Below, in pieces: positions 1 through 64,000 of a stretch of DNA of 64,000 bases. The DNA is taken from NCBI RefSeq assembly GCF_000799465.1, contig NZ_JUGU01000001.1, forward strand, positions 1,240,001 to 1,304,000, given 5' to 3'. Numbering within the stretch: the stretch's first letter is position 1; every line of letters begins with the position of its first letter. The stretch is from Psychroserpens sp. Hel_I_66. Lineage in GTDB: Bacteria > Bacteroidota > Bacteroidia > Flavobacteriales > Flavobacteriaceae. The translations under genes and the position numbers were made by a program. The notes under the pieces are model-generated. The model had not been told where the DNA came from. It ran no database searches and saw only the letters and a program-made list of their open reading frames with translations.

Positions 1-1
1 C

Positions 2-1705
2 TTTGATCAAATTCCATTAGATAAAATGTCAGTTTCCATGACCATGAATGGCGCTGTTTTGCCAATCATGGCGTTTTATATTGTTGCTGCGGAAGAACAG
101 GGCGTTACACCAAACCAATTGGCTGGAACCATTCAAAACGATATTTTAAAGGAGTTTATGGTGCGAAATACGTACATCTACCCTCCTACACCATCGATGA
201 AAATTATTTCAGATATTTTTGAATATACCAGCAAGCATATGCCAAAGTTCAATAGTATTAGTATTTCAGGATATCATATGCAAGAAGCTGGAGCAACCTG
301 TGATATTGAATTAGCTTACACTTTGGCTGATGGACTAGAATACATTAAAAAAGGATTGGAAGCAGGAATGGATATTGACTCCTTTGCTCCTAGACTTTCC
401 TTTTTCTGGGCAATTGGGATGAACCATTTTATGGAAATCGCAAAAATGCGAGCTGCCAGAATGCTTTGGGCAAAAATGGTAAGCCAATTTAATCCTAAAA
501 ATCAAAAATCTTTAGCATTACGAACGCATTGCCAAACATCGGGTTGGAGCCTTACCGAACAAGATCCTTTTAACAATGTAGCCAGAACAACTATTGAAGC
601 TGCTGCAGCTGCTTTTGGTGGCACCCAAAGTTTACACACCAATGCATTAGATGAAGCTATTGCATTGCCAACAGATTTTTCTGCACGTATCGCAAGAAAT
701 ACACAAATATTCTTACAAGAGGAAACTGGGATTACAAATACTGTTGATCCTTGGGCAGGAAGCTACTACGTTGAAAAACTCACCCATGATATTGCTCAAA
801 AAGCGTGGTCCTTAATTGAAGAAGTTGAAGAGCTTGGCGGAATGACAAAAGCCATTGAAGCAGGAATCCCTAAATTAAGAATTGAAGAAGCTGCTGCAAG
901 AAAACAAGCACGTATTGATTCTAACCAAGATATCATCGTTGGTGTAAATAAATATCGCTTAGACCAAGAAGATCCTATCTCAACTTTAGAAGTAGACAAC
1001 CAAACGGTTAGAACTGGTCAAATAAAACGATTAGAACATATAAAATCTACCAGAGATAAAGAGGCTGTAGCATCTGCTCTTTCAAAATTAACCCAAGCAG
1101 CACGCACAGGAAAAGATAATTTACTAGCTTTAGCAGTGAATGCAGCTAGAGAACGAGCAACTTTAGGAGAGATCAGTGATGCACTTGAAGCAGAGTTTGG
1201 TCGTTATAAAGCACAGATAAAATCATTTTCGGGAGTGTACAGTAAAGAAATCAAAGACGACGAAAGTTTCAAAAAAGCGAGAGAACTAGCAGATCAATTT
1301 GCTGAGCAAGATGGTCGTAGACCTCGTATTATGATTGCCAAAATGGGACAAGATGGTCATGACCGCGGTGCAAAGGTTGTAGCTACAGGCTATGCAGACG
1401 TTGGCTTTGATGTAGATATTGGTCCGTTGTTTCAAACTCCAAAAGAAGCTGCCAAACAAGCTGTAGAAAATGATGTCCATATTTTAGGCGTTTCCTCTTT
1501 AGCTGCAGGTCACAAAACATTAGTGCCTCAAGTTATTGAAGAACTCAAAAATTATGGTCGTGATGACATCATGGTCATTGTTGGAGGCGTTATCCCAAAA
1601 CAAGATTATCAATATTTATTTGATGCTGGAGCGGTAGCTGTTTTTGGTCCTGGAACTAAAATTAGTGATGCTGCTATCAAAATTTTGGAGATTTTGATTG
1701 ATTAA
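2..1705 (+). CDS. mutB: methylmalonyl-CoA mutase large subunit, 3' part (5' end outside window)
   Basis: Adenosylcobalamin-dependent interconversion of (R)-methylmalonyl-CoA and succinyl-CoA in the cytoplasm. The reading frame is open from base 2, before the first in-frame ATG at 26, and reads straight into family-typical sequence ([19 protein letters not shown]), so the gene is cut by the window edge. The visible part covers the second half of the substrate-binding TIM barrel and the C-terminal B12-binding Rossmann domain. The cobalt-ligating motif GQDGHDRG is present, with the His codon at 1358, followed by the conserved GVSSLAAGH and IVVGGVIP segments. About 568 residues are visible of roughly 710 expected. 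In Bacteroidota a small subunit (mutA) normally lies just upstream. Identity is secure; the symbol could equally be scpA. Confidence 0.95.
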
Positions 1706-1712
1706 TCATCAA

Positions 1713-2207
1713 ATGAATAGTTACCAACTTAGAAAAGATCAACTCACAATATATATAAAACCATCTCCCCTTTTTGTAAGAGCTATGATGTTCTTATTTA
1801 GCTTTATGCTATTTACGCTACCTCTATTTGGAATGATAAGTTACATTTCCGAAGGACAAGGAATTAAAGGAGGTTTCTTTTTCGCTATTTTCATTTTTGG
1901 TCTTTTTGGATTTTATTTATTACGGGTTGCGCTTTGGAATACCTACGGAAAAGAAATTATACATTTCGATGGTAAAATTTGCAATTATGTTGCAGATTAT
2001 GGCTGGTTTAGAGATAAAGTGAAAATGGAAACATTTAGCACAATTAACTTTGCAAAAAATCCCGTTGGTTATTTAGAAGACAATAATTACACTCTTGTGA
2101 TTGAAGATTTTAATACTGATCAAGAAATTATGTGCGTTGCTAAAATGAAGGAAGAAGAATTAGAACAACTAATTAAAGATCTAAAACTTTTATTTCCAGA
2201 GCAATAG
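1713..2207 (+). CDS. small membrane protein of unknown function
   Basis: I do not recognise this 164-residue protein. Two adjacent hydrophobic segments (about residues 22-45 and 50-72) indicate a two-helix membrane anchor, followed by about 90 residues of soluble, beta-rich sequence that looks like a small PH-like or bacterial-membrane-flanked domain; that last point is inference. The frame is open from a TTG at 1698, inside the mutB gene, but the ATG at 1713 lies just after the mutB stop codon and gives a normal N-terminus (MNSYQLRKDQL), so I use it. It is 7 bp downstream of mutB on the same strand and probably co-transcribed. Nothing links it functionally to the mutase. Confidence 0.75.
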   Translation: MNSYQLRKDQLTIYIKPSPLFVRAMMFLFSFMLFTLPLFGMISYISEGQGIKGGFFFAIFIFGLFGFYLLRVALWNTYGKEIIHFDGKICNYVADYGWFRDKVKMETFSTINFAKNPVGYLEDNNYTLVIEDFNTDQEIMCVAKMKEEELEQLIKDLKLLFPEQ

Positions 2208-2394
2208 CATTTTCAATACCCTGACTCACAATTCGATTTACAAAAGTCGTTAAAACCTGTTAAACTTCTATAAACCAACCTCTTGTTTTTTTATCTTCGG
2301 AAAAAACAGCAGGATTTTATTACATTTTCCTGTTTTTAAACTAAAAACTTAGTTAACTTTATAACCATAACAATTAATCTCAAACTCTAAACAC

Positions 2395-5238
2395 ATGATT
2401 AAACAATCAACAAAATTAAACTTACTAAGCCTGTTATTTGTAGGATTAGTATCATTGACTTCTTTTGCGCAAGACGTCAAAATGGATAAAAAGGATGTTC
2501 TTGCAAAAACCGATATTCCGTTTAATCCAGAAGTAAAAACTGGAGTTTTAAGTAATGGACTTACCTATTACATTAAAAATAATGGAAAACCAGAAAACAA
2601 AGTAGAATTAAGACTGGTAGTAAAAGCAGGTTCTATTCTTGAAGATGAAGACCAACGTGGACTTGCACATTTTATGGAGCACATGAATTTTAATGGAACA
2701 AAAAACTTCAAAAAAAACGAACTTGTCGATTATCTACAAAGTATAGGTGTAAAATTTGGAGCCCATCTTAACGCTTATACAAGTTTTGATGAGACCGTTT
2801 ATATTCTTCCAATCCCAAGTGAAGATCCAGAGAAACTTGAAAAAGGATTCCAAATTCTTGAAGATTGGGCACACAATGCGCTTTTAACAGATGAAGAAAT
2901 AGATAACGAGCGTGGCGTAGTCTTAGAAGAATACAGATTAGGTAAAGGCGCAAATGAGCGCATGATGCAAGAGTATTTGCCAAAAATGCTTTATGGCTCG
3001 AGATATGCTGAGCGTCTTCCGATAGGTACAAAAGAAAATCTAGAAAATTTTGAATACGAAAGTTTAAGACGTTTTTATAAAGACTGGTACAGACCAGATT
3101 TAATGGCTGTAATGGCAGTTGGAGATGTAGATGTAGAGACTCTTGAAGCAAAAATCAAAGAGCACTTCGGAAATATTCCTGCTCCAAAAAACCCTAAACC
3201 TCGTCCAGAATTTGACCTTCCAAATCACGAAGAAACGTTTATAGCTATAGAATCTGATAAAGAAGCATCATTCTCTCAAGTACAGGTCATGTTTAAGGAC
3301 AAAGAAAATGCAACCGCAGATATCACTCTTGAAGACTACAGAAAATCTATCGTTGAAGGTTTATTTTCCCAAATGCTTAACAATAGATTGCAAGAATTAA
3401 CAAATGGTGAAAATCCTCCATTTGTATATGGTTTTAGCTACCATGGTGGAACTTACGTAAAAAACAAAGATGCATATCAATCTGTAGCAATGACAAAAGA
3501 GACTGGTCAAGTCAATGCCCTAAAAACTTTAATGGAAGAAAATGAACGTGTAAAACAATATGGTTTCTACCAAGGAGAATTTGAAAGAGCTAAAAAAGAT
3601 ATCATTGCAAGAATGGAAAAATCATTCAAGGACAAAGATAAAATGGAATCTAATCGCGTCATTGGTGAGTATGTGAGAAATTTTCTAGAAAACGAACCAA
3701 TGCCAGGCATTGAATGGGAATATGATTTTTATGTTAATCAACTTCCAACAATTTCTTTAGATGAAGTTAATGCACTTATAAGCGATTATATTAAAGAGGA
3801 AAACCGGGTAGTCATTCTTACAGGTCCAGAAAAAGAAGGCCTAAACCAAGTTACTGAAGACGAAGTTAAAACTGTTTTAAAAGAAATAGAAAATAAAAAA
3901 TTAGAACCTTACAAAGACGAAGAAGTTGCAGAGTCATTAATGACATCAATGCCAACTCCAGGCTCAATTACAGATTATAAAACCAATGATAAACTTGGTA
4001 CAACAACGCTTACATTAAGTAATGGTGGAAAAGTGACCTATAAAGTCACCGATTTTAAAAATGACGAAATCCTCTTTGATGCCTTTAGTTTTGGTGGTAG
4101 TTCTTTGTATTCTTTAGATGATTACAAGGCAACAGTTAACGCAAATGGTGGTTTGGCTGAAGCAGGTGTAAACGGTTTTGACAAAACCCAAATGGACAAA
4201 ATGATGTCTGGTAAAATAGTTTTCGTTAGACCGAGTATTGGTACCTATAGCGAGAATATGTCAGGATCTGCTACACCAAAGGATTTTGAGGATATGTTTC
4301 AATTGATTCATCTGTATTTTACGTCGTTAAATAAAGATGAAAAAGCATTTAATTCGTTTAAGGAGAAACAAAAATCTTTTTTAGGTAACATGATGTCAAA
4401 TCCACAAACATATTTTTCTGTAAAAATGGGAGAATTCATGTATGGAGATAACCCAAGATATACGGGATTCCCTACTCCAGAAAAAATGGATGAAGCAGAT
4501 TACGATTTAGCCTATGAAAAATACAAAGAGCGTTTTGCAGATGCTGGAGATTTCCATTTTTATTTCGTCGGAAATATTGACGAAAAACAACTAGTCGACC
4601 TTACAAGTCAATATTTGGCAAGTCTACCAGGAAAAAACTCCAATGAAATGTATGAAGTCCCAGAGTTTAGACCACTCACAGGACAGCACGAAAAAATCAT
4701 TGAAAAAGGTGAAGATCCAAAAAGCTCTGTACGCATTACATTTCATGGCCCAACAGAGTATAGTGCTAAAGAAGATTTTGCGATGGAAACATTAGGAGAG
4801 ATTTTAACAATCAAACTCATAGAGCAATTGCGTGAAGAAGAAGGTGGCGTTTATGGAGCTGGAGCAAGAGGTAATATTAGCAAAATGCCTTACGGGTGGT
4901 ATAATTTTAATATTAGTTTTCCATGTGGACCAGAAAATGTTGATAAGCTCAAAAATGCTGCATTGGCAGAAGTAGAAAAGTTGGTTACAGATGGACCAAC
5001 GCAAAAAGATTTAGACAAAGTGAAGGAGTCTTACATTTTAGATCACAAAGAAGATATGAAAACTAATCGTATGTGGTTACAAGCACTTAAAAATGCAGAT
5101 TATCAAAAAAATGATCCAAATAAAATTTTAGATTTCGAAGAAAATGTTCAAAAATTATCAGTTGAATATCTACAAGAAGTAGCTAAAAAATATTTAAATG
5201 GAGATTATATAGTTGGAATTCACAACCCAGAGTCTTGA
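2395..5238 (+). CDS. secreted M16 family zinc metallopeptidase (insulinase/PqqL-like)
   Basis: A 947-residue zinc protease. Residues 1-25 form a Sec signal peptide ending TSFA, so it acts in the periplasm or outside the cell. The inverted zinc motif HxxEH is present as HFMEH at residues 92-96, and the distal glutamate is probably E172 in NERGVVLEEY, at the usual spacing. The length fits a four-domain M16 protein with an active N-terminal half and an inactive C-terminal half (from about residue 520), which carries the conserved LREEEGGVYGAGARG segment used in substrate binding. It is monocistronic, with 187 bp of upstream sequence and a strong terminator downstream. The substrate is unknown. 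Family assignment is secure. Confidence 0.93.
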   Translation: MIKQSTKLNLLSLLFVGLVSLTSFAQDVKMDKKDVLAKTDIPFNPEVKTGVLSNGLTYYIKNNGKPENKVELRLVVKAGSILEDEDQRGLAHFMEHMNFNGTKNFKKNELVDYLQSIGVKFGAHLNAYTSFDETVYILPIPSEDPEKLEKGFQILEDWAHNALLTDEEIDNERGVVLEEYRLGKGANERMMQEYLPKMLYGSRYAERLPIGTKENLENFEYESLRRFYKDWYRPDLMAVMAVGDVDVETLEAKIKEHFGNIPAPKNPKPRPEFDLPNHEETFIAIESDKEASFSQVQVMFKDKENATADITLEDYRKSIVEGLFSQMLNNRLQELTNGENPPFVYGFSYHGGTYVKNKDAYQSVAMTKETGQVNALKTLMEENERVKQYGFYQGEFERAKKDIIARMEKSFKDKDKMESNRVIGEYVRNFLENEPMPGIEWEYDFYVNQLPTISLDEVNALISDYIKEENRVVILTGPEKEGLNQVTEDEVKTVLKEIENKKLEPYKDEEVAESLMTSMPTPGSITDYKTNDKLGTTTLTLSNGGKVTYKVTDFKNDEILFDAFSFGGSSLYSLDDYKATVNANGGLAEAGVNGFDKTQMDKMMSGKIVFVRPSIGTYSENMSGSATPKDFEDMFQLIHLYFTSLNKDEKAFNSFKEKQKSFLGNMMSNPQTYFSVKMGEFMYGDNPRYTGFPTPEKMDEADYDLAYEKYKERFADAGDFHFYFVGNIDEKQLVDLTSQYLASLPGKNSNEMYEVPEFRPLTGQHEKIIEKGEDPKSSVRITFHGPTEYSAKEDFAMETLGEILTIKLIEQLREEEGGVYGAGARGNISKMPYGWYNFNISFPCGPENVDKLKNAALAEVEKLVTDGPTQKDLDKVKESYILDHKEDMKTNRMWLQALKNADYQKNDPNKILDFEENVQKLSVEYLQEVAKKYLNGDYIVGIHNPES

Positions 5239-5260
5239 TTCAAGATATTTATCAAAATTC

Positions 5261-5289
5261 AAATGCAGCTTATATAAGCTGCATTTTTT
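5261..5289 (+). terminator. intrinsic terminator after the M16 protease
   Basis: A perfect palindrome (ATGCAGCTTAT and its complement, 5263-5284) is followed by a run of T from 5284 to 5289. It lies 22 bp after the protease stop codon and before the parA promoter region. Confidence 0.85.
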
Positions 5290-5400
5290 GTTAAAATCTG
5301 TTGTTAACTATTAACAACTTCCATTTTCAAAAGAGATAAATAATCGTATTTTTACGCTGGAGAAATTTTAAATCTCTATCTAACAAAACCAAATCATTTA

Positions 5401-6165
5401 ATGGGTAAAATCATTGCAATAGCCAATCAAAAAGGAGGCGTAGGTAAAACGACAACTTCAGTAAATTTAGCAGCATCATTAGGTGTTCTGGAAAAAAAAG
5501 TATTACTTATCGACGCAGATCCCCAAGCCAACGCAACATCTGGTCTGGGAATTGATGTAGAACAAGTTGAAACAGGTACCTATCAATTATTAGAGCATAC
5601 AGCATCTGCAGAACAATGTATTATAGCTGCAGATTCTCCAAACGTTGATATTATCCCTGCACATATAGATTTGGTAGCTATTGAAATTGAACTTGTAGAT
5701 AAGGACGAACGTGAATATATGCTCAAAAAAGCGATTTCACATCTCAAATCTTCTTACGATTATATTTTGATTGATTGCGCTCCATCTTTGGGATTATTAA
5801 CCTTAAATGCACTAACCGCAGCAGACTCAGTAATCATTCCAATACAATGCGAATATTTTGCGTTAGAAGGTTTAGGCAAATTATTGAATACCGTAAAAAG
5901 TGTTCAAAAAATACATAATCAAAACCTTGATATTGAAGGTATGTTGCTTACCATGTTTGACCAACGTTTACGCTTATCAAACCAAGTGGTAGAAGAAGTA
6001 CAAAAACACTTTAGCGATATGGTTTTTGATACGATCATTCAAAGAAATGTGAGACTTGGCGAAGCACCTAGTTATGGCGAAAGCATTATAAAATACGATG
6101 TGAGCAGTAAAGGTGCGACAAACTATTTAAGTTTGGCCAAAGAAATTATAAATAAGAATAACTAA
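5401..6165 (+). CDS. parA: chromosome partitioning ATPase ParA/Soj
   Basis: A 254-residue P-loop ATPase of the MinD/ParA superfamily that works with ParB in origin segregation. It starts with the deviant Walker A motif KGGVGKTT at residues 10-17 and has the Walker A' segment LLIDADPQANATSGLG and the Walker B segment YILIDCAPSLG. It is a short ParA without an N-terminal helix-turn-helix, as is normal for chromosomal copies. It is the first gene of a rightward operon: its TAA overlaps the parB ATG by one base. The 160 bp upstream hold a terminator and probably the operon promoter. Assignment is secure. Confidence 0.97.
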   Translation: MGKIIAIANQKGGVGKTTTSVNLAASLGVLEKKVLLIDADPQANATSGLGIDVEQVETGTYQLLEHTASAEQCIIAADSPNVDIIPAHIDLVAIEIELVDKDEREYMLKKAISHLKSSYDYILIDCAPSLGLLTLNALTAADSVIIPIQCEYFALEGLGKLLNTVKSVQKIHNQNLDIEGMLLTMFDQRLRLSNQVVEEVQKHFSDMVFDTIIQRNVRLGEAPSYGESIIKYDVSSKGATNYLSLAKEIINKNN

Positions 6166-7064
6166 TGGCGAAGGCTACAAAAAAACAAGCATTAGGCAGA
6201 GGTTTGTCGGCATTGCTGAAAGACCCTTCAAATGATATAAAATCTGCTCAAGATAAAAATGCCGATACTATTATTGGCAACATCGTTGAGCTGGATATTG
6301 ATTCCATAGACATTAATCCGTTTCAACCACGTACAAACTTTAATGAAGAAACGCTAAGGGAATTGGCTTCCTCTATTAAAGAGTTAGGGGTCATACAGCC
6401 TATTACGGTTAGAAAACTTGAGTTTAATAAATTTCAACTGGTATCTGGTGAGCGACGTTTTAGAGCATCTAAATTGATTGGGTTAACTACTATTCCTGCC
6501 TATATTAGAATTGCCAATGACCAAGAATCTTTAGAAATGGCTTTGGTAGAAAATATCCAACGTCAAGATTTAGATCCTATTGAAATCGCACTTTCCTATC
6601 AACGTTTAATTGATGAAATTGCACTCACACAAGAGCAAATGAGTGAACGAGTTGGTAAAAAGCGATCTACTATTGCCAACTATTTACGTTTATTAAAATT
6701 AGACCCTATCATTCAAACGGGAATGCGTGATGGTTTTATTTCTATGGGTCATGGTCGCGCTATGATCAATATTGAAAACCAAAATGACCAATTAGATATT
6801 TACGAAAAGATTATTACTGAAAAACTATCGGTAAGAGCAACAGAACAGTTGGTTAAAAACTATAACAGTCCTACGGAGAAAAAGCCTATAGAATCAACCG
6901 AACTGCCTAAATTTGTTAAAAAAGGCATAAAAGAATTTTCAGAATACTTTGGTCATAAAATAGGCGTTAAAGTGTCTAAGAATGGTAAAGGTCAAATTAC
7001 GATCCCGTTTCATTCCGAAGAAGATTTCAATCGTATAAAAAAACTAGTCCAAAGTGCTAAATAA
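6165..7064 (+). CDS. parB: chromosome partitioning protein ParB
   Basis: A 299-residue CTPase/DNA-binding protein that loads at parS and spreads. The N-terminal ParB/Srx domain (about residues 40-130) holds the GERRFRAS motif used for CTP and DNA handling. The central helix-turn-helix region (about 135-190) contains KKRSTIANYLRLLKL, and the C-terminal 60 residues form the dimerisation domain. It overlaps parA by one base (TAATG) and the next gene by 11 bp, so it sits in a tight operon. No parS site matching the usual 16-bp palindrome was seen in this window. Confidence 0.96.
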   Translation: MAKATKKQALGRGLSALLKDPSNDIKSAQDKNADTIIGNIVELDIDSIDINPFQPRTNFNEETLRELASSIKELGVIQPITVRKLEFNKFQLVSGERRFRASKLIGLTTIPAYIRIANDQESLEMALVENIQRQDLDPIEIALSYQRLIDEIALTQEQMSERVGKKRSTIANYLRLLKLDPIIQTGMRDGFISMGHGRAMINIENQNDQLDIYEKIITEKLSVRATEQLVKNYNSPTEKKPIESTELPKFVKKGIKEFSEYFGHKIGVKVSKNGKGQITIPFHSEEDFNRIKKLVQSAK

Positions 7065-7653
7065 ATTAGTCTATAGCTGTCTTTTCTTTCTCATTTTTGG
7101 TAATATCGCTTTTGCTCAAGATGATGAAAAAGCCGATGAAGTTGACACAAGTTTAATGGTCGTTCAAGATTCTGTTACAGCAAAAAAAAGAGAACCGCTC
7201 AATGTTCTTGCACCATCAAAAGCTGCCTTCTACTCTGCTGTTCTCCCAGGATTGGGACAAGCTTACAACAAAAAATACTGGAAAATTCCACTCGTTTATG
7301 CTGCTATTGGGATTCCTGCTTATTTATACATTAAAAACGATAAGGATTACGATTTATATCGTGATGCTTATAAACGTAGGTTGGCTGGATTTCCTCAAAA
7401 TTCTGAGGGTGATCCATTTCCAAATGTATCTAATGACGGACTTATAAGAGCACAACAAACCCTTAGAAGAAACAAGGAACTTGCTTTGCTATTCACTATT
7501 GGCATGTATGCCCTAAATATCGTAGACGCCAATGTAGACGCCCATTTATTGCAATTTAATGTTGATGAGGATCTATCATTACGACCGCATTTTAAATACA
7601 ATGAAATGGAAAACAACACCAATCTTGGCCTTACACTAAATTTTAAGTTCTAA
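7054..7653 (+). CDS. DUF5683 family protein
   Basis: A 199-residue exported protein of unknown function. It begins with a signal peptide (MLNKLVYSCLFFLIFGNIAFAQ). The conserved centre reads PSKAAFYSAVLPGLGQAYNKKYWKIPLVYA, typical of the DUF5683 domain of Bacteroidota, and is followed by a second hydrophobic stretch near residue 145. The start is a GTG at 7054, inside the parB reading frame; no later start keeps the signal peptide. Its place between parB and dapB recurs in Flavobacteriaceae according to family knowledge. A role in the envelope is likely, but nothing more specific can be read. Confidence 0.85.
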   Translation: MLNKLVYSCLFFLIFGNIAFAQDDEKADEVDTSLMVVQDSVTAKKREPLNVLAPSKAAFYSAVLPGLGQAYNKKYWKIPLVYAAIGIPAYLYIKNDKDYDLYRDAYKRRLAGFPQNSEGDPFPNVSNDGLIRAQQTLRRNKELALLFTIGMYALNIVDANVDAHLLQFNVDEDLSLRPHFKYNEMENNTNLGLTLNFKF

Positions 7654-7655
7654 CT

Positions 7656-8357
7656 ATGAAAATTGCATTATTGGGTTACGGAAAAATGGGAAAAGCAATT
7701 GAAGCTATTGCCATTGAACGTGACCACGAGATTGTTTTGAAAATTTCCAGTGCTTCGGAAAATTATACACTCCAAAATTGTGATGTTGCCATAGATTTCA
7801 GCCTTCCGTCCTCTGCTGTAGCAAATATCTCTAAATGTTTAGAATCTGGAGTTCCAATAATTTCTGGCACTACAGGATGGCTCGATGATTATGATAACGT
7901 TATTTCACTCTGTAATTCCAAAAACGGAACTTTTTTGTATGCTTCCAATTTCAGCTTAGGTGTTAATATTTTTTTCGAACTGAACAAAACATTGGCAAAG
8001 TTGATGGCGAAGCTTCCGCAGTACAAGGTAGATGTCGAAGAAATTCACCACACTCAAAAATTAGATGCTCCCAGCGGAACAGCAATCACGTTAGCCAAGG
8101 ACATTATTGAATCAACCAATTACGAAAACTGGACGCTAGATACCCCAAAGCCAAACGAAATTGGCATTACAGCTAAACGTATTGAACATGTGCCAGGTAC
8201 CCATGATATCAATTATAAGTCTGAAGTTGATAGTATTCAAATAACGCACACCGCTCATAGCAGAAAGGGTTTTGCTTTGGGAGCTGTAATTGCTGCGGAA
8301 TTTATTCATGACAAAAAAGGCGTATTCACTATGAAAGACGTCCTAAATATTAATTAA
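7656..8357 (+). CDS. dapB: 4-hydroxy-tetrahydrodipicolinate reductase
   Basis: A 233-residue NAD(P)H-dependent cytoplasmic enzyme of the diaminopimelate/lysine pathway. The N-terminal Rossmann fold begins with GYGKMGKAIE, and a GTTGW segment follows. The signature EIHHTQKLDAPSGTA carries the catalytic histidine pair and the lysine and threonine of the substrate pocket. It is shorter than the roughly 270-residue enterobacterial enzyme, which is normal for this phylum. It lies 2 bp after the DUF5683 gene, hence in the same operon, and 62 bp before lepB. Assignment is secure. Confidence 0.95.
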   Translation: MKIALLGYGKMGKAIEAIAIERDHEIVLKISSASENYTLQNCDVAIDFSLPSSAVANISKCLESGVPIISGTTGWLDDYDNVISLCNSKNGTFLYASNFSLGVNIFFELNKTLAKLMAKLPQYKVDVEEIHHTQKLDAPSGTAITLAKDIIESTNYENWTLDTPKPNEIGITAKRIEHVPGTHDINYKSEVDSIQITHTAHSRKGFALGAVIAAEFIHDKKGVFTMKDVLNIN

Positions 8358-8419
8358 CTTGCGTTATTATTGTTAGGATAATAAATAGTTTAAATCATTT
8401 ACAAAATCAACTTATAGAT

Positions 8420-10000
8420 ATGTCAATTACACAGTGGTTAATTTTTATTCTGGTCATTCAAATCATTCACGGTTTAGGGACTTGGAAACTGTATATCAAA
8501 GCCGGAAGACAGGCTTGGGAAGCATTCGTACCTGTATATAATTCGGTGATTTTGATGAAAATCATTAAACGCCCTTGGTGGTGGACGATTTTACTTTTTG
8601 TACCCATCGTTAATTTAATTATGCTGCCTGTAGTTTGGGTTGAAACCGCTAGAAGCTTTGGTAAAAATGAATTTTTAGATACATTTTTGGCGGTTATAAC
8701 TTTAGGGTTTTACAATTATTATCTTAATTATGTTGCAGATGTTCAATATGTTGAGAATAGAGATATCCATCCAAAATCAAGTTCTGGAGATTGGACGAGT
8801 TCTATATTATTTGCTATTGTAGCAGCAACCATAGTTCATACGTATTTTATACAACCATTTACAATACCGAGTTCGTCTTTAGAAAAGTCCCTGTTAGTAG
8901 GTGATTTCTTGTTTGTAAGTAAATTTCATTATGGTGCGAGAGTACCAATGACAACCGTTGCTATGCCTATGGTACACGATACCATTCCGGGTTTAAATGT
9001 AAAATCATACTTATTTAATGATAATTATGAAGAAAGAAATACCTCTTGGAAAAATAAGTTGCAATTACCATATATGCGACTTCCAGGCTTTGAAAACATT
9101 GAGCGTAATGATATTGTAGTTTTCAATCAGCCAGCAGATACGCTTTTAAACATGAATATTTTTACACCAGACCGTAATTATTATAAGCCTATCGACAAAA
9201 AAACAAATTTAGTTAAACGATGTGTTGGTATTCCAGGAGATTCTTTAGAAGTTAGAAATGGATATGTTTATATCAATGGAAAATTAAATGAGTTGCCAGA
9301 TCGTGCGAAATTACAGTTTGCTTATGATATTACGCTTAAGGGTAATGTTAACAATTATGCAAGACTCATGGAAATCTTGAAAACTTATGATATCACAGAT
9401 AATCCTTATCAAGTTGAGGAAGGTATATTTGTTATTCAAGCGACTGAAGAGGCTGCAAATAAAGCAAAAAACCATCCTAATATTGCAAGTATAACAAGAC
9501 GTATTGCTCCAAAAGGGGAAAACGGTAATTTATTTCCTCGAGTGGCTCAATATCCTTGGAACTATGACAACTTTGGGCCTATTTATATTCCGAAGAAAGG
9601 AGAAACCGTAGAATTAACCATGGAAGTCCTTCCTCTCTACAAACGTCTTATCGGAGAATACGAAAGAAATACTATTGTAACGCGAGGTAATCAAATTATC
9701 ATCAATGACAAACCAGCGACCTCTTATACTTTTAAGCAAGATTATTATTGGATGATGGGTGATAATAGAAATAACTCTGTTGATGCTCGTGCTTGGGGCT
9801 ATGTACCTTTTGATCATGTGGTTGGAAAACCTGTATTTATTTGGATGAGTTGGGACGGATTAAAAAATCCGCGGTGGGAACGTTGGTTTACAACTGTAGG
9901 AGGATCTGGAAATCCTGTATCTTATTTAATTCCTTTTTTAATTTTATTGGCTGCTTGGTTTGGATTTAATGCATGGAGAAAAAAGAAAAAAGCCAACTAA
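8420..10000 (+). CDS. lepB: signal peptidase I, long Bacteroidota form
   Basis: A 526-residue membrane serine protease that removes Sec signal peptides. The N-terminal 130 residues carry three to four membrane segments, absent from short LepB proteins. The catalytic Ser is expected at S153 in the segment IPSSSLEKSLLVGDF, where most homologues have Met rather than Leu after the serine. The general-base Lys is K266 in VKRCVGIPGDS. A large insertion separates this from the conserved box near residue 450 (MMGDNRNNSVDARAWG). A further membrane segment lies at about 500-520. The length and extra helices are usual for Bacteroidota. Confidence 0.94.
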   Translation: MSITQWLIFILVIQIIHGLGTWKLYIKAGRQAWEAFVPVYNSVILMKIIKRPWWWTILLFVPIVNLIMLPVVWVETARSFGKNEFLDTFLAVITLGFYNYYLNYVADVQYVENRDIHPKSSSGDWTSSILFAIVAATIVHTYFIQPFTIPSSSLEKSLLVGDFLFVSKFHYGARVPMTTVAMPMVHDTIPGLNVKSYLFNDNYEERNTSWKNKLQLPYMRLPGFENIERNDIVVFNQPADTLLNMNIFTPDRNYYKPIDKKTNLVKRCVGIPGDSLEVRNGYVYINGKLNELPDRAKLQFAYDITLKGNVNNYARLMEILKTYDITDNPYQVEEGIFVIQATEEAANKAKNHPNIASITRRIAPKGENGNLFPRVAQYPWNYDNFGPIYIPKKGETVELTMEVLPLYKRLIGEYERNTIVTRGNQIIINDKPATSYTFKQDYYWMMGDNRNNSVDARAWGYVPFDHVVGKPVFIWMSWDGLKNPRWERWFTTVGGSGNPVSYLIPFLILLAAWFGFNAWRKKKKAN

Positions 10001-10015
10001 TTAAATACGATTTCA

Positions 10016-11323
10016 ATGGATAATTCACTTTTAGAAAGCTTATTACAGGCTTTAGAGTTTTCACCAGACAATGTGCCTTTAAGAATTCAGGTTGCAAAGA
10101 TTTACATGAATAACTTTAATTACGATGAAGCAGAATCACATCTCGTTAAAGTTTTAGATAAAGATGATAGTTATGCAAATAAATATTTATTGGCCAAATG
10201 CTATTATGAGCAATCTAAATATAATTTAACCGAAGTCATTTTAGAGGAACTTATAGAAAAAAGTAACAATATAAAATATTTAGAACTCTACTGTAATTGC
10301 TTGATAAAACTAAATAATCATTCTGAGGCATTAGAAATTTACAAATCCATTTTAGAAAACGAACCTACCTATTATAATCAAGAATTCGACAGTATTTTCA
10401 AAGTGGCAACATCATCCTACAATGATGATGATTTTATAGATGATGATGCCATGACTTTTTTAAAAAAACCAACAATAAACTTTGGAGATGTTGGTGGTAT
10501 GGAAAAAGTAAAAGAGGAAATAGACTTAAAAATCATTAAACCTCTGCTCCACAAAGATCTGTACAAAGCCTATGGTAAAAAAATTGGAGGAGGTATCCTT
10601 TTATATGGTCCTCCAGGATGCGGAAAAACCCACATTGCAAAAGCTACAGCAGGAGAAATAAATGCCAATTTTATCAATGTTGGGATTAATGATATTTTAG
10701 ATATGTGGATGGGTAATTCTGAAAAGAACCTACACGAAATATTTGAAACAGCTAGAGAAAATAAGCCTTGTGTTATTTTTATAGATGAAATAGATGCACT
10801 TGGCGCAAATAGAAATGATATTAATAAAACTACAGGCAGAACGGTCATTAACCAGTTTTTATCTGAGCTGGACGGTATTGATTCTGATAACGACGGAATT
10901 TTAGTATTAGGTGCCACAAACGCACCTTGGTACATAGATCCTGCTTTTAGAAGACCTGGTCGTTTTGATCGTATTATTTTTGTTGCTCCTCCAGATGCTG
11001 AAGCTCGTAAATCTATTTTTGAAATTCAGTTAAAGGAGAAACCGGTAAAGGATATTGATCTTGGTACTTTGGCTAAAAAAAGTGCTGAATATTCTGGAGC
11101 AGATATCAAAGCGAGTATCGACATCGCCATTGAGCAAAAATTAATGGAATCGTTTAAAGATGGAATCCCTAAACCACTTGCTACAAAAGACATCGTTAAG
11201 GCATTTTCAAAAATGAAACCGTCCACAAAGGAGTGGTTTACATCTGCAAAAAACTATGCGCTATACGCCAATGATTCTGGACTTTATGATGATATTCTAA
11301 GCTATTTAAAAATCAAAAAATAG
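10016..11323 (+). CDS. TPR-AAA ATPase fusion protein
   Basis: A 435-residue protein. Residues 1-130 look like tetratricopeptide helices (repeated A-x-LA.CYY.. and LE.Y pattern). A single AAA domain of the CDC48/FtsH/katanin type follows, with Walker A GPPGCGKT at residues 198-205, Walker B VIFIDEID near 252 and a second region of homology ending in RRPGRFDRIIF. No protease domain or membrane segment is visible, so it is probably a cytoplasmic remodelling ATPase whose TPR part picks the client. It starts 15 bp after lepB and is followed after one base by another TPR gene with which it probably acts. The client is unknown. Confidence 0.85.
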   Translation: MDNSLLESLLQALEFSPDNVPLRIQVAKIYMNNFNYDEAESHLVKVLDKDDSYANKYLLAKCYYEQSKYNLTEVILEELIEKSNNIKYLELYCNCLIKLNNHSEALEIYKSILENEPTYYNQEFDSIFKVATSSYNDDDFIDDDAMTFLKKPTINFGDVGGMEKVKEEIDLKIIKPLLHKDLYKAYGKKIGGGILLYGPPGCGKTHIAKATAGEINANFINVGINDILDMWMGNSEKNLHEIFETARENKPCVIFIDEIDALGANRNDINKTTGRTVINQFLSELDGIDSDNDGILVLGATNAPWYIDPAFRRPGRFDRIIFVAPPDAEARKSIFEIQLKEKPVKDIDLGTLAKKSAEYSGADIKASIDIAIEQKLMESFKDGIPKPLATKDIVKAFSKMKPSTKEWFTSAKNYALYANDSGLYDDILSYLKIKK

Positions 11324-11324
11324 T

Positions 11325-12557
11325 ATGGAAAGCCCAAATTTAGAAAGAGGTATTCAGCTATTCGAGATTGGTCGCTACAAAGATGCTATACCTTACTTTC
11401 AATCGGCAATTTCAGAAAACATAGATAACTATACCGCTAAATTTTTACTGGCCAATTGCTTTTTTCAAGTTGACAATATTGAAAAAGCATTCTCTTTAAC
11501 TTTAGATTTAAGACAAGATCAACCCAATGATCCTGGTATTTATTTCCTACTTTCCCAATTGTATTTGCACAAGGAAAATGATAAAGAGGCACTTATTCAA
11601 ATCAACAAGGCCATAGAGATGGATCCTTATAATGAGAATTATTTCGGACAAAAATCTTACGTTCTATTATATCAAAAAAAATATGCAGAAGCTTTAGATT
11701 TTGCAAATGAAGGCCTAAGAGTCAACGCAAAGAGCATTTTTTGCTTAAATGCAAGAACGACAGCTTTGACTAAGCTAAAACGAAAAGACGATGTTACAAG
11801 TACTATAAGTAATCTACTTGGTGACGATCCAGAAAACGCATATTCTCATGCGAATGCAGGCTGGAGTTATTTAGAAAACAATAATACTCCGCAAGCTCTA
11901 ATTCATTTCAAAGAAGCTTTAAAATTAAATCCAAATTTAGAACACGCGAGAAGCGGTATGCTAACTGCAGTAAAATCTAAAAACAAAATTTACAATTTGT
12001 ATTTGCGCTACGCATTTTGGATGGGTAATAAATCTGAAAAAAACCAATGGATTTTCATCATCGGTATATATTTAGTTTATAGGTTTTCAGTAAAAATGCT
12101 ATCTGCAACAGGTATGACCTACCTTGCTATACCGTTAATCATCGTTTATTTATTATTTGCATTGGGTAGCTGGATTATGGATCCATTGTCAAATATGCTT
12201 TTATTATTTGATAAATTTGGTAAATTTTTACTTGACAAAAGAGAGAAATTAACGGGTCAAGTTATGTTTGGGCTACTTTGTGCATCATTACTAATGCTAG
12301 TAGGATCATTAATCACTAAAAACGAAAGCTTTACCATTTTGTGCTTAACATTTTTAGCTGCAATATTACCGTTGACAAGAGGTTGTTCTTCGGAAAAAAA
12401 GAATCCAAGATTAATCAATATTGCCTATGGATCGATCATGATACTTATAGCAATTGTTGGCACTGCTATTGGAATGCCTTTAGGCGATATAGGTCTAGCG
12501 GTTGGAATCATGTTTATTGCCTATACCTGGATTGGCAATTTTATTAGCAGTTTATGA
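11325..12557 (+). CDS. TPR repeat membrane protein
   Basis: A 410-residue protein. Residues 1-220 are consecutive tetratricopeptide repeats (for example the segment around KAIEMDPYNENYF and the FKEALKLNPNLEHA repeat). Residues 230-410 contain about five hydrophobic segments, so the TPR part is held at the inner membrane. It follows the TPR-AAA gene by one base and overlaps the WbqC-family gene by 4 bp (ATGA), so translation is probably coupled. I infer that it is the membrane partner of the AAA ATPase; no catalytic motif is visible. Confidence 0.82.
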   Translation: MESPNLERGIQLFEIGRYKDAIPYFQSAISENIDNYTAKFLLANCFFQVDNIEKAFSLTLDLRQDQPNDPGIYFLLSQLYLHKENDKEALIQINKAIEMDPYNENYFGQKSYVLLYQKKYAEALDFANEGLRVNAKSIFCLNARTTALTKLKRKDDVTSTISNLLGDDPENAYSHANAGWSYLENNNTPQALIHFKEALKLNPNLEHARSGMLTAVKSKNKIYNLYLRYAFWMGNKSEKNQWIFIIGIYLVYRFSVKMLSATGMTYLAIPLIIVYLLFALGSWIMDPLSNMLLLFDKFGKFLLDKREKLTGQVMFGLLCASLLMLVGSLITKNESFTILCLTFLAAILPLTRGCSSEKKNPRLINIAYGSIMILIAIVGTAIGMPLGDIGLAVGIMFIAYTWIGNFISSL

Positions 12558-13174
12558 CAACTCTTTTACATCCAGTTTTCTTTCCAAACGTGGCGCATTT
12601 TGTAGCTATGATTAAAGCAGATGGCATTGTATTTGAAGTTTGTGACAATTACCAAAAACAAACCTATCGTAACCGTACCTCTATTTATGGAGCTAACGGT
12701 AAGATAGACTTAAACGTACCTGTTGTGTATTCGCAAAAAAATAGGCAACTTTATAAGGATGTTCAGATTTTTAATACCGAAAATTGGCAATCACAACATC
12801 TCAAATCTTTAGAATCTGCCTATCGTACATCTCCTTTTTTTGAATTTTACATCGATGATTTGATGCCTCTTTTTACTTCGGAAGCAAAAACAATCATGGA
12901 CTATAACTTTAAATGTTTAGAATTAATATTTGAATGTTTACAACTTCCGTTTAAATACGAAACTACTGTTAGTTTTGAACTTGAACCAGAAGGTGTGATT
13001 GATGCACGTTCTTTGGTGAATTGTAGAAAGGAAATTCCGCAGTCAATGATACCCTACGCACAAGTTTTCGATGATAAACATGGTTTTTTATCCAATTTGA
13101 GCATCTTAGATCTATTATTTAACGAAGGTCCAAATACAGAGTTGTATCTTCAGTCTCAAAATCTAAATTTGTAA
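12554..13174 (+). CDS. WbqC-like family protein
   Basis: A 206-residue cytoplasmic protein. The opening (HPVFFPNVAHFVAMIKADGIVFEVCDNYQKQTYRNR) and the later NGKIDLNVPV and YRTSPFFEFY segments match the WbqC-like family, first named from O-antigen clusters and still without a defined reaction. It overlaps the preceding TPR gene by 4 bp and the next gene by one base. In relatives this gene commonly follows lepB directly, so it belongs to the conserved operon rather than to the two genes just upstream. Confidence 0.85.
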   Translation: MTTLLHPVFFPNVAHFVAMIKADGIVFEVCDNYQKQTYRNRTSIYGANGKIDLNVPVVYSQKNRQLYKDVQIFNTENWQSQHLKSLESAYRTSPFFEFYIDDLMPLFTSEAKTIMDYNFKCLELIFECLQLPFKYETTVSFELEPEGVIDARSLVNCRKEIPQSMIPYAQVFDDKHGFLSNLSILDLLFNEGPNTELYLQSQNLNL

Positions 13175-13482
13175 TGCTTCGAACGTCTATTCATTACGGG
13201 ATTCATTTTCTAGTTCCAGTTATTGTAGCGCTTCTGTTTTTCAGAAAAAACTGGAAGATGGCATCACTAATTATGCTCTCTGCAATTGCCATAGATCTTG
13301 ACCATCTTTTGGCAAATCCTATTTTTGATCCAACACGATGTAGTATAAATTTTCACCCACTTCACTCCTACTATGCCATTGGCATTTATGTACTACTAAC
13401 AATCATTAAAAAAACGAGGGTCATTGGGTTGGGGTTACTCATTCATATTTTGGCAGATTTGGTAGATTGTGCCATGATTTAA
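13174..13482 (+). CDS. DUF6122 family small membrane protein
   Basis: A 102-residue integral membrane protein with about four hydrophobic segments. The sequence contains conserved polar pairs within the membrane part (AIDLDHLLANPIFDPTRC, NFHPLHSYYA and HILADLVDC), which resemble the metal-binding-like His/Asp positions of membrane metal-dependent hydrolases. The function is unknown. It starts in the WbqC stop codon (TAATG) and ends the rightward operon; the convergent gene ends only 13 bp away with no room for a strong terminator. Confidence 0.82.
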   Translation: MLRTSIHYGIHFLVPVIVALLFFRKNWKMASLIMLSAIAIDLDHLLANPIFDPTRCSINFHPLHSYYAIGIYVLLTIIKKTRVIGLGLLIHILADLVDCAMI

Positions 13483-13495
13483 AATTACAAATCCT

Positions 13496-14524
13496 CTAAT
13501 TTGATTTCAATTTCACTTTTGCCATCACAGGATAATGGTCGGAATATTTGACATCGTAAGTCTTAAAAGCATTGATTTGAAAAGCGTCATCTACAAATAC
13601 AAAATCAATGCGAACAGGGAAAAATTTAAAATCAAAAGTACGTCCAAAACCATTTCCTGCTTGTTTAAAAGCATCTTTCATGTCTCCTTTTATCTCTTTA
13701 TAGACGTAAGAATACGCAGTATTATTGAAATCTCCTGAGATAATCATTTTATACGAACATTTCTTTTTGTGTTCTAAAAATTGCTCTGCCTGCGACTGTT
13801 GCATTTTAAATGTTGAACTCACGCGCTTGAATAAATTTTCAGAATTCTCGGTAGATAATTCCTCTGCTGTAGGATCAATTCCTAACGATTGTAAATGCAC
13901 ATTGTAAATTCTAATCGTGTCTGCTCCTTTTACAACGTCAGCAAAAATGGCATTGTTTGATGTATTCGGAAACTCTATGGATCCAGAATTGATAATAGGA
14001 AATTTGGTATATATCGCTTGACCATTCTTTACTTTATTACCCGAGAGTTCAATATGCTTGTACGGAAGTGCTGATAAATCTATGTTTTCATCGGGTCTAT
14101 ATTCTTGCATGCAGAGTATATCGGGATTTTTTTCAGAAATAAATTTAGATATATGATCTTTTAGATTGGGATCTTTTATCCAATCAAAAGCATTAAACAA
14201 ACGAACGTTATAATTCATCACCGAAATATTCTCTGTATCAACTACATTTTTAGATGTTGTTAGTTTATACAGTGAAAACACGTAGTTATAACCTAATGCA
14301 AGTACAACAAGAGACACCAACATTTGCTTTTTCACTTTAAGCAACCAATAAATAACAAACAGGATATTTATAATGATCAAAAAAGGTACTGCCAAACTAA
14401 GAACCGATAAAAATGCAAACTTATTTGGCTCAGCATAAGGTAAGATGTAAGATAAAAGCAATGCAAATGCCATCAATGAATTGATGACGAATATAAACTT
14501 CTCAAAAACCTTAAGCTTACCCAT
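13496..14524 (-). CDS. membrane-anchored endonuclease/exonuclease/phosphatase family protein
   Basis: A 342-residue protein with three hydrophobic segments in the first 95 residues, then an endonuclease/exonuclease/phosphatase fold. Visible family signatures are the NYNVRLFN start strand, the catalytic Glu in CMQEYRP, the IYNVHLQS strand, SGDFNNT and the final SDHYPV motif carrying the Asp-His pair. The catalytic domain therefore looks intact and is predicted to face the periplasm. The substrate (nucleic acid, phosphoinositide or other phosphodiester) cannot be told. It is the last gene of the leftward block, 9 bp downstream of the rhomboid genes. Confidence 0.87.
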   Translation of the reverse strand: MGKLKVFEKFIFVINSLMAFALLLSYILPYAEPNKFAFLSVLSLAVPFLIIINILFVIYWLLKVKKQMLVSLVVLALGYNYVFSLYKLTTSKNVVDTENISVMNYNVRLFNAFDWIKDPNLKDHISKFISEKNPDILCMQEYRPDENIDLSALPYKHIELSGNKVKNGQAIYTKFPIINSGSIEFPNTSNNAIFADVVKGADTIRIYNVHLQSLGIDPTAEELSTENSENLFKRVSSTFKMQQSQAEQFLEHKKKCSYKMIISGDFNNTAYSYVYKEIKGDMKDAFKQAGNGFGRTFDFKFFPVRIDFVFVDDAFQINAFKTYDVKYSDHYPVMAKVKLKSN

Positions 14525-14533
14525 GGAGTGGTC

Positions 14534-15421
14534 TTAGTTCTTTCCCGCTTTAAATAAAAATGCTTTCTCTTCTTTTGTTAAGCTCTCATAACCACTTTTA
14601 CTAATCTTATCGAGAATGATATCTATTTTCTTTTGGCTATTAAATTCATTGAATTCTTTTTTATCGTGACCAGCATAAGTTCTCTTTTTGCTTTTATGTA
14701 CTGTCTTTAAAGATGATTTAGTTTTGAACAAACCAGTTATTCTATCTAATAAATCTTGAAAACCTATACTCCAGTCTTTTCCTTTTTCTAATTGCCAAGT
14801 CATAAAGTAACCAAAAAAAGCACCACCTAAATGTGCTAATTCCCCTCCCGTGTTATTCATTGGGATTGAGGATATAAATAGTAAGGTATATAAACCTGCA
14901 ATAACCCATAGCGGAATTCTAAGTACACCAAATAGATTAAACGTATAGCTCGGTGACTTTGCTGTAGCTCCAAAAAGTATTGAAAATACCGATGCGCTGG
15001 CACCAACTAAATAAGAATCTGTTCCTTTTAAAGCTGGGAACAAATTGTAGGATATTGCAAATATTAATCCTGCGAAGAGTCCGCCTAAAATATAGTATGC
15101 AACAAATTGCCTGACGTTGAAAAATGTTAGAAAAACTCTTCCGAAGAAATATAAACCTAACATATTTCCAAACAAATGCATAAATCCAAAATGTAGAAAA
15201 AAGTAGGTAAAAAACGTCCAAGGCTTAAAGATCATTTCCTTAAAATTTGAAGGAAGTGCAAAATAATCTGCCACAAACACATTAAAACTACCTTTTGTAC
15301 CTAGAAAATAAATAGCACCTATTAAGGCTATAACTCCAAATACGATTACGTTTATGAAGATATATTTTTCATTAATCGCAGATAATTTATATCTATTTTT
15401 AAACTCTTTAACCAAACTCAT
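14534..15421 (-). CDS. rhomboid family intramembrane serine protease (distal copy)
   Basis: A 295-residue protein with six or seven membrane segments and a charged C-terminal tail of about 75 residues. The catalytic pair is visible: S142 in the GASAS box and H197 in the LAHLGG box, and the HLFGNMLGLYFFG segment of loop L1/TM2 is conserved. It cleaves membrane proteins within the bilayer. The tail contains a Lys-rich linker and a short C-terminal motif typical of flavobacterial copies. It overlaps the next rhomboid gene by 4 bp. Both copies look active, and their substrates are unknown. Confidence 0.92.
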   Translation of the reverse strand: MSLVKEFKNRYKLSAINEKYIFINVIVFGVIALIGAIYFLGTKGSFNVFVADYFALPSNFKEMIFKPWTFFTYFFLHFGFMHLFGNMLGLYFFGRVFLTFFNVRQFVAYYILGGLFAGLIFAISYNLFPALKGTDSYLVGASASVFSILFGATAKSPSYTFNLFGVLRIPLWVIAGLYTLLFISSIPMNNTGGELAHLGGAFFGYFMTWQLEKGKDWSIGFQDLLDRITGLFKTKSSLKTVHKSKKRTYAGHDKKEFNEFNSQKKIDIILDKISKSGYESLTKEEKAFLFKAGKN

Positions 15422-16173
15422 CTATCCCAACGATTTTTATTAAACTGTGTTTTTTTCCAATACCACATAATTAGTGCTCCAACAACAGCTCCACCAACGT
15501 GAGCCATAAACGCTGTATTACTAGGACTAAAAAAGGATTGTCCCGTTATTGCTGATATCACATCTAGCAATATAATTCCCGGAATAAAATACTTTGCCTT
15601 AATGGGAATTGGTAGAAAAATAAGCATCAATTTAGCTTCTGGATTCATAATCCCAAAGGCTGCGAGTATACCCATAATACAGCCCGACGCTCCAACCATA
15701 GAAGCATTGAATATTGGATATGCCTCTTTTAGCAACATTAATTGTTCTTTGCTAATGTTTCCGATTGTCTCGTTTGAAGTAAACATCCCAACAATTTCAT
15801 TACTTGTCAAACCCGATGATAATAACTCAGAATATAATGGTAAATAATTAAAATAATAATAGCCCAACTGAAATAAAACTGCACCAAGTCCAGCAGATAA
15901 ATATAGAAACAAAAACTTTTTTGAGCCTAATTGTGTTTCTACAGCAGTCCCAAACATCCACAGTGCAAACATGTTAAATCCAATATGCATCAAATTGGCA
16001 TGCATAAACATATGGGTAAAAATCTGCCATGGGTAGAATAAATCATTTTCTGGAAAATATAGAGCTAGCCACTGCATGAATAAGTTTCCTCCTCCAAGCG
16101 TCATTCTACCAATAAAAATGATCACATTTATAATTATTAAATGTTTTACAGTATCTGTAATACCTCTCATCAT
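15418..16173 (-). CDS. rhomboid family intramembrane serine protease (proximal copy)
   Basis: A 251-residue rhomboid protease with six membrane segments. The catalytic serine is S163 in GASGCIMG and the histidine H225 in AHVGGAVVG; HANLMHIGFNMFALWMFG is the conserved L1/TM2 region. Compared with its neighbour it carries a 45-residue insertion between segments (about residues 112-158) and lacks the long C-terminal tail. It lies 3 bp downstream of mutL and overlaps the second rhomboid gene, so both are probably made from the mutL transcript. Tandem rhomboids after mutL are common in the family, from general knowledge. Confidence 0.92.
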   Translation of the reverse strand: MMRGITDTVKHLIIINVIIFIGRMTLGGGNLFMQWLALYFPENDLFYPWQIFTHMFMHANLMHIGFNMFALWMFGTAVETQLGSKKFLFLYLSAGLGAVLFQLGYYYFNYLPLYSELLSSGLTSNEIVGMFTSNETIGNISKEQLMLLKEAYPIFNASMVGASGCIMGILAAFGIMNPEAKLMLIFLPIPIKAKYFIPGIILLDVISAITGQSFFSPSNTAFMAHVGGAVVGALIMWYWKKTQFNKNRWDR

Positions 16174-16176
16174 AAC

Positions 16177-18036
16177 TTATATGAATTTTTTATCAAAATC
16201 ATCAACACTCATGGTGATGAACGTGACTTTATTAGTTGGTGAAACCGTTGGTTCTTTACATCCAAATAAACTATTTACCATGTGCTCTTGTTCTTGTCTC
16301 GATAAGCGTTGACCTGTTTTTATGGCCAAACTTTTTGACATGGATTTTGCCAATAAGTCTGTTGCGCTAAAATTACTATCTGGCACTTCTTGCTCCACAT
16401 CACTTATGAGTTGTTCTAAAATGATCGAAACCTCACTTTCTGGCACATTGATAGGTACTCCTGTAATTTCAATTTGTTTTTTACTGAAAGACGAAAACAC
16501 AAATCCTGTGTGCTCTAAATCTTCCTTTAAATTTTGGAGAATATCCATTTCCGTAGAAGAAAAATCTAAACTCAAAGGAAATAGTAATTGCTGGCTCACA
16601 GCTTCTTTAACGGTTAAATGTTTTAAAAAGCCTTCGTAAAGAATTCTCTGGTGCGCACGATGTTGATCTAAAATCATCATCCCAGATTTTATGGTGCTTA
16701 TAATATATTTATTGTGTAATTGGTAAGTGGTTTGAGTCGTTTCAAGTTGATTACCATCATTAAAAAGAGATTTGTGTTCTGGCTCACTTTCAAATTGTAA
16801 TTCTGTGAAATTTTGACTTGATTTGGTGCCCTTAGATTCTAATCCCACATATAGACTTTCCCATTGGGTTGCAGGTTCCCTTTTATAAGATACATTACCT
16901 CTGTTTGATTTTCTATAAGACATTTCATCTTGAAATGGATTAAAAGAACGATCCACTTCTACCGTAGGTGAAGATGCGTTTTTATTCTCGAAATCATATG
17001 GTGTGTCCAGATTTCTATCGCGATCAAAATCTAAAACTGGCGCAATATTAAATTGACCAAGACTATGTTTTACAGCAGACCTCAAAATGGCATAAAGGGT
17101 ATGCTCATCGTCAAATTTAATTTCGGTTTTTGTAGGATGTATATTAATATCTATAGATTTTGGATCTACAGTAAGGTTTAAAAAATAACTTGGATGACTG
17201 CCATCTTTTATCAAACCTTCAAATGCTGAACTTATAGCATGATTGAGATAAGCACTTTTGATAAATCTATTGTTGACGAAGAAAAACTGTTCAGATTTTG
17301 TACGTTTAGCAAATTCTGGTTTGCCAACAAATCCTGAGATTTTCAATACCTCGGTTTCTTCTTCAACAGGGACCAGTTTCTCGTTGGTTTTATTTCCGAA
17401 GATATTGACAACGCGTTGCCTATAATTGCTTTTTGGGAGATTGAAACTTTCACTCCCGTTGTGGTACATCGAAAATTCTATATCTGGATGTGCCAGAGCA
17501 ACACGATGAAACTCATCAATGATATGACGAAGCTCGACGTTGTTTGATTTTAAAAAGTTACGTCGTGCAGGAATATTGAAAAATAAATTCTTTACGCAAA
17601 GCGATGTTCCTGTTGGGGTTACCGTAACTTCTTGTTTTTTGATATCGCTACCTTCAATTTCTATAATGGTGCCAAGCTCATCGTGCTCTTGCTTTGTTTT
17701 TAATTCAACGTGTGCAATGGCTGCAATACTTGCCAAGGCTTCACCTCTAAAGCCCTTAGTGTTGAGACTGAACAAATCTTCTGCAGAACGTATTTTAGAC
17801 GTCGCATGGCGCTCAAAACTCAGGCGAGCATCTGTAGCACTCATACCTTTACCATTATCTATCACTTGGATTAGGGTTTTACCAGCATCTTTAATAATGA
17901 GCTTGATTGTGTGTCCTCCTGCATCAATAGAATTTTCAAGTAATTCTTTTACAACCGATGCTGGTCGCTGTACAACTTCACCTGCTGCAATTTGGTTCGC
18001 AACATGATCTGGTAACAATTGAATAATGTCTGCCAT
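16177..18036 (-). CDS. mutL: DNA mismatch repair protein MutL
   Basis: A 619-residue GHKL ATPase of mismatch repair. The N-terminal ATPase motifs are complete: ELLENSIDAG, DNGKGM, RHATSKI and TKGFRGEALASI. After a variable linker (about 335-430) comes the C-terminal dimerisation domain. The endonuclease motif of non-enterobacterial MutL, DQHA(x)2E(x)4E, reads DQHRAHQ(x)4E at residues 457-468, so the first Glu is Gln. The usual C-terminal CPHGRP zinc box is also missing, with PTVSPTNK in its place. The nicking activity is therefore doubtful. It overlaps the following small gene by one base. Confidence 0.96.
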   Translation of the reverse strand: MADIIQLLPDHVANQIAAGEVVQRPASVVKELLENSIDAGGHTIKLIIKDAGKTLIQVIDNGKGMSATDARLSFERHATSKIRSAEDLFSLNTKGFRGEALASIAAIAHVELKTKQEHDELGTIIEIEGSDIKKQEVTVTPTGTSLCVKNLFFNIPARRNFLKSNNVELRHIIDEFHRVALAHPDIEFSMYHNGSESFNLPKSNYRQRVVNIFGNKTNEKLVPVEEETEVLKISGFVGKPEFAKRTKSEQFFFVNNRFIKSAYLNHAISSAFEGLIKDGSHPSYFLNLTVDPKSIDINIHPTKTEIKFDDEHTLYAILRSAVKHSLGQFNIAPVLDFDRDRNLDTPYDFENKNASSPTVEVDRSFNPFQDEMSYRKSNRGNVSYKREPATQWESLYVGLESKGTKSSQNFTELQFESEPEHKSLFNDGNQLETTQTTYQLHNKYIISTIKSGMMILDQHRAHQRILYEGFLKHLTVKEAVSQQLLFPLSLDFSSTEMDILQNLKEDLEHTGFVFSSFSKKQIEITGVPINVPESEVSIILEQLISDVEQEVPDSNFSATDLLAKSMSKSLAIKTGQRLSRQEQEHMVNSLFGCKEPTVSPTNKVTFITMSVDDFDKKFI

Positions 18037-18323
18037 TAGCGTTCAATCGAGAATATCGATAAATCAAAATCTATCACAAATAAGAAAACCAAAATTAGAA
18101 CACCAATTATAATCATGACTCGACGGTTAGCTCCGCTTTTGTCTTCATTATATTTATAATCTTCAACAGCATTGGTTAATTTGGTCTTTAAACCTTTATT
18201 ACTGCCCACTGTAACTCTATAGTCGTCAAATTTGTGTTTTAATTCAAATGGGCTACCTTCTCCTTTGTAATATCTAGGTTGATAACTGTATCTCTTGTTT
18301 TTTCTTGTGTTTAAAATTCCCAT
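18036..18323 (-). CDS. small basic protein with C-terminal membrane helix (95 aa)
   Basis: A 95-residue protein with a basic, aromatic-rich N-terminus (KNKRYSYQPRYYKGEGSPF), a charged middle and one C-terminal transmembrane helix (about residues 69-90). Similar flavobacterial proteins have been labelled riboflavin synthase subunit beta in databases, probably by spread from the nearby ribH gene; nothing in this sequence supports that enzyme. Its ATG is 4 bp after the next small gene on this strand, and it overlaps mutL by one base, so it is translated from the mutL operon. The function is unknown. Confidence 0.8.
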   Translation of the reverse strand: MGILNTRKNKRYSYQPRYYKGEGSPFELKHKFDDYRVTVGSNKGLKTKLTNAVEDYKYNEDKSGANRRVMIIIGVLILVFLFVIDFDLSIFSIER

Positions 18324-18327
18324 GGTC

Positions 18328-18540
18328 TTAAGGTGTTTCGTAATGAGTTAATATAAACCATATCGCAATTATCATACCTAAAATCACTAAAAGTAATGTT
18401 AGTGATTTTCCTCGTGTTTTACGATACTTGCTTTCTCCTCTTACAGATTCCCATTGTGTTTTGATAGTATTATCATCTTTAGATTGTCTTAAACTTCTGG
18501 GAACATAGTTAAATCGCTTATATTTTCGTTGCTGAAACAA
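18328..18540 (-). CDS. small basic protein with C-terminal membrane helix (70 aa)
   Basis: A 70-residue protein built like its neighbour: a short basic N-terminus with the pattern RKYKRFNYVPR, a charged linker and a single C-terminal membrane helix (about residues 47-65). The shared RKxKRxxYxPR start suggests that the two are distant paralogues. It is the first gene of the leftward mutL operon, with a good -7 element 29 bp upstream. No function can be assigned. Confidence 0.72.
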   Translation of the reverse strand: MFQQRKYKRFNYVPRSLRQSKDDNTIKTQWESVRGESKYRKTRGKSLTLLLVILGMIIAIWFILTHYETP

Positions 18541-18568
18541 ACTCTATTTTTTATCTAATGTATAATAT

Positions 18569-18576
18569 CAAAAGTA
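18569..18576 (-). promoter_or_regulatory. candidate flavobacterial -7 element for the mutL operon
   Basis: Read leftward the sequence is TACTTTTG, an exact match to the flavobacterial -7 consensus TAnnTTTG, ending 28 bp before the first start codon of the operon. No clear TTG -33 box was found at the usual 17-19 bp spacing. Confidence 0.5.
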
Positions 18577-18800
18577 CAGAATTTACTAGTGAAATCGAGC
18601 TTTTAACTCCTAAAAATTGTTAACATTTTACTTTAAATACGAAGTACCGATGTTGTTTGTTATTGGTTTTTCTACGGAATTATAAATATTGAAATGGATA
18701 CTAAAAATTTAGAAGATTAAGGGTTTCCGAAGTAAAACAAACCGCAATACAGTTTAAAACCATAAATACAATTCACAAATATTGGATGATCTAAAGGGAG

Positions 18801-19283
18801 TTACCTTTTACTTAACTCCGCCATTTTAATGGCTGCTATAGCTGCTTCGGTACCTTTGTTACCATGCTTTCCGCCAGACCGATCTATGGATTGTTGCTCA
18901 TTATTATCGGTAAGTAAACAAAAGATAACTGGTGTGTTTGAAGTGACGTTTAAATCTTTGATGCCCTGGGTCACACCTTCACAGACAAAATCAAAATGTT
19001 TGGTCTCGCCTTGAATGACACAACCTATAGCAATGACAACATCTACGTTTTGCTCGATCATTTTCTTGCTTCCGTAGATAAGCTCAAAACTTCCTGGCAC
19101 ATCCCATTTGATTATGTTTTCAGGTTGTGCGCCACAATCTATAAGCGCATCGTAAGCCCCTTTAAATAGTCCGTTAGTGAACTTGTCATTCCACTCTGAA
19201 ACAACAATCCCAAACCGAAAGTCCTTCGCGTTTGGGATTGTTGTTTTATCGTAGTTTGATAAATTATGGTTTGCAGTTGCCAT
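18801..19283 (-). CDS. ribH: 6,7-dimethyl-8-ribityllumazine synthase
   Basis: A 160-residue enzyme that joins 5-amino-6-ribitylaminouracil with dihydroxybutanone phosphate in riboflavin synthesis and forms cytoplasmic capsids. Family motifs are present: FGIVVSEWND, WDVPGSFEL, AIGCVIQGETKHFDFVC with the catalytic His, and the C-terminal GGKHGNKGTEAA. The length is normal. It lies 24 bp downstream of the TPR membrane protein gene; the 260 bp after it hold no gene. Confidence 0.96.
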   Translation of the reverse strand: MATANHNLSNYDKTTIPNAKDFRFGIVVSEWNDKFTNGLFKGAYDALIDCGAQPENIIKWDVPGSFELIYGSKKMIEQNVDVVIAIGCVIQGETKHFDFVCEGVTQGIKDLNVTSNTPVIFCLLTDNNEQQSIDRSGGKHGNKGTEAAIAAIKMAELSKR

Positions 19284-19307
19284 GTTCTATTTCCGAAGAA
19301 AAATTAA

Positions 19308-20087
19308 TTATGATTTACTACTTGCTTCTGCTCTACCAATAAATACATCAATATTTTTTGCTTGATCTGATGTAGAAAAATCAGATTTTATTCTCTTGTA
19401 ATATTCTAGTGCTTTATCTTTTTTACCAATAGATTGCGCAACGTTTGCAGCCTTTAAAAGGTACATTGGTGTTGTATAATCGTTTGTTGAAGCATTGATT
19501 GCTTTCTCGTAGTACTCAAGTGCTTCTGGTAATTGATTTAATTGCACGAATGCATCACCCATACCACCTTTAGCAATTGGTCCAAGAACAGCATCCTCTG
19601 TTTCAAAATCACCTAAGTATTTTACAGCGTTTGAATAATCCTGAAGGTTTAGATAAGCCATACCTGCATAGTAGTTCGCTAAATTTCCTGCAGGAGTCGA
19701 GCCATATTGGTCAACGATATCTGTTAGACCCAATTTTCCTCCAACACCATTAAGTGCCAATGTGTATAAAGAATCTTTGTTTGTTCCAGTCACAGCCTCA
19801 TCAAAAGATTTTTGAGCGGAGTACATTTCATTCATTGCCTCATCACCTTTTGGCTCTGCAATTAATTTTTGATAACCTAAATAACCTAGCACAATTAAAG
19901 CAACCACACCAATGAGTATAAAAATCCCTTTTTGGTTTCTTGCTACAAAATCTTCAGCCTTATTAGCGCCTTCATCAAGTGAATTAAATACTTCTGCTGT
20001 TGTAGAATCTTGCTCTGAAACTTCAATCGTTTCGCCTTTTTCCTTGATAGGCTTTGGTTTATATCCTCTTTTCTTGTACGTTGCCAT
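19308..20087 (-). CDS. TPR membrane protein (YfgM/BamD-like layout)
   Basis: A 259-residue protein. After a basic N-terminus (YKKRGYKPKP) and an acidic stretch comes one membrane helix (about residues 54-72), then some 180 residues of tetratricopeptide-type helices facing the periplasm. The layout resembles YfgM/ancillary SecYEG translocon proteins; that functional link is inference. The N-terminus again shows the KKRGYKPKP basic motif seen in the small proteins near mutL. It is transcribed leftward with ribH and divergently from recF. Confidence 0.85.
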   Translation of the reverse strand: MATYKKRGYKPKPIKEKGETIEVSEQDSTTAEVFNSLDEGANKAEDFVARNQKGIFILIGVVALIVLGYLGYQKLIAEPKGDEAMNEMYSAQKSFDEAVTGTNKDSLYTLALNGVGGKLGLTDIVDQYGSTPAGNLANYYAGMAYLNLQDYSNAVKYLGDFETEDAVLGPIAKGGMGDAFVQLNQLPEALEYYEKAINASTNDYTTPMYLLKAANVAQSIGKKDKALEYYKRIKSDFSTSDQAKNIDVFIGRAEASSKS

Positions 20088-20105
20088 AATTGATTATTTG
20101 TGGCG

Positions 20106-20113
20106 CAAAAATA
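20106..20113 (-). promoter_or_regulatory. candidate -7 element for the TPR-ribH transcript
   Basis: Leftward TATTTTTG matches the flavobacterial TAnnTTTG -7 box and sits 18 bp upstream of the start codon at 20087. A TTG at the expected -33 position was not seen, so this is tentative. Confidence 0.4.
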
Positions 20114-20207
20114 AAATTTTTATTGGGATTTAAAAGGTAAATTATTTGTTATTTTTACTTCCGCATATAATAATGTCGACCAAACACCAATATTCCCTTT
20201 TAGTTTT

Positions 20208-21287
20208 ATGATTTTAAACACGTTAAGCTTAGTTAATTATAAAAATTTTGAACAACAGGATTTCCAATTTGATACTAAAATTAACTGTTTTGTGGGTTCT
20301 AACGGTGTTGGAAAAACGAATGCGCTTGATGCAATCTATCATTTATCCTTCGGAAAAAGTTACTTCAACCCTATCGCATCACAAAACATTAAGCACGATG
20401 AAGACTTTTTTGTTGTAGACGGTATTTTTGAGAAAAACGATAAAACCGAAAAAGTTGTGGTTTCCTTAAAACGCGGACAAAAGAAAATGATCAAGCGCAA
20501 CGGGAAAGCCTATGATAAATTTAGTGATCATATTGGCTTTATACCTTTAGTCATTATTTCTCCCGCAGATCGTGATTTGATTATAGAAGGTAGTGACACA
20601 CGTCGCAAATTTATTGATAGTGTCATTTCACAGAGTGATAAGACCTATCTCAATAACTTGATCAATTACAATAAAATACTCTCGCAACGTAACGCTTTAC
20701 TCAAATATTTTGCGCTCAACAATACCTTTAACTCTCAAACGCTTGAGGTTTATAATGAGCAATTAGATACCTACGGAAATGAGATTTTTAAAACCAGAGC
20801 ATCATTCTTAGAGGTATTCATCCCAATATTTAAGGAACGTTACAAAGCTATTAGTAATAATAATGAAGATGTCAATCTAAGTTATAAAAGTGATCTTTTT
20901 GAGAATGAACTTAAAACCCTATTAGCGCAAAATATAAATAAGGACAAAGCCATACAATATACAAGTGTAGGGATACATAAAGATGATTTGATTTTTGAAA
21001 TTGAAACGTATCCCATTAAAAAGTTTGGAAGCCAAGGCCAGCAAAAATCATTTTTAATTGCTCTCAAACTGGCTCAGTTTGATTTTATAAAACAAAAAAG
21101 TCACGTGACTCCTCTCCTATTATTGGATGATATTTTTGATAAATTAGACGAAAATCGTGTTGCTCAAATTATAAGTTTGGTTGATAATGATGATTTCGGT
21201 CAACTATTCATAAGCGATACACACGCAGAACGTACTGAAAATGTGGTAAAGCAAATTCACCAATCTTACAAGATATTTAAATTATGA
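20208..21287 (+). CDS. recF: DNA replication and repair protein RecF
   Basis: A 359-residue SMC-like ATPase that, with RecO and RecR, loads RecA at single-strand gaps. Walker A is GSNGVGKTN at about residues 29-37, the ABC signature region is [10 protein letters not shown], and Walker B is [16 protein letters not shown]. The length is normal for the phylum. It is divergent from the TPR-ribH unit, with 120 bp between, and overlaps the next lipoprotein gene by 4 bp. Assignment is secure. Confidence 0.96.
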
Positions 21288-21721
21288 TTTATAAAAGATT
21301 AGTTATATTAATAATTACATTGTTGCTCTTCAGTTGCTCAAAAGATCCAAATGAGTTTTTGCCTCATATTTCCGGTTATTGGGAAATTGACGAGGTGACC
21401 TTAAGCGATGGCACAAAAAAAGAGTACAATTTTAATGACACGATAGATTATATTGAAATTACAGATTCGGTTTCTGGTTTCCGAAGAAAACTAAAACCAA
21501 ACCTGTTTGGAACATTTGAAACGTCTCAAAGTGAGGAGAATTTCAGCATTAAAATAGAAGACGATAGTTTAAATATTTATTATACAACGCCTTATGCAAG
21601 TTGGAAGGAAACGGTTTTAAATGCCAACGAAAACCAACTTCTTATTCGCAACAATACCAATAAAGATGTGTATCTTTATAAACGTTACGAATCTCTTGAT
21701 TTGGATCTGGAAACCGAATAA
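21284..21721 (+). CDS. lipocalin-like lipoprotein
   Basis: A 145-residue lipoprotein: signal peptide ending LLLFSC, with Cys18 as the lipidation site. The rest ([21 protein letters not shown]... and a run of beta strands) looks like a lipocalin-like domain common in Bacteroidota. It overlaps recF by 4 bp (ATGA) and is probably co-expressed with recF and the DUF721 gene. The ligand is unknown. Confidence 0.78.
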
Positions 21722-21775
21722 ACCTAGTTTTCGTAAATATTGCGAATTGATTCATCAATATTCTCATAAAACAAA

Positions 21776-22072
21776 ATGGCAAAACGACACAACGACAATT
21801 TACCAATTAGCGACATTCTTAAAGAATTTGTTGAAGCCAATAAGCTCCAATCTGGTTTGGATAAAGTAGATGTGAGAGACGCTTGGGCAAAAATGATGGG
21901 AAATGGCGTAAATAACTATACAACAGATGTTACTTTAGATAAAGACGTGCTGTATGTAGCTTTGAGCTCTAGCGTACTTCGTGAGGAATTAAGCTACGGA
22001 AGACAAAAAATCGTAGATATGCTCAACGAGTCTATTGGCAAAAAAGTGGTTAGCAAATTGGTGCTGCGTTAG
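21776..22072 (+). CDS. DUF721 domain protein, DciA-like helicase loader
   Basis: A 98-residue protein with the compact DUF721 fold (core segment VRDAWAKMMGNGVNNYT, then alternating beta strands and a C-terminal helix SYGRQKIVDMLNESIG). DUF721 corresponds to DciA, which loads the replicative helicase DnaB in bacteria without DnaC. Its location just after recF fits a replication role and is conserved in Flavobacteria according to family knowledge. This is a short form that lacks the long N- or C-terminal extension of proteobacterial DciA. The role is inferred from the family. Confidence 0.83.
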   Translation: MAKRHNDNLPISDILKEFVEANKLQSGLDKVDVRDAWAKMMGNGVNNYTTDVTLDKDVLYVALSSSVLREELSYGRQKIVDMLNESIGKKVVSKLVLR

Positions 22073-22261
22073 AGTAATAAAATAACTGAGTCAAAAATAA
22101 GCCTATAATTCTGATTTTCTTCGGAATAAAAACCCACTGATACCTCCATATTCAAATAATAAAAAAAGTTCAAACTAAAATAGTTAGGGCTCTATAATGT
22201 ATATAATCATTTATACCTTCGCACTTTTAAAATCCCAAATACACAAAATCAATTTCAACGA

Positions 22262-23074
22262 ATGCCCAAATTATCCAGAAGAAAATTTATCAAAAGAACC
22301 ATTTTAGCCAGTGTGGGTTTAGTAATATTTGATGCCTTTTGGTTTGAAAAAAACGTTATTGATTGGAATTATTTTGACATTTCCAAAAGCCAAAACAATA
22401 AGATAAAAACCATTCAAATATCAGATTTACATTTTGGTTCCCTGCGATCTGTTCATAAATCAATCGCAGAAAAAATCAATAACATCAATCCAGATTTAAT
22501 ATTTTTCACGGGAGATGCTGTCAATAGCACAGGCGAACTTAGTGCTCTAAACTCATTTTTAAAACTCATCAATAAGGATATTGTCAAATTTGCCATTATG
22601 GGTAACTGGGAATATGCTGGCAAAGTTGATCTCGAACAATTAAAATCTATTTATTCGGAAAATAATTGCGAACTCCTCATCAACGAGAATCGAAACATCA
22701 CTCTAAAAAATCGTGATATTAATATTATTGGAATTGATGATTTAGTTGATGGTAGACCAAATTTCTTGAAGTCTGTTGAAAATTTAAAACCCTCCAAAAC
22801 CAATATTGTTTTAAATCATTGTCCGCAATATCGTGACACCATAGCCAATCAACAAGGAGATTTAAAAATTGATTTGGTGTTGTGCGGTCATACCCATGGC
22901 GGACAAGTAACATTTCTAGGCTACGTACCTTTCACACCCATAGGAAGCGGTAAATATGTGAGGGGCTGGTACACAGATACCAAACCAAAAATGTATGTCT
23001 CAAAAGGTATAGGTACCAGTTTTTATCCAATTCGTTTTGGTGCTCGGGCAGAAATGGTTGAGATAGATTTATAA
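22262..23074 (+). CDS. metallophosphoesterase with Tat-type N-terminus
   Basis: A 270-residue calcineurin-like phosphoesterase. The N-terminus SRRKFIKRT followed by a hydrophobic stretch resembles a twin-arginine signal or anchor. The metal-binding motifs are all visible: DLHFG, GDAVN, GNWEY in place of GNHE/D, LNHCPQ and GHTHGGQ. The Trp in place of His in the GNHD box occurs in the YkuE/LpxH-like membrane-associated subgroup. The substrate is unknown; membrane lipid phosphates are a guess. It is probably monocistronic, 58 bp before the penicillin acylase gene. Confidence 0.87.
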   Translation: MPKLSRRKFIKRTILASVGLVIFDAFWFEKNVIDWNYFDISKSQNNKIKTIQISDLHFGSLRSVHKSIAEKINNINPDLIFFTGDAVNSTGELSALNSFLKLINKDIVKFAIMGNWEYAGKVDLEQLKSIYSENNCELLINENRNITLKNRDINIIGIDDLVDGRPNFLKSVENLKPSKTNIVLNHCPQYRDTIANQQGDLKIDLVLCGHTHGGQVTFLGYVPFTPIGSGKYVRGWYTDTKPKMYVSKGIGTSFYPIRFGARAEMVEIDL

Positions 23075-23131
23075 TTTGCATTTATTAAAACAATATATTT
23101 TAGTAACTTCCAAATCAAAAACTAACCTTTT

Positions 23132-25546
23132 ATGAAATACATCAAACTCCTCACAGCGTTTGTACTCACCATCGTTGTTTTTTATGTACTCAATACAAAA
23201 TTGGGTTCCATCCCTCCAATTGGTAAATTTTTGGATCCTGTTGGTGGTGTTTGGCAAAATGATCGAGACGATGTTATCGACGGAAATATCAACATCCAAG
23301 GACTATCTGCTCCAGTAACCATTTATTATGACGAACAATTGATTCCGCATATTTTTGCACAAAACGACCTTGATTTGTATAAAGCTCAAGGTTACATTAC
23401 AGCAAAACATCGGTTGTGGCAAATGGAATTTCAAACGCATGCAGCTGCAGGTCGTATTTCAGAAATTGTGGGAAGCGACGCACTCAACTACGATCGTACG
23501 GAACGTAGACGTGGCATGGGTTATGGCGCAGAGCAAGTCATTAAAAAAATGCAGGAAGATCCTGAAATGATCACATTACTTGAAGCCTATCGCGATGGTG
23601 TAAACAGTTTTATAGCTTCATTGAATGACAAAAGTTTGCCTGTAGAATATAAATTACTCGACTACAAACCCGAAGAATGGACCACAAAAAAAACAGCATT
23701 ATTATTAATGTATATGACCAAAATGCTCGCTGGTGGAGATGATGATTTAGAATATACCAATATGCTGCGCAAGTTTGGCAAAGACCGTTTTGACCTGCTA
23801 TTTCCAGACTTTTTTGATGTGAACGATCCTATTATTCCGAAGGAAACCGACTGGAGCTACATCAACGTCAAAAAAACCGAAACACCTCAAATTGAATTGC
23901 CTTTAGATACCATTTCGCAAACTATAGAAAAACCAAACCCAGATAATGGCAGTAACAACTGGGCAGTTTCGGGAGAAAAATCTGCGACCGGAAATGCTAT
24001 TTTAGCCAACGATCCTCATTTGGGATTGAACCTCCCTTCCATTTGGTTTGTAATGCAATTGAGCACTCCAGAGTATAATACAATGGGAGCCACATTGCCT
24101 GGTGCATTGGGCATAATTTCAGGGTTTAATGAGCACATTTCTTGGGGAGAAACCAATGCGACACGTGATGTTTTGGATTGGTATAAAATTGAATTTAAAG
24201 ACGATAAAAGAACGCAATATAAATATGGTGAAGGTTGGAGAGACACTACCGTTCGTGTTGAGGAAATTAAGGTTAATGGTGGTGAAACCGTTATAGATTC
24301 GGTAATTTACACCCATCATGGACCAGTAACTTACGACTCGAATTTTATGGGAAATAACGAAAAAGCAGGTTACGCTATGAGATGGATAGGTCACGAAGGT
24401 GGCAATAACCAGCGACCATTTTTAGATTTAAACCGCGCAAAAAATTATGACGATTACGTTAATGCACTCAAACAATATACTGCGCCTGCCCAAAATTTTG
24501 TATTTGCTTCTACTGAAGGTGATATCGCCATTTGGATACAAGGTCTGTTTCCTAACAAATGGGATGGTCAAGGGAAATTCTTAATGGATGGATCAAACCC
24601 CGAACACGATTGGCAAAGCTTTATTCCGCAGGAATTTAATGCACATGTCAAAAATCCAGATCGTGGTTTCGTAAGTTCTGCCAATCAGCATCCTGTTGAT
24701 GAAAGCTATCCTTTTTATGTATTTAATGACGGTTATGAAACGTATAGAAACCGCGTAATCAATAACTTTTTACAAAGTAATAATAATATTAGCGTTGACG
24801 ATTTTAAAGCACTTCATAATAACAATTACAATTTAAAAGCTGCGGAATTATTGCCCTATATTTTTGAAACGATGGATTCTAGTGATTTATCTTCGGAAGA
24901 AATAAAAATTTACAACCAAATCAAAGATTGGGATTTTAGCAACGATATTGAAAAATTAGGACCGAGCATTTGGTCAAAATGGTATTCTAAATTATATACT
25001 ATTACTTGGGATGAGTTTGAAAGCGAAGAAGAAGCACTCACCTCGCCATATACCTATCAAACCATTTATTTGATGAAAAACAATCCCGATAACGAGTTTA
25101 TGGATATTCTAGAAACTCCAGAACAGGAAACCGCTCAAGATTTGTTTCTCATTACATTTAAGGACACCGCAAAAGAACTTTTAGACTGGCAAACAGAAAA
25201 TGGTGAGTACAATTGGCAAGCCTACAAAGGCACTCGTGTTGGTCATTTACTACAAGCTTTACCAGCATTTTCGAGATTTGACTTGCCTATAGGTGGTGAT
25301 CGAAATATCGTAAATGCAACCTCTGCAACGCATGGTCCTTCTTGGAGAATGATTGTAGAAATGAGTTCACCACCTAAGGCTTTAGGGATTTATCCTGGCG
25401 GACAATCTGGAAATCCCGGGAGTGTCTATTATGATAATTTTATTGATGATTGGGCAATTGGCAAGTACCATGAATTACATTTTATGCAAGACAAAACCGT
25501 AACTAAAAAGATCATCGCAACACAAACCCTAACACCAACCAACTAG
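23132..25546 (+). CDS. penicillin acylase family protein
   Basis: An 804-residue Ntn hydrolase with an N-terminal membrane helix or signal (about residues 5-22). The precursor is expected to cleave itself before S274 in GSNNWAVSG, giving alpha and beta chains; the invariant SNNW start of the beta chain is intact. Other family marks are ITAKHRLWQMEFQTHAAAGR and LANDPHLGLNLPSIWF. It acts in the periplasm. Substrates in this family are amides such as beta-lactams or acyl-homoserine lactones, and which applies here cannot be told. It is followed after one base by a small membrane protein gene. Confidence 0.92.
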   Translation: MKYIKLLTAFVLTIVVFYVLNTKLGSIPPIGKFLDPVGGVWQNDRDDVIDGNINIQGLSAPVTIYYDEQLIPHIFAQNDLDLYKAQGYITAKHRLWQMEFQTHAAAGRISEIVGSDALNYDRTERRRGMGYGAEQVIKKMQEDPEMITLLEAYRDGVNSFIASLNDKSLPVEYKLLDYKPEEWTTKKTALLLMYMTKMLAGGDDDLEYTNMLRKFGKDRFDLLFPDFFDVNDPIIPKETDWSYINVKKTETPQIELPLDTISQTIEKPNPDNGSNNWAVSGEKSATGNAILANDPHLGLNLPSIWFVMQLSTPEYNTMGATLPGALGIISGFNEHISWGETNATRDVLDWYKIEFKDDKRTQYKYGEGWRDTTVRVEEIKVNGGETVIDSVIYTHHGPVTYDSNFMGNNEKAGYAMRWIGHEGGNNQRPFLDLNRAKNYDDYVNALKQYTAPAQNFVFASTEGDIAIWIQGLFPNKWDGQGKFLMDGSNPEHDWQSFIPQEFNAHVKNPDRGFVSSANQHPVDESYPFYVFNDGYETYRNRVINNFLQSNNNISVDDFKALHNNNYNLKAAELLPYIFETMDSSDLSSEEIKIYNQIKDWDFSNDIEKLGPSIWSKWYSKLYTITWDEFESEEEALTSPYTYQTIYLMKNNPDNEFMDILETPEQETAQDLFLITFKDTAKELLDWQTENGEYNWQAYKGTRVGHLLQALPAFSRFDLPIGGDRNIVNATSATHGPSWRMIVEMSSPPKALGIYPGGQSGNPGSVYYDNFIDDWAIGKYHELHFMQDKTVTKKIIATQTLTPTN

Positions 25547-25547
25547 C

Positions 25548-25901
25548 ATGAAGCAACATATCATCAACTTTGTAGTCACTATCATAATCGCGCTCATTTT
25601 ATCCCAGTTTTTACCTTGGTGGTCTGTGATGGTCGCAGGCTTTGTGTCTGCTCTTTTTTTTAGACTGAAACGTGCTGCAATATTTCTCGTGCCTTTTCTT
25701 GCCATCTTTTGTTTTTGGGCAGTTTATGCCTTTATTATGAGTAGCGGTAACGATTTTACATTGGCTAAAAAAATCGCTGTCCTCCTACCACTTGGCGGAA
25801 ACCCTTATCTCTTAATTTTAGTCACTGGATTAGTTGGTGGCATTTCTGCTGGTGTGGCTGGTATGTTTGGGAATGTTTTAGGTGTTTTGGTCAGGAAATA
25901 A
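25548..25901 (+). CDS. small four-helix membrane protein of unknown function
   Basis: A 117-residue, very hydrophobic protein with about four membrane segments and Gly-rich turns near the end (LVTGLVGGISAGVAGMFGNVLG). It starts one base after the penicillin acylase stop codon and is surely co-transcribed with it. It is the last gene on the left side of the cassette-like region. I do not recognise a family. Confidence 0.75.
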   Translation: MKQHIINFVVTIIIALILSQFLPWWSVMVAGFVSALFFRLKRAAIFLVPFLAIFCFWAVYAFIMSSGNDFTLAKKIAVLLPLGGNPYLLILVTGLVGGISAGVAGMFGNVLGVLVRK

Positions 25902-25970
25902 GTTACTACAATTTCATGCAGTTAAATATCACTACTAGAGGTTAAGGATTTACTATTTTAGCGTTATATT

Positions 25971-26738
25971 GTGGATATACGTAATTACTTATATACAAGT
26001 GTTACCCAACATTTGAGAAAGACCTTTGAACATAACAACAAACTTCTAAAAATCCTCTTAAGGGAGAATATTTATTTTGTTATTGGTTTGATAATTATAA
26101 CACCTATTTATTATTATCTGAAAAAAGGAGAGCAATTTGTTTTGGACTTTTTATTTGTCAAAATAATGTCTGTGATTTTCTTAATCTATAATCTACCGAA
26201 TTTCATTATTTATTTTAACTATTACAAAGAAAATAAGAATACGAAAATTAAGATTGACACAGAAAACAACAGCATCGAAATTGTCAAAAACGGAGTATCA
26301 AAACAATATGAAATAACGGAAATAAAATCTTCAATTTATCATTTAGGAATTTATTACAAAAATCGGATTGACAACGCAATGCGCTGGAAAATGATAAACT
26401 CTGACCTTGCATACTGGGATTTAGAATTTAATAATGGAGACAGATATTATATTTCAAACTTAATTGTGGATTTTCTGCACGACGAACCAATTGTAGAGAA
26501 TACAAAGTATAGATTTAGAATGTTTCAATACATTAACAAATCCGATTCTAAAGAAGCTTTAACTTTAAAACAAGAATTCGAAAGGCAAAAAGAAAAAAGT
26601 CTAACGAAAAAGTTTGTGGAAAAATTTGAATCAAAATCTGAAACGGAATTGAACGAAATTTTGACAAACAAATCAAATTATCAAAAAGAAGCGTTAAAAG
26701 CAGTTGAATTAATATTAAAAAATAAAAACGTTGGGTAA
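25971..26738 (+). CDS. cassette 1: two-helix membrane protein of unknown function
   Basis: A 255-residue protein with two membrane segments (about residues 33-50 and 60-85), a beta-rich PH-like part (95-185) and a charged helical C-terminus with the pattern SETELNEIL...YQKEALKAVELILK, seen in other Bacteroidota membrane proteins. The only in-frame starts are GTG at 25971 and TTG at 26013. The GTG lies outside the presumed cassette, which begins at GTTACCC (26001), so in another location the protein would start elsewhere, perhaps at the TTG. The stop codon lies inside the closing GGGTAAC of the cassette. The function is unknown. Confidence 0.72.
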   Translation: MDIRNYLYTSVTQHLRKTFEHNNKLLKILLRENIYFVIGLIIITPIYYYLKKGEQFVLDFLFVKIMSVIFLIYNLPNFIIYFNYYKENKNTKIKIDTENNSIEIVKNGVSKQYEITEIKSSIYHLGIYYKNRIDNAMRWKMINSDLAYWDLEFNNGDRYYISNLIVDFLHDEPIVENTKYRFRMFQYINKSDSKEALTLKQEFERQKEKSLTKKFVEKFESKSETELNEILTNKSNYQKEALKAVELILKNKNVG

Positions 26739-26864
26739 CACCGTATAAAAAAATTGCTAGTTTTAGCTAAACCAAAGTTAGTTGCTTGTTTTCTAGCTTC
26801 TGATTTTCCTTCGGAAAATCCTCGCACACAAACACGCAACTTTCCTTATACATAATCGTTAGGC
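26733..26864 (+). repeat. attC-like element 1
   Basis: This 132-bp element begins with R'' GGGTAAC and L'' GTATAA (26743) and ends with L' TTATAC and R' GTTAGGC (26858-26864). The L arms are exact complements. The centre holds TTTTCCTTCGGAAAATCC, which forms a short hairpin and includes the genome-wide octamer, and CACGCAAC near the right end. It belongs to subfamily A. Confidence 0.75.
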
Positions 26865-26875
26865 TTAATAAGAAA

Positions 26876-27430
26876 ATGACACTCTTCGAATCATTAGAAC
26901 ATATCAAGAAACGACCTAAAATGTACTTTCAGGAACAGCTAACTTTAGCTCATTTAGAAGCTTTCATTTATGGCTACGAAACTGCATCGGAATCCAATGA
27001 GGAAATTTTCCCAAATGGAATGAGTTTGGTGTATTTTGATACTTGGTTGACTGGAGCAATTGGAAAAACTTTGTCTGGAAATAGAGGATGGCGGAAAAGA
27101 ATTGAATACGTTACAAAAGATGAGAATCAAGCAGTAGAACTTTTCTTTGATTTGATATTTAAGTTTACTAATGGAAAAGTAAAAATAACCCAAAAAGAAA
27201 CCGAACCGAAATCGCTAAAATGGAGTCGAGGCGATGGAAATACAAAACTTGAAGATTTTCAAGAAATAGAAGAAATAATTGTACGTTTCGAATTGTTAGA
27301 ACACGAATTTTCTAAAACAAAATTTAAGATTGGATATAATGCGAATGATTTCAAAGTTTATGTTGAACCACAATTAAGCGGAAAAAATTTAATAACATTT
27401 AGATATACAGAAATTGAAGAAAATTACTAA
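26876..27430 (+). CDS. cassette 2: uncharacterised soluble protein
   Basis: A 184-residue cytoplasmic protein with no signal peptide or membrane segment. The N-terminus reads ESLEHIKKRPKMYF, like a widespread family of small uncharacterised proteins starting with an I-x-x-RP-x-MY motif and often found in toxin/immunity or accessory loci; that link is from memory and weak. The stop codon overlaps the extended end of the cassette (TAAGCCTAAC), which is the exact complement of its beginning (GTTAGGCTTA at 26858). I cannot assign a function. Confidence 0.7.
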   Translation: MTLFESLEHIKKRPKMYFQEQLTLAHLEAFIYGYETASESNEEIFPNGMSLVYFDTWLTGAIGKTLSGNRGWRKRIEYVTKDENQAVELFFDLIFKFTNGKVKITQKETEPKSLKWSRGDGNTKLEDFQEIEEIIVRFELLEHEFSKTKFKIGYNANDFKVYVEPQLSGKNLITFRYTEIEENY

Positions 27431-27564
27431 GCCTAACACCGTGTAAAAAACATTGCTTATTTTAGTTCAATCGTTTGGGCATTGTGTGTTTGCCAGCTTC
27501 CGATTTTCCTGCGGAAAATCCTCGCAAGCAAGCACGCAACGTCCCTTACACATTAAAGTTGGCA
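27431..27564 (+). repeat. attC-like element 2
   Basis: This 134-bp element has R'' GCCTAAC directly after the stop codon, L'' GTGTAA, L' TTACAC and R' GTTGGC (27558). The L arms differ from element 1 but still pair perfectly. The centre has TTTTCCTGCGGAAAATCCTCGC and the right part CACGCAAC. It is subfamily A and the best preserved copy. Confidence 0.78.
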
Positions 27565-27584
27565 TGAATTAAAAAAACAAACCC

Positions 27585-28466
27585 ATGAAAAACTCTCTAC
27601 TGTTTATTACATTAAGCTTTTTCTCTTTTTCATTTGGACAAGAATTTAGCATTGAATTGTTTTTTGAAGATTCTGCAGGGAATCAAGACAGCATTATTCT
27701 TGGTTATGATGATAATGCAACCGATGATATAGATAATTCATTTAATGAAACTAATATAATCACAATTCCTTACAATTCTGGCTTAGATGTTAGAATTAGC
27801 GATGAACTACAAGCTCGAACTACTTATCCCAATCCAATTCCAGCTACATATCATACTAAAACACAAATATTTCAAAAAAACTGCCCAACAAACTTTTCTA
27901 TCCAATCCATTGATATAGTAACTAATAATTGGCCAGTTTCAGTCACTTGGAATAATTTATTATTTGATGATGAATGTAGAAATGGATCAGTTTTCACAAG
28001 TATTAATCCAGGAGGATGGTGGGACACAGGAAGCCCAAGTGAATTTTCCAGTGGCTTTTACAGAGTCCAACTTTTTAATGAAAACAGTGTGACTTTTGAC
28101 GATAATACTGAATACCCAGAATATGCAAACAATGAAAATTATGCTTATTTAACTGATGACAATACTGTTGTATCTGTTTTTTGGTTCACTTTTGGTAATG
28201 AGTCGTTATTATTAAACGTTGAAGAATACAATTTACCCAAACTATCAATCTATCCAAATCCAACAGATAGTAAAGTAACATTTGATATTAATACAACTAG
28301 TCTGGAAATTGAACATGTTGAATTATTTGACATTACTGGAAAAGTTTCAAAAATTAAGCTTGACAATGACTCAATCAATTTGGAGAAATTTGAAAATGGA
28401 GTTTATTTCGTTCGCTTAATATTTAAAAATGGAAATACTTTATTGAAAAGGATTATTAAAAAATAA
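27585..28466 (+). CDS. cassette 3: secreted protein with T9SS C-terminal sorting domain
   Basis: A 293-residue protein with a signal peptide (residues 1-18, ending FSFGQ) and a type A T9SS sorting domain at about residues 222-293: the signature LSIYPNPTDSKVTFDI, ELFDITGK, then FENGVYFVRL and a KRIIKK end. It is therefore exported through the outer membrane by the gliding-linked type IX system and probably surface-attached. The passenger (residues 19-215) is beta-rich, has no recognisable catalytic motif, and contains three Cys. Its presence in a cassette shows that cargo can plug into the host secretion system. Confidence 0.85.
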   Translation: MKNSLLFITLSFFSFSFGQEFSIELFFEDSAGNQDSIILGYDDNATDDIDNSFNETNIITIPYNSGLDVRISDELQARTTYPNPIPATYHTKTQIFQKNCPTNFSIQSIDIVTNNWPVSVTWNNLLFDDECRNGSVFTSINPGGWWDTGSPSEFSSGFYRVQLFNENSVTFDDNTEYPEYANNENYAYLTDDNTVVSVFWFTFGNESLLLNVEEYNLPKLSIYPNPTDSKVTFDINTTSLEIEHVELFDITGKVSKIKLDNDSINLEKFENGVYFVRLIFKNGNTLLKRIIKK

Positions 28467-28469
28467 CGA

Positions 28470-28614
28470 CATGCTAACTTAAGACGTGAATAATTCATTG
28501 ATTTGGTCGTTGCCTATTTGGATAATTCCTTCGGAATTTTCTCGCGTTCGTTTTTGTTTATCAAATTAGTTGTTTAAACACGCAACTAACCATTCACAAA
28601 AACATTATAGCGGT
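28470..28614 (+). repeat. attC-like element 3
   Basis: About 145 bp. It starts CATGCTAAC, pairing 8 of 9 with the opening of its own cassette (GTTGGCATG). L'' is GTGAAT and L' is ATTCAC, an exact complement and different from elements 1 and 2. The right boundary reads ATTATAGCGG instead of GTT. The centre has the octamer CTTCGGAA, then TTTTTGTTTATCAAATTAGTTG, the mark of subfamily B. Confidence 0.68.
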
Positions 28615-28755
28615 AATGGAAAAAACATTGTGCTAAACAACAAACTATAAAATTGAACCTTACATTAGCGTACAACAAAAGTATATTTGACTTCAAAAGT
28701 TTTTCTGTTATTTAACAATTTTGCAGTGCAATTCTGCAATAAATAAAACAGAAAA

Positions 28756-29655
28756 ATGAAAATCACACTTACAGGTTCTATAGGTCACATTGGAAAACCA
28801 TTGACAAAAGAACTAATTAAAAAAGGACATTCGGTAACTGTCATAAGTAGTACTACCGAAAGAGCGAAAGAAATTGAAACCATTGGAGGAAAACCATTAA
28901 TCGGTTCAGTATTAAATGTTGATTTTCTTATTTCAGCATTTAAAGGTGCAGACGCAGTTTATTGTATGGTGCCACCTGCTAACTATTTTGACCAAAGCCT
29001 TGATTTGCCTAAATATTATAGCGATTTAGGTAATAATTATGCAGCAGCGATTAAAAAAACTGAAATTAAAAAAGTTGTAAATTTGAGTAGTATTGGTGCG
29101 CATTTGGAAAAAGGTAATGGCATTTTGAGCGGAACATACCAAGTGGAAAAATCACTCAACGAATTGCCACAAAATGTTGATATTACACATATTCGCCCAA
29201 CTGAATTTTACTATAATTTATTACCACAAGTTCATAGTGTTAAAGCCAATGGATTTATGGCATCCAACATTGGTGCTGACGTTGTAAATGCTTGGGTATC
29301 GCCAATTGACATAGCAAGTGCTGTTGCCAATGAATTAGTATCAAAATCTCAAGGCAGAAAAGTACGGTATGTTGCAAGTGAAGAAATAACCTATAATAAA
29401 TTAGTATCCATTCTCGGCAAAGCAATTGGAAAACCTGAGTTGCATTGGGTAACCATTACAAATGGACAAATGAAAAGCAGTTTAGTTTCAGTTGGAATGC
29501 AACCTGAATGTGCTGAAGGACTAATAGAAATGTATTCTGCGGTAAATAGTGGTTTACTTTACGAGCATTATAATTTACACAAACCAAAAAGTATGGGTAA
29601 AATAAAAGTTGAAGACTTTGCCAAAGATTTTGACCAAGCATATAACAAATTATAA
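28756..29655 (+). CDS. cassette 4: NmrA-like NAD(P)-binding protein
   Basis: A 299-residue atypical short-chain dehydrogenase of the NmrA/azoreductase-like type. The nucleotide-binding start is GSIGHIGKPLTKELIKKGH (a GxxGxxG form), followed by NLSSIGAHLE and the HIRPTEFYYN segment usual in this family. It may be a quinone/azo-dye reductase or an NADP-sensing regulator; the Tyr-Lys pair of classical SDR enzymes is not obvious. It lies 137 bp inside the cassette and is followed by an AraC-type gene in the same cassette, which may regulate it. Confidence 0.83.
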   Translation: MKITLTGSIGHIGKPLTKELIKKGHSVTVISSTTERAKEIETIGGKPLIGSVLNVDFLISAFKGADAVYCMVPPANYFDQSLDLPKYYSDLGNNYAAAIKKTEIKKVVNLSSIGAHLEKGNGILSGTYQVEKSLNELPQNVDITHIRPTEFYYNLLPQVHSVKANGFMASNIGADVVNAWVSPIDIASAVANELVSKSQGRKVRYVASEEITYNKLVSILGKAIGKPELHWVTITNGQMKSSLVSVGMQPECAEGLIEMYSAVNSGLLYEHYNLHKPKSMGKIKVEDFAKDFDQAYNKL

Positions 29656-29687
29656 AATCTTTAATGAAAGTAACATAACCATCTCAT

Positions 29688-30584
29688 ATCAAAACAATTA
29701 GCGAATATCATCGCTATCGTGGTTTGCCCAAACCTGAACATCCATTAATAAGTGTCATTAATTTGGACGAATTACCAATTCTTTCATCTAATGGTCAGTC
29801 AAATTGGGTTTTTGATTTTTATTCCATCGCCTTAAAACATAATTTTGATAGCGATATTAAATATACTTACGGTCAGCAAACCTATGATTTTGACGAAGGT
29901 GTGTTGTTTTTTATATCGCCAAATCAAGTTTTTTCAGTAAAAGCAAATGGTAATTACAAACTTTCGGGATGGATGCTACTTGTTCATCCCGATTTTTTAT
30001 GGCAGAGCCCATTATCTAAAACCATTAAAAAATACGAGTATTTTAGTTATTCGGTAAACGAGGCTTTACACCTTTCGCATAAGGAGGAGACGACAATTTT
30101 AAATATTATTCAAAATATAAAGCAAGAATATCACTCAAATATTGACCATTTTAGCCAACGTGTTATTTTAAGTCAGCTTGAGTTGTTGCTCAATTATGCC
30201 GATAGATTTTATAATAGACAATTCATAACAAGAAAAATAACTAATCATAGTATTTTAAACCAGTTAGAAGATTTACTGAACGATTATTTTAATCTAAATA
30301 GTTTAATCGAAAGTGGTTTACCTACGGTGTCAAATATTGCTAAGGAATTAAATGTTTCGCCAAATTATTTAAGTGGTTTGCTAAAATCTCTTACAGGACA
30401 AAGCACCCAACAACATATTCACGAGAAATTGATTGCAAAGGCAAAAGAAAAACTTTCGGTCACAAATTTATCAGTTAGTGAAATTGCTTATGAATTAGGT
30501 TTTGAACATTCGCAATCATTCAGCAATTTATTTAAGAAGAAGACGAATTTATCGCCTTTGGAATATAGAAAATCGTTTAATTGA
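29688..30584 (+). CDS. cassette 4: AraC family transcriptional regulator
   Basis: A regulator of about 298 residues. The C-terminal 100 residues carry two helix-turn-helix motifs (TVSNIAKELNVSPNYLSGLLKSLTG and SVSEIAYELGFEHSQSFSNLFKKKTNLSPLEYRKS), and the N-terminus is the effector-binding cupin. Family-typical sequence (ISEYHRYRGLPKPEHPLISVI) extends upstream of the first standard start, a TTG at 29724, back to an ATC at 29688 where relatives have ATG. I take 29688 as the homologous start; translation may instead begin at the TTG, giving 286 residues. It lies 32 bp after the NmrA-like gene. Confidence 0.78.
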   Translation: MKTISEYHRYRGLPKPEHPLISVINLDELPILSSNGQSNWVFDFYSIALKHNFDSDIKYTYGQQTYDFDEGVLFFISPNQVFSVKANGNYKLSGWMLLVHPDFLWQSPLSKTIKKYEYFSYSVNEALHLSHKEETTILNIIQNIKQEYHSNIDHFSQRVILSQLELLLNYADRFYNRQFITRKITNHSILNQLEDLLNDYFNLNSLIESGLPTVSNIAKELNVSPNYLSGLLKSLTGQSTQQHIHEKLIAKAKEKLSVTNLSVSEIAYELGFEHSQSFSNLFKKKTNLSPLEYRKSFN

Positions 30585-30604
30585 AAAGATAAATATTGCC
30601 GAAA

Positions 30605-30810
30605 CCACTACCGCTAAAAATGTATATGAAACATAGCTATTACAGGCTTTCCGAGAGGTTTTTGCTTCGTTATTAAGTTCGTCAAATTTTTATTTTTGTA
30701 TATTTAGAGATTAAAAGATAAATAGAAAAAATAAAAATTCGGCTCGTGTTTAATCCGAAACTATAGTGTCTTTTTACTCGTTACGTTTCATATACGGAGT
30801 CGTTGAAGCC
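30605..30810 (+). repeat. attC-like element 4, long divergent form
   Basis: This 206-bp element is longer than its neighbours. It begins CCACTACCGCTA, pairing 11 of 12 with the opening of cassette 4 (28608-28619). The inner arms are a perfect 11-bp pair, GTATATGAAAC (30622-30632) and GTTTCATATAC (30785-30795). It ends GTCGTTGAAGCC. The centre shares no clear sequence with subfamilies A or B, so it is a third type with the same plan. Confidence 0.68.
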
Positions 30811-30824
30811 AATTAAAAAGCCTG

Positions 30825-31727
30825 ATGATTACATTAAGTCTGTCACAAAATGAATTTAAAATTAATAATATTGAAATAACTTTCCCTATTGAAATTGAAG
30901 TCTTAAGAAAAACATTAGCCCTTGTAGGAAGAATTAATAAAAAAAAACATAATACAATTTATACTTGGGATGAATTAGGAATTTTAGCTTACTCAAAAAA
31001 TGGTAAATTGATAGAAAGTCTATCATTAGAACTGAAAAATGAAGATTTTGATTTTAGTGCTAAACAAATTTTTAAAGGAAATTTTCTTTTTGATAATGAA
31101 GAGATTTTAACTTATTATAAAGTAAATAAAGATAAAAGAGTCAAACTTTTTGAAGGTGATTCATCTGGAGCTCTAGTCTTAAATAATATCAGTGTTTGGT
31201 TTGACTCTAACCAAAATGATATTGAGGCTATTGAAATAAAGGCTTACGAAGGCTCTTCAATAAGAGGAATTCCAAAAGATAAGTATGTCATAAAGAAATT
31301 AGATGAAGAGGAAATTAAATTTGTTGATTTCGGATTTAAGTTATCAATTATACAGGAACTGATGTACAACAAAGAGTTGATTAAACCCAAATTTGATTTG
31401 TTTGAATTCGTCCTTTGGTATCCAAAAAGAGAAATTGACCTTGAAGAAGAAGGATATGAACCCATTGAAGAAATTACACATTATTTTAGGGACTTACCTA
31501 TTCCGAAAAGATTAGCATCTGAAATAACAGAAATTTATCAGGATGGTGGAAATGACATTTATATGCAACTTCTGCGATTTGGAGAAGGTTGGGAAGATTA
31601 TTGGGATATTGAATCAGCAAAAGATGCAGAACAATTTCCAAACTTGAAAAAAGCTGTTTTAAGTTATGCAAAGGAAAATGTACTTAATGAATTAAATGAT
31701 ATGGGAATTAAAGCAGAATGGATATAA
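30825..31727 (+). CDS. cassette 5: uncharacterised protein, possibly DUF6892-like at C-terminus
   Basis: A 300-residue cytoplasmic protein without signal or membrane segments. The N-terminal 150 residues alternate short beta strands (for example TWDELGILAYSKNGKLIESLSLEL). The C-terminal 70 residues (DIYMQLLRFGEGWEDYWDIESAKDAEQFPNL..., shown in part) recall uncharacterised DUF6892-type domains found in accessory genes of Bacteroidota; this is a recollection, not a search result. It sits alone in its cassette. Proteins with such layouts are often immunity or polymorphic-toxin accessory proteins, but no toxin is nearby. Confidence 0.72.
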   Translation: MITLSLSQNEFKINNIEITFPIEIEVLRKTLALVGRINKKKHNTIYTWDELGILAYSKNGKLIESLSLELKNEDFDFSAKQIFKGNFLFDNEEILTYYKVNKDKRVKLFEGDSSGALVLNNISVWFDSNQNDIEAIEIKAYEGSSIRGIPKDKYVIKKLDEEEIKFVDFGFKLSIIQELMYNKELIKPKFDLFEFVLWYPKREIDLEEEGYEPIEEITHYFRDLPIPKRLASEITEIYQDGGNDIYMQLLRFGEGWEDYWDIESAKDAEQFPNLKKAVLSYAKENVLNELNDMGIKAEWI

Positions 31728-31732
31728 AAACT

Positions 31733-31868
31733 GGCTACAACAGCGTGTAAAAAACATTGCTTATTTTAGTTGAAACGTTTTGGCATTACCCTGTTTTACA
31801 GCTTTTTATTATCCTGCGGAAAATCCTCGCAAGTGAACACGCAACTTGCCTTACACATTAATGTTGGC
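31733..31868 (+). repeat. attC-like element 5
   Basis: This 136-bp element of subfamily A has R'' GGCTACAAC, L'' GTGTAA, L' TTACAC and R' GTTGGC. Its closing half is almost identical to that of element 2. The frame of the next gene is open through this element from 31770, but that part is not coding. Confidence 0.75.
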
Positions 31869-31883
31869 AACAATTTAAGAAAA

Positions 31884-32909
31884 ATGAGAAAAATTATCCT
31901 AAAATTAGTTTTGGCACTTTTAATTGTGAGTTGTAAAAACGAAACTAAAAAAGAAAAATCTAATACTATTTTTGAAGTTGTGAATACTATTTCAGATAGC
32001 ATTGTTGTGGGAGAAATGACAATAAATAATGCTTTTAAACATCAAATTTTAGCTCATAAAGATTCAAGATTTGATAGTTTAACAATTTTTAATAAAGTAT
32101 ATCTGCCTAATAAAAACACCTTCGATAATTGCCTTGGAATGATTTTTGGTGATGAGAACGGAATGAAGTTTAAACCAGCTGGAATATACGATTGGAACAA
32201 AAACTTAATAATTGAAAACAAAGATCTAATAGAATCAAAATTATCCATTTTGGACTCGATAGATATTAATCAGTTATTTGAAAATCACTTAACTGCTGTA
32301 CAAGAAATGACTGGACAAAAAGGGAAAGGTAAATGGATGATTTATATGGGTCCAAAGGATTTTCAAATTTTTGGAGGTTGCGATAAAAACTCTATGATAT
32401 TAGATATGTTTGGAGAGGCTTGGAATACAAAATCAATAAATGACTTATTTGCTCACGAAATAGAGCATTTAATTTTTGAACCAATAGCACAAAAAGACCC
32501 AAATGGAAATACTGGATTAGGTATAACCTTAGATGAAGGATTAGCAGTTTATTTTACCTATGTATATCTTGATCAGGACTTGAAAGAAGCACTGTATGGT
32601 GATAGAAATATGCTTTTATTTAATCGTGAAAAAGAAATATTTGATGCTCTACAGCCATATTTATTTAAAACAATAGAAGAAGGATGTCCAATATTTAAAC
32701 ATTGTGGCAGAAGCGACGGTTGCCAACCAATTATTGATGATATTCCTGAAGATATGCAAGATGAATTATGCTATTTTTTAGGTTTCCGAATTATTGAAAA
32801 TTATGTCAAACTAAATGGAAAAGATTCTTGGAAAGACATATACAAAATCTCTCTAAAAGAATTTTATGAAAAAAGCGGATATAAAGAATTTATTGATTCT
32901 AAAAAATAA
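31884..32909 (+). CDS. cassette 6: lipoprotein with HExxH zinc-peptidase motif
   Basis: A 341-residue lipoprotein: signal peptide MRKIILKLVLALLIVSC with the lipidation Cys at residue 17. A zinc-binding motif HEIEH is at residues 191-195, and LDEGLAVYFTYVY about 25 residues later may supply the third ligand. The arrangement fits DUF2268-type predicted zinc proteases. The frame is open upstream to an ATG at 31770, but that stretch is the attC-like element, and only the ATG at 31884 gives a proper lipoprotein signal, so I use it. It is probably anchored in the periplasm or at the cell surface. The substrate is unknown. Confidence 0.8.
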   Translation: MRKIILKLVLALLIVSCKNETKKEKSNTIFEVVNTISDSIVVGEMTINNAFKHQILAHKDSRFDSLTIFNKVYLPNKNTFDNCLGMIFGDENGMKFKPAGIYDWNKNLIIENKDLIESKLSILDSIDINQLFENHLTAVQEMTGQKGKGKWMIYMGPKDFQIFGGCDKNSMILDMFGEAWNTKSINDLFAHEIEHLIFEPIAQKDPNGNTGLGITLDEGLAVYFTYVYLDQDLKEALYGDRNMLLFNREKEIFDALQPYLFKTIEEGCPIFKHCGRSDGCQPIIDDIPEDMQDELCYFLGFRIIENYVKLNGKDSWKDIYKISLKEFYEKSGYKEFIDSKK

Positions 32910-32914
32910 AAACC

Positions 32915-33040
32915 ATTATCAACACCGTATAATATTTATTGCTAGTTCTAGCCTACTTAGGAAATCCTAGCGGATTTTCTAATCGGTTTTTATTTGCTAA
33001 ATTAGTTGCTGAAACACAAAAATCAACATTGCCAACAATT
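32915..33040 (+). repeat. attC-like element 6, damaged right arm
   Basis: The left arm is normal (ATCAAC, ACC, GTATAA), but the expected TTATAC partner is missing near the right end, which reads CATTGCCAACAATT. The centre (GGTTTTTATTTGCTAAATTAGTTGCTGAAACAC in outline) places it in subfamily B. It is probably decayed or rearranged. Confidence 0.5.
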
Positions 33041-33075
33041 AAAAGAACCACAGTAAACATTATAAAATAGATATT

Positions 33076-33645
33076 ATGAAAAGCTTAATGATAACATTTT
33101 TGTTCTTGCTTGTTAGTATCTTCACTTTCGGACAGGACAATTCTGAAATTGAACTTAAAAGAATAACGTCAAAAATTGACTCAACCAAAACACCTGAACT
33201 AGTTCTAATTCAAGAATTCATGGTCAAGTCGCCAATTGATTCAGTTTGGAACGCATACACTACTAAAAAAGGTTATGAACGTTGGGCAGCACCATTAGCA
33301 GAAGTGGATTTAAAAGTTGGCGGATTTATTAAATCGAACTACAATAAAGATGGGAAGATAGGAGACAGTACCACAATTATTACTCACATTATAAATTACG
33401 TCCCTAAAACATTGATTACACTGCAAGCTGAAATTACTGATAACTTCCCTGAATTTATGAAAAAAGAGGCGAAAGACTTTTATAATGTTATCTATTTTGA
33501 AGAAATGAAAGATGGATATACGAGTGTTAAATCCTATGGAATTGGATATAAAAACAATTCTAAATACCTTTCGCTAATGAACTATTTCATTCCAGCAAAC
33601 GAAAAGATTTTAATGAATTTAATAACTCATTTAGAAAAGGAATAA
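33076..33645 (+). CDS. cassette 7: secreted SRPBCC (AHSA1/START-like) domain protein
   Basis: A 189-residue protein with a signal peptide (residues 1-19, ending FTFGQ) and a helix-grip SRPBCC domain. Visible features are the opening strand FMVKSPIDSVWNAYTTKKGYERW, the AAPLAEVDLKVGG hairpin and the long C-terminal helix. Such domains bind hydrophobic ligands in a deep pocket. Export is unusual for this superfamily, whose members are mostly cytoplasmic, but secreted forms are known in Bacteroidota. The ligand is unknown. Confidence 0.8.
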   Translation: MKSLMITFLFLLVSIFTFGQDNSEIELKRITSKIDSTKTPELVLIQEFMVKSPIDSVWNAYTTKKGYERWAAPLAEVDLKVGGFIKSNYNKDGKIGDSTTIITHIINYVPKTLITLQAEITDNFPEFMKKEAKDFYNVIYFEEMKDGYTSVKSYGIGYKNNSKYLSLMNYFIPANEKILMNLITHLEKE

Positions 33646-33656
33646 TACTAAAAACC

Positions 33657-33786
33657 GTTAGCTACACCGTATAAATTAATTGGTACTGCAAGCCACTTAC
33701 GAAACTCCTTGCGGATTATCTATTTGGTTCTTATTGGCTAAATTAAGTCCTTAACCGCACCACTCATCATACATCAAATGTTACCA
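33657..33786 (+). repeat. attC-like element 7
   Basis: About 130 bp of subfamily B. It begins GTTAGCTACACC with L'' GTATAA, and the right arm is TCATAC before GTTACC. The L arms pair 5 of 6. The right part CCGCACC corresponds to CACGCAAC of the better copies. Confidence 0.52.
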
Positions 33787-33796
33787 GTAATCTTGA

Positions 33797-34318
33797 CTAA
33801 TCACTAGCAAATGATGAATTTCTTTGAATTAAACTCGACTCAACAACCGTAGACTTAAAATCAATTTGACTTTTTGATTTAATCCTGTTAATTAAATTCG
33901 TAACAGCAATCTTTCCAATATTTTCAGCATGAAAATCCACGCTAGATATAGAAGGATAAAATTCTCTGGACAACTCCCCATCTCCACATCCTATAACTTT
34001 TAAATTCTCCGGAATTTCTATATTTAACTGCCTCGCTATTTTTATTGTCTTAGCAGCCATTAATTCATCCACCACAAAAATAGCGTCGATTTCAGATTTT
34101 ATCAAAATAGAGCGAATTGTGTCTTCGGCATCTTTAAGGTTTTCAATTTTGAAGATCAATGAGTCATTATAACTATTTGATTTTTTTAATGCTGAAATAT
34201 AACCTGCCTGCCTCTCTTGAATAACATTAAGAGAAAGGTGGGTAGTAAATAAGGCAATGCGTTTACAATTCTGTTTAATTAAACTATGAGTTGCGTTAAA
34301 TGCACCATTAAAATTATT
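33797..34318 (-). pseudogene. LacI family regulator, 5'-truncated remnant
   Basis: The leftward frame encodes 173 residues that match only the C-terminal half of a LacI/GalR regulator: NNFNGAFNATHSLIKQNCKRIALFT, then IQERQAGYISALK, the DAIFVVDELMA strand and FYPSISSVDFHAENIG. The helix-turn-helix and first sugar-binding lobe, about 165 residues, are absent: an in-frame TGA (34319-34321) and unrelated AT-rich DNA lie where they should be. An ATG at 34159 could start a 120-residue product, but that would have no DNA-binding domain. In Bacteroidota such regulators often control starch/maltose loci, and a GH13 amylase lies 390 bp away facing the other way. Confidence 0.78.
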
Positions 34319-34548
34319 TCAGTAGGTTTAGAGCTATATGAAAAGAGATCAAATTAAGTGACTGTTCTTACTCTAGAATTTTCTTATTTGATTTTTTTGT
34401 ATTCAATTAGAAATTAATAGAACTATTTAAAATAATTTCCTAAAAGAATCATTTTGTTGTACCTAAGTTGTACCCAAGCCATTTTTTGGAACAAATTGAC
34501 AATGTTTAAACTAAGTAAGCTTTTAAGTTCATTATAGAAAATATCGAA
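34319..34548. other. non-coding stretch between LacI remnant and attC-like element 8
   Basis: No open frame of note, RNA gene or clear repeat was found here. It contains two close copies of GTTGTACC (about 34455-34478) of unknown meaning. It is probably the scar of the deletion that removed the front of the LacI gene. Confidence 0.5.
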
Positions 34549-34682
34549 GGCACAACACTATATTTAAAAAATTACTATTTTTATCCTCAATCAATTTTAG
34601 TTTATTTGTTCGCTATTTTTTAATTTTCCGAAGGAAAATCCTCGCAAACCAACACACCACGTACGCTAAACATAAACGTGAT
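34549..34682 (+). repeat. attC-like element 8, degenerate
   Basis: About 134 bp with subfamily A features: GGCACAACAC at the left, TTTTCCGAAGGAAAATCCTCGC in the centre (containing the octamer) and ACACACCACGTACGC near the right end. The R and L arms no longer pair well, and the right boundary near AAACGTGA is uncertain. Confidence 0.5.
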
Positions 34683-34706
34683 ATACTATTTAAATAAAAA
34701 AACATA

Positions 34707-36563
34707 ATGAAACTCCTTTTTAATAAAAACATACTACTAAATTCTGCATTCTTATTTCTTCTTTCAATAGGATATAGTCAACCAAATAAAACAGTTAAAA
34801 ATGAGGAATTTGTGCCTCAATGGGCGAAGACCGTGGTATGGTATCAAATATTTCCGGAGCGGTTCAGGGATGGTGATACTGCTAATAATCCAACGATAAA
34901 CGACATAAAGGGAGCGGATCCTCAAGAACAACCTGCAGCATGGCAAATACATCCTTGGGGAAGTGATTGGTACGAACTACAGGCTTATGAAAAAACCAAC
35001 GGTGAGCCTGAACTTTGGAAACACATGTTGCGAAGACGTTATGGAGGCGACCTTCAAGGAGTCATAAACAAACTTGACTACCTGCAAGAATTGGGAGTGA
35101 CCGCCATCTATTTGAACCCAGTTTTTCAATCGCCATCACTTCATAAGTACGACAGTGAAAGTTACCATCACATTGATCCAAATTTCGGTCCTGATCCGGA
35201 AGGAGACAGAAAACTAATAGCTACCGAAAACCCCTTAGATGCTTCCACTTGGGTTTGGACAAGTGCGGATAATTTAGCTTTGAAATTGATAGAAAATGCA
35301 CATAATAGAGGAATGAAAATCATCTTTGATGGTGTATTCAATCATTTAGGCTATAACAGTTTTGCGTTTCAAGATGTATTGAAAAACCAACAAAACTCAC
35401 CTTATAAAGACTGGTTCATCATTAAATCCTGGAGAGATGAAGAGAAAGGCACGAAGTTCGATTACGAAGGATGGTTCGGAGTGAAATCACTACCTGAATT
35501 GAAGGAAGATAGCACAGGCATAGTCGAAGGTCCGAAACAGTATATTTTCAACGCGACCCAGAGATGGATGAATCCTAAAGGAAAAGGTACAGCATTCGGC
35601 ATTGATGGATGGAGGCTGGATGTTGCTTTTTGCATTGGTCACCCTTTTTGGAAACAGTGGAGAGCACATGTGAGATCCATAAATTCTGAAGCCTACATGA
35701 CAGCAGAGATTGTTGATACTCCAGATAAAGTACAACCTTACATGCAGGGCGATGAGTTTGATGGTGAAATGAATTATAATTTTGCTTTCGCTTCTGCTGA
35801 ATTCTTTTTCAATACAGATTCTACAAGCATCAAAGCAAGCGAATATGACACTAAATTAAATGAACTTCGAGAGCTCTATCCTTCAGGTGTTGCGTATGTG
35901 TCTCAAAATCTTTTTGGAAGTCATGATTCAAATAGAGTTGGTTCACATATTGTAAATAGCGATCTAGGCATCGGTAATTTCAGGAATTGGGGTACATATT
36001 TCAATTCTTCAACCGCTTCAAATAATCCCAACTATTCTACCAGAAAACCTGAGGAGGAAGACATCGAACTACAAAAATTATTTGCCATCATGCAGATGAC
36101 CTACGTAGGTGCGCCAATGATTTATTATGGTGATGAAGTTGGAATGTGGGGTGGCAATGATCCGGATAGCAGAAAACCCATGATTTGGGATGATATTGCC
36201 TATGAAGATGAAGTATACAGCGTTGATGGTTCTAAACATGCTCCAGATAAAGTGGCAGTGAATAATGATTTATTTCAGCATTATAAAAAGCTGATTACTA
36301 TAAGAAATAACCATACTGCCTTACAAATGGGTACCTATAAAACTTTATTTACAGATGATGAAAAAGGTGTCTTAATTTTTGAACGCAACTACAATAATGA
36401 AAATTTAATTGTCGTAATTAATAACGGTAATAGTGAGTATGTTGTTGATGTCGCCGAATTAAGTAAAGAATGTTTTACAGACTTAATTAGTGAGAAAGTA
36501 TTTGAGAACAATAAAATAATAGTTGCTAAAAAATGGGGACTTGTACTAAAAAAATGTATATGA
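34707..36563 (+). CDS. secreted GH13 alpha-amylase family glycoside hydrolase
   Basis: A 618-residue enzyme with a signal peptide (residues 1-25, ending GYSQ). The GH13 catalytic triad is visible: nucleophile D305 in GIDGWRLDVA, acid/base E334 in TAEIVDTP, and D407 in FGSHDSNR. The region-I motif DGVFNHLG and the opening WYQIFPERFRDGD point to the neopullulanase/cyclomaltodextrinase subgroup, like SusA of starch utilisation loci. A C-terminal beta domain follows from about residue 540. It is predicted to cleave alpha-1,4-glucans in the periplasm. No SusC/SusD pair lies nearby, so the locus appears to be reduced. Confidence 0.92.
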   Translation: MKLLFNKNILLNSAFLFLLSIGYSQPNKTVKNEEFVPQWAKTVVWYQIFPERFRDGDTANNPTINDIKGADPQEQPAAWQIHPWGSDWYELQAYEKTNGEPELWKHMLRRRYGGDLQGVINKLDYLQELGVTAIYLNPVFQSPSLHKYDSESYHHIDPNFGPDPEGDRKLIATENPLDASTWVWTSADNLALKLIENAHNRGMKIIFDGVFNHLGYNSFAFQDVLKNQQNSPYKDWFIIKSWRDEEKGTKFDYEGWFGVKSLPELKEDSTGIVEGPKQYIFNATQRWMNPKGKGTAFGIDGWRLDVAFCIGHPFWKQWRAHVRSINSEAYMTAEIVDTPDKVQPYMQGDEFDGEMNYNFAFASAEFFFNTDSTSIKASEYDTKLNELRELYPSGVAYVSQNLFGSHDSNRVGSHIVNSDLGIGNFRNWGTYFNSSTASNNPNYSTRKPEEEDIELQKLFAIMQMTYVGAPMIYYGDEVGMWGGNDPDSRKPMIWDDIAYEDEVYSVDGSKHAPDKVAVNNDLFQHYKKLITIRNNHTALQMGTYKTLFTDDEKGVLIFERNYNNENLIVVINNGNSEYVVDVAELSKECFTDLISEKVFENNKIIVAKKWGLVLKKCI

Positions 36564-36716
36564 TATCTCAAAATATAAATAGGTATTTAGTATAATTTTT
36601 TATTAGAAAAACAAAAAACCTATTAATTGATATTTAAAAAATTAATTTAACTTGTTACCAACTATACGTATATGATATTTAGAGAATACCCATTCTTTAA
36701 AAATAAATTTTAGGAC

Positions 36717-38096
36717 ATGAAAACTTCTAATTTAAAATGGTTACTACTTGTATTGTTAGCTTTACCTATATTCGAATCTTGTAGTACAGACGACAATCAA
36801 GTAAACACTTATATTAATGAAACAGTTGTAACTGATGAAACGACACAACTTATCGTAGAGTGGAATGAATTATGGTTAGAACTAGATCGCTATACCTATG
36901 GAATGCGACCAAATGCCACAGCTAGATCATTGGCATATATAAATCTTGCTGCTTATGAGACTGTAGTTGACGATATGGTAGATTTCACTTCAAACGCTTC
37001 TAGATTACAAAATTTAACCATTGACAATTCTCAGCGTGCAAATACTATTGATTTAAATATAGCCTTAAATACCTGTTATGCTGTAGTTATGGATTACTTT
37101 ATGTATAACATTCCCATTGAAATGAATAATGAAATAGACCAATTCAAAGTCACAAAAGAGAATGTTTTGTTTCAAAATGTAACTAATCAAGTATTTATAG
37201 ATTCTCGTCAATGGGGAAACTATGTTGCAGAACAAGTCATAGCGTACAGTCAAACCGACCTTCAAGCAGAATCACAAATACTAGATCCACAACCTTTATC
37301 TTATGAGCCTCCAATAGGAGCAGGTTACTGGACCTATAGTGCAGATCAGGAAAGAGCTTTGTTTCCTTATTGGCAATCTGTTCGCACATTTGTAATATCA
37401 TCTGATGATACTTCAACCATAGCTCCAATGGATTACAATGAAGATTCTAATAGCGATTATTTTGCACAGATGAATGAAGTTTATATTACAAACAATGCAG
37501 CTAAATTAGAAAACAATGAAGATTTATGGGTCGCCGAGTATTGGTCAGATGATGTTGAAGGTCTAATGATGAGTCCACCAGGAAGACAAATTTCAATAGC
37601 TAAACAATTAATTGTTCAAAATGATTTCAACCATGAAACTTCCTTGGTACTATTGCTTAAATTAGGCTTCGCACTTAATGATGCAGCAGTGTCAACTTGG
37701 GCAGATAAGTACAATTATATGGTAATGAGACCTCATGTTTATATACAAGAATTTATTGATCCCGAATTTGAAACCAATCTCTACAAATTTATTAATTGGC
37801 CAAATCCGTCATTTCCAGGTTACCCTTCTGGTCATTCCTGCTTTGCTTCGGCAGCAGGAGGTATTTTTATTGATACTTTTGGGAATACGATAGATTTTAC
37901 TGAACGCGCCCATGAAGGAAGAACAGAATTTAGTAGTGCGCCAAGACATTTTAACTCTATAAGTGAAATGGTTGAAGAAGCTGCATTTTCTAGAATACCA
38001 TTGGGAGTACATATGAGAATAGATTGTACAGAGGGAATGCGACTGGGTTATGAGATTTCAGAAGCTGTTAATGACTTTGATTTATCAGTAAATTAA
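36717..38096 (+). CDS. vanadium-dependent haloperoxidase/PAP2-like lipoprotein
   Basis: A 459-residue lipoprotein: signal ending LPIFESC with lipidation Cys22. The second half holds the vanadate/phosphate-binding motifs of vanadium haloperoxidases: MRPHVY (Arg), PSGHS at residues 370-374 with H373, and SRIPLGVHMRID with the axial H432. The helical first half (residues 40-200) is typical of bacterial VCPO-like proteins. It may oxidise halides or act as a phosphatase; the sequence alone cannot decide. No attC-like element separates it from the amylase gene. Confidence 0.86.
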   Translation: MKTSNLKWLLLVLLALPIFESCSTDDNQVNTYINETVVTDETTQLIVEWNELWLELDRYTYGMRPNATARSLAYINLAAYETVVDDMVDFTSNASRLQNLTIDNSQRANTIDLNIALNTCYAVVMDYFMYNIPIEMNNEIDQFKVTKENVLFQNVTNQVFIDSRQWGNYVAEQVIAYSQTDLQAESQILDPQPLSYEPPIGAGYWTYSADQERALFPYWQSVRTFVISSDDTSTIAPMDYNEDSNSDYFAQMNEVYITNNAAKLENNEDLWVAEYWSDDVEGLMMSPPGRQISIAKQLIVQNDFNHETSLVLLLKLGFALNDAAVSTWADKYNYMVMRPHVYIQEFIDPEFETNLYKFINWPNPSFPGYPSGHSCFASAAGGIFIDTFGNTIDFTERAHEGRTEFSSAPRHFNSISEMVEEAAFSRIPLGVHMRIDCTEGMRLGYEISEAVNDFDLSVN

Positions 38097-38154
38097 AATT
38101 ATTCAAAAAAAAACAATTCCCTTTTTTATCTTATAAAGGACAAAATTGGACTTG

Positions 38155-38285
38155 TAAGCTAAGACATTTATAATTCATTACTAGTACTCGCCTACTCATA
38201 ATGATTGTTGCAGATTTTCTATTTTATTGTATTTACTAAGTTAATTGATTAAACCCGCAACTCATCCTATATATTAATGTTTGCC
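38155..38285 (+). repeat. attC-like element 9, degenerate
   Basis: About 131 bp of subfamily B: GCTAAGAC at the left, ATTTACTAAGTTAATTGATTAAACC in outline in the right half, CCGCAAC, TATATATTAATG and a GTTTGCC right end at 38279. The arms pair only partly. Confidence 0.5.
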
Positions 38286-38355
38286 AAAGGCTAAAATTAG
38301 ATTTTTCAAGAAATAGTAAAAAAAAGAACCCGTAATTATTTATGAATTAAATACA

Positions 38356-39411
38356 ATGAGAAAATTATATTTTTATGGGATACTTTTCATTCTAGCATTT
38401 GGATTATCATGTGGTGAGTCTAAGAATAAAGACATTCCAAGTCCAAAACTTAAGGTACTGATTATTGATGGGCAGAACAACCACTATATTTGGCCAAAGA
38501 CATCTATGATTATGGGAAGTTATCTTGAACAAACTGGACTTTTTGATGTAAAAACAACCCATATGGATACCATTTGGTTAGGCATTAAATACAATCCTAA
38601 CAGATCCGGAACTTTAACAAAATATATCCATGAATTTCCTTTAGATTCTTCTAAGCATGTCATTTCTGCTCAACCAACTAAAAATTCAAATTTTAATATT
38701 GATTTTAGTAATTACGATTTGATCGTTTCCAATCTTGGGTTAATGGTCGCTGATTGGCCTGATCGTACCAAAAGAAATTTTGAAAAATATATCAACGAAG
38801 GTGGAGGACTAGTTGTTGTACACGCAGCAAATAATTCCTGGGGAAACTGGGAGGAATATAACAAAATGATCGGTCTCGGTGCATGGGACGGACGTGACAG
38901 TATTTCTGGTCCCTATGTTTTTTACAACAGTGATAGGGAAATTGAAAAGGACCATTCTAAAGGAGTGGCTGGCTCGCATGGTTTAGAACATGAATACACA
39001 ATTACTTCGAGAGCGCCAGAACATCCAATAATGAAGGGTTTACCATTGACTTGGATTCATGCAAAAGATGAACTTTATGATCGTATGCGTGGTCCATTTG
39101 AAAATGCAACCATTCTTGCAACTGCTTATTCAGATTCAGAAAAAAACCAACAACCATGGGAGCCTGCAATGAAAGGTACTGGTTGGAATGTGCCAACATT
39201 GATGGCCATCAATTATGGTAAAGGTCGAATCTTTCATACTACTTTAGGTCACTTTGATTATTCTATGGAATGTGTAGGGTTTATGACGACTTTTCAGCGA
39301 GGTTCGGAATGGGCAGCTACCGGAAAAGTGAATCAAGATATTCCAGATGACTTTCCTTCTAAAGATAAATCAACTTCCAGAATTTGGACGAAAAAAGTAG
39401 GTGATAAATAG
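38356..39411 (+). CDS. ThuA-like domain lipoprotein
   Basis: A 351-residue lipoprotein: signal ending AFGLSC with lipidation Cys19. The body is a ThuA-like class I glutamine-amidotransferase fold: it opens with KVLIIDGQNNHYIWPKTS and carries YINEGGGLVVVHAANNSWGNW and YGKGRIFHTTLGHFD. ThuA proteins take part in disaccharide (trehalose) use in Rhizobium, and in Bacteroidota they are often fused or linked to sugar oxidation loci. The catalytic function is not established. It sits alone between attC-like elements 9 and 10. Confidence 0.86.
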   Translation: MRKLYFYGILFILAFGLSCGESKNKDIPSPKLKVLIIDGQNNHYIWPKTSMIMGSYLEQTGLFDVKTTHMDTIWLGIKYNPNRSGTLTKYIHEFPLDSSKHVISAQPTKNSNFNIDFSNYDLIVSNLGLMVADWPDRTKRNFEKYINEGGGLVVVHAANNSWGNWEEYNKMIGLGAWDGRDSISGPYVFYNSDREIEKDHSKGVAGSHGLEHEYTITSRAPEHPIMKGLPLTWIHAKDELYDRMRGPFENATILATAYSDSEKNQQPWEPAMKGTGWNVPTLMAINYGKGRIFHTTLGHFDYSMECVGFMTTFQRGSEWAATGKVNQDIPDDFPSKDKSTSRIWTKKVGDK

Positions 39412-39454
39412 GTAAGCATTCTGAATAAAATATTCAAAACTTTTGTCAATAATA

Positions 39455-39575
39455 GTTTTACACTATTGCTTGTCCTCACCTGCTTAAAAAAAAACCTCAC
39501 GTAATTTCTATTCAGTTTTTATTTTCTAAATTACGTGCTTAACAAAAAAAATTACACAAAAAAACGGTGTAAAAC
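39455..39575 (+). repeat. attC-like element 10 with two nested perfect stems
   Basis: The outer arms GTTTTACAC (39455-39463) and GTGTAAAAC (39567-39575) are exact complements. Inside lies a second exact pair, CACGTAATTT (39498-39507) and AAATTACGTG (39528-39537), with a 20-bp loop. The right arm ends ACGGTGTAAAACATTG, like the left end of element 2. It is subfamily B in its centre. Confidence 0.58.
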
Positions 39576-39586
39576 ATTGAAAAAAA

Positions 39587-40021
39587 ATGAAAATTAAACT
39601 TTTAACCTTAGCAATTTTAACTTTTATAAGTTGCAAAAATGTCAATGAAAAAGAAAGTGAACAACAAGAAATCAATATTGATTCTACTGAAATCAAATCG
39701 ACATCTTATGAAAAAAAACAAAAGAATGCCATCAGTAATGGCATTTGGATAAGTACCATCGATTCTTTATCAAGCGTTGAGATTAAAGGCAAAAAGTGGA
39801 TTTTTAAATATAAAAGTGTACAAACTGCAACAGACGATTATTATGAATATTTGATAAGTGAGAGTGTTTTTGATAAAGATAGTTCGCTAATTGGCGGTAC
39901 TTTAGTTTTGACAAAACAATCTAATACTCTAAAATACGGTATAGATTATATCTCTGATAAAAACATGGATCTTATCTATTTACCAAGGGGTAATTTTCAG
40001 CACTTTGAGAAAAAAGAATAA
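39587..40021 (+). CDS. small lipoprotein of unknown function
   Basis: A 144-residue lipoprotein: MKIKLLTLAILTFISC signal with lipidation Cys16, a Lys/Glu-rich linker of about 35 residues, then a compact beta-rich domain (GIWISTIDSLSSVEIKGKKWIFKY and following strands) that resembles small lipocalin-like or META-like folds. I recognise no family. It lies 11 bp after element 10 and before a degenerate element. Confidence 0.7.
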   Translation: MKIKLLTLAILTFISCKNVNEKESEQQEINIDSTEIKSTSYEKKQKNAISNGIWISTIDSLSSVEIKGKKWIFKYKSVQTATDDYYEYLISESVFDKDSSLIGGTLVLTKQSNTLKYGIDYISDKNMDLIYLPRGNFQHFEKKE

Positions 40022-40026
40022 GTATG

Positions 40027-40166
40027 TTGTAGAACACAATATTTAAATAATGCTAGTTTCATATAAATTAATGATAATTAATTGTTAGTTGGCATTTAAT
40101 TTTTCTTCGGAAAATTCTCGCTCACAAACATAAATATCCTTAAATTTTTAAAACACTCTGTAACAA
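40027..40166 (+). repeat. attC-like element 11, strongly degenerate
   Basis: GTAGAACAC at the left, TTTTTCTTCGGAAAATTCTCGC in the centre with the octamer, and CTGTAAC at the right recall subfamily A. The arms do not pair clearly. It marks the probable right limit of the array. Confidence 0.4.
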
Positions 40167-40209
40167 TAATTTTGAACAATCGTCTAAAGCAAAACTAAAT
40201 TTAAATGAT

Positions 40210-41340
40210 ATGGCTTATAGAAATTTTTTCCTAATGGTTATGGGTCTGATTGTTGCGAACGTTTACTCTCAAAATAAACTGCCAACAATAAACGCTAATT
40301 CAACCACAGTTGATATTTTAGAAGATGGAGTTTTAAAGAAAGGCTATTGGTCTATTGCGCCAGAAGTAAACCCAGATATTTATGAAACTTCTTCGAAGAA
40401 TATCACATTTTACACAGATATTGATTCCATTAGTTTTGAAGTTTCAAAAAACAAATACTATGATTTTGAAATAATCATCAACCAAAAAGAAAGCGCTATC
40501 ACCCGTATACAATGGGTACCTTCAAGATTGGATATGCTAAAGCAAGCAAGTGAATATGAATTTGAAAATGATAGTTCCATTCCCAAATTCAGTTACCAAT
40601 CAAAAGAAAGTCCAGAACTTGTTAAATTAAGGAGAGAATTAAAACTTGATTCAATCGCTGGTAATGGTAACGAGCTATCTCAAATTTTCAACTTATTTAA
40701 GTGGGCTGATAATGTTGTTGAACACGATGGTAGCAGCAGCAATCCTACCCTTAGAAACGCAATTGATCTACTAAAAATATGTAAAACAGAAAATCGAGGG
40801 CTTAATTGTAGAATGCTTTCTATATTTCTTAACGAATGCTATTTAGCAATGGGTATAAAATCGAGATATGTTACTTGCATGCCTAAAGAAACAGATTTTG
40901 ATGAATGTCATGTGATCAATATGGTGTATAGCAATGATCTAGATAAATGGTTATGGATTGACCCAACAAATGGAGCGTATGTTATGGATGACAAAGGTAA
41001 TCTCCTTAGCATACCAGAAGTGCGTGAAAGATTGATAAATGATAAAGGATTAGTTCTTAATGCTGATGCGAACTGGAACAGAAGTGTCCTAAAAAACAAA
41101 ACCCAATATTTAAATTTTTATATGGCTAAAAATCTTTACCGTTTTCAGACGCCTTTAATAAGTGAGTACAATTCAGAAACCATAGAAGAAGGAAAAGAAA
41201 TTACTTTTGTGGAACTCTTACCACTTGACGGTATTGTACAGGAACCTAAAAAGAAAGTAGATAGCGACACCATAAATAATGTAAAACGTATGTATTATAA
41301 AACAAATAATCCATCGATATTTTGGGCAAAACCAGAGTAA
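40210..41340 (+). CDS. transglutaminase-like domain protein, exported
   Basis: A 376-residue protein with a signal peptide (residues 1-20, ending NVYSQ). A papain-like transglutaminase-type triad is visible: C200 in RGLNCRMLS, H234 in DECHVINMV and D251 in WIDPTNGAY. An N-terminal beta domain (residues 25-120) precedes it. The fold can act as a peptidase or a cross-linking enzyme, and which applies here is unknown. It lies at the right edge of the cassette-like region, and no clear element follows it, so it may be host or cargo. Confidence 0.82.
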   Translation: MAYRNFFLMVMGLIVANVYSQNKLPTINANSTTVDILEDGVLKKGYWSIAPEVNPDIYETSSKNITFYTDIDSISFEVSKNKYYDFEIIINQKESAITRIQWVPSRLDMLKQASEYEFENDSSIPKFSYQSKESPELVKLRRELKLDSIAGNGNELSQIFNLFKWADNVVEHDGSSSNPTLRNAIDLLKICKTENRGLNCRMLSIFLNECYLAMGIKSRYVTCMPKETDFDECHVINMVYSNDLDKWLWIDPTNGAYVMDDKGNLLSIPEVRERLINDKGLVLNADANWNRSVLKNKTQYLNFYMAKNLYRFQTPLISEYNSETIEEGKEITFVELLPLDGIVQEPKKKVDSDTINNVKRMYYKTNNPSIFWAKPE

Positions 41341-41468
41341 AAATTTTAACTCACAATATTATTTAAGAAAGTCCACTTAGCTCATGCTCTTTAATAACTG
41401 ATAATGATAGCGATCGGGCAATAATTTTTTCAAAACAACATAAAACCAAATCTTAACACCATTTCAAC

Positions 41469-41476
41469 TAACTTTG
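41469..41476 (+). promoter_or_regulatory. candidate -7 element for the FUSC gene
   Basis: TAACTTTG is an exact match to TAnnTTTG, 19 bp before the TTG start codon at 41496. No TTG -33 box at the right spacing was seen. Confidence 0.45.
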
Positions 41477-41495
41477 CAACAAACTGCAAAGTCAT

Positions 41496-43748
41496 TTGAA
41501 AGCACAACTCAAACAGCTAGAATTATTTTTTAAAAGTTCCAATTTTGATCGTGGTATTCGACTTGGCGTCGCGATTGCTGTACCTTTTGCTGTACTCTAC
41601 TTTTTAGGTTATTTTAAATTTGCACCTGCCATCGTGGTTGGTGCCTTTTTAAATGCACCTGGTGACATACCTGGTAGTATTAAGTATAAAGTCAATGCCA
41701 TATTAATAAGTATTGGGTTGACGATGGTCATCACAGCTATCATTTTATTTGCAAAACCTCTTCTTCCACTCCTGTTGGTTTCTCTTGCTGTAATATCTTT
41801 TTTGGTATCGTTGATTTCAGTATATGGCTTTAGAGCATCTTTAGTTTCTTTTTCTGGCTTGTTGGCTATGGTATTGGCATTTGCCATTCAAAAAGAAACC
41901 GTAACCGAGATTTTGGTTCAGGTAGGTTTAATGGGTATTGGTGGGCTTTGGTATTTGGTCGTTTCTTATCTTTTTCAAAGATTGGCACCTAAAAAAGATC
42001 AGAATCAATTACTATCGGACACGTTATTGCTCGTTGGCGAATATTTAAAACTTCGTGCCAAATTATTGACCAAAACCTCCAAGCGTGACCAGATTTTAAA
42101 ACAAACTTTTGTGCTTCAAAATCAAATTAATGAAAAGCACGAGACGCTTCGCGAAACCTTGTTTATTGAGCGTAAACGTTCTGGACGTTCACGCTTTGAG
42201 GAAAAACAGCTACTCATCTTTATTTCATCCATCAATATTTTTGAGCTTATTGAAGCCAAACATCTTGATTACAAAATGATAGATAGTATTTTCGGTGGAC
42301 GTAAAGCATATTTAAAAGCCTCTAAAAAACTGAATAAAATCATGGGTAATCACTTGATACGATTATCTGAATTACTCATTCAAAACGATAAAATCCCAGC
42401 AGATGACAAACTCTCAACTGCCTTATCAAAATCAAGTAAATCCATTACCGATTATATTAACACCATAAAATTACCCGAAGCACGAGAAGGCGCTCTCGTC
42501 TTAAAAAATCTGTACGATTACCAGGAACAATTGCTACAAGAAATTAAGGCGATAAGACGTGCCATGGATAATGTAAAGGATGCTGCCAAGATATCATTAA
42601 AGCGACAAGATTCGAGTCAGTTTTTGACACTTCAAGAATACCGACTAAACGTGCTCACTCAAAATTTTAGTTTCAGTTCCAAAATGTTTCGGCATTCACT
42701 AAGATTTGCGATCGCTATTGTTTTTGGTTATGCATTAGGTTTTATTTTTGACATTCAAAACACCTATTGGATTTTGCTCACGATTGTTGTGATCATGCGA
42801 CCAAATTACGGTCTTACAAAAGAACGTTCCAAAGATAGAATAATTGGCACACTCATTGGAGCTGTCGTTGCAGTTGCTATTGTGTTGATCACCCAAAATG
42901 AGATTGTATATGGCGTATTGGCTTTTGTCTCTTTGATTTTCGCGTTTTCTTTAATTCAGAATAATTATAAATCGGCAGCTGCGCTGATTACGATTAGTAT
43001 TGTATTTGTATATTCGTTGATAAATCCCGATGCTTTTGAAGTAATTCAGTATCGAGTTTTAGATACCATTATTGGAGCTACTATAGCGGTTGTGGCAAAT
43101 TATGCCTTGTTCCCAAGTTGGGAAGCCAATAATCTTTCTCATATTATTTTAAATGCCTTGACTAAAAATAGAACCTATTTATTTGCAGCACAAAAATTAT
43201 ATCACAACCCAACCGAAGAGAAATTATCATACAATGTGGCCAGAAAAGAAGCATTTTTGGCGATTAGTAATTTGAACGCTGGATTTCAACGCTTGACGCA
43301 AGATCCAAAATCTAAACAAAAAGAGTTTCAGGTCATTTACGAAATTGTGACGCTCAATCAAACGATGATTTCTGCAATTGCTTCCATAGGAAATTTTGTG
43401 ATAAATCATAAGACCACACCAGCTTCCGAAGAATTTGATGTACTTATCAAGAAAATTGGCAATACACTCAACTCAGCAATCGATTGCCTGGATTTTAATA
43501 AAGGTGATATAAAAATAACGGATCATACTGCGGAAAAAGCCCAGGAAACTTTATTGGAAAAATACCAGCAATTATCCAATTTACGGGACGAAAACATAAA
43601 ACAAGGACACACCGAATTGGATACTGAAACACTCCACGCACTCCAAGAGGCTTATTTAATAGCAAACCAAATGAGCTGGTTACAGTCACTTTCCGAAAAC
43701 CTTAAAAAAGCAACTCTAAAGTACAGATCTGCTTTGGTTGAAGACTAA
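41496..43748 (+). CDS. FUSC family inner membrane protein (YccS/YhfK-like)
   Basis: A 750-residue membrane protein with two blocks of membrane helices (about residues 20-160 and 400-540), each followed by a helical cytoplasmic domain, the layout of the fusaric-acid-resistance-like/YccS-YhfK family. The conserved second-block start is QNTYWILLTIVVIMRPNYGLTKERSKDRIIGT. It may export aromatic acids or similar compounds; the substrate is not known. The start is a TTG at 41496, there being no ATG in frame upstream or near, and a -7 box just before supports it. It is the first clearly core gene to the right of the cassette region. Confidence 0.88.
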   Translation: MKAQLKQLELFFKSSNFDRGIRLGVAIAVPFAVLYFLGYFKFAPAIVVGAFLNAPGDIPGSIKYKVNAILISIGLTMVITAIILFAKPLLPLLLVSLAVISFLVSLISVYGFRASLVSFSGLLAMVLAFAIQKETVTEILVQVGLMGIGGLWYLVVSYLFQRLAPKKDQNQLLSDTLLLVGEYLKLRAKLLTKTSKRDQILKQTFVLQNQINEKHETLRETLFIERKRSGRSRFEEKQLLIFISSINIFELIEAKHLDYKMIDSIFGGRKAYLKASKKLNKIMGNHLIRLSELLIQNDKIPADDKLSTALSKSSKSITDYINTIKLPEAREGALVLKNLYDYQEQLLQEIKAIRRAMDNVKDAAKISLKRQDSSQFLTLQEYRLNVLTQNFSFSSKMFRHSLRFAIAIVFGYALGFIFDIQNTYWILLTIVVIMRPNYGLTKERSKDRIIGTLIGAVVAVAIVLITQNEIVYGVLAFVSLIFAFSLIQNNYKSAAALITISIVFVYSLINPDAFEVIQYRVLDTIIGATIAVVANYALFPSWEANNLSHIILNALTKNRTYLFAAQKLYHNPTEEKLSYNVARKEAFLAISNLNAGFQRLTQDPKSKQKEFQVIYEIVTLNQTMISAIASIGNFVINHKTTPASEEFDVLIKKIGNTLNSAIDCLDFNKGDIKITDHTAEKAQETLLEKYQQLSNLRDENIKQGHTELDTETLHALQEAYLIANQMSWLQSLSENLKKATLKYRSALVED

Positions 43749-43853
43749 AGGTTTTTTGACCATTGATTTTTCTAAAGAGATAAAAAGATAGTGTAAATAG
43801 CAATACATTTTAAGAGAGAAATTACTTCCCGTTTTTCGCTATAAAACAAAAAA

Positions 43854-43882
43854 ATAGCGCAACCAATGGTTACGCTTTTTTT
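43854..43882. terminator. bidirectional terminator between FUSC and ndk
   Basis: The stem AGCG-c-AACC/GGTT-a-CGCT has loop AAT and is flanked by a run of A on the left and T on the right (43876-43882), so it can serve both convergent genes. Confidence 0.75.
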
Positions 43883-43904
43883 ATATCATTAAAGAAATGT
43901 GTAA

Positions 43905-44324
43905 TTAAAACATCTCTCTACCTGAGAAATGAAAAGCACTTTCAATAGCTGCGTTTTCATCGCTATCACTACCGTGTACCGCATTTTCTCCCATAGAAGC
44001 TGCGTATAATTTTCTAATGGTTCCTTCTGCTGCGTCCTCTGGATTTGTAGCTCCTATTAAAGCTCTAAAATCTTCAACTGCGTTTTCTTTTTCTAAAACT
44101 GCTGCAACGATTGGTCCTCTTGTCATGTACTCCACTAACTCACCATAAAATGGTCTTTCACTGTGTACCTCGTAAAATTCTTGAGCATCTGCAGTCGTCA
44201 ACTGAGTTAATTTCATCGCTACGATTCTAAAACCAGAAGCTGTGATTTTTTCTAAAATTGCACCAATATTCCCTTTTTCAACAGAATCTGGTTTAAGCAT
44301 TGTAAATGTTCTATTTGTTGCCAT
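43905..44324 (-). CDS. ndk: nucleoside diphosphate kinase
   Basis: A 139-residue enzyme that equalises NTP pools through a phosphohistidine. The opening [18 protein letters not shown] and the active-site [15 protein letters not shown], with the phosphorylated His, are intact. The length is normal. It is transcribed leftward from a canonical flavobacterial promoter 23 bp upstream and ends at a shared terminator. Assignment is secure. Confidence 0.97.
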
Positions 44325-44347
44325 TTTATTCTCTTTTAATTTTTGTG

Positions 44348-44377
44348 CAAAAGTAATGCATTTATCAAGAAATACAA
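44348..44377 (-). promoter_or_regulatory. canonical flavobacterial promoter of ndk
   Basis: Read leftward: TTG (44377-44375), 19 bp, TACTTTTG (44355-44348), then 23 bp to the ndk ATG. This fits the published Flavobacterium consensus TTG-N17-19-TAnnTTTG exactly and is the best promoter in the window. Confidence 0.72.
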
Positions 44378-44566
44378 TAGAAAAGTAAAAAACAGATATT
44401 CTTCAAATTTCTGTGATTACAAGCGTTGTCTAGACATAACATTGGATATCTTGATTGTGCTCGATGTGACGGTAAATTTGAAAAAACGAGGTCAACACGT
44501 TAACATAATGATAAAAAAAATCATTCAAAAGAACTTGAAAACCAAAAAATCCTATCTTCGTAACCT

Positions 44567-45583
44567 ATGAATAAAGAAGATATAAAAAATATAAAAGAAC
44601 TGTTAAGTTCACCAAAAGAAATAGTTATCATTCCGCATAAAAATCCAGATGGTGATGCCATTGGCTCTACTTTGGGATTGATGCATTACTTAAAAAAAGG
44701 AAACCATAAAGCAACCATTATCGCTCCTAATGATTATCCTGATTTTTTAAAATGGATGCCTTCGGAAGATTCCATTCTAAAATATGACCAACAAAAAGAC
44801 GATTGTGATGCACTGCTCATTTCCGCAGAGATTATATTTACCTTAGATTTTAATTCCCTCGGAAGGATTGGTGATATGGGAGATGCTGTGGCAACTTCCG
44901 AAGCTATAAAAATCATGATTGACCATCATCAACAACCTGATGATTACGCGCAATTCACCTACTCTGATGTCTCGATGTCATCAACTTGCGAAATGGTCTA
45001 TAATTTTATCGACATGCTGGGAGATACCAATAAAATTGACGAAGATATTGCGTCCTGTTTATACACTGGGATCATGACAGATACAGGGTCGTTTCGGTTT
45101 TCATCAACCACAAGCGAGACCCATAAAATCATAGGTAAGCTTATTGAAAAAGGGGCTAACAACTCCCAAATTCATAATAGCATTATGGATACCAATAGTT
45201 ATGAACGCATGCAATTGTTGGGTCGAGCGTTGAGTAATCTAAAGATCATCCCAGAATATAGAACCGCTTACATCACGCTGTCACAAGAAGAGCTCAACAC
45301 CTATAATTACAAAAAAGGAGATACAGAAGGTTTTGTAAATTACGGACTTTCATTAAAAGGAATCATTTTCGCAGCTATTTTTATTGAAAGCCATCAAGAT
45401 AATATCATCAAGATTTCGCTTCGTAGCAAAGGTGATTTTTCGGTCAATGAACTCTCAAGAAGTCATTTTGAAGGAGGTGGTCACACCAATGCTGCAGGTG
45501 GAAAAAGTGATTTAAACTTGAAAGATACAGTTGACAAATTTATTAGTATCTTGCCAAACTATAAAAAAGACCTCAAAGCCTAA
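44567..45583 (+). CDS. DHH/DHHA1 phosphoesterase, NrnA-like
   Basis: A 338-residue phosphoesterase. The DHH motifs are present: HKNPDGDAIGS, LDFNSLGRIG, MIDHHQQ and a later Asp in GIMTDTGSFRF. The C-terminal DHHA1 domain ends in HFEGGGHTNAAGG. This family degrades short oligoribonucleotides and pAp or cyclic dinucleotide products in the cytoplasm. It starts 242 bp from ndk, divergently, and its stop codon overlaps the gldI start by one base. Whether it acts as nano-RNase, pAp phosphatase or on linear dinucleotides cannot be told. Confidence 0.9.
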   Translation: MNKEDIKNIKELLSSPKEIVIIPHKNPDGDAIGSTLGLMHYLKKGNHKATIIAPNDYPDFLKWMPSEDSILKYDQQKDDCDALLISAEIIFTLDFNSLGRIGDMGDAVATSEAIKIMIDHHQQPDDYAQFTYSDVSMSSTCEMVYNFIDMLGDTNKIDEDIASCLYTGIMTDTGSFRFSSTTSETHKIIGKLIEKGANNSQIHNSIMDTNSYERMQLLGRALSNLKIIPEYRTAYITLSQEELNTYNYKKGDTEGFVNYGLSLKGIIFAAIFIESHQDNIIKISLRSKGDFSVNELSRSHFEGGGHTNAAGGKSDLNLKDTVDKFISILPNYKKDLKA

Positions 45584-46119
45584 TGAAATATATAATTCTC
45601 TTTCTCATTGTAGCTACTTTTAGTAGTTGCAAAACACCTGAAGCCCGACAACCAGAATCGGTACAATCGGGTTCATTCTACAAAGAATCTGCAGAACGAA
45701 ATAAAAAACTTAATGAACGAGAACGCAAGCGTATAGAGAAGTTCATGACTCAAAATCCTGAATATGATTATATTGCTTCGGAAAGCGGATTTTGGTACAG
45801 ATACCACACAAAAGTAGAAATAGATACCATTACACCAGGATTTGGCGATATCGTCACCTTTAATTATAATGTAAGGGATCTAAACGGAAATGTGATCTAC
45901 ACTGAAGAAGAAATAGGAAACCAAACTTACGCTATGGACCAACAAGAGATTTTTACTGGTCTAAGAGAAGGTTTGAAACTCTTGAAACCTACAGAATCTG
46001 CAACGTTTTTATTTCCGTCCCAAAAAGCCTATGGTTACTATGGTGATAAAAACAAAATTGGAACAAACATACCTCTAATGGTAAAAGTAAACGTAAATAC
46101 AATAACACAAAACCAATAA
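45583..46119 (+). CDS. gldI: gliding-associated FKBP-type prolyl isomerase lipoprotein GldI
   Basis: A 178-residue lipoprotein: signal ending TFSSC with lipidation Cys16. An FKBP-type peptidyl-prolyl isomerase domain occupies about residues 75-178, with the signatures [14 protein letters not shown] and [31 protein letters not shown] (given here only to identify the domain). GldI is needed for gliding and T9SS function in Flavobacterium, presumably by folding periplasmic or outer-membrane parts. The overlap with the DHH gene and the second isomerase 5 bp downstream match the usual flavobacterial order. Confidence 0.88.
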
Positions 46120-46124
46120 TTACA

Positions 46125-47354
46125 ATGAAATTGATGAGCAAAACCCTACAATTATTAATCCTATGTTTAATAGTAACTCTTGTCTCGTGTAAGGAAGAAT
46201 ATCCTGATCTTGAAGATGGACTTTATGCTGAAATCGTTACAAGCAAGGACACGATGATCGCAAAATTATTTTATGATAAAGTACCAGTAACGGTAGCAAA
46301 CTTTGTAGCATTAGCTGAAGGAAACCATCCCATGATGGCAGACGAGTTTAAAGGAAAACCATACTATGATAGTCTAACGTTTCATCGTGTGATGGATAAA
46401 TTTATGATTCAAGGTGGAGATCACACTGCCACTGGTGGTGGAAATCCAGGCTATAAGTTTACTGCAGATTTTGATCCATCTTTAAAACATGATAAAGGCG
46501 GATTGTTGTCTATGGCAAACAGTGGTGGATTTAACACAAACGGATCCCAGTTTTTTATTACCGAAGTGCCTTATCCAAGCTTAAATGCTTATGATGACAA
46601 TGGTGAACTTAAAAATTGCGATCAACCTAGAACTAGCTGTCATTCTGTTTTTGGAGAGTTGGTAAAAGGAATTGAAGTTCAAGATGCCATATCAAATGTA
46701 GAAGTAACTCCTGGTTCAAATAAACCTGTTGAACCTGTGTACATCACAAAAATCAACATTATTAGAAAAGGCTCTGCAGCAAAATCGTTTAATGCTCCAA
46801 AAGTGTTTGAAAAGGAATTGCCAAATGTAGAAGCCGAAATCCAACAAATACAAGACGATAAAAAAGAGAAACTTGAGCAAGAACAAAAAGAGCGTGAAGA
46901 GAAAATAGCTTCTGCTTCCGAAGAAACAAAACCAATGTTAGAAGACTACGCTACCAAAACTACTGCTTTAGCTTCTGGTCTTAAAAAATATGTAATAAAA
47001 GAAGGTACAGGACCAAAACCAAAAGCAGGAGATTCTGTTCGTGTGTATTACGAAGGCTATTTTACAGATGGTAAATTATTTGATAGCGATAGAGTTGAGA
47101 TTGCAGAGAAATATGGTATGTTCAACCAAAGACGCGCAGATGCAAACGCTTACGGTCCAACTGCAATGTTGGTGAGCCCAAATGCACAAATGATCCCAGG
47201 ATTTAAAGAAGCTTTGGCTAATTTAAAAGTTGGTGAAAAAGCATTCTTTTACTTGCCATCGCATTTAGCATACGGAGAAAGAGGAAATAGAGGAATTCCA
47301 CCAAATACCGATCTAACCTTCATTGTTGAAATGGAAAGCGTTATAAAAAGATAA
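46125..47354 (+). CDS. two-domain peptidyl-prolyl isomerase lipoprotein (cyclophilin plus FKBP)
   Basis: A 409-residue lipoprotein with two folding-catalyst domains. The signal ends VTLVSC, with lipidation Cys22. Residues 30-205 are a cyclophilin-type isomerase ([26 protein letters not shown]), then an acidic coiled linker (about 225-270, EEK-rich), then an FKBP domain (about 285-409: [35 protein letters not shown] and [13 protein letters not shown]). It is probably a periplasmic chaperone acting beside GldI. A strong terminator ends the operon. Confidence 0.9.
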
Positions 47355-47373
47355 AACACATATTAAGCATAAA

Positions 47374-47408
47374 AAAAGAGGCGATTTCAAATTGAAATCG
47401 CCTCTTTT
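47374..47408. terminator. bidirectional terminator between the prolyl isomerase and pepD
   Basis: A perfect 17-bp inverted repeat (AAAAGAGGCGATTTCAA and its complement) with a single-base loop, ending in T on both strands. It serves both convergent genes. Confidence 0.9.
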
Positions 47409-47427
47409 CCATTTTAGAATATACTTA

Positions 47428-48891
47428 TTATTTCTTCGGAATGTTCTTTAAAATCTCCAATACAAACTCCCAATATTTTTGAGCAGAAGAGATTTGTGCA
47501 CGCTCATCTGGAGAATGCGCTCCTTTAATATTTGGTCCAAAACTAATCATATCCATCTCAGGGTAATTGGTACCAAGAATTCCGCATTCCAAACCTGCAT
47601 GGCACGCAGCAACATGTGGCTCTTCTCCTCCATTCAGTTTTTTATACAAAGGCACCATCACCTTTAAAATGTCGCTATCCATATTTGGTGTCCAACCTGG
47701 ATATTCACCACTAAAATCTACTTCACAACCCGTTAACTCAAAGGTAGCGCGAAGTGTATTTGCCAAATCCCATTTTGAGCTCTCTACAGAACTTCTTGTC
47801 AAACATCCAATTTTTACAGAGCCATCCTTAACAATAATTCTTGCGATATTATTAGAAGTCTCTACCAAATCCTTTATATCTGCACTCATTCGGTATACAC
47901 CGTTTAAAGCAGCATAAATGGCTCTGGTCAATCCTTCTTGCACACCAAGATCCATGATTTTTTCTGGAGTATCTATTTTTGAAACCTCGATTACCAAATC
48001 AGGTTCCATTGTTTTTAATTCTTTTTTAATGTCTTCAGAAAGCGTTTTTGTTTCAGCAATAAAAGCTTCTTCATGAATAGCATCAATAGCTACAATAGCA
48101 TTGCTCTCTCTCGGGATGGCGTTTCTAAGACTACCTCCATCAATTTCAGAGATACGCAGACCAAAATTCTCAAAACCATCAAATAAGACTCGGTTCATAA
48201 TTTTATTGGCATTGCCCAGACCTTCGTGAATTTGCATTCCGCTATGTCCACCTTGCAATCCCTTAACTGAAATTTTGAAACCAATCTTAAATTCTGGTGT
48301 TTCCTCCTCTTCGTATGTTCTCGTTGCTGTGATATCAACACCTCCAGCGCAACCAACGCCAATTTCGTCATCTTCTTCAGTATCTAGATTTAAAAGTATC
48401 TCTCCATTTAACAAACCACCTTTTAAGCCCATTGCTCCTGTCATTCCAGTTTCTTCATCAATCGTAAAAAGTGCTTCAATTGCAGGATGCGCAATATCTG
48501 TACTTTCTAAAATTGCCATGATGGTAGCAACACCCAACCCATTATCTGCACCAAGCGTAGTCCCTTTTGCTTTTACCCAATCACCAACAACGTGCATGTC
48601 TATACCTTGCGTATCAAAATCAAAAACGGTATCGTTATTTTTTTGATGTACCATATCTAAATGTGACTGCATCACAATTGGTTTTCTATCTTCCATCCCA
48701 GAAGTCGCAGGTTTTTTGATGATCACATTTCCTACTTCATCTTCTATGGTTTCCAGACCTAATTTTGCCCCAAAATCTTTCATGAATTTGATGACGCGTT
48801 CTTCTTTTTTAGAAGGTCTTGGAACTGCATTTAAGTCTGCAAATTTATTCCAAAGGGCTTTTGGTTCTAGTTCTCTTATTTCTTGACTCAT
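47428..48891 (-). CDS. pepD: aminoacyl-histidine dipeptidase (M20 family)
   Basis: A 487-residue cytosolic zinc dipeptidase that cleaves Xaa-His dipeptides. The M20 metal ligands are visible: H and D in MQSHLDMVHQ, D in LGADNGLGVA, EE in IDEETGMTG, D in LNLDTEEDD, and the distal His in FGPNIKGAHSPDE. The dimerisation lid lies between about residues 210 and 380. The length fits the PepD/carnosinase-like group. It is probably monocistronic and leftward, sharing its terminator with the prolyl isomerase. Confidence 0.93.
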   Translation of the reverse strand: MSQEIRELEPKALWNKFADLNAVPRPSKKEERVIKFMKDFGAKLGLETIEDEVGNVIIKKPATSGMEDRKPIVMQSHLDMVHQKNNDTVFDFDTQGIDMHVVGDWVKAKGTTLGADNGLGVATIMAILESTDIAHPAIEALFTIDEETGMTGAMGLKGGLLNGEILLNLDTEEDDEIGVGCAGGVDITATRTYEEEETPEFKIGFKISVKGLQGGHSGMQIHEGLGNANKIMNRVLFDGFENFGLRISEIDGGSLRNAIPRESNAIVAIDAIHEEAFIAETKTLSEDIKKELKTMEPDLVIEVSKIDTPEKIMDLGVQEGLTRAIYAALNGVYRMSADIKDLVETSNNIARIIVKDGSVKIGCLTRSSVESSKWDLANTLRATFELTGCEVDFSGEYPGWTPNMDSDILKVMVPLYKKLNGGEEPHVAACHAGLECGILGTNYPEMDMISFGPNIKGAHSPDERAQISSAQKYWEFVLEILKNIPKK

Positions 48892-49045
48892 TTGTATTTG
48901 TTTATATTGTATTAAAGCTTTTGAGTTTTTTCACTTCGGAAACATCAACTCAAACATTCATTTTGCGAAGTTACAAATTGTAGCTCAACTAGTTCAAACA
49001 TACTGTTAGGTTTTTTAGCTGAACAAACCAAGCCTCTCTCGTTAC

Positions 49046-49098
49046 TCCTGATTGCAGTGACAGCCTTTTGGAACAAAAGCTATAACGGAAAGCAGGAT
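49046..49098. ncRNA. candidate conserved hairpin RNA element
   Basis: A compact structure lies in the divergent pepD/DUF3810 intergenic region. TCCTG at 49046 pairs with CAGGA at 49093-49097, and CTTTTG (49065-49070) pairs with CAAAAG (49074-49079) around the loop GAA. The unpaired arms read ATTGCAGTGACAG and CTATAACGGAAAG. I recall very similar sequences (attgcagtga...agctataacggaaag) recurring between genes in other Flavobacteria, so it may be a conserved RNA family or repeat. This was not searched. Confidence 0.42.
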
Positions 49099-49153
49099 AC
49101 CAACTTCACTAAAAACACTATGATAAGGTTCTAAAAAAACCTATTTTTGAGTC

Positions 49154-50224
49154 ATGCTCAAACACAAGAAACTTTTTATTGCGTTATCTATAATTCCGCA
49201 GATTATTCTTTTAAAGATTTTGGCAAACTATCCAGACTTTGTGGAGTCTGTTTATAGTCACGGGATTTATATTTGGATCTCTAAAGCGATGCGGTATGCG
49301 TTTGGCTGGTTGCCATTTTCGGTTGGTGATGTTTTATATACACTTTTAGGTTTGTATATTTTAAGGTGGTTATTTAGTAATAGAAAACGAATAATAAAAG
49401 ACACAAAACACTGGTTATTAGACGTGTTATCTGCACTTTCACTTGGCTATTTTGCATTTCATTTGCTTTGGGCTTTTAATTATTACCGTTTACCACTCCA
49501 TAAATCTTTAGATATTGACCACGATTATACGACTGAAGAATTGGTTGATCTCACCAAACAACTTATTACCGAAACCAATAATCTCCAATTAGAACTAGCC
49601 ATAATTGACTCGCTCCAAGTCATAATGCCTTACTCAAAAACTGAGATTTTAAAGATGATCCCAAGTGGTTATGATGAACTGTCCAAGGAGTTCCCTTACC
49701 TAGCATATCAACCGAGAAGCATCAAACGTTCTTTATATAGCGTACCATTGACGTATATGGGATTTTCTGGATATTTAAACCCGTTTACCAATGAAGCTCA
49801 GGTTGATGGGTTGATTCCATCTTATAAATTTCCCACAACTGGGAGTCACGAAGTTGCACACCAATTGGGATATGCTGCAGAAAATGAGGCGAATTTTATT
49901 GGCAGTATGGCTGCAATGCACCATCCTGATGATTATTTTAAATATTCTGGTCATGCTTTTGCTTTGCGTCACTGTTTGGGCGAAGTCTATAAAAGAGATC
50001 TTGTATTGTACGAAGAGTTATTACCTCAAGTAAATAAAGGTATTTTAAAAAATTATCAAGAAATGAGGGATTTTTGGGATGGATATGAAAATCCCTTAGA
50101 GCCCATATTTAAAACCACTTATGATGGTTTTTTAAAAACCAATAATCAAGTTGGAGGTATGGAAAGTTACAGTTACGTTGTGGCACTTTTGGTGAATTAC
50201 CACAAAAACAATCCAATTAAATAA
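49154..50224 (+). CDS. DUF3810 family membrane protein with HExxH motif
   Basis: A 356-residue protein. Three hydrophobic segments lie in the first 110 residues. The remainder carries a zinc-peptidase-like motif HEVAHQ with a downstream ENEANF (Glu as possible third ligand), the arrangement of DUF3810 proteins, which are related to gluzincin-type membrane peptidases. The catalytic side probably faces the periplasm. The substrate is unknown. It is divergent from pepD, with 262 bp between that hold a possible hairpin RNA, and it is followed by the amidohydrolase genes. Confidence 0.87.
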   Translation: MLKHKKLFIALSIIPQIILLKILANYPDFVESVYSHGIYIWISKAMRYAFGWLPFSVGDVLYTLLGLYILRWLFSNRKRIIKDTKHWLLDVLSALSLGYFAFHLLWAFNYYRLPLHKSLDIDHDYTTEELVDLTKQLITETNNLQLELAIIDSLQVIMPYSKTEILKMIPSGYDELSKEFPYLAYQPRSIKRSLYSVPLTYMGFSGYLNPFTNEAQVDGLIPSYKFPTTGSHEVAHQLGYAAENEANFIGSMAAMHHPDDYFKYSGHAFALRHCLGEVYKRDLVLYEELLPQVNKGILKNYQEMRDFWDGYENPLEPIFKTTYDGFLKTNNQVGGMESYSYVVALLVNYHKNNPIK

Positions 50225-50289
50225 TTCTCTAATTACTTCAGAAAAACGTTAAAAATCTATATTTTATCATTTCGTTTGCGGTTAATCTC

Positions 50290-50297
50290 TATCTTTA
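50290..50297 (+). promoter_or_regulatory. weak -7 element before the amidohydrolase operon
   Basis: TATCTTTA differs from TAnnTTTG at one base and lies 27 bp before the ATG at 50325. Tentative. Confidence 0.3.
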
Positions 50298-50324
50298 GGA
50301 GTAATTAACAATCAACCCATTTAT

Positions 50325-53300
50325 ATGAATAAAATTAGGTTTGCAATTGCACTTTGCTTTTGCAGTTTCGCATTATTTGCACAAGACTACTTCCCCAAAA
50401 ACGATGGTGTAACAACCAAGAACACAAATTACCAAGCCTTTACTAATGCCAAAATTTACGTAACGCCTACTCAGGTTATTGAGAATGGAACATTACTAAT
50501 AAAGGATGGCAAAATTATAGCGTCGGGTAATCAGGTAACTATTCCTAAAAATACGACAGTTGTAGATTTAGAAGGCAAACATATCTACCCTTCTTTTATA
50601 GATATGTATTCTTCATTTGGAGTTGCAAAACCAGATCGCCCAAGTGGTCGAGGTGGAAGTCCGCAATACGGACCAGGCAGAACAGGTTATTACTGGAGTG
50701 ATCATATTATGCCAGAAAATAAGGCCATTGACAAATTCTCATATGACAGTAAAGCTGCTGAAGAACTAATTAAGGCAGGTTTTGGAGTCGTCAACACACA
50801 CATTGAAGATGGTATTGTTAGAGGAACAGGAACTTTAGTCGCGCTCAACCCAAACGATGGTAACGACATTCGTATTATAGACCAAACCTCTGCACAATAT
50901 TTATCTTTTGACAAGAGTGATGCCTCAAGGCAATCCTACCCAACTTCAATTATGGGAAGCATGGCTCTTTTACGCCAAATGTACTATGATGCCAATTGGT
51001 ACCTTAATGGAAATAGCGAAACCAAAGATTTATCACTTGAAGCATTGAATGCCAATCAAAATGAAGTTCAGATTTTTGGAGCTGGTAGTCGTGCCAACGC
51101 CATGAGAGCACATAAAGTAGGAGACCTATTTGGCATCCAATATGTAATACTCGGTGGTGGTGACGAATATGAACGTATTAATGACATTAAGGCAACAAAT
51201 GCTTCATTTATTTTACCGGTCAAATTTCAAGATGCCTATGATGTTGAGAACGCATTCTTGAGCAGATCTTTATCTTTAAGCGATATGAAAGCTTGGAACC
51301 AAGAACCTGCAAACCCAAAAATATTGGCAGATAATGGAATTACATTTGCTTTTACAACCCATGATTTAAAAGCACCAAAAGAATTCATGCCTAATGTGCT
51401 CAAAGCAATTAGTTACGGACTTTCAAAAGAAAAAGCACTTGAAGCCTTAACCACTGTTCCTGCAAAATTATTAGGGAAATCTTCGGAAATTGGCTCACTC
51501 CAAAAAGGAGCCTATGCAAATTTCTTGGTGACATCTGGAGATATTTTTGAAAAGAAAACCACCATTTATGAAAACTGGGTGCAAGGTCAAAAAACGGTCA
51601 TTGAAGATATGAGCCTTAAAGATCTTAGAGGTGATTATGAATTTAATCTTGCTGGACAAGATTATAAAATGACGCTTAAAGGCACTCCAGATAAATTGAA
51701 ATCTGAAATTACAAGCGATGAAAAAACAAGAGGTTCTAAAATTTCCTTTGATGGCGATTGGGTAAATATCTCAATGACAACAAAAGACTCCACTGAACAA
51801 AAGTTTATAAGATTGGTTGCAAATACTTCCGAAGAAAATATATTAAACGGGACAGCTGTATATCCCAATGGAGACGAATTGACGTTTTATGCAAAAAAAA
51901 GGGATAAGACAGAAAATACTTCCGAAGAAAAAGAAAATGCAAATGCTGAAGATAAAAATAGCGATGAGGACGATGAAAATAAGGATGATGCCATGAGTGC
52001 GAAAGAAATGTTGCCTGTTACCTACCCTAACATGGCTTATGGTTTTTCTGAAATGCCCAAAGCTGAAAACTTACTCTTTAAAAATGCTACCGTTTGGACC
52101 AGTGAAGAGGATGGTGTTTTACAAAATACAGATGTGCTTATTAAAAATGGAAAAATTGCAAGAATTGGAAAGGATTTATCTGATGGTAGCGCTAAAGTAA
52201 TAGACGCAACTGGCAAACATTTAACTGCTGGAGTTATTGATGAACATTCACATATTGCTGCTGCTTCAATCAATGAAGCTGGTCATAATTCTTCTGCGGA
52301 AGTGTCTATTGAAGATGTCATTGATGAAGAGGATATTGATATTTACAGAAACCTTGCTGGTGGTGTAACATCTATACAAATTTTACACGGATCTGCGAAC
52401 CCGATTGGCGGACAATCGGCAATCATAAAACTAAAATGGGGAGCATCTCCTCAAGATTTAATTTACACAGATAGTCCTAAGTTTATAAAATTTGCTTTAG
52501 GTGAAAATGTAAAACAATCCAATTGGGGCGATGATTCTAGAAATAGATTTCCGCAGACAAGAATGGGTGTTGAGCAATTATACATTGACTATTTTACTAA
52601 AGCTAAAGCTTATGATGATTTGAAAAAAAGCGGAAAAGCATATCGAAAGGACGAGGAAATGGATGTGATAGCTCAAATTTTAAACAAAGAGCGTTTTATT
52701 TCCTGCCACTCTTATGTGCAAAGCGAAATCAATATGTTGATGAAAGTTGCAGAGCAATTTGATTTTAATATAAACACGTTTACCCACATTCTTGAAGGCT
52801 ACAAAGTTGCTGAGAAAATGAAAGAACATGGTGCTGGTGGATCGACATTTAGTGATTGGTGGGCTTACAAATATGAAGTCAACGATGCGATACCTTACAA
52901 TGCAGCCATTATGCACAATGCTGGTGTTGTGGTTGCCATTAATAGTGATGATGGCGAAATGTCACGTCGTTTAAATCAAGAAGCTGCAAAATCTGTAAAA
53001 TATGGTGGTGTTAGTGAAGAAGAAGCTTGGAAATTTGTGACTTTAAATCCTGCAAAACTATTGCATATTGATAATCGCGTTGGAAGCATTAAAGTTGGTA
53101 AAGATGCAGATGTTGTTTTATGGACCGACCATCCAATGTCTATATATGCAAAAGCAGAGAGAACGATTATTGAGGGTGTTACTTATTTTGATTTAAAACG
53201 CGATGAAATGATGCGCGACCAAATTAAAAAAGAAAAAAGCAAACTTATCAATGATATGATAAAAGCAAAAAACAAGGGCTTAAAAACACAGCCTATTAAG

Positions 53301-53354
53301 AAGAAAGAAAAAGTTCAAATGCACTGTGACTATTTAGATCATGTACAACACTAA
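50325..53354 (+). CDS. secreted double amidohydrolase-family protein
   Basis: A 1009-residue protein with a signal peptide (residues 1-19, ending ALFAQ). Residues 25-440 and 590-1000 are each built like an imidazolonepropionase/dihydroorotase-type amidohydrolase: a beta-sandwich start with a GKI(I)A motif, then a barrel. Only the second domain keeps the HxH metal pair (IDEHSHIAA). The first has IDMYSSFG at the same place and so cannot bind metal there. An extremely acidic linker, rich in Glu, Asp and Asn, lies at about residues 525-555. The enzyme probably cleaves a cyclic amide or dipeptide in the periplasm. The next gene, a paralogue of the N-terminal half, is translated from the same transcript. 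Confidence 0.88.
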   Translation: MNKIRFAIALCFCSFALFAQDYFPKNDGVTTKNTNYQAFTNAKIYVTPTQVIENGTLLIKDGKIIASGNQVTIPKNTTVVDLEGKHIYPSFIDMYSSFGVAKPDRPSGRGGSPQYGPGRTGYYWSDHIMPENKAIDKFSYDSKAAEELIKAGFGVVNTHIEDGIVRGTGTLVALNPNDGNDIRIIDQTSAQYLSFDKSDASRQSYPTSIMGSMALLRQMYYDANWYLNGNSETKDLSLEALNANQNEVQIFGAGSRANAMRAHKVGDLFGIQYVILGGGDEYERINDIKATNASFILPVKFQDAYDVENAFLSRSLSLSDMKAWNQEPANPKILADNGITFAFTTHDLKAPKEFMPNVLKAISYGLSKEKALEALTTVPAKLLGKSSEIGSLQKGAYANFLVTSGDIFEKKTTIYENWVQGQKTVIEDMSLKDLRGDYEFNLAGQDYKMTLKGTPDKLKSEITSDEKTRGSKISFDGDWVNISMTTKDSTEQKFIRLVANTSEENILNGTAVYPNGDELTFYAKKRDKTENTSEEKENANAEDKNSDEDDENKDDAMSAKEMLPVTYPNMAYGFSEMPKAENLLFKNATVWTSEEDGVLQNTDVLIKNGKIARIGKDLSDGSAKVIDATGKHLTAGVIDEHSHIAAASINEAGHNSSAEVSIEDVIDEEDIDIYRNLAGGVTSIQILHGSANPIGGQSAIIKLKWGASPQDLIYTDSPKFIKFALGENVKQSNWGDDSRNRFPQTRMGVEQLYIDYFTKAKAYDDLKKSGKAYRKDEEMDVIAQILNKERFISCHSYVQSEINMLMKVAEQFDFNINTFTHILEGYKVAEKMKEHGAGGSTFSDWWAYKYEVNDAIPYNAAIMHNAGVVVAINSDDGEMSRRLNQEAAKSVKYGGVSEEEAWKFVTLNPAKLLHIDNRVGSIKVGKDADVVLWTDHPMSIYAKAERTIIEGVTYFDLKRDEMMRDQIKKEKSKLINDMIKAKNKGLKTQPIKKKEKVQMHCDYLDHVQH

Positions 53355-53364
53355 AAAAATTAAA

Positions 53365-54675
53365 ATGAAAACAATTAATATCAAATTTTTGCTGATTGCT
53401 GTTCTGGGTTTCACAATGAGTTTCGCTCAGCAAACTCCAGCGCCAAAGCAAAGTCAATCTATTGCAATCACAGGTGCCACTGCACACGTTGGTAACGGAG
53501 AAGTTATTGAGAACAGCATTATTATTTTTGAAAATGGTACGCTTAAAACGGTTTCTGATATGACAATCGTGAAGGTGGATTTATCTAATATGAAAGTTAT
53601 TGATGCCAATGGCAAACATGTATATCCTGGATTTATCGTGCCTAATTCTACTTTAGGTCTAGTTGAAATTGATGCAGTTAGAGCAACAGATGATGAGTCT
53701 GAGATGGGATCCTGGAATCCACACATAAGAAGTCTAATTGCTTATAATGCAGAGTCTAAAGTTGTAGAATCCATGAGGCCAAACGGAGTCTTATTAGGGC
53801 AAATCGTGCCTCGTAGCGGGCGAATTTCTGGTACATCCTCTATCGTACAATTTGATGCCTGGAACTGGGAAGATGCTGTTATAAAAAAAGATGATGGCAT
53901 ACACATGAATTGGCCAAACAGTTTTAGTAGAGGTCGTTGGTGGTTGGGTGAAGATCCTGCCTTGAAATTGAACAAAGAATATGATAAACAAGTTACTGAA
54001 ATAGCAGATTACTTTAATGCCACCAAATCTTATATGGCTGGAGATAGATCTTCTAAGCATTTACCTTATGAAGCTACGAGTGGTTTATTTAATGGATCAA
54101 AAACACTTTTTATACATGTAGATGACGAGAAAAGTATTACAGATGCTGTAAATTTTGTAAAAGAAAATAATGTGACAAAAACTGTGATTGTTGGTGGTTA
54201 TGAAGCACATAAAGTAGCAGATTTACTGAAACGTAATAATATTTCAGTATTGTTAAAACGTGTACACTCAAGACCAGAACTTGTAGATGACGATTATGAT
54301 CTTCCTTTTAAATTAGCTAAACTTCTAACCGATAAAGGTGTAACAGTAGCTTTAGAAACTAGCGGTCAAATGGAACGTATGAATTCCAGAAATCTCCCCT
54401 TTTATGCTGGGACGACGGTGGCCCACGGTTTAACAAAAGAACAAGCACTGCAACTCATTACTTCAAATACTGCAAAAATATTGGGTATCGATGATATGTA
54501 CGGAACGTTAGAAACGGGAAAAAGTGCTACCTTATTTATTAGTGAAGGTGATGCATTAGATATGCGAACAAACATTTTGACGCACGCTTTTATTGATGGT
54601 AGAGAATTAAGTTTAGAAACACATCAAACCGAACTCTGGCAGCGCTATTCAAATAAATTAGGATCTGAAGATTAA
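53365..54675 (+). CDS. secreted amidohydrolase-family protein lacking metal ligands
   Basis: A 436-residue protein with a signal peptide (about residues 1-21, ending SFAQQ). It aligns in layout with the N-terminal half of the upstream protein: ENGTLK, then HVYPGFIVPNSTLGLVE where active enzymes have GxIDxHxH, and a closing region with NTAKILGIDDMYGTLETGKSATLF. With the HxH pair absent it is probably non-catalytic, perhaps a partner of the upstream enzyme. The frame is open from an ATG at 53341 that overlaps the upstream gene, but the ATG at 53365 gives a proper signal peptide and is used here. Confidence 0.83.
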   Translation: MKTINIKFLLIAVLGFTMSFAQQTPAPKQSQSIAITGATAHVGNGEVIENSIIIFENGTLKTVSDMTIVKVDLSNMKVIDANGKHVYPGFIVPNSTLGLVEIDAVRATDDESEMGSWNPHIRSLIAYNAESKVVESMRPNGVLLGQIVPRSGRISGTSSIVQFDAWNWEDAVIKKDDGIHMNWPNSFSRGRWWLGEDPALKLNKEYDKQVTEIADYFNATKSYMAGDRSSKHLPYEATSGLFNGSKTLFIHVDDEKSITDAVNFVKENNVTKTVIVGGYEAHKVADLLKRNNISVLLKRVHSRPELVDDDYDLPFKLAKLLTDKGVTVALETSGQMERMNSRNLPFYAGTTVAHGLTKEQALQLITSNTAKILGIDDMYGTLETGKSATLFISEGDALDMRTNILTHAFIDGRELSLETHQTELWQRYSNKLGSED

Positions 54676-54695
54676 AAAATAGTTCTATTGCATAT

Positions 54696-54731
54696 AAAAA
54701 GACCTGCTAATGAAGAATAGCAGGTCTTTTT
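54696..54731. terminator. bidirectional terminator after the amidohydrolase genes
   Basis: A perfect 14-bp stem (AAAAAGACCTGCTA and its complement) with an 8-bp loop and T runs on both strands. It is shared by the convergent DUF6503-like lipoprotein gene. Confidence 0.9.
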
Positions 54732-54752
54732 ATTTGTGATTAAATCTCTGTT

Positions 54753-55556
54753 TTACTTTACAAACTCAGCATTTTCTGGTTTCACAAAAGAAGAAGCTCC
54801 TTTAGAATCTGAAGTTAATACCACATTGGTAAAATTTACATCATTACGTTTTGTAGATGGTAGATTATTCTCAGTTTCATACCAGGTCATACGTTTTGGT
54901 AGTTTTAATCCATTAACATCTTGCCAATCTGTATATCTAATAAAATGCCATTCTTTACTTTTTTCGTTGGTAAAATAGGTTACAGTATAACCTAACCAAG
55001 TCATTTTCCCTGTTGGAGCATCATAATATATAATGTACTCATCCTCTGGAGATTCTCCTACTCCTTTTTCATATGAAATCTTAATTCCAGGATATGCTCT
55101 TCCTTCAAATGTCAATGGTTCAACATCCTCATAAACAATTCCATCATCAGCCAATACAAAGGGCATAGCATAAAAATAAAACATTAAATTATAATAAAAC
55201 TTTGGGTTTCCCTTATAAGGCGTATTATCTTTATTTTGAATCCATACATCATCTCCATCGTATCCAATAATATGCTTGGGCATTTCAATTATAGAGTATC
55301 TATTATGCAAATCTGCAGTTGTGATTTCATCACCAGTTTCTTTTGGCATGGTAAATTTAAGAGTCTGCATTTTTTGCCAATTTTCTAAACCTCCATGTGT
55401 TTCAAATATTTTAGAAATATTTTCTGGGTAGATACTTGTAGTAATTTCTAATTTTTCTTCGGAATAATCGATACTCTCGACTGGTTCTTGTGTTTTATTG
55501 TCTTTACAGGAAACAATTATCAAGAAAAGGATAAATAGTAAGCTTTTGAATTTCAT
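54753..55556 (-). CDS. DUF6503-like lipoprotein
   Basis: A 267-residue lipoprotein: signal ending LIIVSC with lipidation Cys17. The body is a curved beta-sheet of the LolA/LppX-like kind, with FETHGGLENWQKMQTLKF at its start and the YDAPTGKMTWLGYTVTYF segment later, as in DUF6503 proteins of Flavobacteria. It may bind lipids or hydrophobic compounds in the periplasm; that is inference from the fold. It is leftward and probably monocistronic, 132 bp downstream of bcp. Confidence 0.78.
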   Translation of the reverse strand: MKFKSLLFILFLIIVSCKDNKTQEPVESIDYSEEKLEITTSIYPENISKIFETHGGLENWQKMQTLKFTMPKETGDEITTADLHNRYSIIEMPKHIIGYDGDDVWIQNKDNTPYKGNPKFYYNLMFYFYAMPFVLADDGIVYEDVEPLTFEGRAYPGIKISYEKGVGESPEDEYIIYYDAPTGKMTWLGYTVTYFTNEKSKEWHFIRYTDWQDVNGLKLPKRMTWYETENNLPSTKRNDVNFTNVVLTSDSKGASSFVKPENAEFVK

Positions 55557-55688
55557 TTGGTTGGTTTATAAGATTAGTGTTATATAAATTATTCGATTAA
55601 GACGAAATTATAAAATCATACTTACAATAGCATCCAAAACAATAGTTATAATGAATAAAACAAATTGATGAAAAATACCTCAAAGAGA

Positions 55689-56144
55689 TTATTCTGTTAA
55701 TATTTGAGCTGTATGATCTTTGGTTTTTACTTTTGAAATAACATCTTCAATAATTCCATTCTCGTCAATGATAAACGTAGTTCTATGGATGCCATCATAT
55801 TCTTTTCCCATAAATTTCTTTGGTCCCCAAACTCCAAAAGCTTCAATTACAGACTTATCTTCATCTGCTAATAATGGATATTGGAATCCGTACTTGTTTT
55901 TAAAGTTTGACTGTCTCTTTGCGCTATCTGCACTCACTCCTAAAATCTCATACCCTTGAGCCTTAAAACGATCATAGTTATCATTTAAATTACAAGCTTC
56001 TGCTGTACAACCTGGTGTACTTGCTTTAGGGTAAAAAAATACTACAAGTTTTTTTCCTTTATAGTCTTTTAAGGAAATTGTACGTCCTAGTTCATCTTCT
56101 GCTGAAAAATTTGGAGCTTTATCTCCTGCTTTTAATTCTTTCAT
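55689..56144 (-). CDS. bcp: thioredoxin-dependent thiol peroxidase (BCP/PrxQ)
   Basis: A 151-residue peroxiredoxin that reduces hydroperoxides with thioredoxin. The peroxidatic Cys is in STPGCTAEACNLND, and the second Cys five residues later (AEAC) is the resolving Cys of the PrxQ type. The opening KAPNFSAEDELG and the ADEDKSVIEAFGVWGPKKFMGK segment are typical. It is divergent from nth; their start codons are only about 35 bp apart, so the promoters must overlap. Confidence 0.95.
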   Translation of the reverse strand: MKELKAGDKAPNFSAEDELGRTISLKDYKGKKLVVFFYPKASTPGCTAEACNLNDNYDRFKAQGYEILGVSADSAKRQSNFKNKYGFQYPLLADEDKSVIEAFGVWGPKKFMGKEYDGIHRTTFIIDENGIIEDVISKVKTKDHTAQILTE

Positions 56145-56150
56145 AATTAC

Positions 56151-56158
56151 TAACTTTG
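56151..56158 (+). promoter_or_regulatory. candidate -7 element of nth
   Basis: TAACTTTG matches TAnnTTTG exactly and ends 21 bp before the nth ATG at 56180. It lies just upstream of the divergent bcp start codon. No clear TTG -33 box was found. Confidence 0.5.
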
Positions 56159-56179
56159 GTTTTAGTAAAAATACAATAT

Positions 56180-56836
56180 ATGACTAAGCAAGAAAAGGTA
56201 GATTTTGTTATTAATACGTTAAAAGAACTGTATCCTACAATTCCTGTTCCTTTAGAACACAAAGATCCTTACACTTTATTAATTGCTGTATTGATGTCTG
56301 CTCAAAGTACAGATGTTAGAGTAAATCAAATTACACCACTCCTATTTGCTAAGGCAGATAATCCTTATGATATGATCAAATTATCTGTCGAGGAAATTCG
56401 TGAAATCATAAAACCAGTAGGTCTATCTCCTATGAAAAGTAAAGGTATTTACGGTTTATCCCATATTTTAATTGATAAGCATAACGGTGAAGTCCCTCAA
56501 ACTTATGAAGATCTGGAAGCATTACCTGCTGTTGGTCACAAAACCGCAGCGGTGGTATTGTCACAAGCTTTTGGGATTCCTGCGTTTCCCGTAGACACTC
56601 ATATAAATAGATTGATGTATCGATGGAATCTCACTAATGGAAAAAACGTTATACAGACAGAAAAAGATGCAAAACGCCTATTTCCGAAGGAGATATGGAA
56701 CGACTTACACTTACAGATTATTTGGTACGGAAGGGAATATTCTCCAGCCAGAGGTTGGGACTTAGATAAAGATGTGATTACAAAAACAATTGGAAGAGCT
56801 TCTGTTTTGAAAGATTATTATGCCAAGAAAAAATAA
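56180..56836 (+). CDS. nth: endonuclease III-type DNA glycosylase lacking the iron-sulphur loop
   Basis: A 218-residue HhH-GPD DNA glycosylase/AP lyase for oxidised pyrimidines. The catalytic Lys is K121 in LPAVGHKTA and the Asp D139 in FPVDTHINR, both intact. The C-terminus (WYGREYSPARGWDLDKDVITKTIG) has no cysteine, whereas most endonuclease III proteins end in a four-Cys [4Fe-4S] loop, so this is a cluster-less form. The frame is open from a TTG at 56156, but the ATG at 56180 follows a good -7 box and starts at the family position (MTKQEKVDFV). Confidence 0.92.
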   Translation: MTKQEKVDFVINTLKELYPTIPVPLEHKDPYTLLIAVLMSAQSTDVRVNQITPLLFAKADNPYDMIKLSVEEIREIIKPVGLSPMKSKGIYGLSHILIDKHNGEVPQTYEDLEALPAVGHKTAAVVLSQAFGIPAFPVDTHINRLMYRWNLTNGKNVIQTEKDAKRLFPKEIWNDLHLQIIWYGREYSPARGWDLDKDVITKTIGRASVLKDYYAKKK

Positions 56837-56860
56837 TTCAGAAGAAAAAAAGGAATAAAA

Positions 56861-56891
56861 AAAGTCCCGAAGACTAACGATTCGGGACTTT
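56861..56891. terminator. bidirectional terminator after nth
   Basis: An exact 11-bp stem AAAGTCCCGAA/TTCGGGACTTT with a 9-bp loop and A/T runs on both sides. It also fits the leftward 47-residue gene that ends at 56899. Confidence 0.88.
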
Positions 56892-56898
56892 CTTAAAT

Positions 56899-57042
56899 TT
56901 AGTTTTGAAGCGCTTCAAACTTCAAATTTTTATAATGTATAACACTTAAAGCCTTGCTGTAGTTCAAAAGAAAATCCACTGTCTCTTCTTTTGGATTTAA
57001 ACTGTTCTGTTTCGGAGTACATTCTGAGTAAAGTTTTGCCAT
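56899..57042 (-). CDS. 47-residue small protein
   Basis: A leftward ATG frame at 57042 encodes 47 residues beginning MAKLYSECTPKQNSLNPK and ending KNLKFEALQN, with a TAA at 56899. The middle is VDFLLNYSKALSVIHYKN. It ends 8 bp before a strong shared terminator and lies 57 bp downstream of the ECF sigma gene, so it is a plausible translated gene. I recall very similar short proteins (MAKLYSECTPK..., LLNYSKAL) in other Flavobacteriaceae, which would support coding, but I have not searched. It is soluble, one Cys, function unknown. Confidence 0.72.
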   Translation of the reverse strand: MAKLYSECTPKQNSLNPKEETVDFLLNYSKALSVIHYKNLKFEALQN

Positions 57043-57099
57043 TTTACGTTTTTTAGTTTGTTATAATCCTTAAAACGCAACAAAACTTACATTATTGTA

Positions 57100-57684
57100 T
57101 CAATTTGTTAAAATGATATTATTTTTGTCGATCACTTTACGCAAGTTAATAAGAGCATAACGCATTCTTCCTAATGCAGTATTGATGCTTACTCCAGTTT
57201 TGTCAGATATTTCCTTAAAGCTCATATCCTTATACATACGCATAATTAACACCTCTTTTTGGTCTTCAGGAAGTTCTTCAATGATGCGTCTTAGATCACT
57301 TTCAACTTGATCTTTAATTAGTTGCTTTTCAGCATTTAACGAAGAATCACCTAACACCGAAAAAATATTGAAGTCACCAGAATTGTCAAACTTTGGCATT
57401 CTATTATTTTTCCTGAAATGGTCTATTACCAAGTTATGTGATATTCTCATGACCCAAGGTAAAAACTTACCTTCTTCATTATATTTACCAAGTTTTAGGT
57501 TTTTGATAACCTTGATAAATGCATCCTGAAAAATATCTTCGGTGATATCTCTATCAAATACTTTAGAATAAATAAAACTGTAAATTCGTTGTTTGTGTCT
57601 GTGGATAAGAGTTGATAGAGCGCTTTCGTCTCCATCCATGTAGTTCCTAACTAAAACAGCGTCTGTGATAAGTTCGTGTCTCAT
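57100..57684 (-). CDS. ECF-type RNA polymerase sigma-70 factor
   Basis: A 194-residue sigma factor with region 2 (about residues 22-95: SALSTLIHRHKQRIYSFIYSKV, then DIFQDAFIKVIKNL) and region 4 (about 130-185: LPEDQKEVLIMRMYKDMSFKEISDKTGVSINTALGRMRYAL, named here to place the helix-turn-helix). No anti-sigma gene is adjacent, unlike many ECF factors of the phylum. The next gene on this strand is the 47-residue small protein. The regulon is unknown. Confidence 0.9.
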   Translation of the reverse strand: MRHELITDAVLVRNYMDGDESALSTLIHRHKQRIYSFIYSKVFDRDITEDIFQDAFIKVIKNLKLGKYNEEGKFLPWVMRISHNLVIDHFRKNNRMPKFDNSGDFNIFSVLGDSSLNAEKQLIKDQVESDLRRIIEELPEDQKEVLIMRMYKDMSFKEISDKTGVSINTALGRMRYALINLRKVIDKNNIILTN

Positions 57685-57892
57685 AATTATTACTTTAATG
57701 GCAAAGAATTTAATCTTAGCTTGGGGGTTAAATTTTAAAGTAATCTTATGTTATAGGCAACTCGGTTTTAACTGTTTATGTTTCCAAATATAACAATAAT
57801 CATTCCGAAATTCCAAAAAAACCCATCAAACTTTAACATTTAAATCATTATTAATGCATTTTCTATGCTCTAATAAAAGACTTATCTTTGCA

Positions 57893-57900
57893 CATTCTTA
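57893..57900 (+). promoter_or_regulatory. candidate -7 element of uvrA
   Basis: TATCTTTG matches TAnnTTTG exactly, 15 bp before the uvrA ATG at 57916. The -33 TTG is not evident. The 231-bp divergent region must also serve the ECF sigma gene. Confidence 0.5.
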
Positions 57901-57915
57901 TTCGCAAAAACACCC

Positions 57916-60699
57916 ATGAGCACTAATATTCTAGACTTAAACCCAAAAGAAAACATCATAATCAAAGGTGCAAAATTGCACAACTTGAAAAATATTGATG
58001 TGGTCATACCAAGAAATAAACTGGTAGTCATTACTGGTTTATCAGGTTCTGGAAAGTCAAGTTTAGCTTTTGATACGTTGTACGCTGAGGGACAAAGACG
58101 GTACGTAGAAAGTTTATCAAGTTATGCACGTCAATTTCTTGGTAGATTAAACAAACCTAAGGTGGATGTAATTAAAGGTATTGCTCCAGCAATAGCCATT
58201 GAGCAAAAAGTAAATAGTACAAACCCACGTTCTACCGTTGGTACTACAACAGAAATTTACGATTATCTCAAGCTTTTATTTGCAAGAATAGGTAAAACAT
58301 ACTCGCCAATTTCGGGAGATTTAGTAAAAAAACATCGTACAAAAGATGTTTTGGATTTAGTGAAATCTTTTGATGAAAGAGAAAAATTACTGCTTCTCTC
58401 ACCTATTATTTTGGAAGAAGGCAGAACGATGGAAGACAAACTAAACGTTTTAAAACAACAAGGTTATGCCAGAGTTCAATATAAAAATGAGGTACTTAGA
58501 ATTGATGATGCGGTAGAAAAAAACATTAAAAAAGATGTTTATTTAGTTGTTGACAGAATCATAGTTAAAAACGAAGAGGATTTTTACAACCGATTGGCAG
58601 ATGCAATTGAAACTGCATTTTTTGAAGGAAAAGGAACAGCAATTATAGAATCGCTTTCTAACAATAAAAAAACCGAATTCAATAATAAGTTTGAGCTGGA
58701 TGGGATGACTTTTTTAGAGCCTAATCCACATTTATTCAGTTTTAATAATCCATATGGAGCATGCCCTAAATGTGAAGGTTATGGCGATGTGATTGGTATT
58801 GATAATGATTTGGTAATCCCAAATACAGCATTATCTATTTATGAAAATGCGATTTTCCCTTGGCGTGGAGAAAGTATGAGCTGGTATCGTGACCAATTGG
58901 TCAATAACTCACATAAGTTTGATTTTCCAATACACAAGCCATTTTTCGAATTAACTTCGGAACAGCAACAACTCATTTGGGACGGTAATAAATATTTTGA
59001 AGGACTAAATTCTTTTTTTGAAGAATTAGAATCTAAAGCTTATAAAATCCAGAATCGAGTGATGTTGTCTCGCTATCGCGGAAAAACAAAATGTACGGTC
59101 TGTAAAGGAAAACGACTTAGAAAAGAAGCCAATTATGTAAAGGTTGCCAATGTAACGATTACAGATTTGGTAGAAATGCCTTTAGATCAACTCGCAAATT
59201 TCTTTAAGCAGTTAGAACTTGATGATTACGACACAACAATTGCCAAACGCCTTTTAAAGGAAATCAATAACCGACTAGCCTTTTTAAGCAACGTAGGCTT
59301 AGATTATTTGACTTTAAACCGAAAATCAAACACGCTTTCTGGTGGTGAAAGTCAGCGAATTAATTTGGCTACATCTCTCGGTAGCAGCTTGGTAGGCTCT
59401 ATGTATATTCTTGATGAACCAAGTATTGGTTTGCACCCTAAAGATACCGAAAAGCTTATAAAAGTTTTAATCGCACTTAGAGATTTAGGAAATACGGTTA
59501 TCGTTGTAGAACATGATGAAGACATCATGAAAGCTGCCGACGAAATCATAGACATTGGTCCAGAAGCTGGAACATTTGGTGGTGAAGTTGTGGCTACAGG
59601 AACATTTAAGGATATTCTGAAATCGAACTCATTAACCGCTCAATATCTTAATGGTAAGCTGGAAATTGAACTTCCGAAGAAAAGAAGAGAAAGCAAATAC
59701 CAAATAGAAATCATTGGCGCAAGAGCTAATAACCTGCAAAATATTGATGTGACGTTTCCGCTAGAGATGTTAACCGTTATCACTGGTGTTTCCGGAAGTG
59801 GAAAAAGCACATTGGTCAAAAAAATAGTCTATCCTGCCATACAGAAAAAATTAACCGGATTTGGAGATAAACCTGGGCAATTTTCAAAATTGAAAGGTAA
59901 TTTTAAAAATATCAAGCATATTGAGTTTGTGGACCAGAACCCGATTGGTCGCTCTTCACGCTCAAATCCAGTAACTTACATTAAAGCATATGATGATATT
60001 AGGGCTTTGTATGCCAATCAAAAACTAAGTAAAATAAGAAATTATCAAGCCAAGCATTTTAGTTTTAATGTAGATGGTGGTCGTTGTGAGACCTGCAAAG
60101 GAGATGGCGAAGTGACTATTGAAATGCAGTTTATGGCAGATGTGCATTTAATCTGTGAAACTTGTAACGGTAAACGCTTTAAAAAAGATGTTCTTGAAGT
60201 GACTTTTGAGGGCAAAAACATTGATGATGTTTTAACGATGACGATTGACGATGCAATTTCGTTTTTTGAAAAGCACAACGTCACCAAAATAAAAACCAAA
60301 TTACAACCATTGCAGGATGTAGGTTTAGGCTATGTGGCTTTAGGGCAGAGTTCGTCTACGTTATCTGGTGGTGAAGCGCAACGTATTAAATTGGCTTCTT
60401 TCCTCGGAAAAGGGAGCAAAAGTGATAACGCGCTGTTTATTTTTGATGAGCCAACAACGGGTTTACACTTTCATGATATTAAAAAATTACTGAAATCCTT
60501 TCAGGCTCTAATCAAAAAAGGGCATTCGATTATTGTGATTGAACACAATTTAGATTTAATAAAATGTGCCGATTACATTATTGATTTAGGTCCTGGAGGT
60601 GGCATAAAGGGCGGTCAATTAATAGCTGCTGGAACTCCAGAGGAAATTGTTAAAAATAAAAAATCGATTACTGGTCAATACTTAAAAGACAAAATTTAA
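57916..60699 (+). CDS. uvrA: excinuclease ABC subunit A
   Basis: A 927-residue dual ABC ATPase that recognises DNA damage for nucleotide excision repair. Walker A motifs are GLSGSGKSS (about residues 42-50) and GVSGSGKST (about 628-636). The ABC signatures are NTLSGGESQRINLA and STLSGGEAQRIKLA. Two zinc modules show as CPKCEGYGDV/CTVCKGKRL and CETCKGDGEV/CETCNGKRF. The length is near normal. Assignment is secure. It is convergent with the next lipoprotein gene with only 3 bp between. Confidence 0.97.
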   Translation: MSTNILDLNPKENIIIKGAKLHNLKNIDVVIPRNKLVVITGLSGSGKSSLAFDTLYAEGQRRYVESLSSYARQFLGRLNKPKVDVIKGIAPAIAIEQKVNSTNPRSTVGTTTEIYDYLKLLFARIGKTYSPISGDLVKKHRTKDVLDLVKSFDEREKLLLLSPIILEEGRTMEDKLNVLKQQGYARVQYKNEVLRIDDAVEKNIKKDVYLVVDRIIVKNEEDFYNRLADAIETAFFEGKGTAIIESLSNNKKTEFNNKFELDGMTFLEPNPHLFSFNNPYGACPKCEGYGDVIGIDNDLVIPNTALSIYENAIFPWRGESMSWYRDQLVNNSHKFDFPIHKPFFELTSEQQQLIWDGNKYFEGLNSFFEELESKAYKIQNRVMLSRYRGKTKCTVCKGKRLRKEANYVKVANVTITDLVEMPLDQLANFFKQLELDDYDTTIAKRLLKEINNRLAFLSNVGLDYLTLNRKSNTLSGGESQRINLATSLGSSLVGSMYILDEPSIGLHPKDTEKLIKVLIALRDLGNTVIVVEHDEDIMKAADEIIDIGPEAGTFGGEVVATGTFKDILKSNSLTAQYLNGKLEIELPKKRRESKYQIEIIGARANNLQNIDVTFPLEMLTVITGVSGSGKSTLVKKIVYPAIQKKLTGFGDKPGQFSKLKGNFKNIKHIEFVDQNPIGRSSRSNPVTYIKAYDDIRALYANQKLSKIRNYQAKHFSFNVDGGRCETCKGDGEVTIEMQFMADVHLICETCNGKRFKKDVLEVTFEGKNIDDVLTMTIDDAISFFEKHNVTKIKTKLQPLQDVGLGYVALGQSSSTLSGGEAQRIKLASFLGKGSKSDNALFIFDEPTTGLHFHDIKKLLKSFQALIKKGHSIIVIEHNLDLIKCADYIIDLGPGGGIKGGQLIAAGTPEEIVKNKKSITGQYLKDKI

Positions 60700-60702
60700 A
60701 AT

Positions 60703-61227
60703 TTATAAAGAGTCTTTAATTTTAAGAAGGTTGGTTTCAATCATCTTCCCTTTTTTTATTTCCACATACGTGTCTTTGGTTAATTCATACCTACCGTTTG
60801 TATAAGAATATCGAGATGTGATGAAACTAGAACCATCAATGGCTATTCCTGTATTTATAAAATCGTATCCATCCTCTACCTCAATTAAATCTCTAAAAGC
60901 GCCTTTTAAGTTTCCAATATTTTTATAATTATCATTGATTACATCATATTGGAGAATGTAATAGCCACATTTAGATTCTGTTTTACAAGCTTCAACTTCA
61001 TAAACCATTAATTCTTTTAATTGGTCATGGTTAAAATCAAATAAATAATATCCTAGCTTAGGTTCTATTGTATCCAGAGAATCTATTATTCTTTTTAAAT
61101 GTAGATTTTGAATCTTTTTAGAAGCTATAAGTTCTGTTTTAACTATGACCTTATCTTGTTTTTCAGAACTATCCTTACATGAAAATAATGAGAGTACTAT
61201 AATTAAAAAGCTTGTATATCTCTTCAT
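60703..61227 (-). CDS. lipoprotein of unknown function
   Basis: A 174-residue lipoprotein: signal ending VLSLFSC with lipidation Cys17. The remainder is beta-rich and contains DFNHDQLKELMVYEVEACKTESKCGYYILQY, which recalls FG-GAP/VCBS-type calcium-binding repeats or the DUF4329-like beta-propeller blades in small lipoproteins. I do not recognise a family. It follows the DUF3667-type gene by one base, so both probably come from one leftward transcript. Confidence 0.72.
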   Translation of the reverse strand: MKRYTSFLIIVLSLFSCKDSSEKQDKVIVKTELIASKKIQNLHLKRIIDSLDTIEPKLGYYLFDFNHDQLKELMVYEVEACKTESKCGYYILQYDVINDNYKNIGNLKGAFRDLIEVEDGYDFINTGIAIDGSSFITSRYSYTNGRYELTKDTYVEIKKGKMIETNLLKIKDSL

Positions 61228-61228
61228 A

Positions 61229-62326
61229 TTAATAAATCATAAATGACAGTAATCCTATTATTATGGCAGCTGTTGGAACCACCATTATCATAAATGTAAA
61301 CGTTGCGACACTACATTTAAAATAACTTAAAAACCAGCCTTGTCCATAAAAACGCTTGAGTGCAATTAGAAGATAAAAAAATGTGGATAACGCTATTAAC
61401 CAATCTATCCAATCTGGAATATCCCAAAAAAGATTGACTCCAAAAATAATGCTAAAAACTGTAAACAAAAACGAAAAATAATAAAAGGAAAACACCAAAT
61501 GATGTGCATATCTTCCTTTATTGAAATAAAGTACTTTTATAATGAATGCAAAAATTGGAAGCAAAAAGAAAAGTGCTATCGGTATCGTATCGTAGAAAGC
61601 CTTTAAAATATTACCACCATCTCTAGTTTTGTGAAATTTTAGAAGTTGACCGTACAGTTTTTTCTTAAACCAACTATCCCCTTCTCTCATTCCCATTGCA
61701 TAATAAAGCTCTTCATCTGAGGCATTAGTCTCAATTAAAGAATCGATTTCCCGTTCGCCATAATCAAAACTCAAAATACCATTTTTTCCATTATCTTTTT
61801 GAGCTACAATAGAATCTAATTTTTCTTCATCTAATCCTGTGATCCACTTATTATTCTTAAGTGCTTTCTTCACTTCTAACATTGCAATTGAATCTTTTTC
61901 CCTTTTTTCAATTGCGCTAATAGAATCTTTCTTTTTCTGCTTTACAGAGTCTTTTATCACAGTAAACTCTTTTGGCCCTAAGGATTTTCTTATTTCCTTG
62001 TTTATTGCTTCTGCTTGCGTTCGTGCTGTGAATGAAAATATAAAAAAGAATACTACGGTAATGAACAGATACATTTGCGCTGGATGCAAGTATAGCAGAC
62101 GCTTACCTTCCAGAAATTTTTTGGCCAAATAACCTGGCTTAATCATCAATGGAACGAAACTCTTGAAAAACCGAGCATCAAACGAAAAGTAATTGCTAAT
62201 AGTGTTGTAAAACAAAACTCCAATGGTAAGCTCTTCATTTACTTTTTGTCCGCAGTTTGGACAAAATTGAAACGCTTCATTTAATTCAGATTCACAATTT
62301 TTACATTGTTTAGATTGATTCTCCAT
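61229..62326 (-). CDS. zinc-ribbon membrane protein, DUF3667-like
   Basis: A 365-residue protein. The N-terminus is a zinc ribbon with two CxxC pairs (CKNCESEL and FCPNCGQKV). Then comes FDARFFKSFVPLMIKPGYLAKKFLEGKR, followed by a membrane segment at about residues 90-108, as in DUF3667 proteins. A long charged coiled region (about 115-215) and three or four further membrane helices complete it. The function of the family is unknown. The gene starts the leftward pair that ends near uvrA, with 278 bp upstream. Confidence 0.82.
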   Translation of the reverse strand: MENQSKQCKNCESELNEAFQFCPNCGQKVNEELTIGVLFYNTISNYFSFDARFFKSFVPLMIKPGYLAKKFLEGKRLLYLHPAQMYLFITVVFFFIFSFTARTQAEAINKEIRKSLGPKEFTVIKDSVKQKKKDSISAIEKREKDSIAMLEVKKALKNNKWITGLDEEKLDSIVAQKDNGKNGILSFDYGEREIDSLIETNASDEELYYAMGMREGDSWFKKKLYGQLLKFHKTRDGGNILKAFYDTIPIALFFLLPIFAFIIKVLYFNKGRYAHHLVFSFYYFSFLFTVFSIIFGVNLFWDIPDWIDWLIALSTFFYLLIALKRFYGQGWFLSYFKCSVATFTFMIMVVPTAAIIIGLLSFMIY

Positions 62327-62511
62327 TTAGACAAGTTGGTTGGTACAATAAAAGTAGTAAAAAAATTGATTTTTTGGCGTTTTTACATTTCCGAAGAAAA
62401 CTAAGAAATCAATCAATACTATTAATGAAAAAACCTAATATAAATGTCTTCGGAAATAAAGATCTTACATATTTAGATTCAAGTATTTAAAAGTCAAACA
62501 CTTATGATTTT

Positions 62512-62526
62512 TGGCACGCAAATTGG
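62512..62526 (+). promoter_or_regulatory. sigma-54-like -24/-12 promoter before the 62605 gene
   Basis: TGGCACG-CAAA-TTGG matches the sigma-54 consensus TGGCACG-N4-TTGC except for the final C. The -24 GG and -12 GG are 10 bp apart, as required. It lies 79 bp before the ATG at 62605. A closely matching block precedes the paralogue at 63479. Confidence 0.55.
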
Positions 62527-62604
62527 TTTAGTACAATCAAATAGCTAAAGTCGAAAAATTTCTAAATGAGTTAGAAATGAAGACACATCTAAAAACCTAT
62601 AATT

Positions 62605-63291
62605 ATGAAAAAGCAAGTACTTTTTTTAGCAGCTGTGTTAATTGGATTGACATCTGCAACAGTAAATGCAACAGGAGATGTTGTACAAAATGGGGAAGAT
62701 TTTAATAATGCACGCTATCGTTTTGCAGAACCAATTGTGTTTTTTGAGCGAGGTGTAGAATTTTTGATTTTTCCTGATGGAAGTTTTGATTTCAATACAG
62801 AAATTCAAAACAATGTTACCAACACTTATTATAGAACACCTCGAACACGACGAGGTTCTGTAAATACTACTTATGGTGTTCCAGGAGCTTCAAGAGATAT
62901 TCATTTTGGGTCTAGATCAAGTGGTGTTATTATAACACATGATTTTGAAGGTAAGGTGAGAAGAATTGGTAATGTATTTATCAATTATGATAGAGAAGGT
63001 CGTATTAAAAGAGCTGGATCTGTTTATATGAATTACCAACGTGGTAATGGTTTACTTCGTCAAGTTGGCGGTTTGAGAATTAACTATAATCACTGGGGAG
63101 AAGTTGTGAACTATAGCGGTTTTGTTAACCAAAGTAATGCAACACTCAATTATGGATTAGGATCTGCTTTTAATCAAAATCATTACGATAACCATAACGG
63201 TTTTGACGGGAATTTTGATGAAGATTATTACTACTATAGAAAAGATGGTAAAGTAAAAAAAAAAAAGAGCAAAAAAGATAAGATAAATTAA
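62605..63291 (+). CDS. secreted protein of unknown function (paralogue 1)
   Basis: A 228-residue protein with a signal peptide (residues 1-22, ending TVNA). The body has short repeats of the pattern YDREGRIKRAGSVYMNY, RQVGGLRINYNHWGEVVNYSG, which resemble beta-hairpin repeats with an asparagine-tyrosine end. The C-terminus is extremely basic (KDGKVKKKKSKKDK), read through a 9-A run at about 63255-63265. The downstream paralogue shares the layout and promoter. No family is recognised. Confidence 0.8.
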   Translation: MKKQVLFLAAVLIGLTSATVNATGDVVQNGEDFNNARYRFAEPIVFFERGVEFLIFPDGSFDFNTEIQNNVTNTYYRTPRTRRGSVNTTYGVPGASRDIHFGSRSSGVIITHDFEGKVRRIGNVFINYDREGRIKRAGSVYMNYQRGNGLLRQVGGLRINYNHWGEVVNYSGFVNQSNATLNYGLGSAFNQNHYDNHNGFDGNFDEDYYYYRKDGKVKKKKSKKDKIN

Positions 63292-63334
63292 TGTATTGAT
63301 TTTTGTTAAGTGTTCACTTTAAAGTGGCATATAT

Positions 63335-63370
63335 AAAATCCCGAAGGTTTCCCCAAGCCTTTGGGATTTT
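63335..63370 (+). terminator. intrinsic terminator between the two paralogues
   Basis: The stem AAAATCCCGAAGG (63335-63347) and CCTTTGGGATTTT (63358-63370) pairs along its length with one G-T pair, with a 10-bp loop and a following T run. Confidence 0.82.
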
Positions 63371-63429
63371 TAATTAATTTAAAACCCAATTCACTTACAA
63401 ACAGCGTATTACATATGTTTTATGATTTT

Positions 63430-63444
63430 TGGCACGCTAATTGT
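63430..63444 (+). promoter_or_regulatory. sigma-54-like -24/-12 promoter before the 63479 gene
   Basis: TGGCACG-CTAA-TTGT lies 35 bp before the start codon. The sequence around it (ATGATTTTTGGCACGC) is identical to that before paralogue 1, and the leader just before the ATG (AACCTATAATT) is identical as well. The last base of the -12 element again departs from TTGC. Confidence 0.52.
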
Positions 63445-63478
63445 TTTATATAAACTGTAATCAAAAAAACCTATAATT

Positions 63479-64000
63479 ATGAAACGATTAATATCATTAT
63501 TTGCTGTTTTGCTCCTGGTAGGAACAACAGCACAAGCAACAACCACCAACACAGTAAATACAAATTCATCAAACAACTATGTTAGAGGTTATGGTAATTC
63601 TTTCATATTTGTAGAAGGCGGAATTGAGTTTTCAGTCTTTCCAGATGGTCAATTTGATTTCTTTATGCAAAATTATGGACCAGATGTTAAAGTAGCTATA
63701 AATACACCTGGTGTATCCATTAGTTTCAATTCTGGTTATGATTATAATCCTTATGTTCAATATGATGATTTTGGAGCAATAATTCAAATAGAAAACACGC
63801 CTATCTTTTACGATTATTATGGTCGTGTAACCCAAATAGGAAACATTAATGTAAACTATAATTCTTATGGTCGCATTACACGTCTAGGAGGTTTATATGT
63901 TCACTACAATAACTATAGAGCATTCTCCCATTGTTCTGGATTCATAAATGTTTATAACAGAGCTTACGTGTATAGACCTTGGCACACGTATTACGTTGTA
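63479..64000 (+). CDS. secreted protein of unknown function (paralogue 2, 3' end outside window)
   Basis: An open frame from the ATG at 63479 runs to the last base, 174 codons without a stop, so the gene continues beyond the window. It has a signal peptide (MKRLISLFAVLLLVGTTAQA) and, like paralogue 1, the order of a conserved FxxGGIEFSVFPDGQFDF segment, then YGRVTQIGNINVNYNSYGRI repeats and GGLYVHYNNY. Both proteins are thus clear paralogues about 870 bp apart. The function is unknown; tandem sigma-54-like promoters suggest joint control. Confidence 0.8.
   Translation, partial: MKRLISLFAVLLLVGTTAQATTTNTVNTNSSNNYVRGYGNSFIFVEGGIEFSVFPDGQFDFFMQNYGPDVKVAINTPGVSISFNSGYDYNPYVQYDDFGAIIQIENTPIFYDYYGRVTQIGNINVNYNSYGRITRLGGLYVHYNNYRAFSHCSGFINVYNRAYVYRPWHTYYVV

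What the first reader, a model, noticed from the sequence alone, without database searches (positions are those of the whole stretch)
26001..33786. Integron-like array of single-gene cassettes in a flavobacterial chromosome, with no integrase nearby
Seven successive units each carry one gene (once two) facing a closing palindromic element with the attC plan R''-L''...L'-R'. The key observation is that each of the first five units begins with bases complementary to its own end: GTTACCC/GGGTAAC, GTTAGGCTTA/TAAGCCTAAC, GTTGGCATG/CATGCTAAC (8 of 9), a 12-bp pair (11 of 12) and GTTGAAGCC/GGCTACAAC (8 of 9). That pattern is the fingerprint of cassettes circularised and inserted at a GTT crossover, as in integrons. 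The right ends carry GTT in most elements. Integron cassette arrays are not a usual description of Flavobacteriaceae as far as I know, and no tyrosine recombinase lies in 64 kb, so a different or distant recombinase may move these units.
Basis: partly seen in the sequence, partly recalled or inferred. Interest (0 to 1): 0.92.

Follow-up and report, generated by a model that had tools for sequence, protein, structure and literature searches.

The report
Bacteroidota integron with an unusual integrase
This stretch is a decayed gene-cassette array that belongs to a widespread integron-like system in Bacteroidota, whose arrays are headed by a Xer-type integrase lacking the extra domain that defines known integron integrases.

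Summary
Each window unit starts with bases complementary to its own end: the true pairing scores 57 of 70 and no other of the 5040 pairings reaches it. The genome holds 92 such sites, 61 of them in two large arrays elsewhere that are headed by Xer-like tyrosine recombinases. So 'no integrase' holds for the window only. In 80 integrase loci from other genomes, 41 of 41 model hits lie downstream of the integrase on its strand. A model-free count gives 49 units, again all downstream and co-oriented, in 23 of 50 Bacteroidota loci; none in 23 other and 7 IntI loci. Copied cassettes switch identity within C/GTT, also between genera. Sites fold better on the bottom strand in 141 of 143 cases, control windows in 28 of 143. 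The integrases lack the IntI insert (64-65 against 105-106 residues). Those of about 375-400 aa share an N-terminal domain that looks HARP-like on sub-threshold evidence. By organisation this is an integron; by its integrase it is not of the IntI class. The window array may keep a relic integrase tail and attI. Recombination activity was not tested.

The parts
25910..25961 (+). possible relic of the 3' end of an integrase gene (inferred)
   Evidence: 25910-25998 aligns with integrase tail plus attI-like site of Winogradskyella ursingii L159, score 64 against a best of 49 in 1000 mononucleotide shuffles; 3 of 10 tails compared beat all shuffles. Against: the reading frame is broken.
25972..26000 (+). 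attI-like, imperfectly palindromic stretch before the first unit
   Evidence: resembles the stretches before the first cassette GTT behind integrases; its own hairpin is no better than shuffles (123 of 300 as low)
26001..26857 (+). cassette 1; ORF ending 26738 (no Pfam family)
   Evidence: arms 10/10
26726..26860 (+). attC-like site closing cassette 1
   Evidence: R1 100.4 bits for 26737-26860
26858..27557 (+). cassette 2; ORF 26876-27430 (no Pfam family)
   Evidence: arms 10/10
27424..27560 (+). attC-like site closing cassette 2; 98% identical over 127 nt to a site at 1795026 of the genome
   Evidence: R1 91.4 bits
27558..28605 (+). cassette 3; ORF 27585-28466 with a Por secretion C-terminal sorting domain
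   Evidence: arms 6/10, degenerate
28465..28606 (+). attC-like site closing cassette 3; its right GTT reads differently
   Evidence: R1 82.3 bits for 28481-28606
28606..30801 (+). cassette 4 with two genes: NmrA-like 28756-29655 and AraC-type regulator 29724-30584
   Evidence: arms 10/10
30605..30804 (+). long-type attC-like site closing cassette 4
   Evidence: arms and inverted repeat; not found by the short-site model R1
30802..31862 (+). cassette 5; ORF 30825-31727 (DUF6892, DUF7738)
   Evidence: arms 8/10
31728..31865 (+). attC-like site closing cassette 5
   Evidence: R1 78.2 bits for 31739-31865
31863..33027 (+). cassette 6; ORF to 32909 (DUF2268 protease-like)
   Evidence: arms 6/10
32910..33030 (+). 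degenerate attC-like site closing cassette 6
   Evidence: R1 53.4 bits for 32921-33030
33028..33779 (+). cassette 7; ORF 33076-33645 (AHSA1-like)
   Evidence: arms 7/10
33652..33782 (+). degenerate attC-like site closing cassette 7
   Evidence: R1 49.5 bits for 33663-33782
   Evidence: R1 50.4 bits; also E 1.7e-6

Best explanation
The window holds the decayed remains of a chromosomal integron of a class found across Bacteroidota. A complete platform has three parts: a Xer/XerA-like tyrosine recombinase, in most examples seen with an N-terminal HARP-like domain and transcribed towards the array; a short, often palindromic attI-like site, usually 36-155 bp behind its stop codon; and an array of mostly single-gene cassettes, each closed by an attC-like site of about 125 or 190 nt. 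Proposed mechanism: a cassette circle presents the bottom strand of attC as a hairpin. Its base is a 14-nt arm pair with a T.G wobble at position 11 and AAC/GTT at the inner end, then a 3-nt bulge and the L stem. The integrase recombines it within C/GTT with attI or another attC, so that the cassette starts with one arm and ends with the other. The window array probably had its own integrase, now deleted down to a short tail, and its units have decayed. Shown by computation: array plan, arm complementarity, junction precision and copying of cassettes (in other arrays), association with the integrase, strand bias of predicted folding, absence of the IntI insert. Inferred: that this integrase is the actor, that the substrate is single-stranded, the role of the HARP-like domain, and the former integrase of the window.
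For: 192 cassettes in 10 genomes: own arms agree at 6.07 of 7 positions, mispaired 2.70, best of 10,000 permutations 3.08. In the 160 with at least 6 of 7, A at start position 11 in 160, C at the end in 145, pairing ends sharply after position 14. 22 and 78 pairs of copied cassettes switch identity within C/GTT, some between genera. 41 of 41 R1 hits in 12 of 80 loci are downstream and co-oriented with the integrase; 49 of 49 strict arm units likewise, in 23 of 50 Bacteroidota loci, with 0 in 23 other and 7 IntI loci. Bottom strand more stable in 141 of 143 sites, 40 of 41 differing cores, controls 28 of 143. First-cassette arm found behind 18 of 21 integrases, 14 of the 18 within 36-155 bp. 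Catalytic RKHRHY in 23 of 23 array-associated integrases.
Against: No recombination was observed; all evidence is comparative. 22 of 214 neighbouring site pairs lack GTT at one end and 32 of the remaining 192 do not keep the arms. R1 finds sites in 12 of 80 integrase loci, and 27 of 50 Bacteroidota loci show no strict unit, many with little downstream sequence held. In G103 no listed site lies near its integrase, and in G182 and G046 the nearest integrase is of another, divergent kind. Three of 14 attI-like stretches and the window's own show no hairpin signal. The relic frame in the window is broken. The HARP match is below Pfam's cut-off where bits were shown.
Confidence: 0.85

Rival explanations
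1. The elements are transcription terminators or other RNA structures closing each gene, and the units only look like cassettes.
For: The elements follow stop codons and form hairpins; longest ORFs are on the same strand in 80 of 88 own-genome units.
Against: Folding favours the strand opposite to the transcript (141 of 143), with 5.4 G.T pairs on the bottom against 1.1 on the top strand. Terminators do not explain complementarity with the far start of the unit or identity switches at GTT. Rfam has only Flavo-1 at 49040 in the window.
Confidence: 0.02
2. Chromosomal XerC/XerD of the host, not the array-head integrase, moves the units, as in IMEX elements or dif modules.
For: XerC- and XerD-like genes are present, and CTX phage integrates as a hairpin through Xer (PMC7790495, passage).
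Against: The units are in direct order with one closing hairpin each. Another recombinase sits at the array head, 36-155 bp before the first GTT in 14 of 18 recovered cases. The 20 Xer rows are a separate clade.
Confidence: 0.05
3. A canonical IntI, acquired from outside or lost, built the arrays; the Xer-like genes are bystanders.
For: The site plan (R and L stems, GTT, cassettes) is that of integrons, and CALIN arrays without intI are common (PMC8618304, passage).
Against: No TIGR02249 match over its cut-off in this genome. The strict arm units found behind Bacteroidota integrases are absent from 7 IntI loci.
Confidence: 0.05
4. The window array never had its own integrase: cassettes were inserted by an integrase elsewhere in the genome at a chromosomal site that resembles attI.
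For: Three other integrase genes exist in the genome; the frame of the supposed relic is broken.
Against: The 90-nt stretch before unit 1 aligns with integrase tail plus attI-like site of L159 beyond all 1000 shuffles.
Confidence: 0.35

Closest known systems
Integrons with IntI (chromosomal and mobile)
   Same: Cassettes in direct order, one hairpin site each, crossover at GTT, start and end of a cassette complementary, site next to the integrase gene, bottom strand favoured (in silico here)
   Different: Integrase lacks the IntI insert (64-65 against 105-106 residues) and lies outside the clade of the 7 IntI compared; arms of 14 nt with a fixed A/C position (against a 7-nt R box, recalled); attI-like site often palindromic; integrase transcribed towards the array in the HARP-like type
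CALIN (attC clusters without integrase)
   Same: the window array has sites and no integrase
   Different: belongs to another integrase class; possible integrase tail and attI-like relic
Xer/XerA recombinases
   Different: head cassette arrays; extra N-terminal domain; separate from the XerC/XerD clade
HARP domain of SMARCAL1 (4o66)
   Same: best PDB sequence match of the N-terminal profile, E 0.026
   Different: weak match, fused to a recombinase; not compared as a structure

Membership tests
Integron (IntI class) | Integrase with the IntI-specific additional domain | tested here: not met
   K to H spacing 64-65 in 23 of 23 array-associated integrases, 105-106 in 7 of 7 IntI; no TIGR02249 match over cut-off in the genome
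Integron (IntI class) | Integrase within the IntI clade | tested here: not met
   7 IntI are one clade (support 100) without array-associated rows; quick tree, support 88 for the 64-row group holding these
Integron (general plan) | Array of cassettes, mostly one gene each, in one direction | tested here: met
   longest ORF on the array strand in 80 of 88 own-genome units, median unit about 850 nt
Integron (general plan) | attC-type site with covarying stem and crossover at GTT | tested here: met
   covariation; identity switch within C/GTT
Integron (general plan) | Start and end of each cassette complementary | tested here: met
Integron (general plan) | attI next to the integrase gene | tested here: met
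   first-cassette arm recovered behind 18 of 21 integrases, 14 of these at 36-155 bp; function as attI not tested
Integron (general plan) | Bottom strand of attC is the folded, recombining strand | tested here: inconclusive
   folding favours it in 141 of 143; recombination of that strand not testable here
Integron (general plan) | Integrase-dependent excision and insertion of cassettes | not testable with these tools
   needs an experiment; copied cassettes show past movement
Xer (XerC/XerD) | Member of the clade of chromosomal Xer proteins | tested here: not met
   20 Xer rows are one clade, support 100, without any array-associated integrase
HARP domain | Match to the Pfam HARP model over its cut-off | tested here: inconclusive
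   1 of 10 members at E 7.8e-4; two others at 15.6 and 14.4 bits against a cut-off of 25; 4o66 at E 0.026; fold of the domain alone not predicted

The most novel reading that the evidence does not exclude
A second class of integron, spread through Bacteroidota, in which a Xer-like integrase without the I2 helix recombines bottom-strand attC hairpins. The hairpin would be read by an N-terminal HARP-like (fork or junction binding) domain and by a T.G wobble plus a 3-nt bulge instead of I2 and its extrahelical bases, so that single-strand cassette capture arose twice, or preceded I2.
Probability: 0.6. Interest if true: 0.95.

Novelty: new variant of a known kind. Interest (0 to 1): 0.88.

Why it matters
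Surveys that I saw in passages define integrons by IntI with its special domain (PMC2426708, PMC9668308, PMC9024848). The IntegronFinder 2.0 paper reports, for Bacteroidetes proper, a complete integron in Salinibacter only (PMC9024848, passage). Here two Flavobacteriaceae genomes carry 92 and 127 sites, so a large reservoir of mobile genes in Bacteroidota seems to have been overlooked; I could not run IntegronFinder's own attC model on it. The eLife 2020 paper says that I2 and single-strand recombination occur only in integron integrases and that intermediates are lacking (PMC7790495, passages). An I2-less platform whose sites are biased to bottom-strand folding makes it directly testable whether I2 is needed.

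Tried and rejected
Terminator or RNA reading: set aside on strand bias and on the identity switches. Phages and plasmids: one site used as query has no match in 50,697 phage records and matches in 2 of 72,556 plasmid records, both Tenacibaculum finnmarkense, at E 1e-5. IntI1 from a plasmid (L207) as yardstick: its record proved short (K-H 70 by a motif count), so it was left out of the tree; 7 IntI found were used. A first site search by motif listed 255 candidates, many of them plainly chance; 51 short ones were picked by pattern and length, one was dropped, 50 went into A2, then the covariance model replaced the motif. Because those 50 were chosen with a complementary L stem, the L-stem pairs are not independent evidence. 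Hairpin test of attI-like stretches: 8 of 14 beat all but at most 7 of 300 shuffles, 3 are in between (G029, L127, L159), 3 have no signal (G000-377, L140, L175); the window's own has none. Literature: 10 searches (89 was on HARP) of a library without bioRxiv and most subscription papers; no listing that I saw described this system, which does not prove that it is unpublished. Cury 2016 (IntegronFinder 1) is not held. A control scan of R1 in another phylum did not run; the non-Bacteroidota loci, without hits, stand in for it. The VIA-align list did not show HARP, but it was filled by the catalytic domain.
Full report
OBSERVATION. Reading 25001-35000 shows seven units closed by related hairpin elements. 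The 14-nt arms of the seven units score 57 of 70 positions (position 11 left out). Only the true one of 5040 pairings reaches this, and random ends within 200 nt do so in 0 of 20,000 trials (unit ends set by hand). Units 1, 2 and 4 score 10 of 10, unit 5 scores 8, and units 3, 6 and 7 score 6-7. The array is real but partly decayed.

GENOME. The window is 1240001-1304000 of a 3.84-Mb single-contig genome. One site used as DNA query found relatives in several clusters. From 50 clean sites I made alignment A2 and covariance model R1. The stem covaries: 89 two-sided cells against 26 in shuffles, 98.9% of cells paired, slid versions 21-42%. The sites had been chosen with a complementary L stem, so the independent evidence is the inner pairs. 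These change on both sides in 14-15 of 47 distinct rows at columns 15/115, 16/114 and 17/113, and in 8 of 47 at 20/109. R1 finds 92 sites in the genome at E<=0.01: 31 at 109-179 kb (minus), 30 at 1767-1797 kb (plus), 4 at 1800-1811 kb (minus), 9 at 2615-2632 kb, 7 in the window, 11 scattered.

ARMS. Of 214 neighbouring site pairs in the fetched stretches, 192 (10 genomes) have GTT at both ends. Their own start and end agree at 6.07 of 7 positions; mispaired ones at 2.70; the best of 10,000 permutations at 3.08. In the 160 that agree at 6 or 7, position 11 is A in 160 at the start and C in 145 at the end. Position 10 matches at 0.78 and positions 12-14 at 0.92, 0.94 and 0.88 (expected 0.68, 0.44, 0.53); position 15 falls to chance. 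On the bottom strand this A/C becomes T.G, a wobble pair. The other 32 do not keep the arms.

STRAND. In the circular form (own arms joined to own site) the bottom strand is the more stable in 141 of 143 sites, mean -28.2 against -23.5 kcal/mol, with 5.4 against 1.1 G.T pairs. Of 41 cores that differ it is 40. Control windows inside the same cassettes give 28 of 143, a bias the other way. Position 11 pairs in 120 of 143 bottom folds and in no top fold, and at least 78 bottom folds have a 3-nt bulge just inside AAC/GTT. Selection on the transcript would favour the other strand.

MOVEMENT. Copies of cassettes occur at different places within and between G226, G000 and G198. In 22 pairs that share only the downstream side, identity is 0.41 at offset -2 and 1.0 from -1 on (0.95 at two later offsets). 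In 78 pairs that share only the upstream side, it is 1.0 at offsets 0 to +2 and 0.6 or less from +3 to +8. The pairs are not independent (25 and 81 distinct junctions). The switch lies within C/GTT. A 4.3-kb block of several cassettes is shared by two arrays of G226, with both ends within 25 nt of junctions.

INTEGRASE. Besides XerC/XerD-like genes the genome has a 377-aa recombinase at 1759.9-1761.1 kb (plus) ahead of the 1766-1797-kb array, and two copies of a shorter one at 140.1 and 180.3 kb (minus) ahead of the minus-strand arrays. In chosen other genomes the same kind heads arrays on its own strand: G226, G198 (twice), G118, G134, G029, G304, G088. Exceptions: G103 has no listed site near its copy (the list was cut), and in G182 and G046 the nearest integrase is of another, divergent kind. 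A scan with ten such integrases gave 80 loci of other genomes. R1 finds 41 sites in 12 of them, all downstream and on the integrase strand. A model-free count of strict arm pairs finds 49 units in 23 of 50 loci that I classed as Bacteroidota by title (one is titled only 'bacterium'), all downstream and co-oriented. It finds none in the three other quadrants, none in 23 other loci and none in 7 IntI loci. Hosts include Algibacter, Seonamhaeicola, Winogradskyella, Flavobacterium, Algoriphagus, Arundinibacter, Rufibacter, Alkalitalea and a Bacteroidales MAG.

N-TERMINAL DOMAIN. The integrases of about 375-400 aa share some 80 residues ahead of the core (alignment A8). Pfam HARP matches 1 of 10 members at E 7.8e-4 and two others below the cut-off. 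The best PDB sequence hit of the A8 profile is SMARCAL1 HARP 4o66, E 0.026, the next 0.25. That HARP binds forked DNA is recalled. The two shorter integrases of this genome show this domain in the same frame ahead of a single stop, at different places in the two copies, so they look interrupted; the 377-aa one is open.

attI. Behind 21 integrases I looked for a start arm that fits the first attC: 18 give 10 or 11 of 11, the next best place scoring 4-7. It lies 36-155 bp behind the stop in 14 of the 18 and 300-1435 bp in 4. The 42 nt before it fold better than nearly all shuffles in 8 of 14, with 3 in between and 3 without signal.

THE WINDOW ARRAY. The stretch between the upstream gene (ends 25901) and unit 1 (26001) aligns with the integrase tail plus attI-like site of Winogradskyella ursingii, score 64 against a best of 49 in 1000 shuffles; 3 of 10 tails compared beat all shuffles. 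Its frame is broken. I read it as a platform whose integrase was deleted; this is an inference. At 20 congener loci fetched (of 21 congeners with the left anchor) both anchors (25.5 and 43.85 kb) are seen in 16 and lie 20-75 bp apart in 3. In G412 (L234) another unit with a 10 of 11 arm sits behind a palindrome at the same place. R1 sites occur in 4 of the 20. The place is one of turnover, but no exact empty site of the window units was found.

DISTRIBUTION AND CARGO. In a spread of 395 Bacteroidota genomes 64 have at least one R1 hit at 1e-4, with at most 8 candidates scored per genome and a model trained on one genome, so this is a lower bound. I scanned 81 of 82 listed cassette proteins; 54 Pfam families were matched, 25 shown, 2 of them by two members and the rest by one (MFS, aldo/keto reductase, AIPR, ParE, methyltransferases, reverse transcriptase and others).

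PUBLISHED WORK. Passages of PMC8618304, PMC9668308, PMC8138268, PMC2426708, PMC7790495 and PMC9024848 were seen by term search, not whole papers. PMC8618304 lists Bacteroidota among phyla with integrons; PMC9024848 names Salinibacter for Bacteroidetes proper. PMC8138268 notes that the insert is 'not fully conserved' in its integron-like subgroup, so relatives of these integrases may already be filed there without being linked to arrays.

VERDICT. By organisation and likely mechanism this is an integron system; by the defining integrase domain it is not a member of the IntI class. I file it as a new variant: an I2-less, Xer-type integron class of Bacteroidota.

Noticed in passing
own genome, about 140.1 and 180.3 kb (L003, L004): Two nearly identical integrase genes, each interrupted by one in-frame stop at a different place, each followed by an array; the intact relative is at 1759.9-1761.1 kb.
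   Followed up: partly
L086 (G182) and L098 (G046): A second kind of integrase of about 282-284 aa without the N-terminal domain stands divergent to arrays of similar sites, the layout of classical integrons.
   Followed up: no
L114 15140-15187, L117 18759-18803, L118 5524-5568: Very short model hits (45-48 nt) that keep the outer parts of the site but almost no terminal loop.
   Followed up: no
L171, L173, L175: Integrases of about 580-680 aa with further sequence ahead of the core, perhaps more than one N-terminal domain.
   Followed up: no
L045 about 1430-6220: The first cassette behind the 377-aa integrase is about 5.2 kb and seems to hold a DNA methyltransferase, an ATPase-type protein and a regulator-like gene (read by eye, not scanned).
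   Followed up: no
CP116296.1 and CP116298.1 (Tenacibaculum finnmarkense plasmids): Sites 75-80% identical to one of these attC-like sites lie on plasmids.
   Followed up: no
window 49040-49103: Flavo-1 RNA by Rfam (49.8 bits).
   Followed up: no
window 25905-43840 compared with congeners: The whole stretch between the two anchors, alpha-amylase region included, varies in length and content among congeners: a site of gene turnover.
   Followed up: partly
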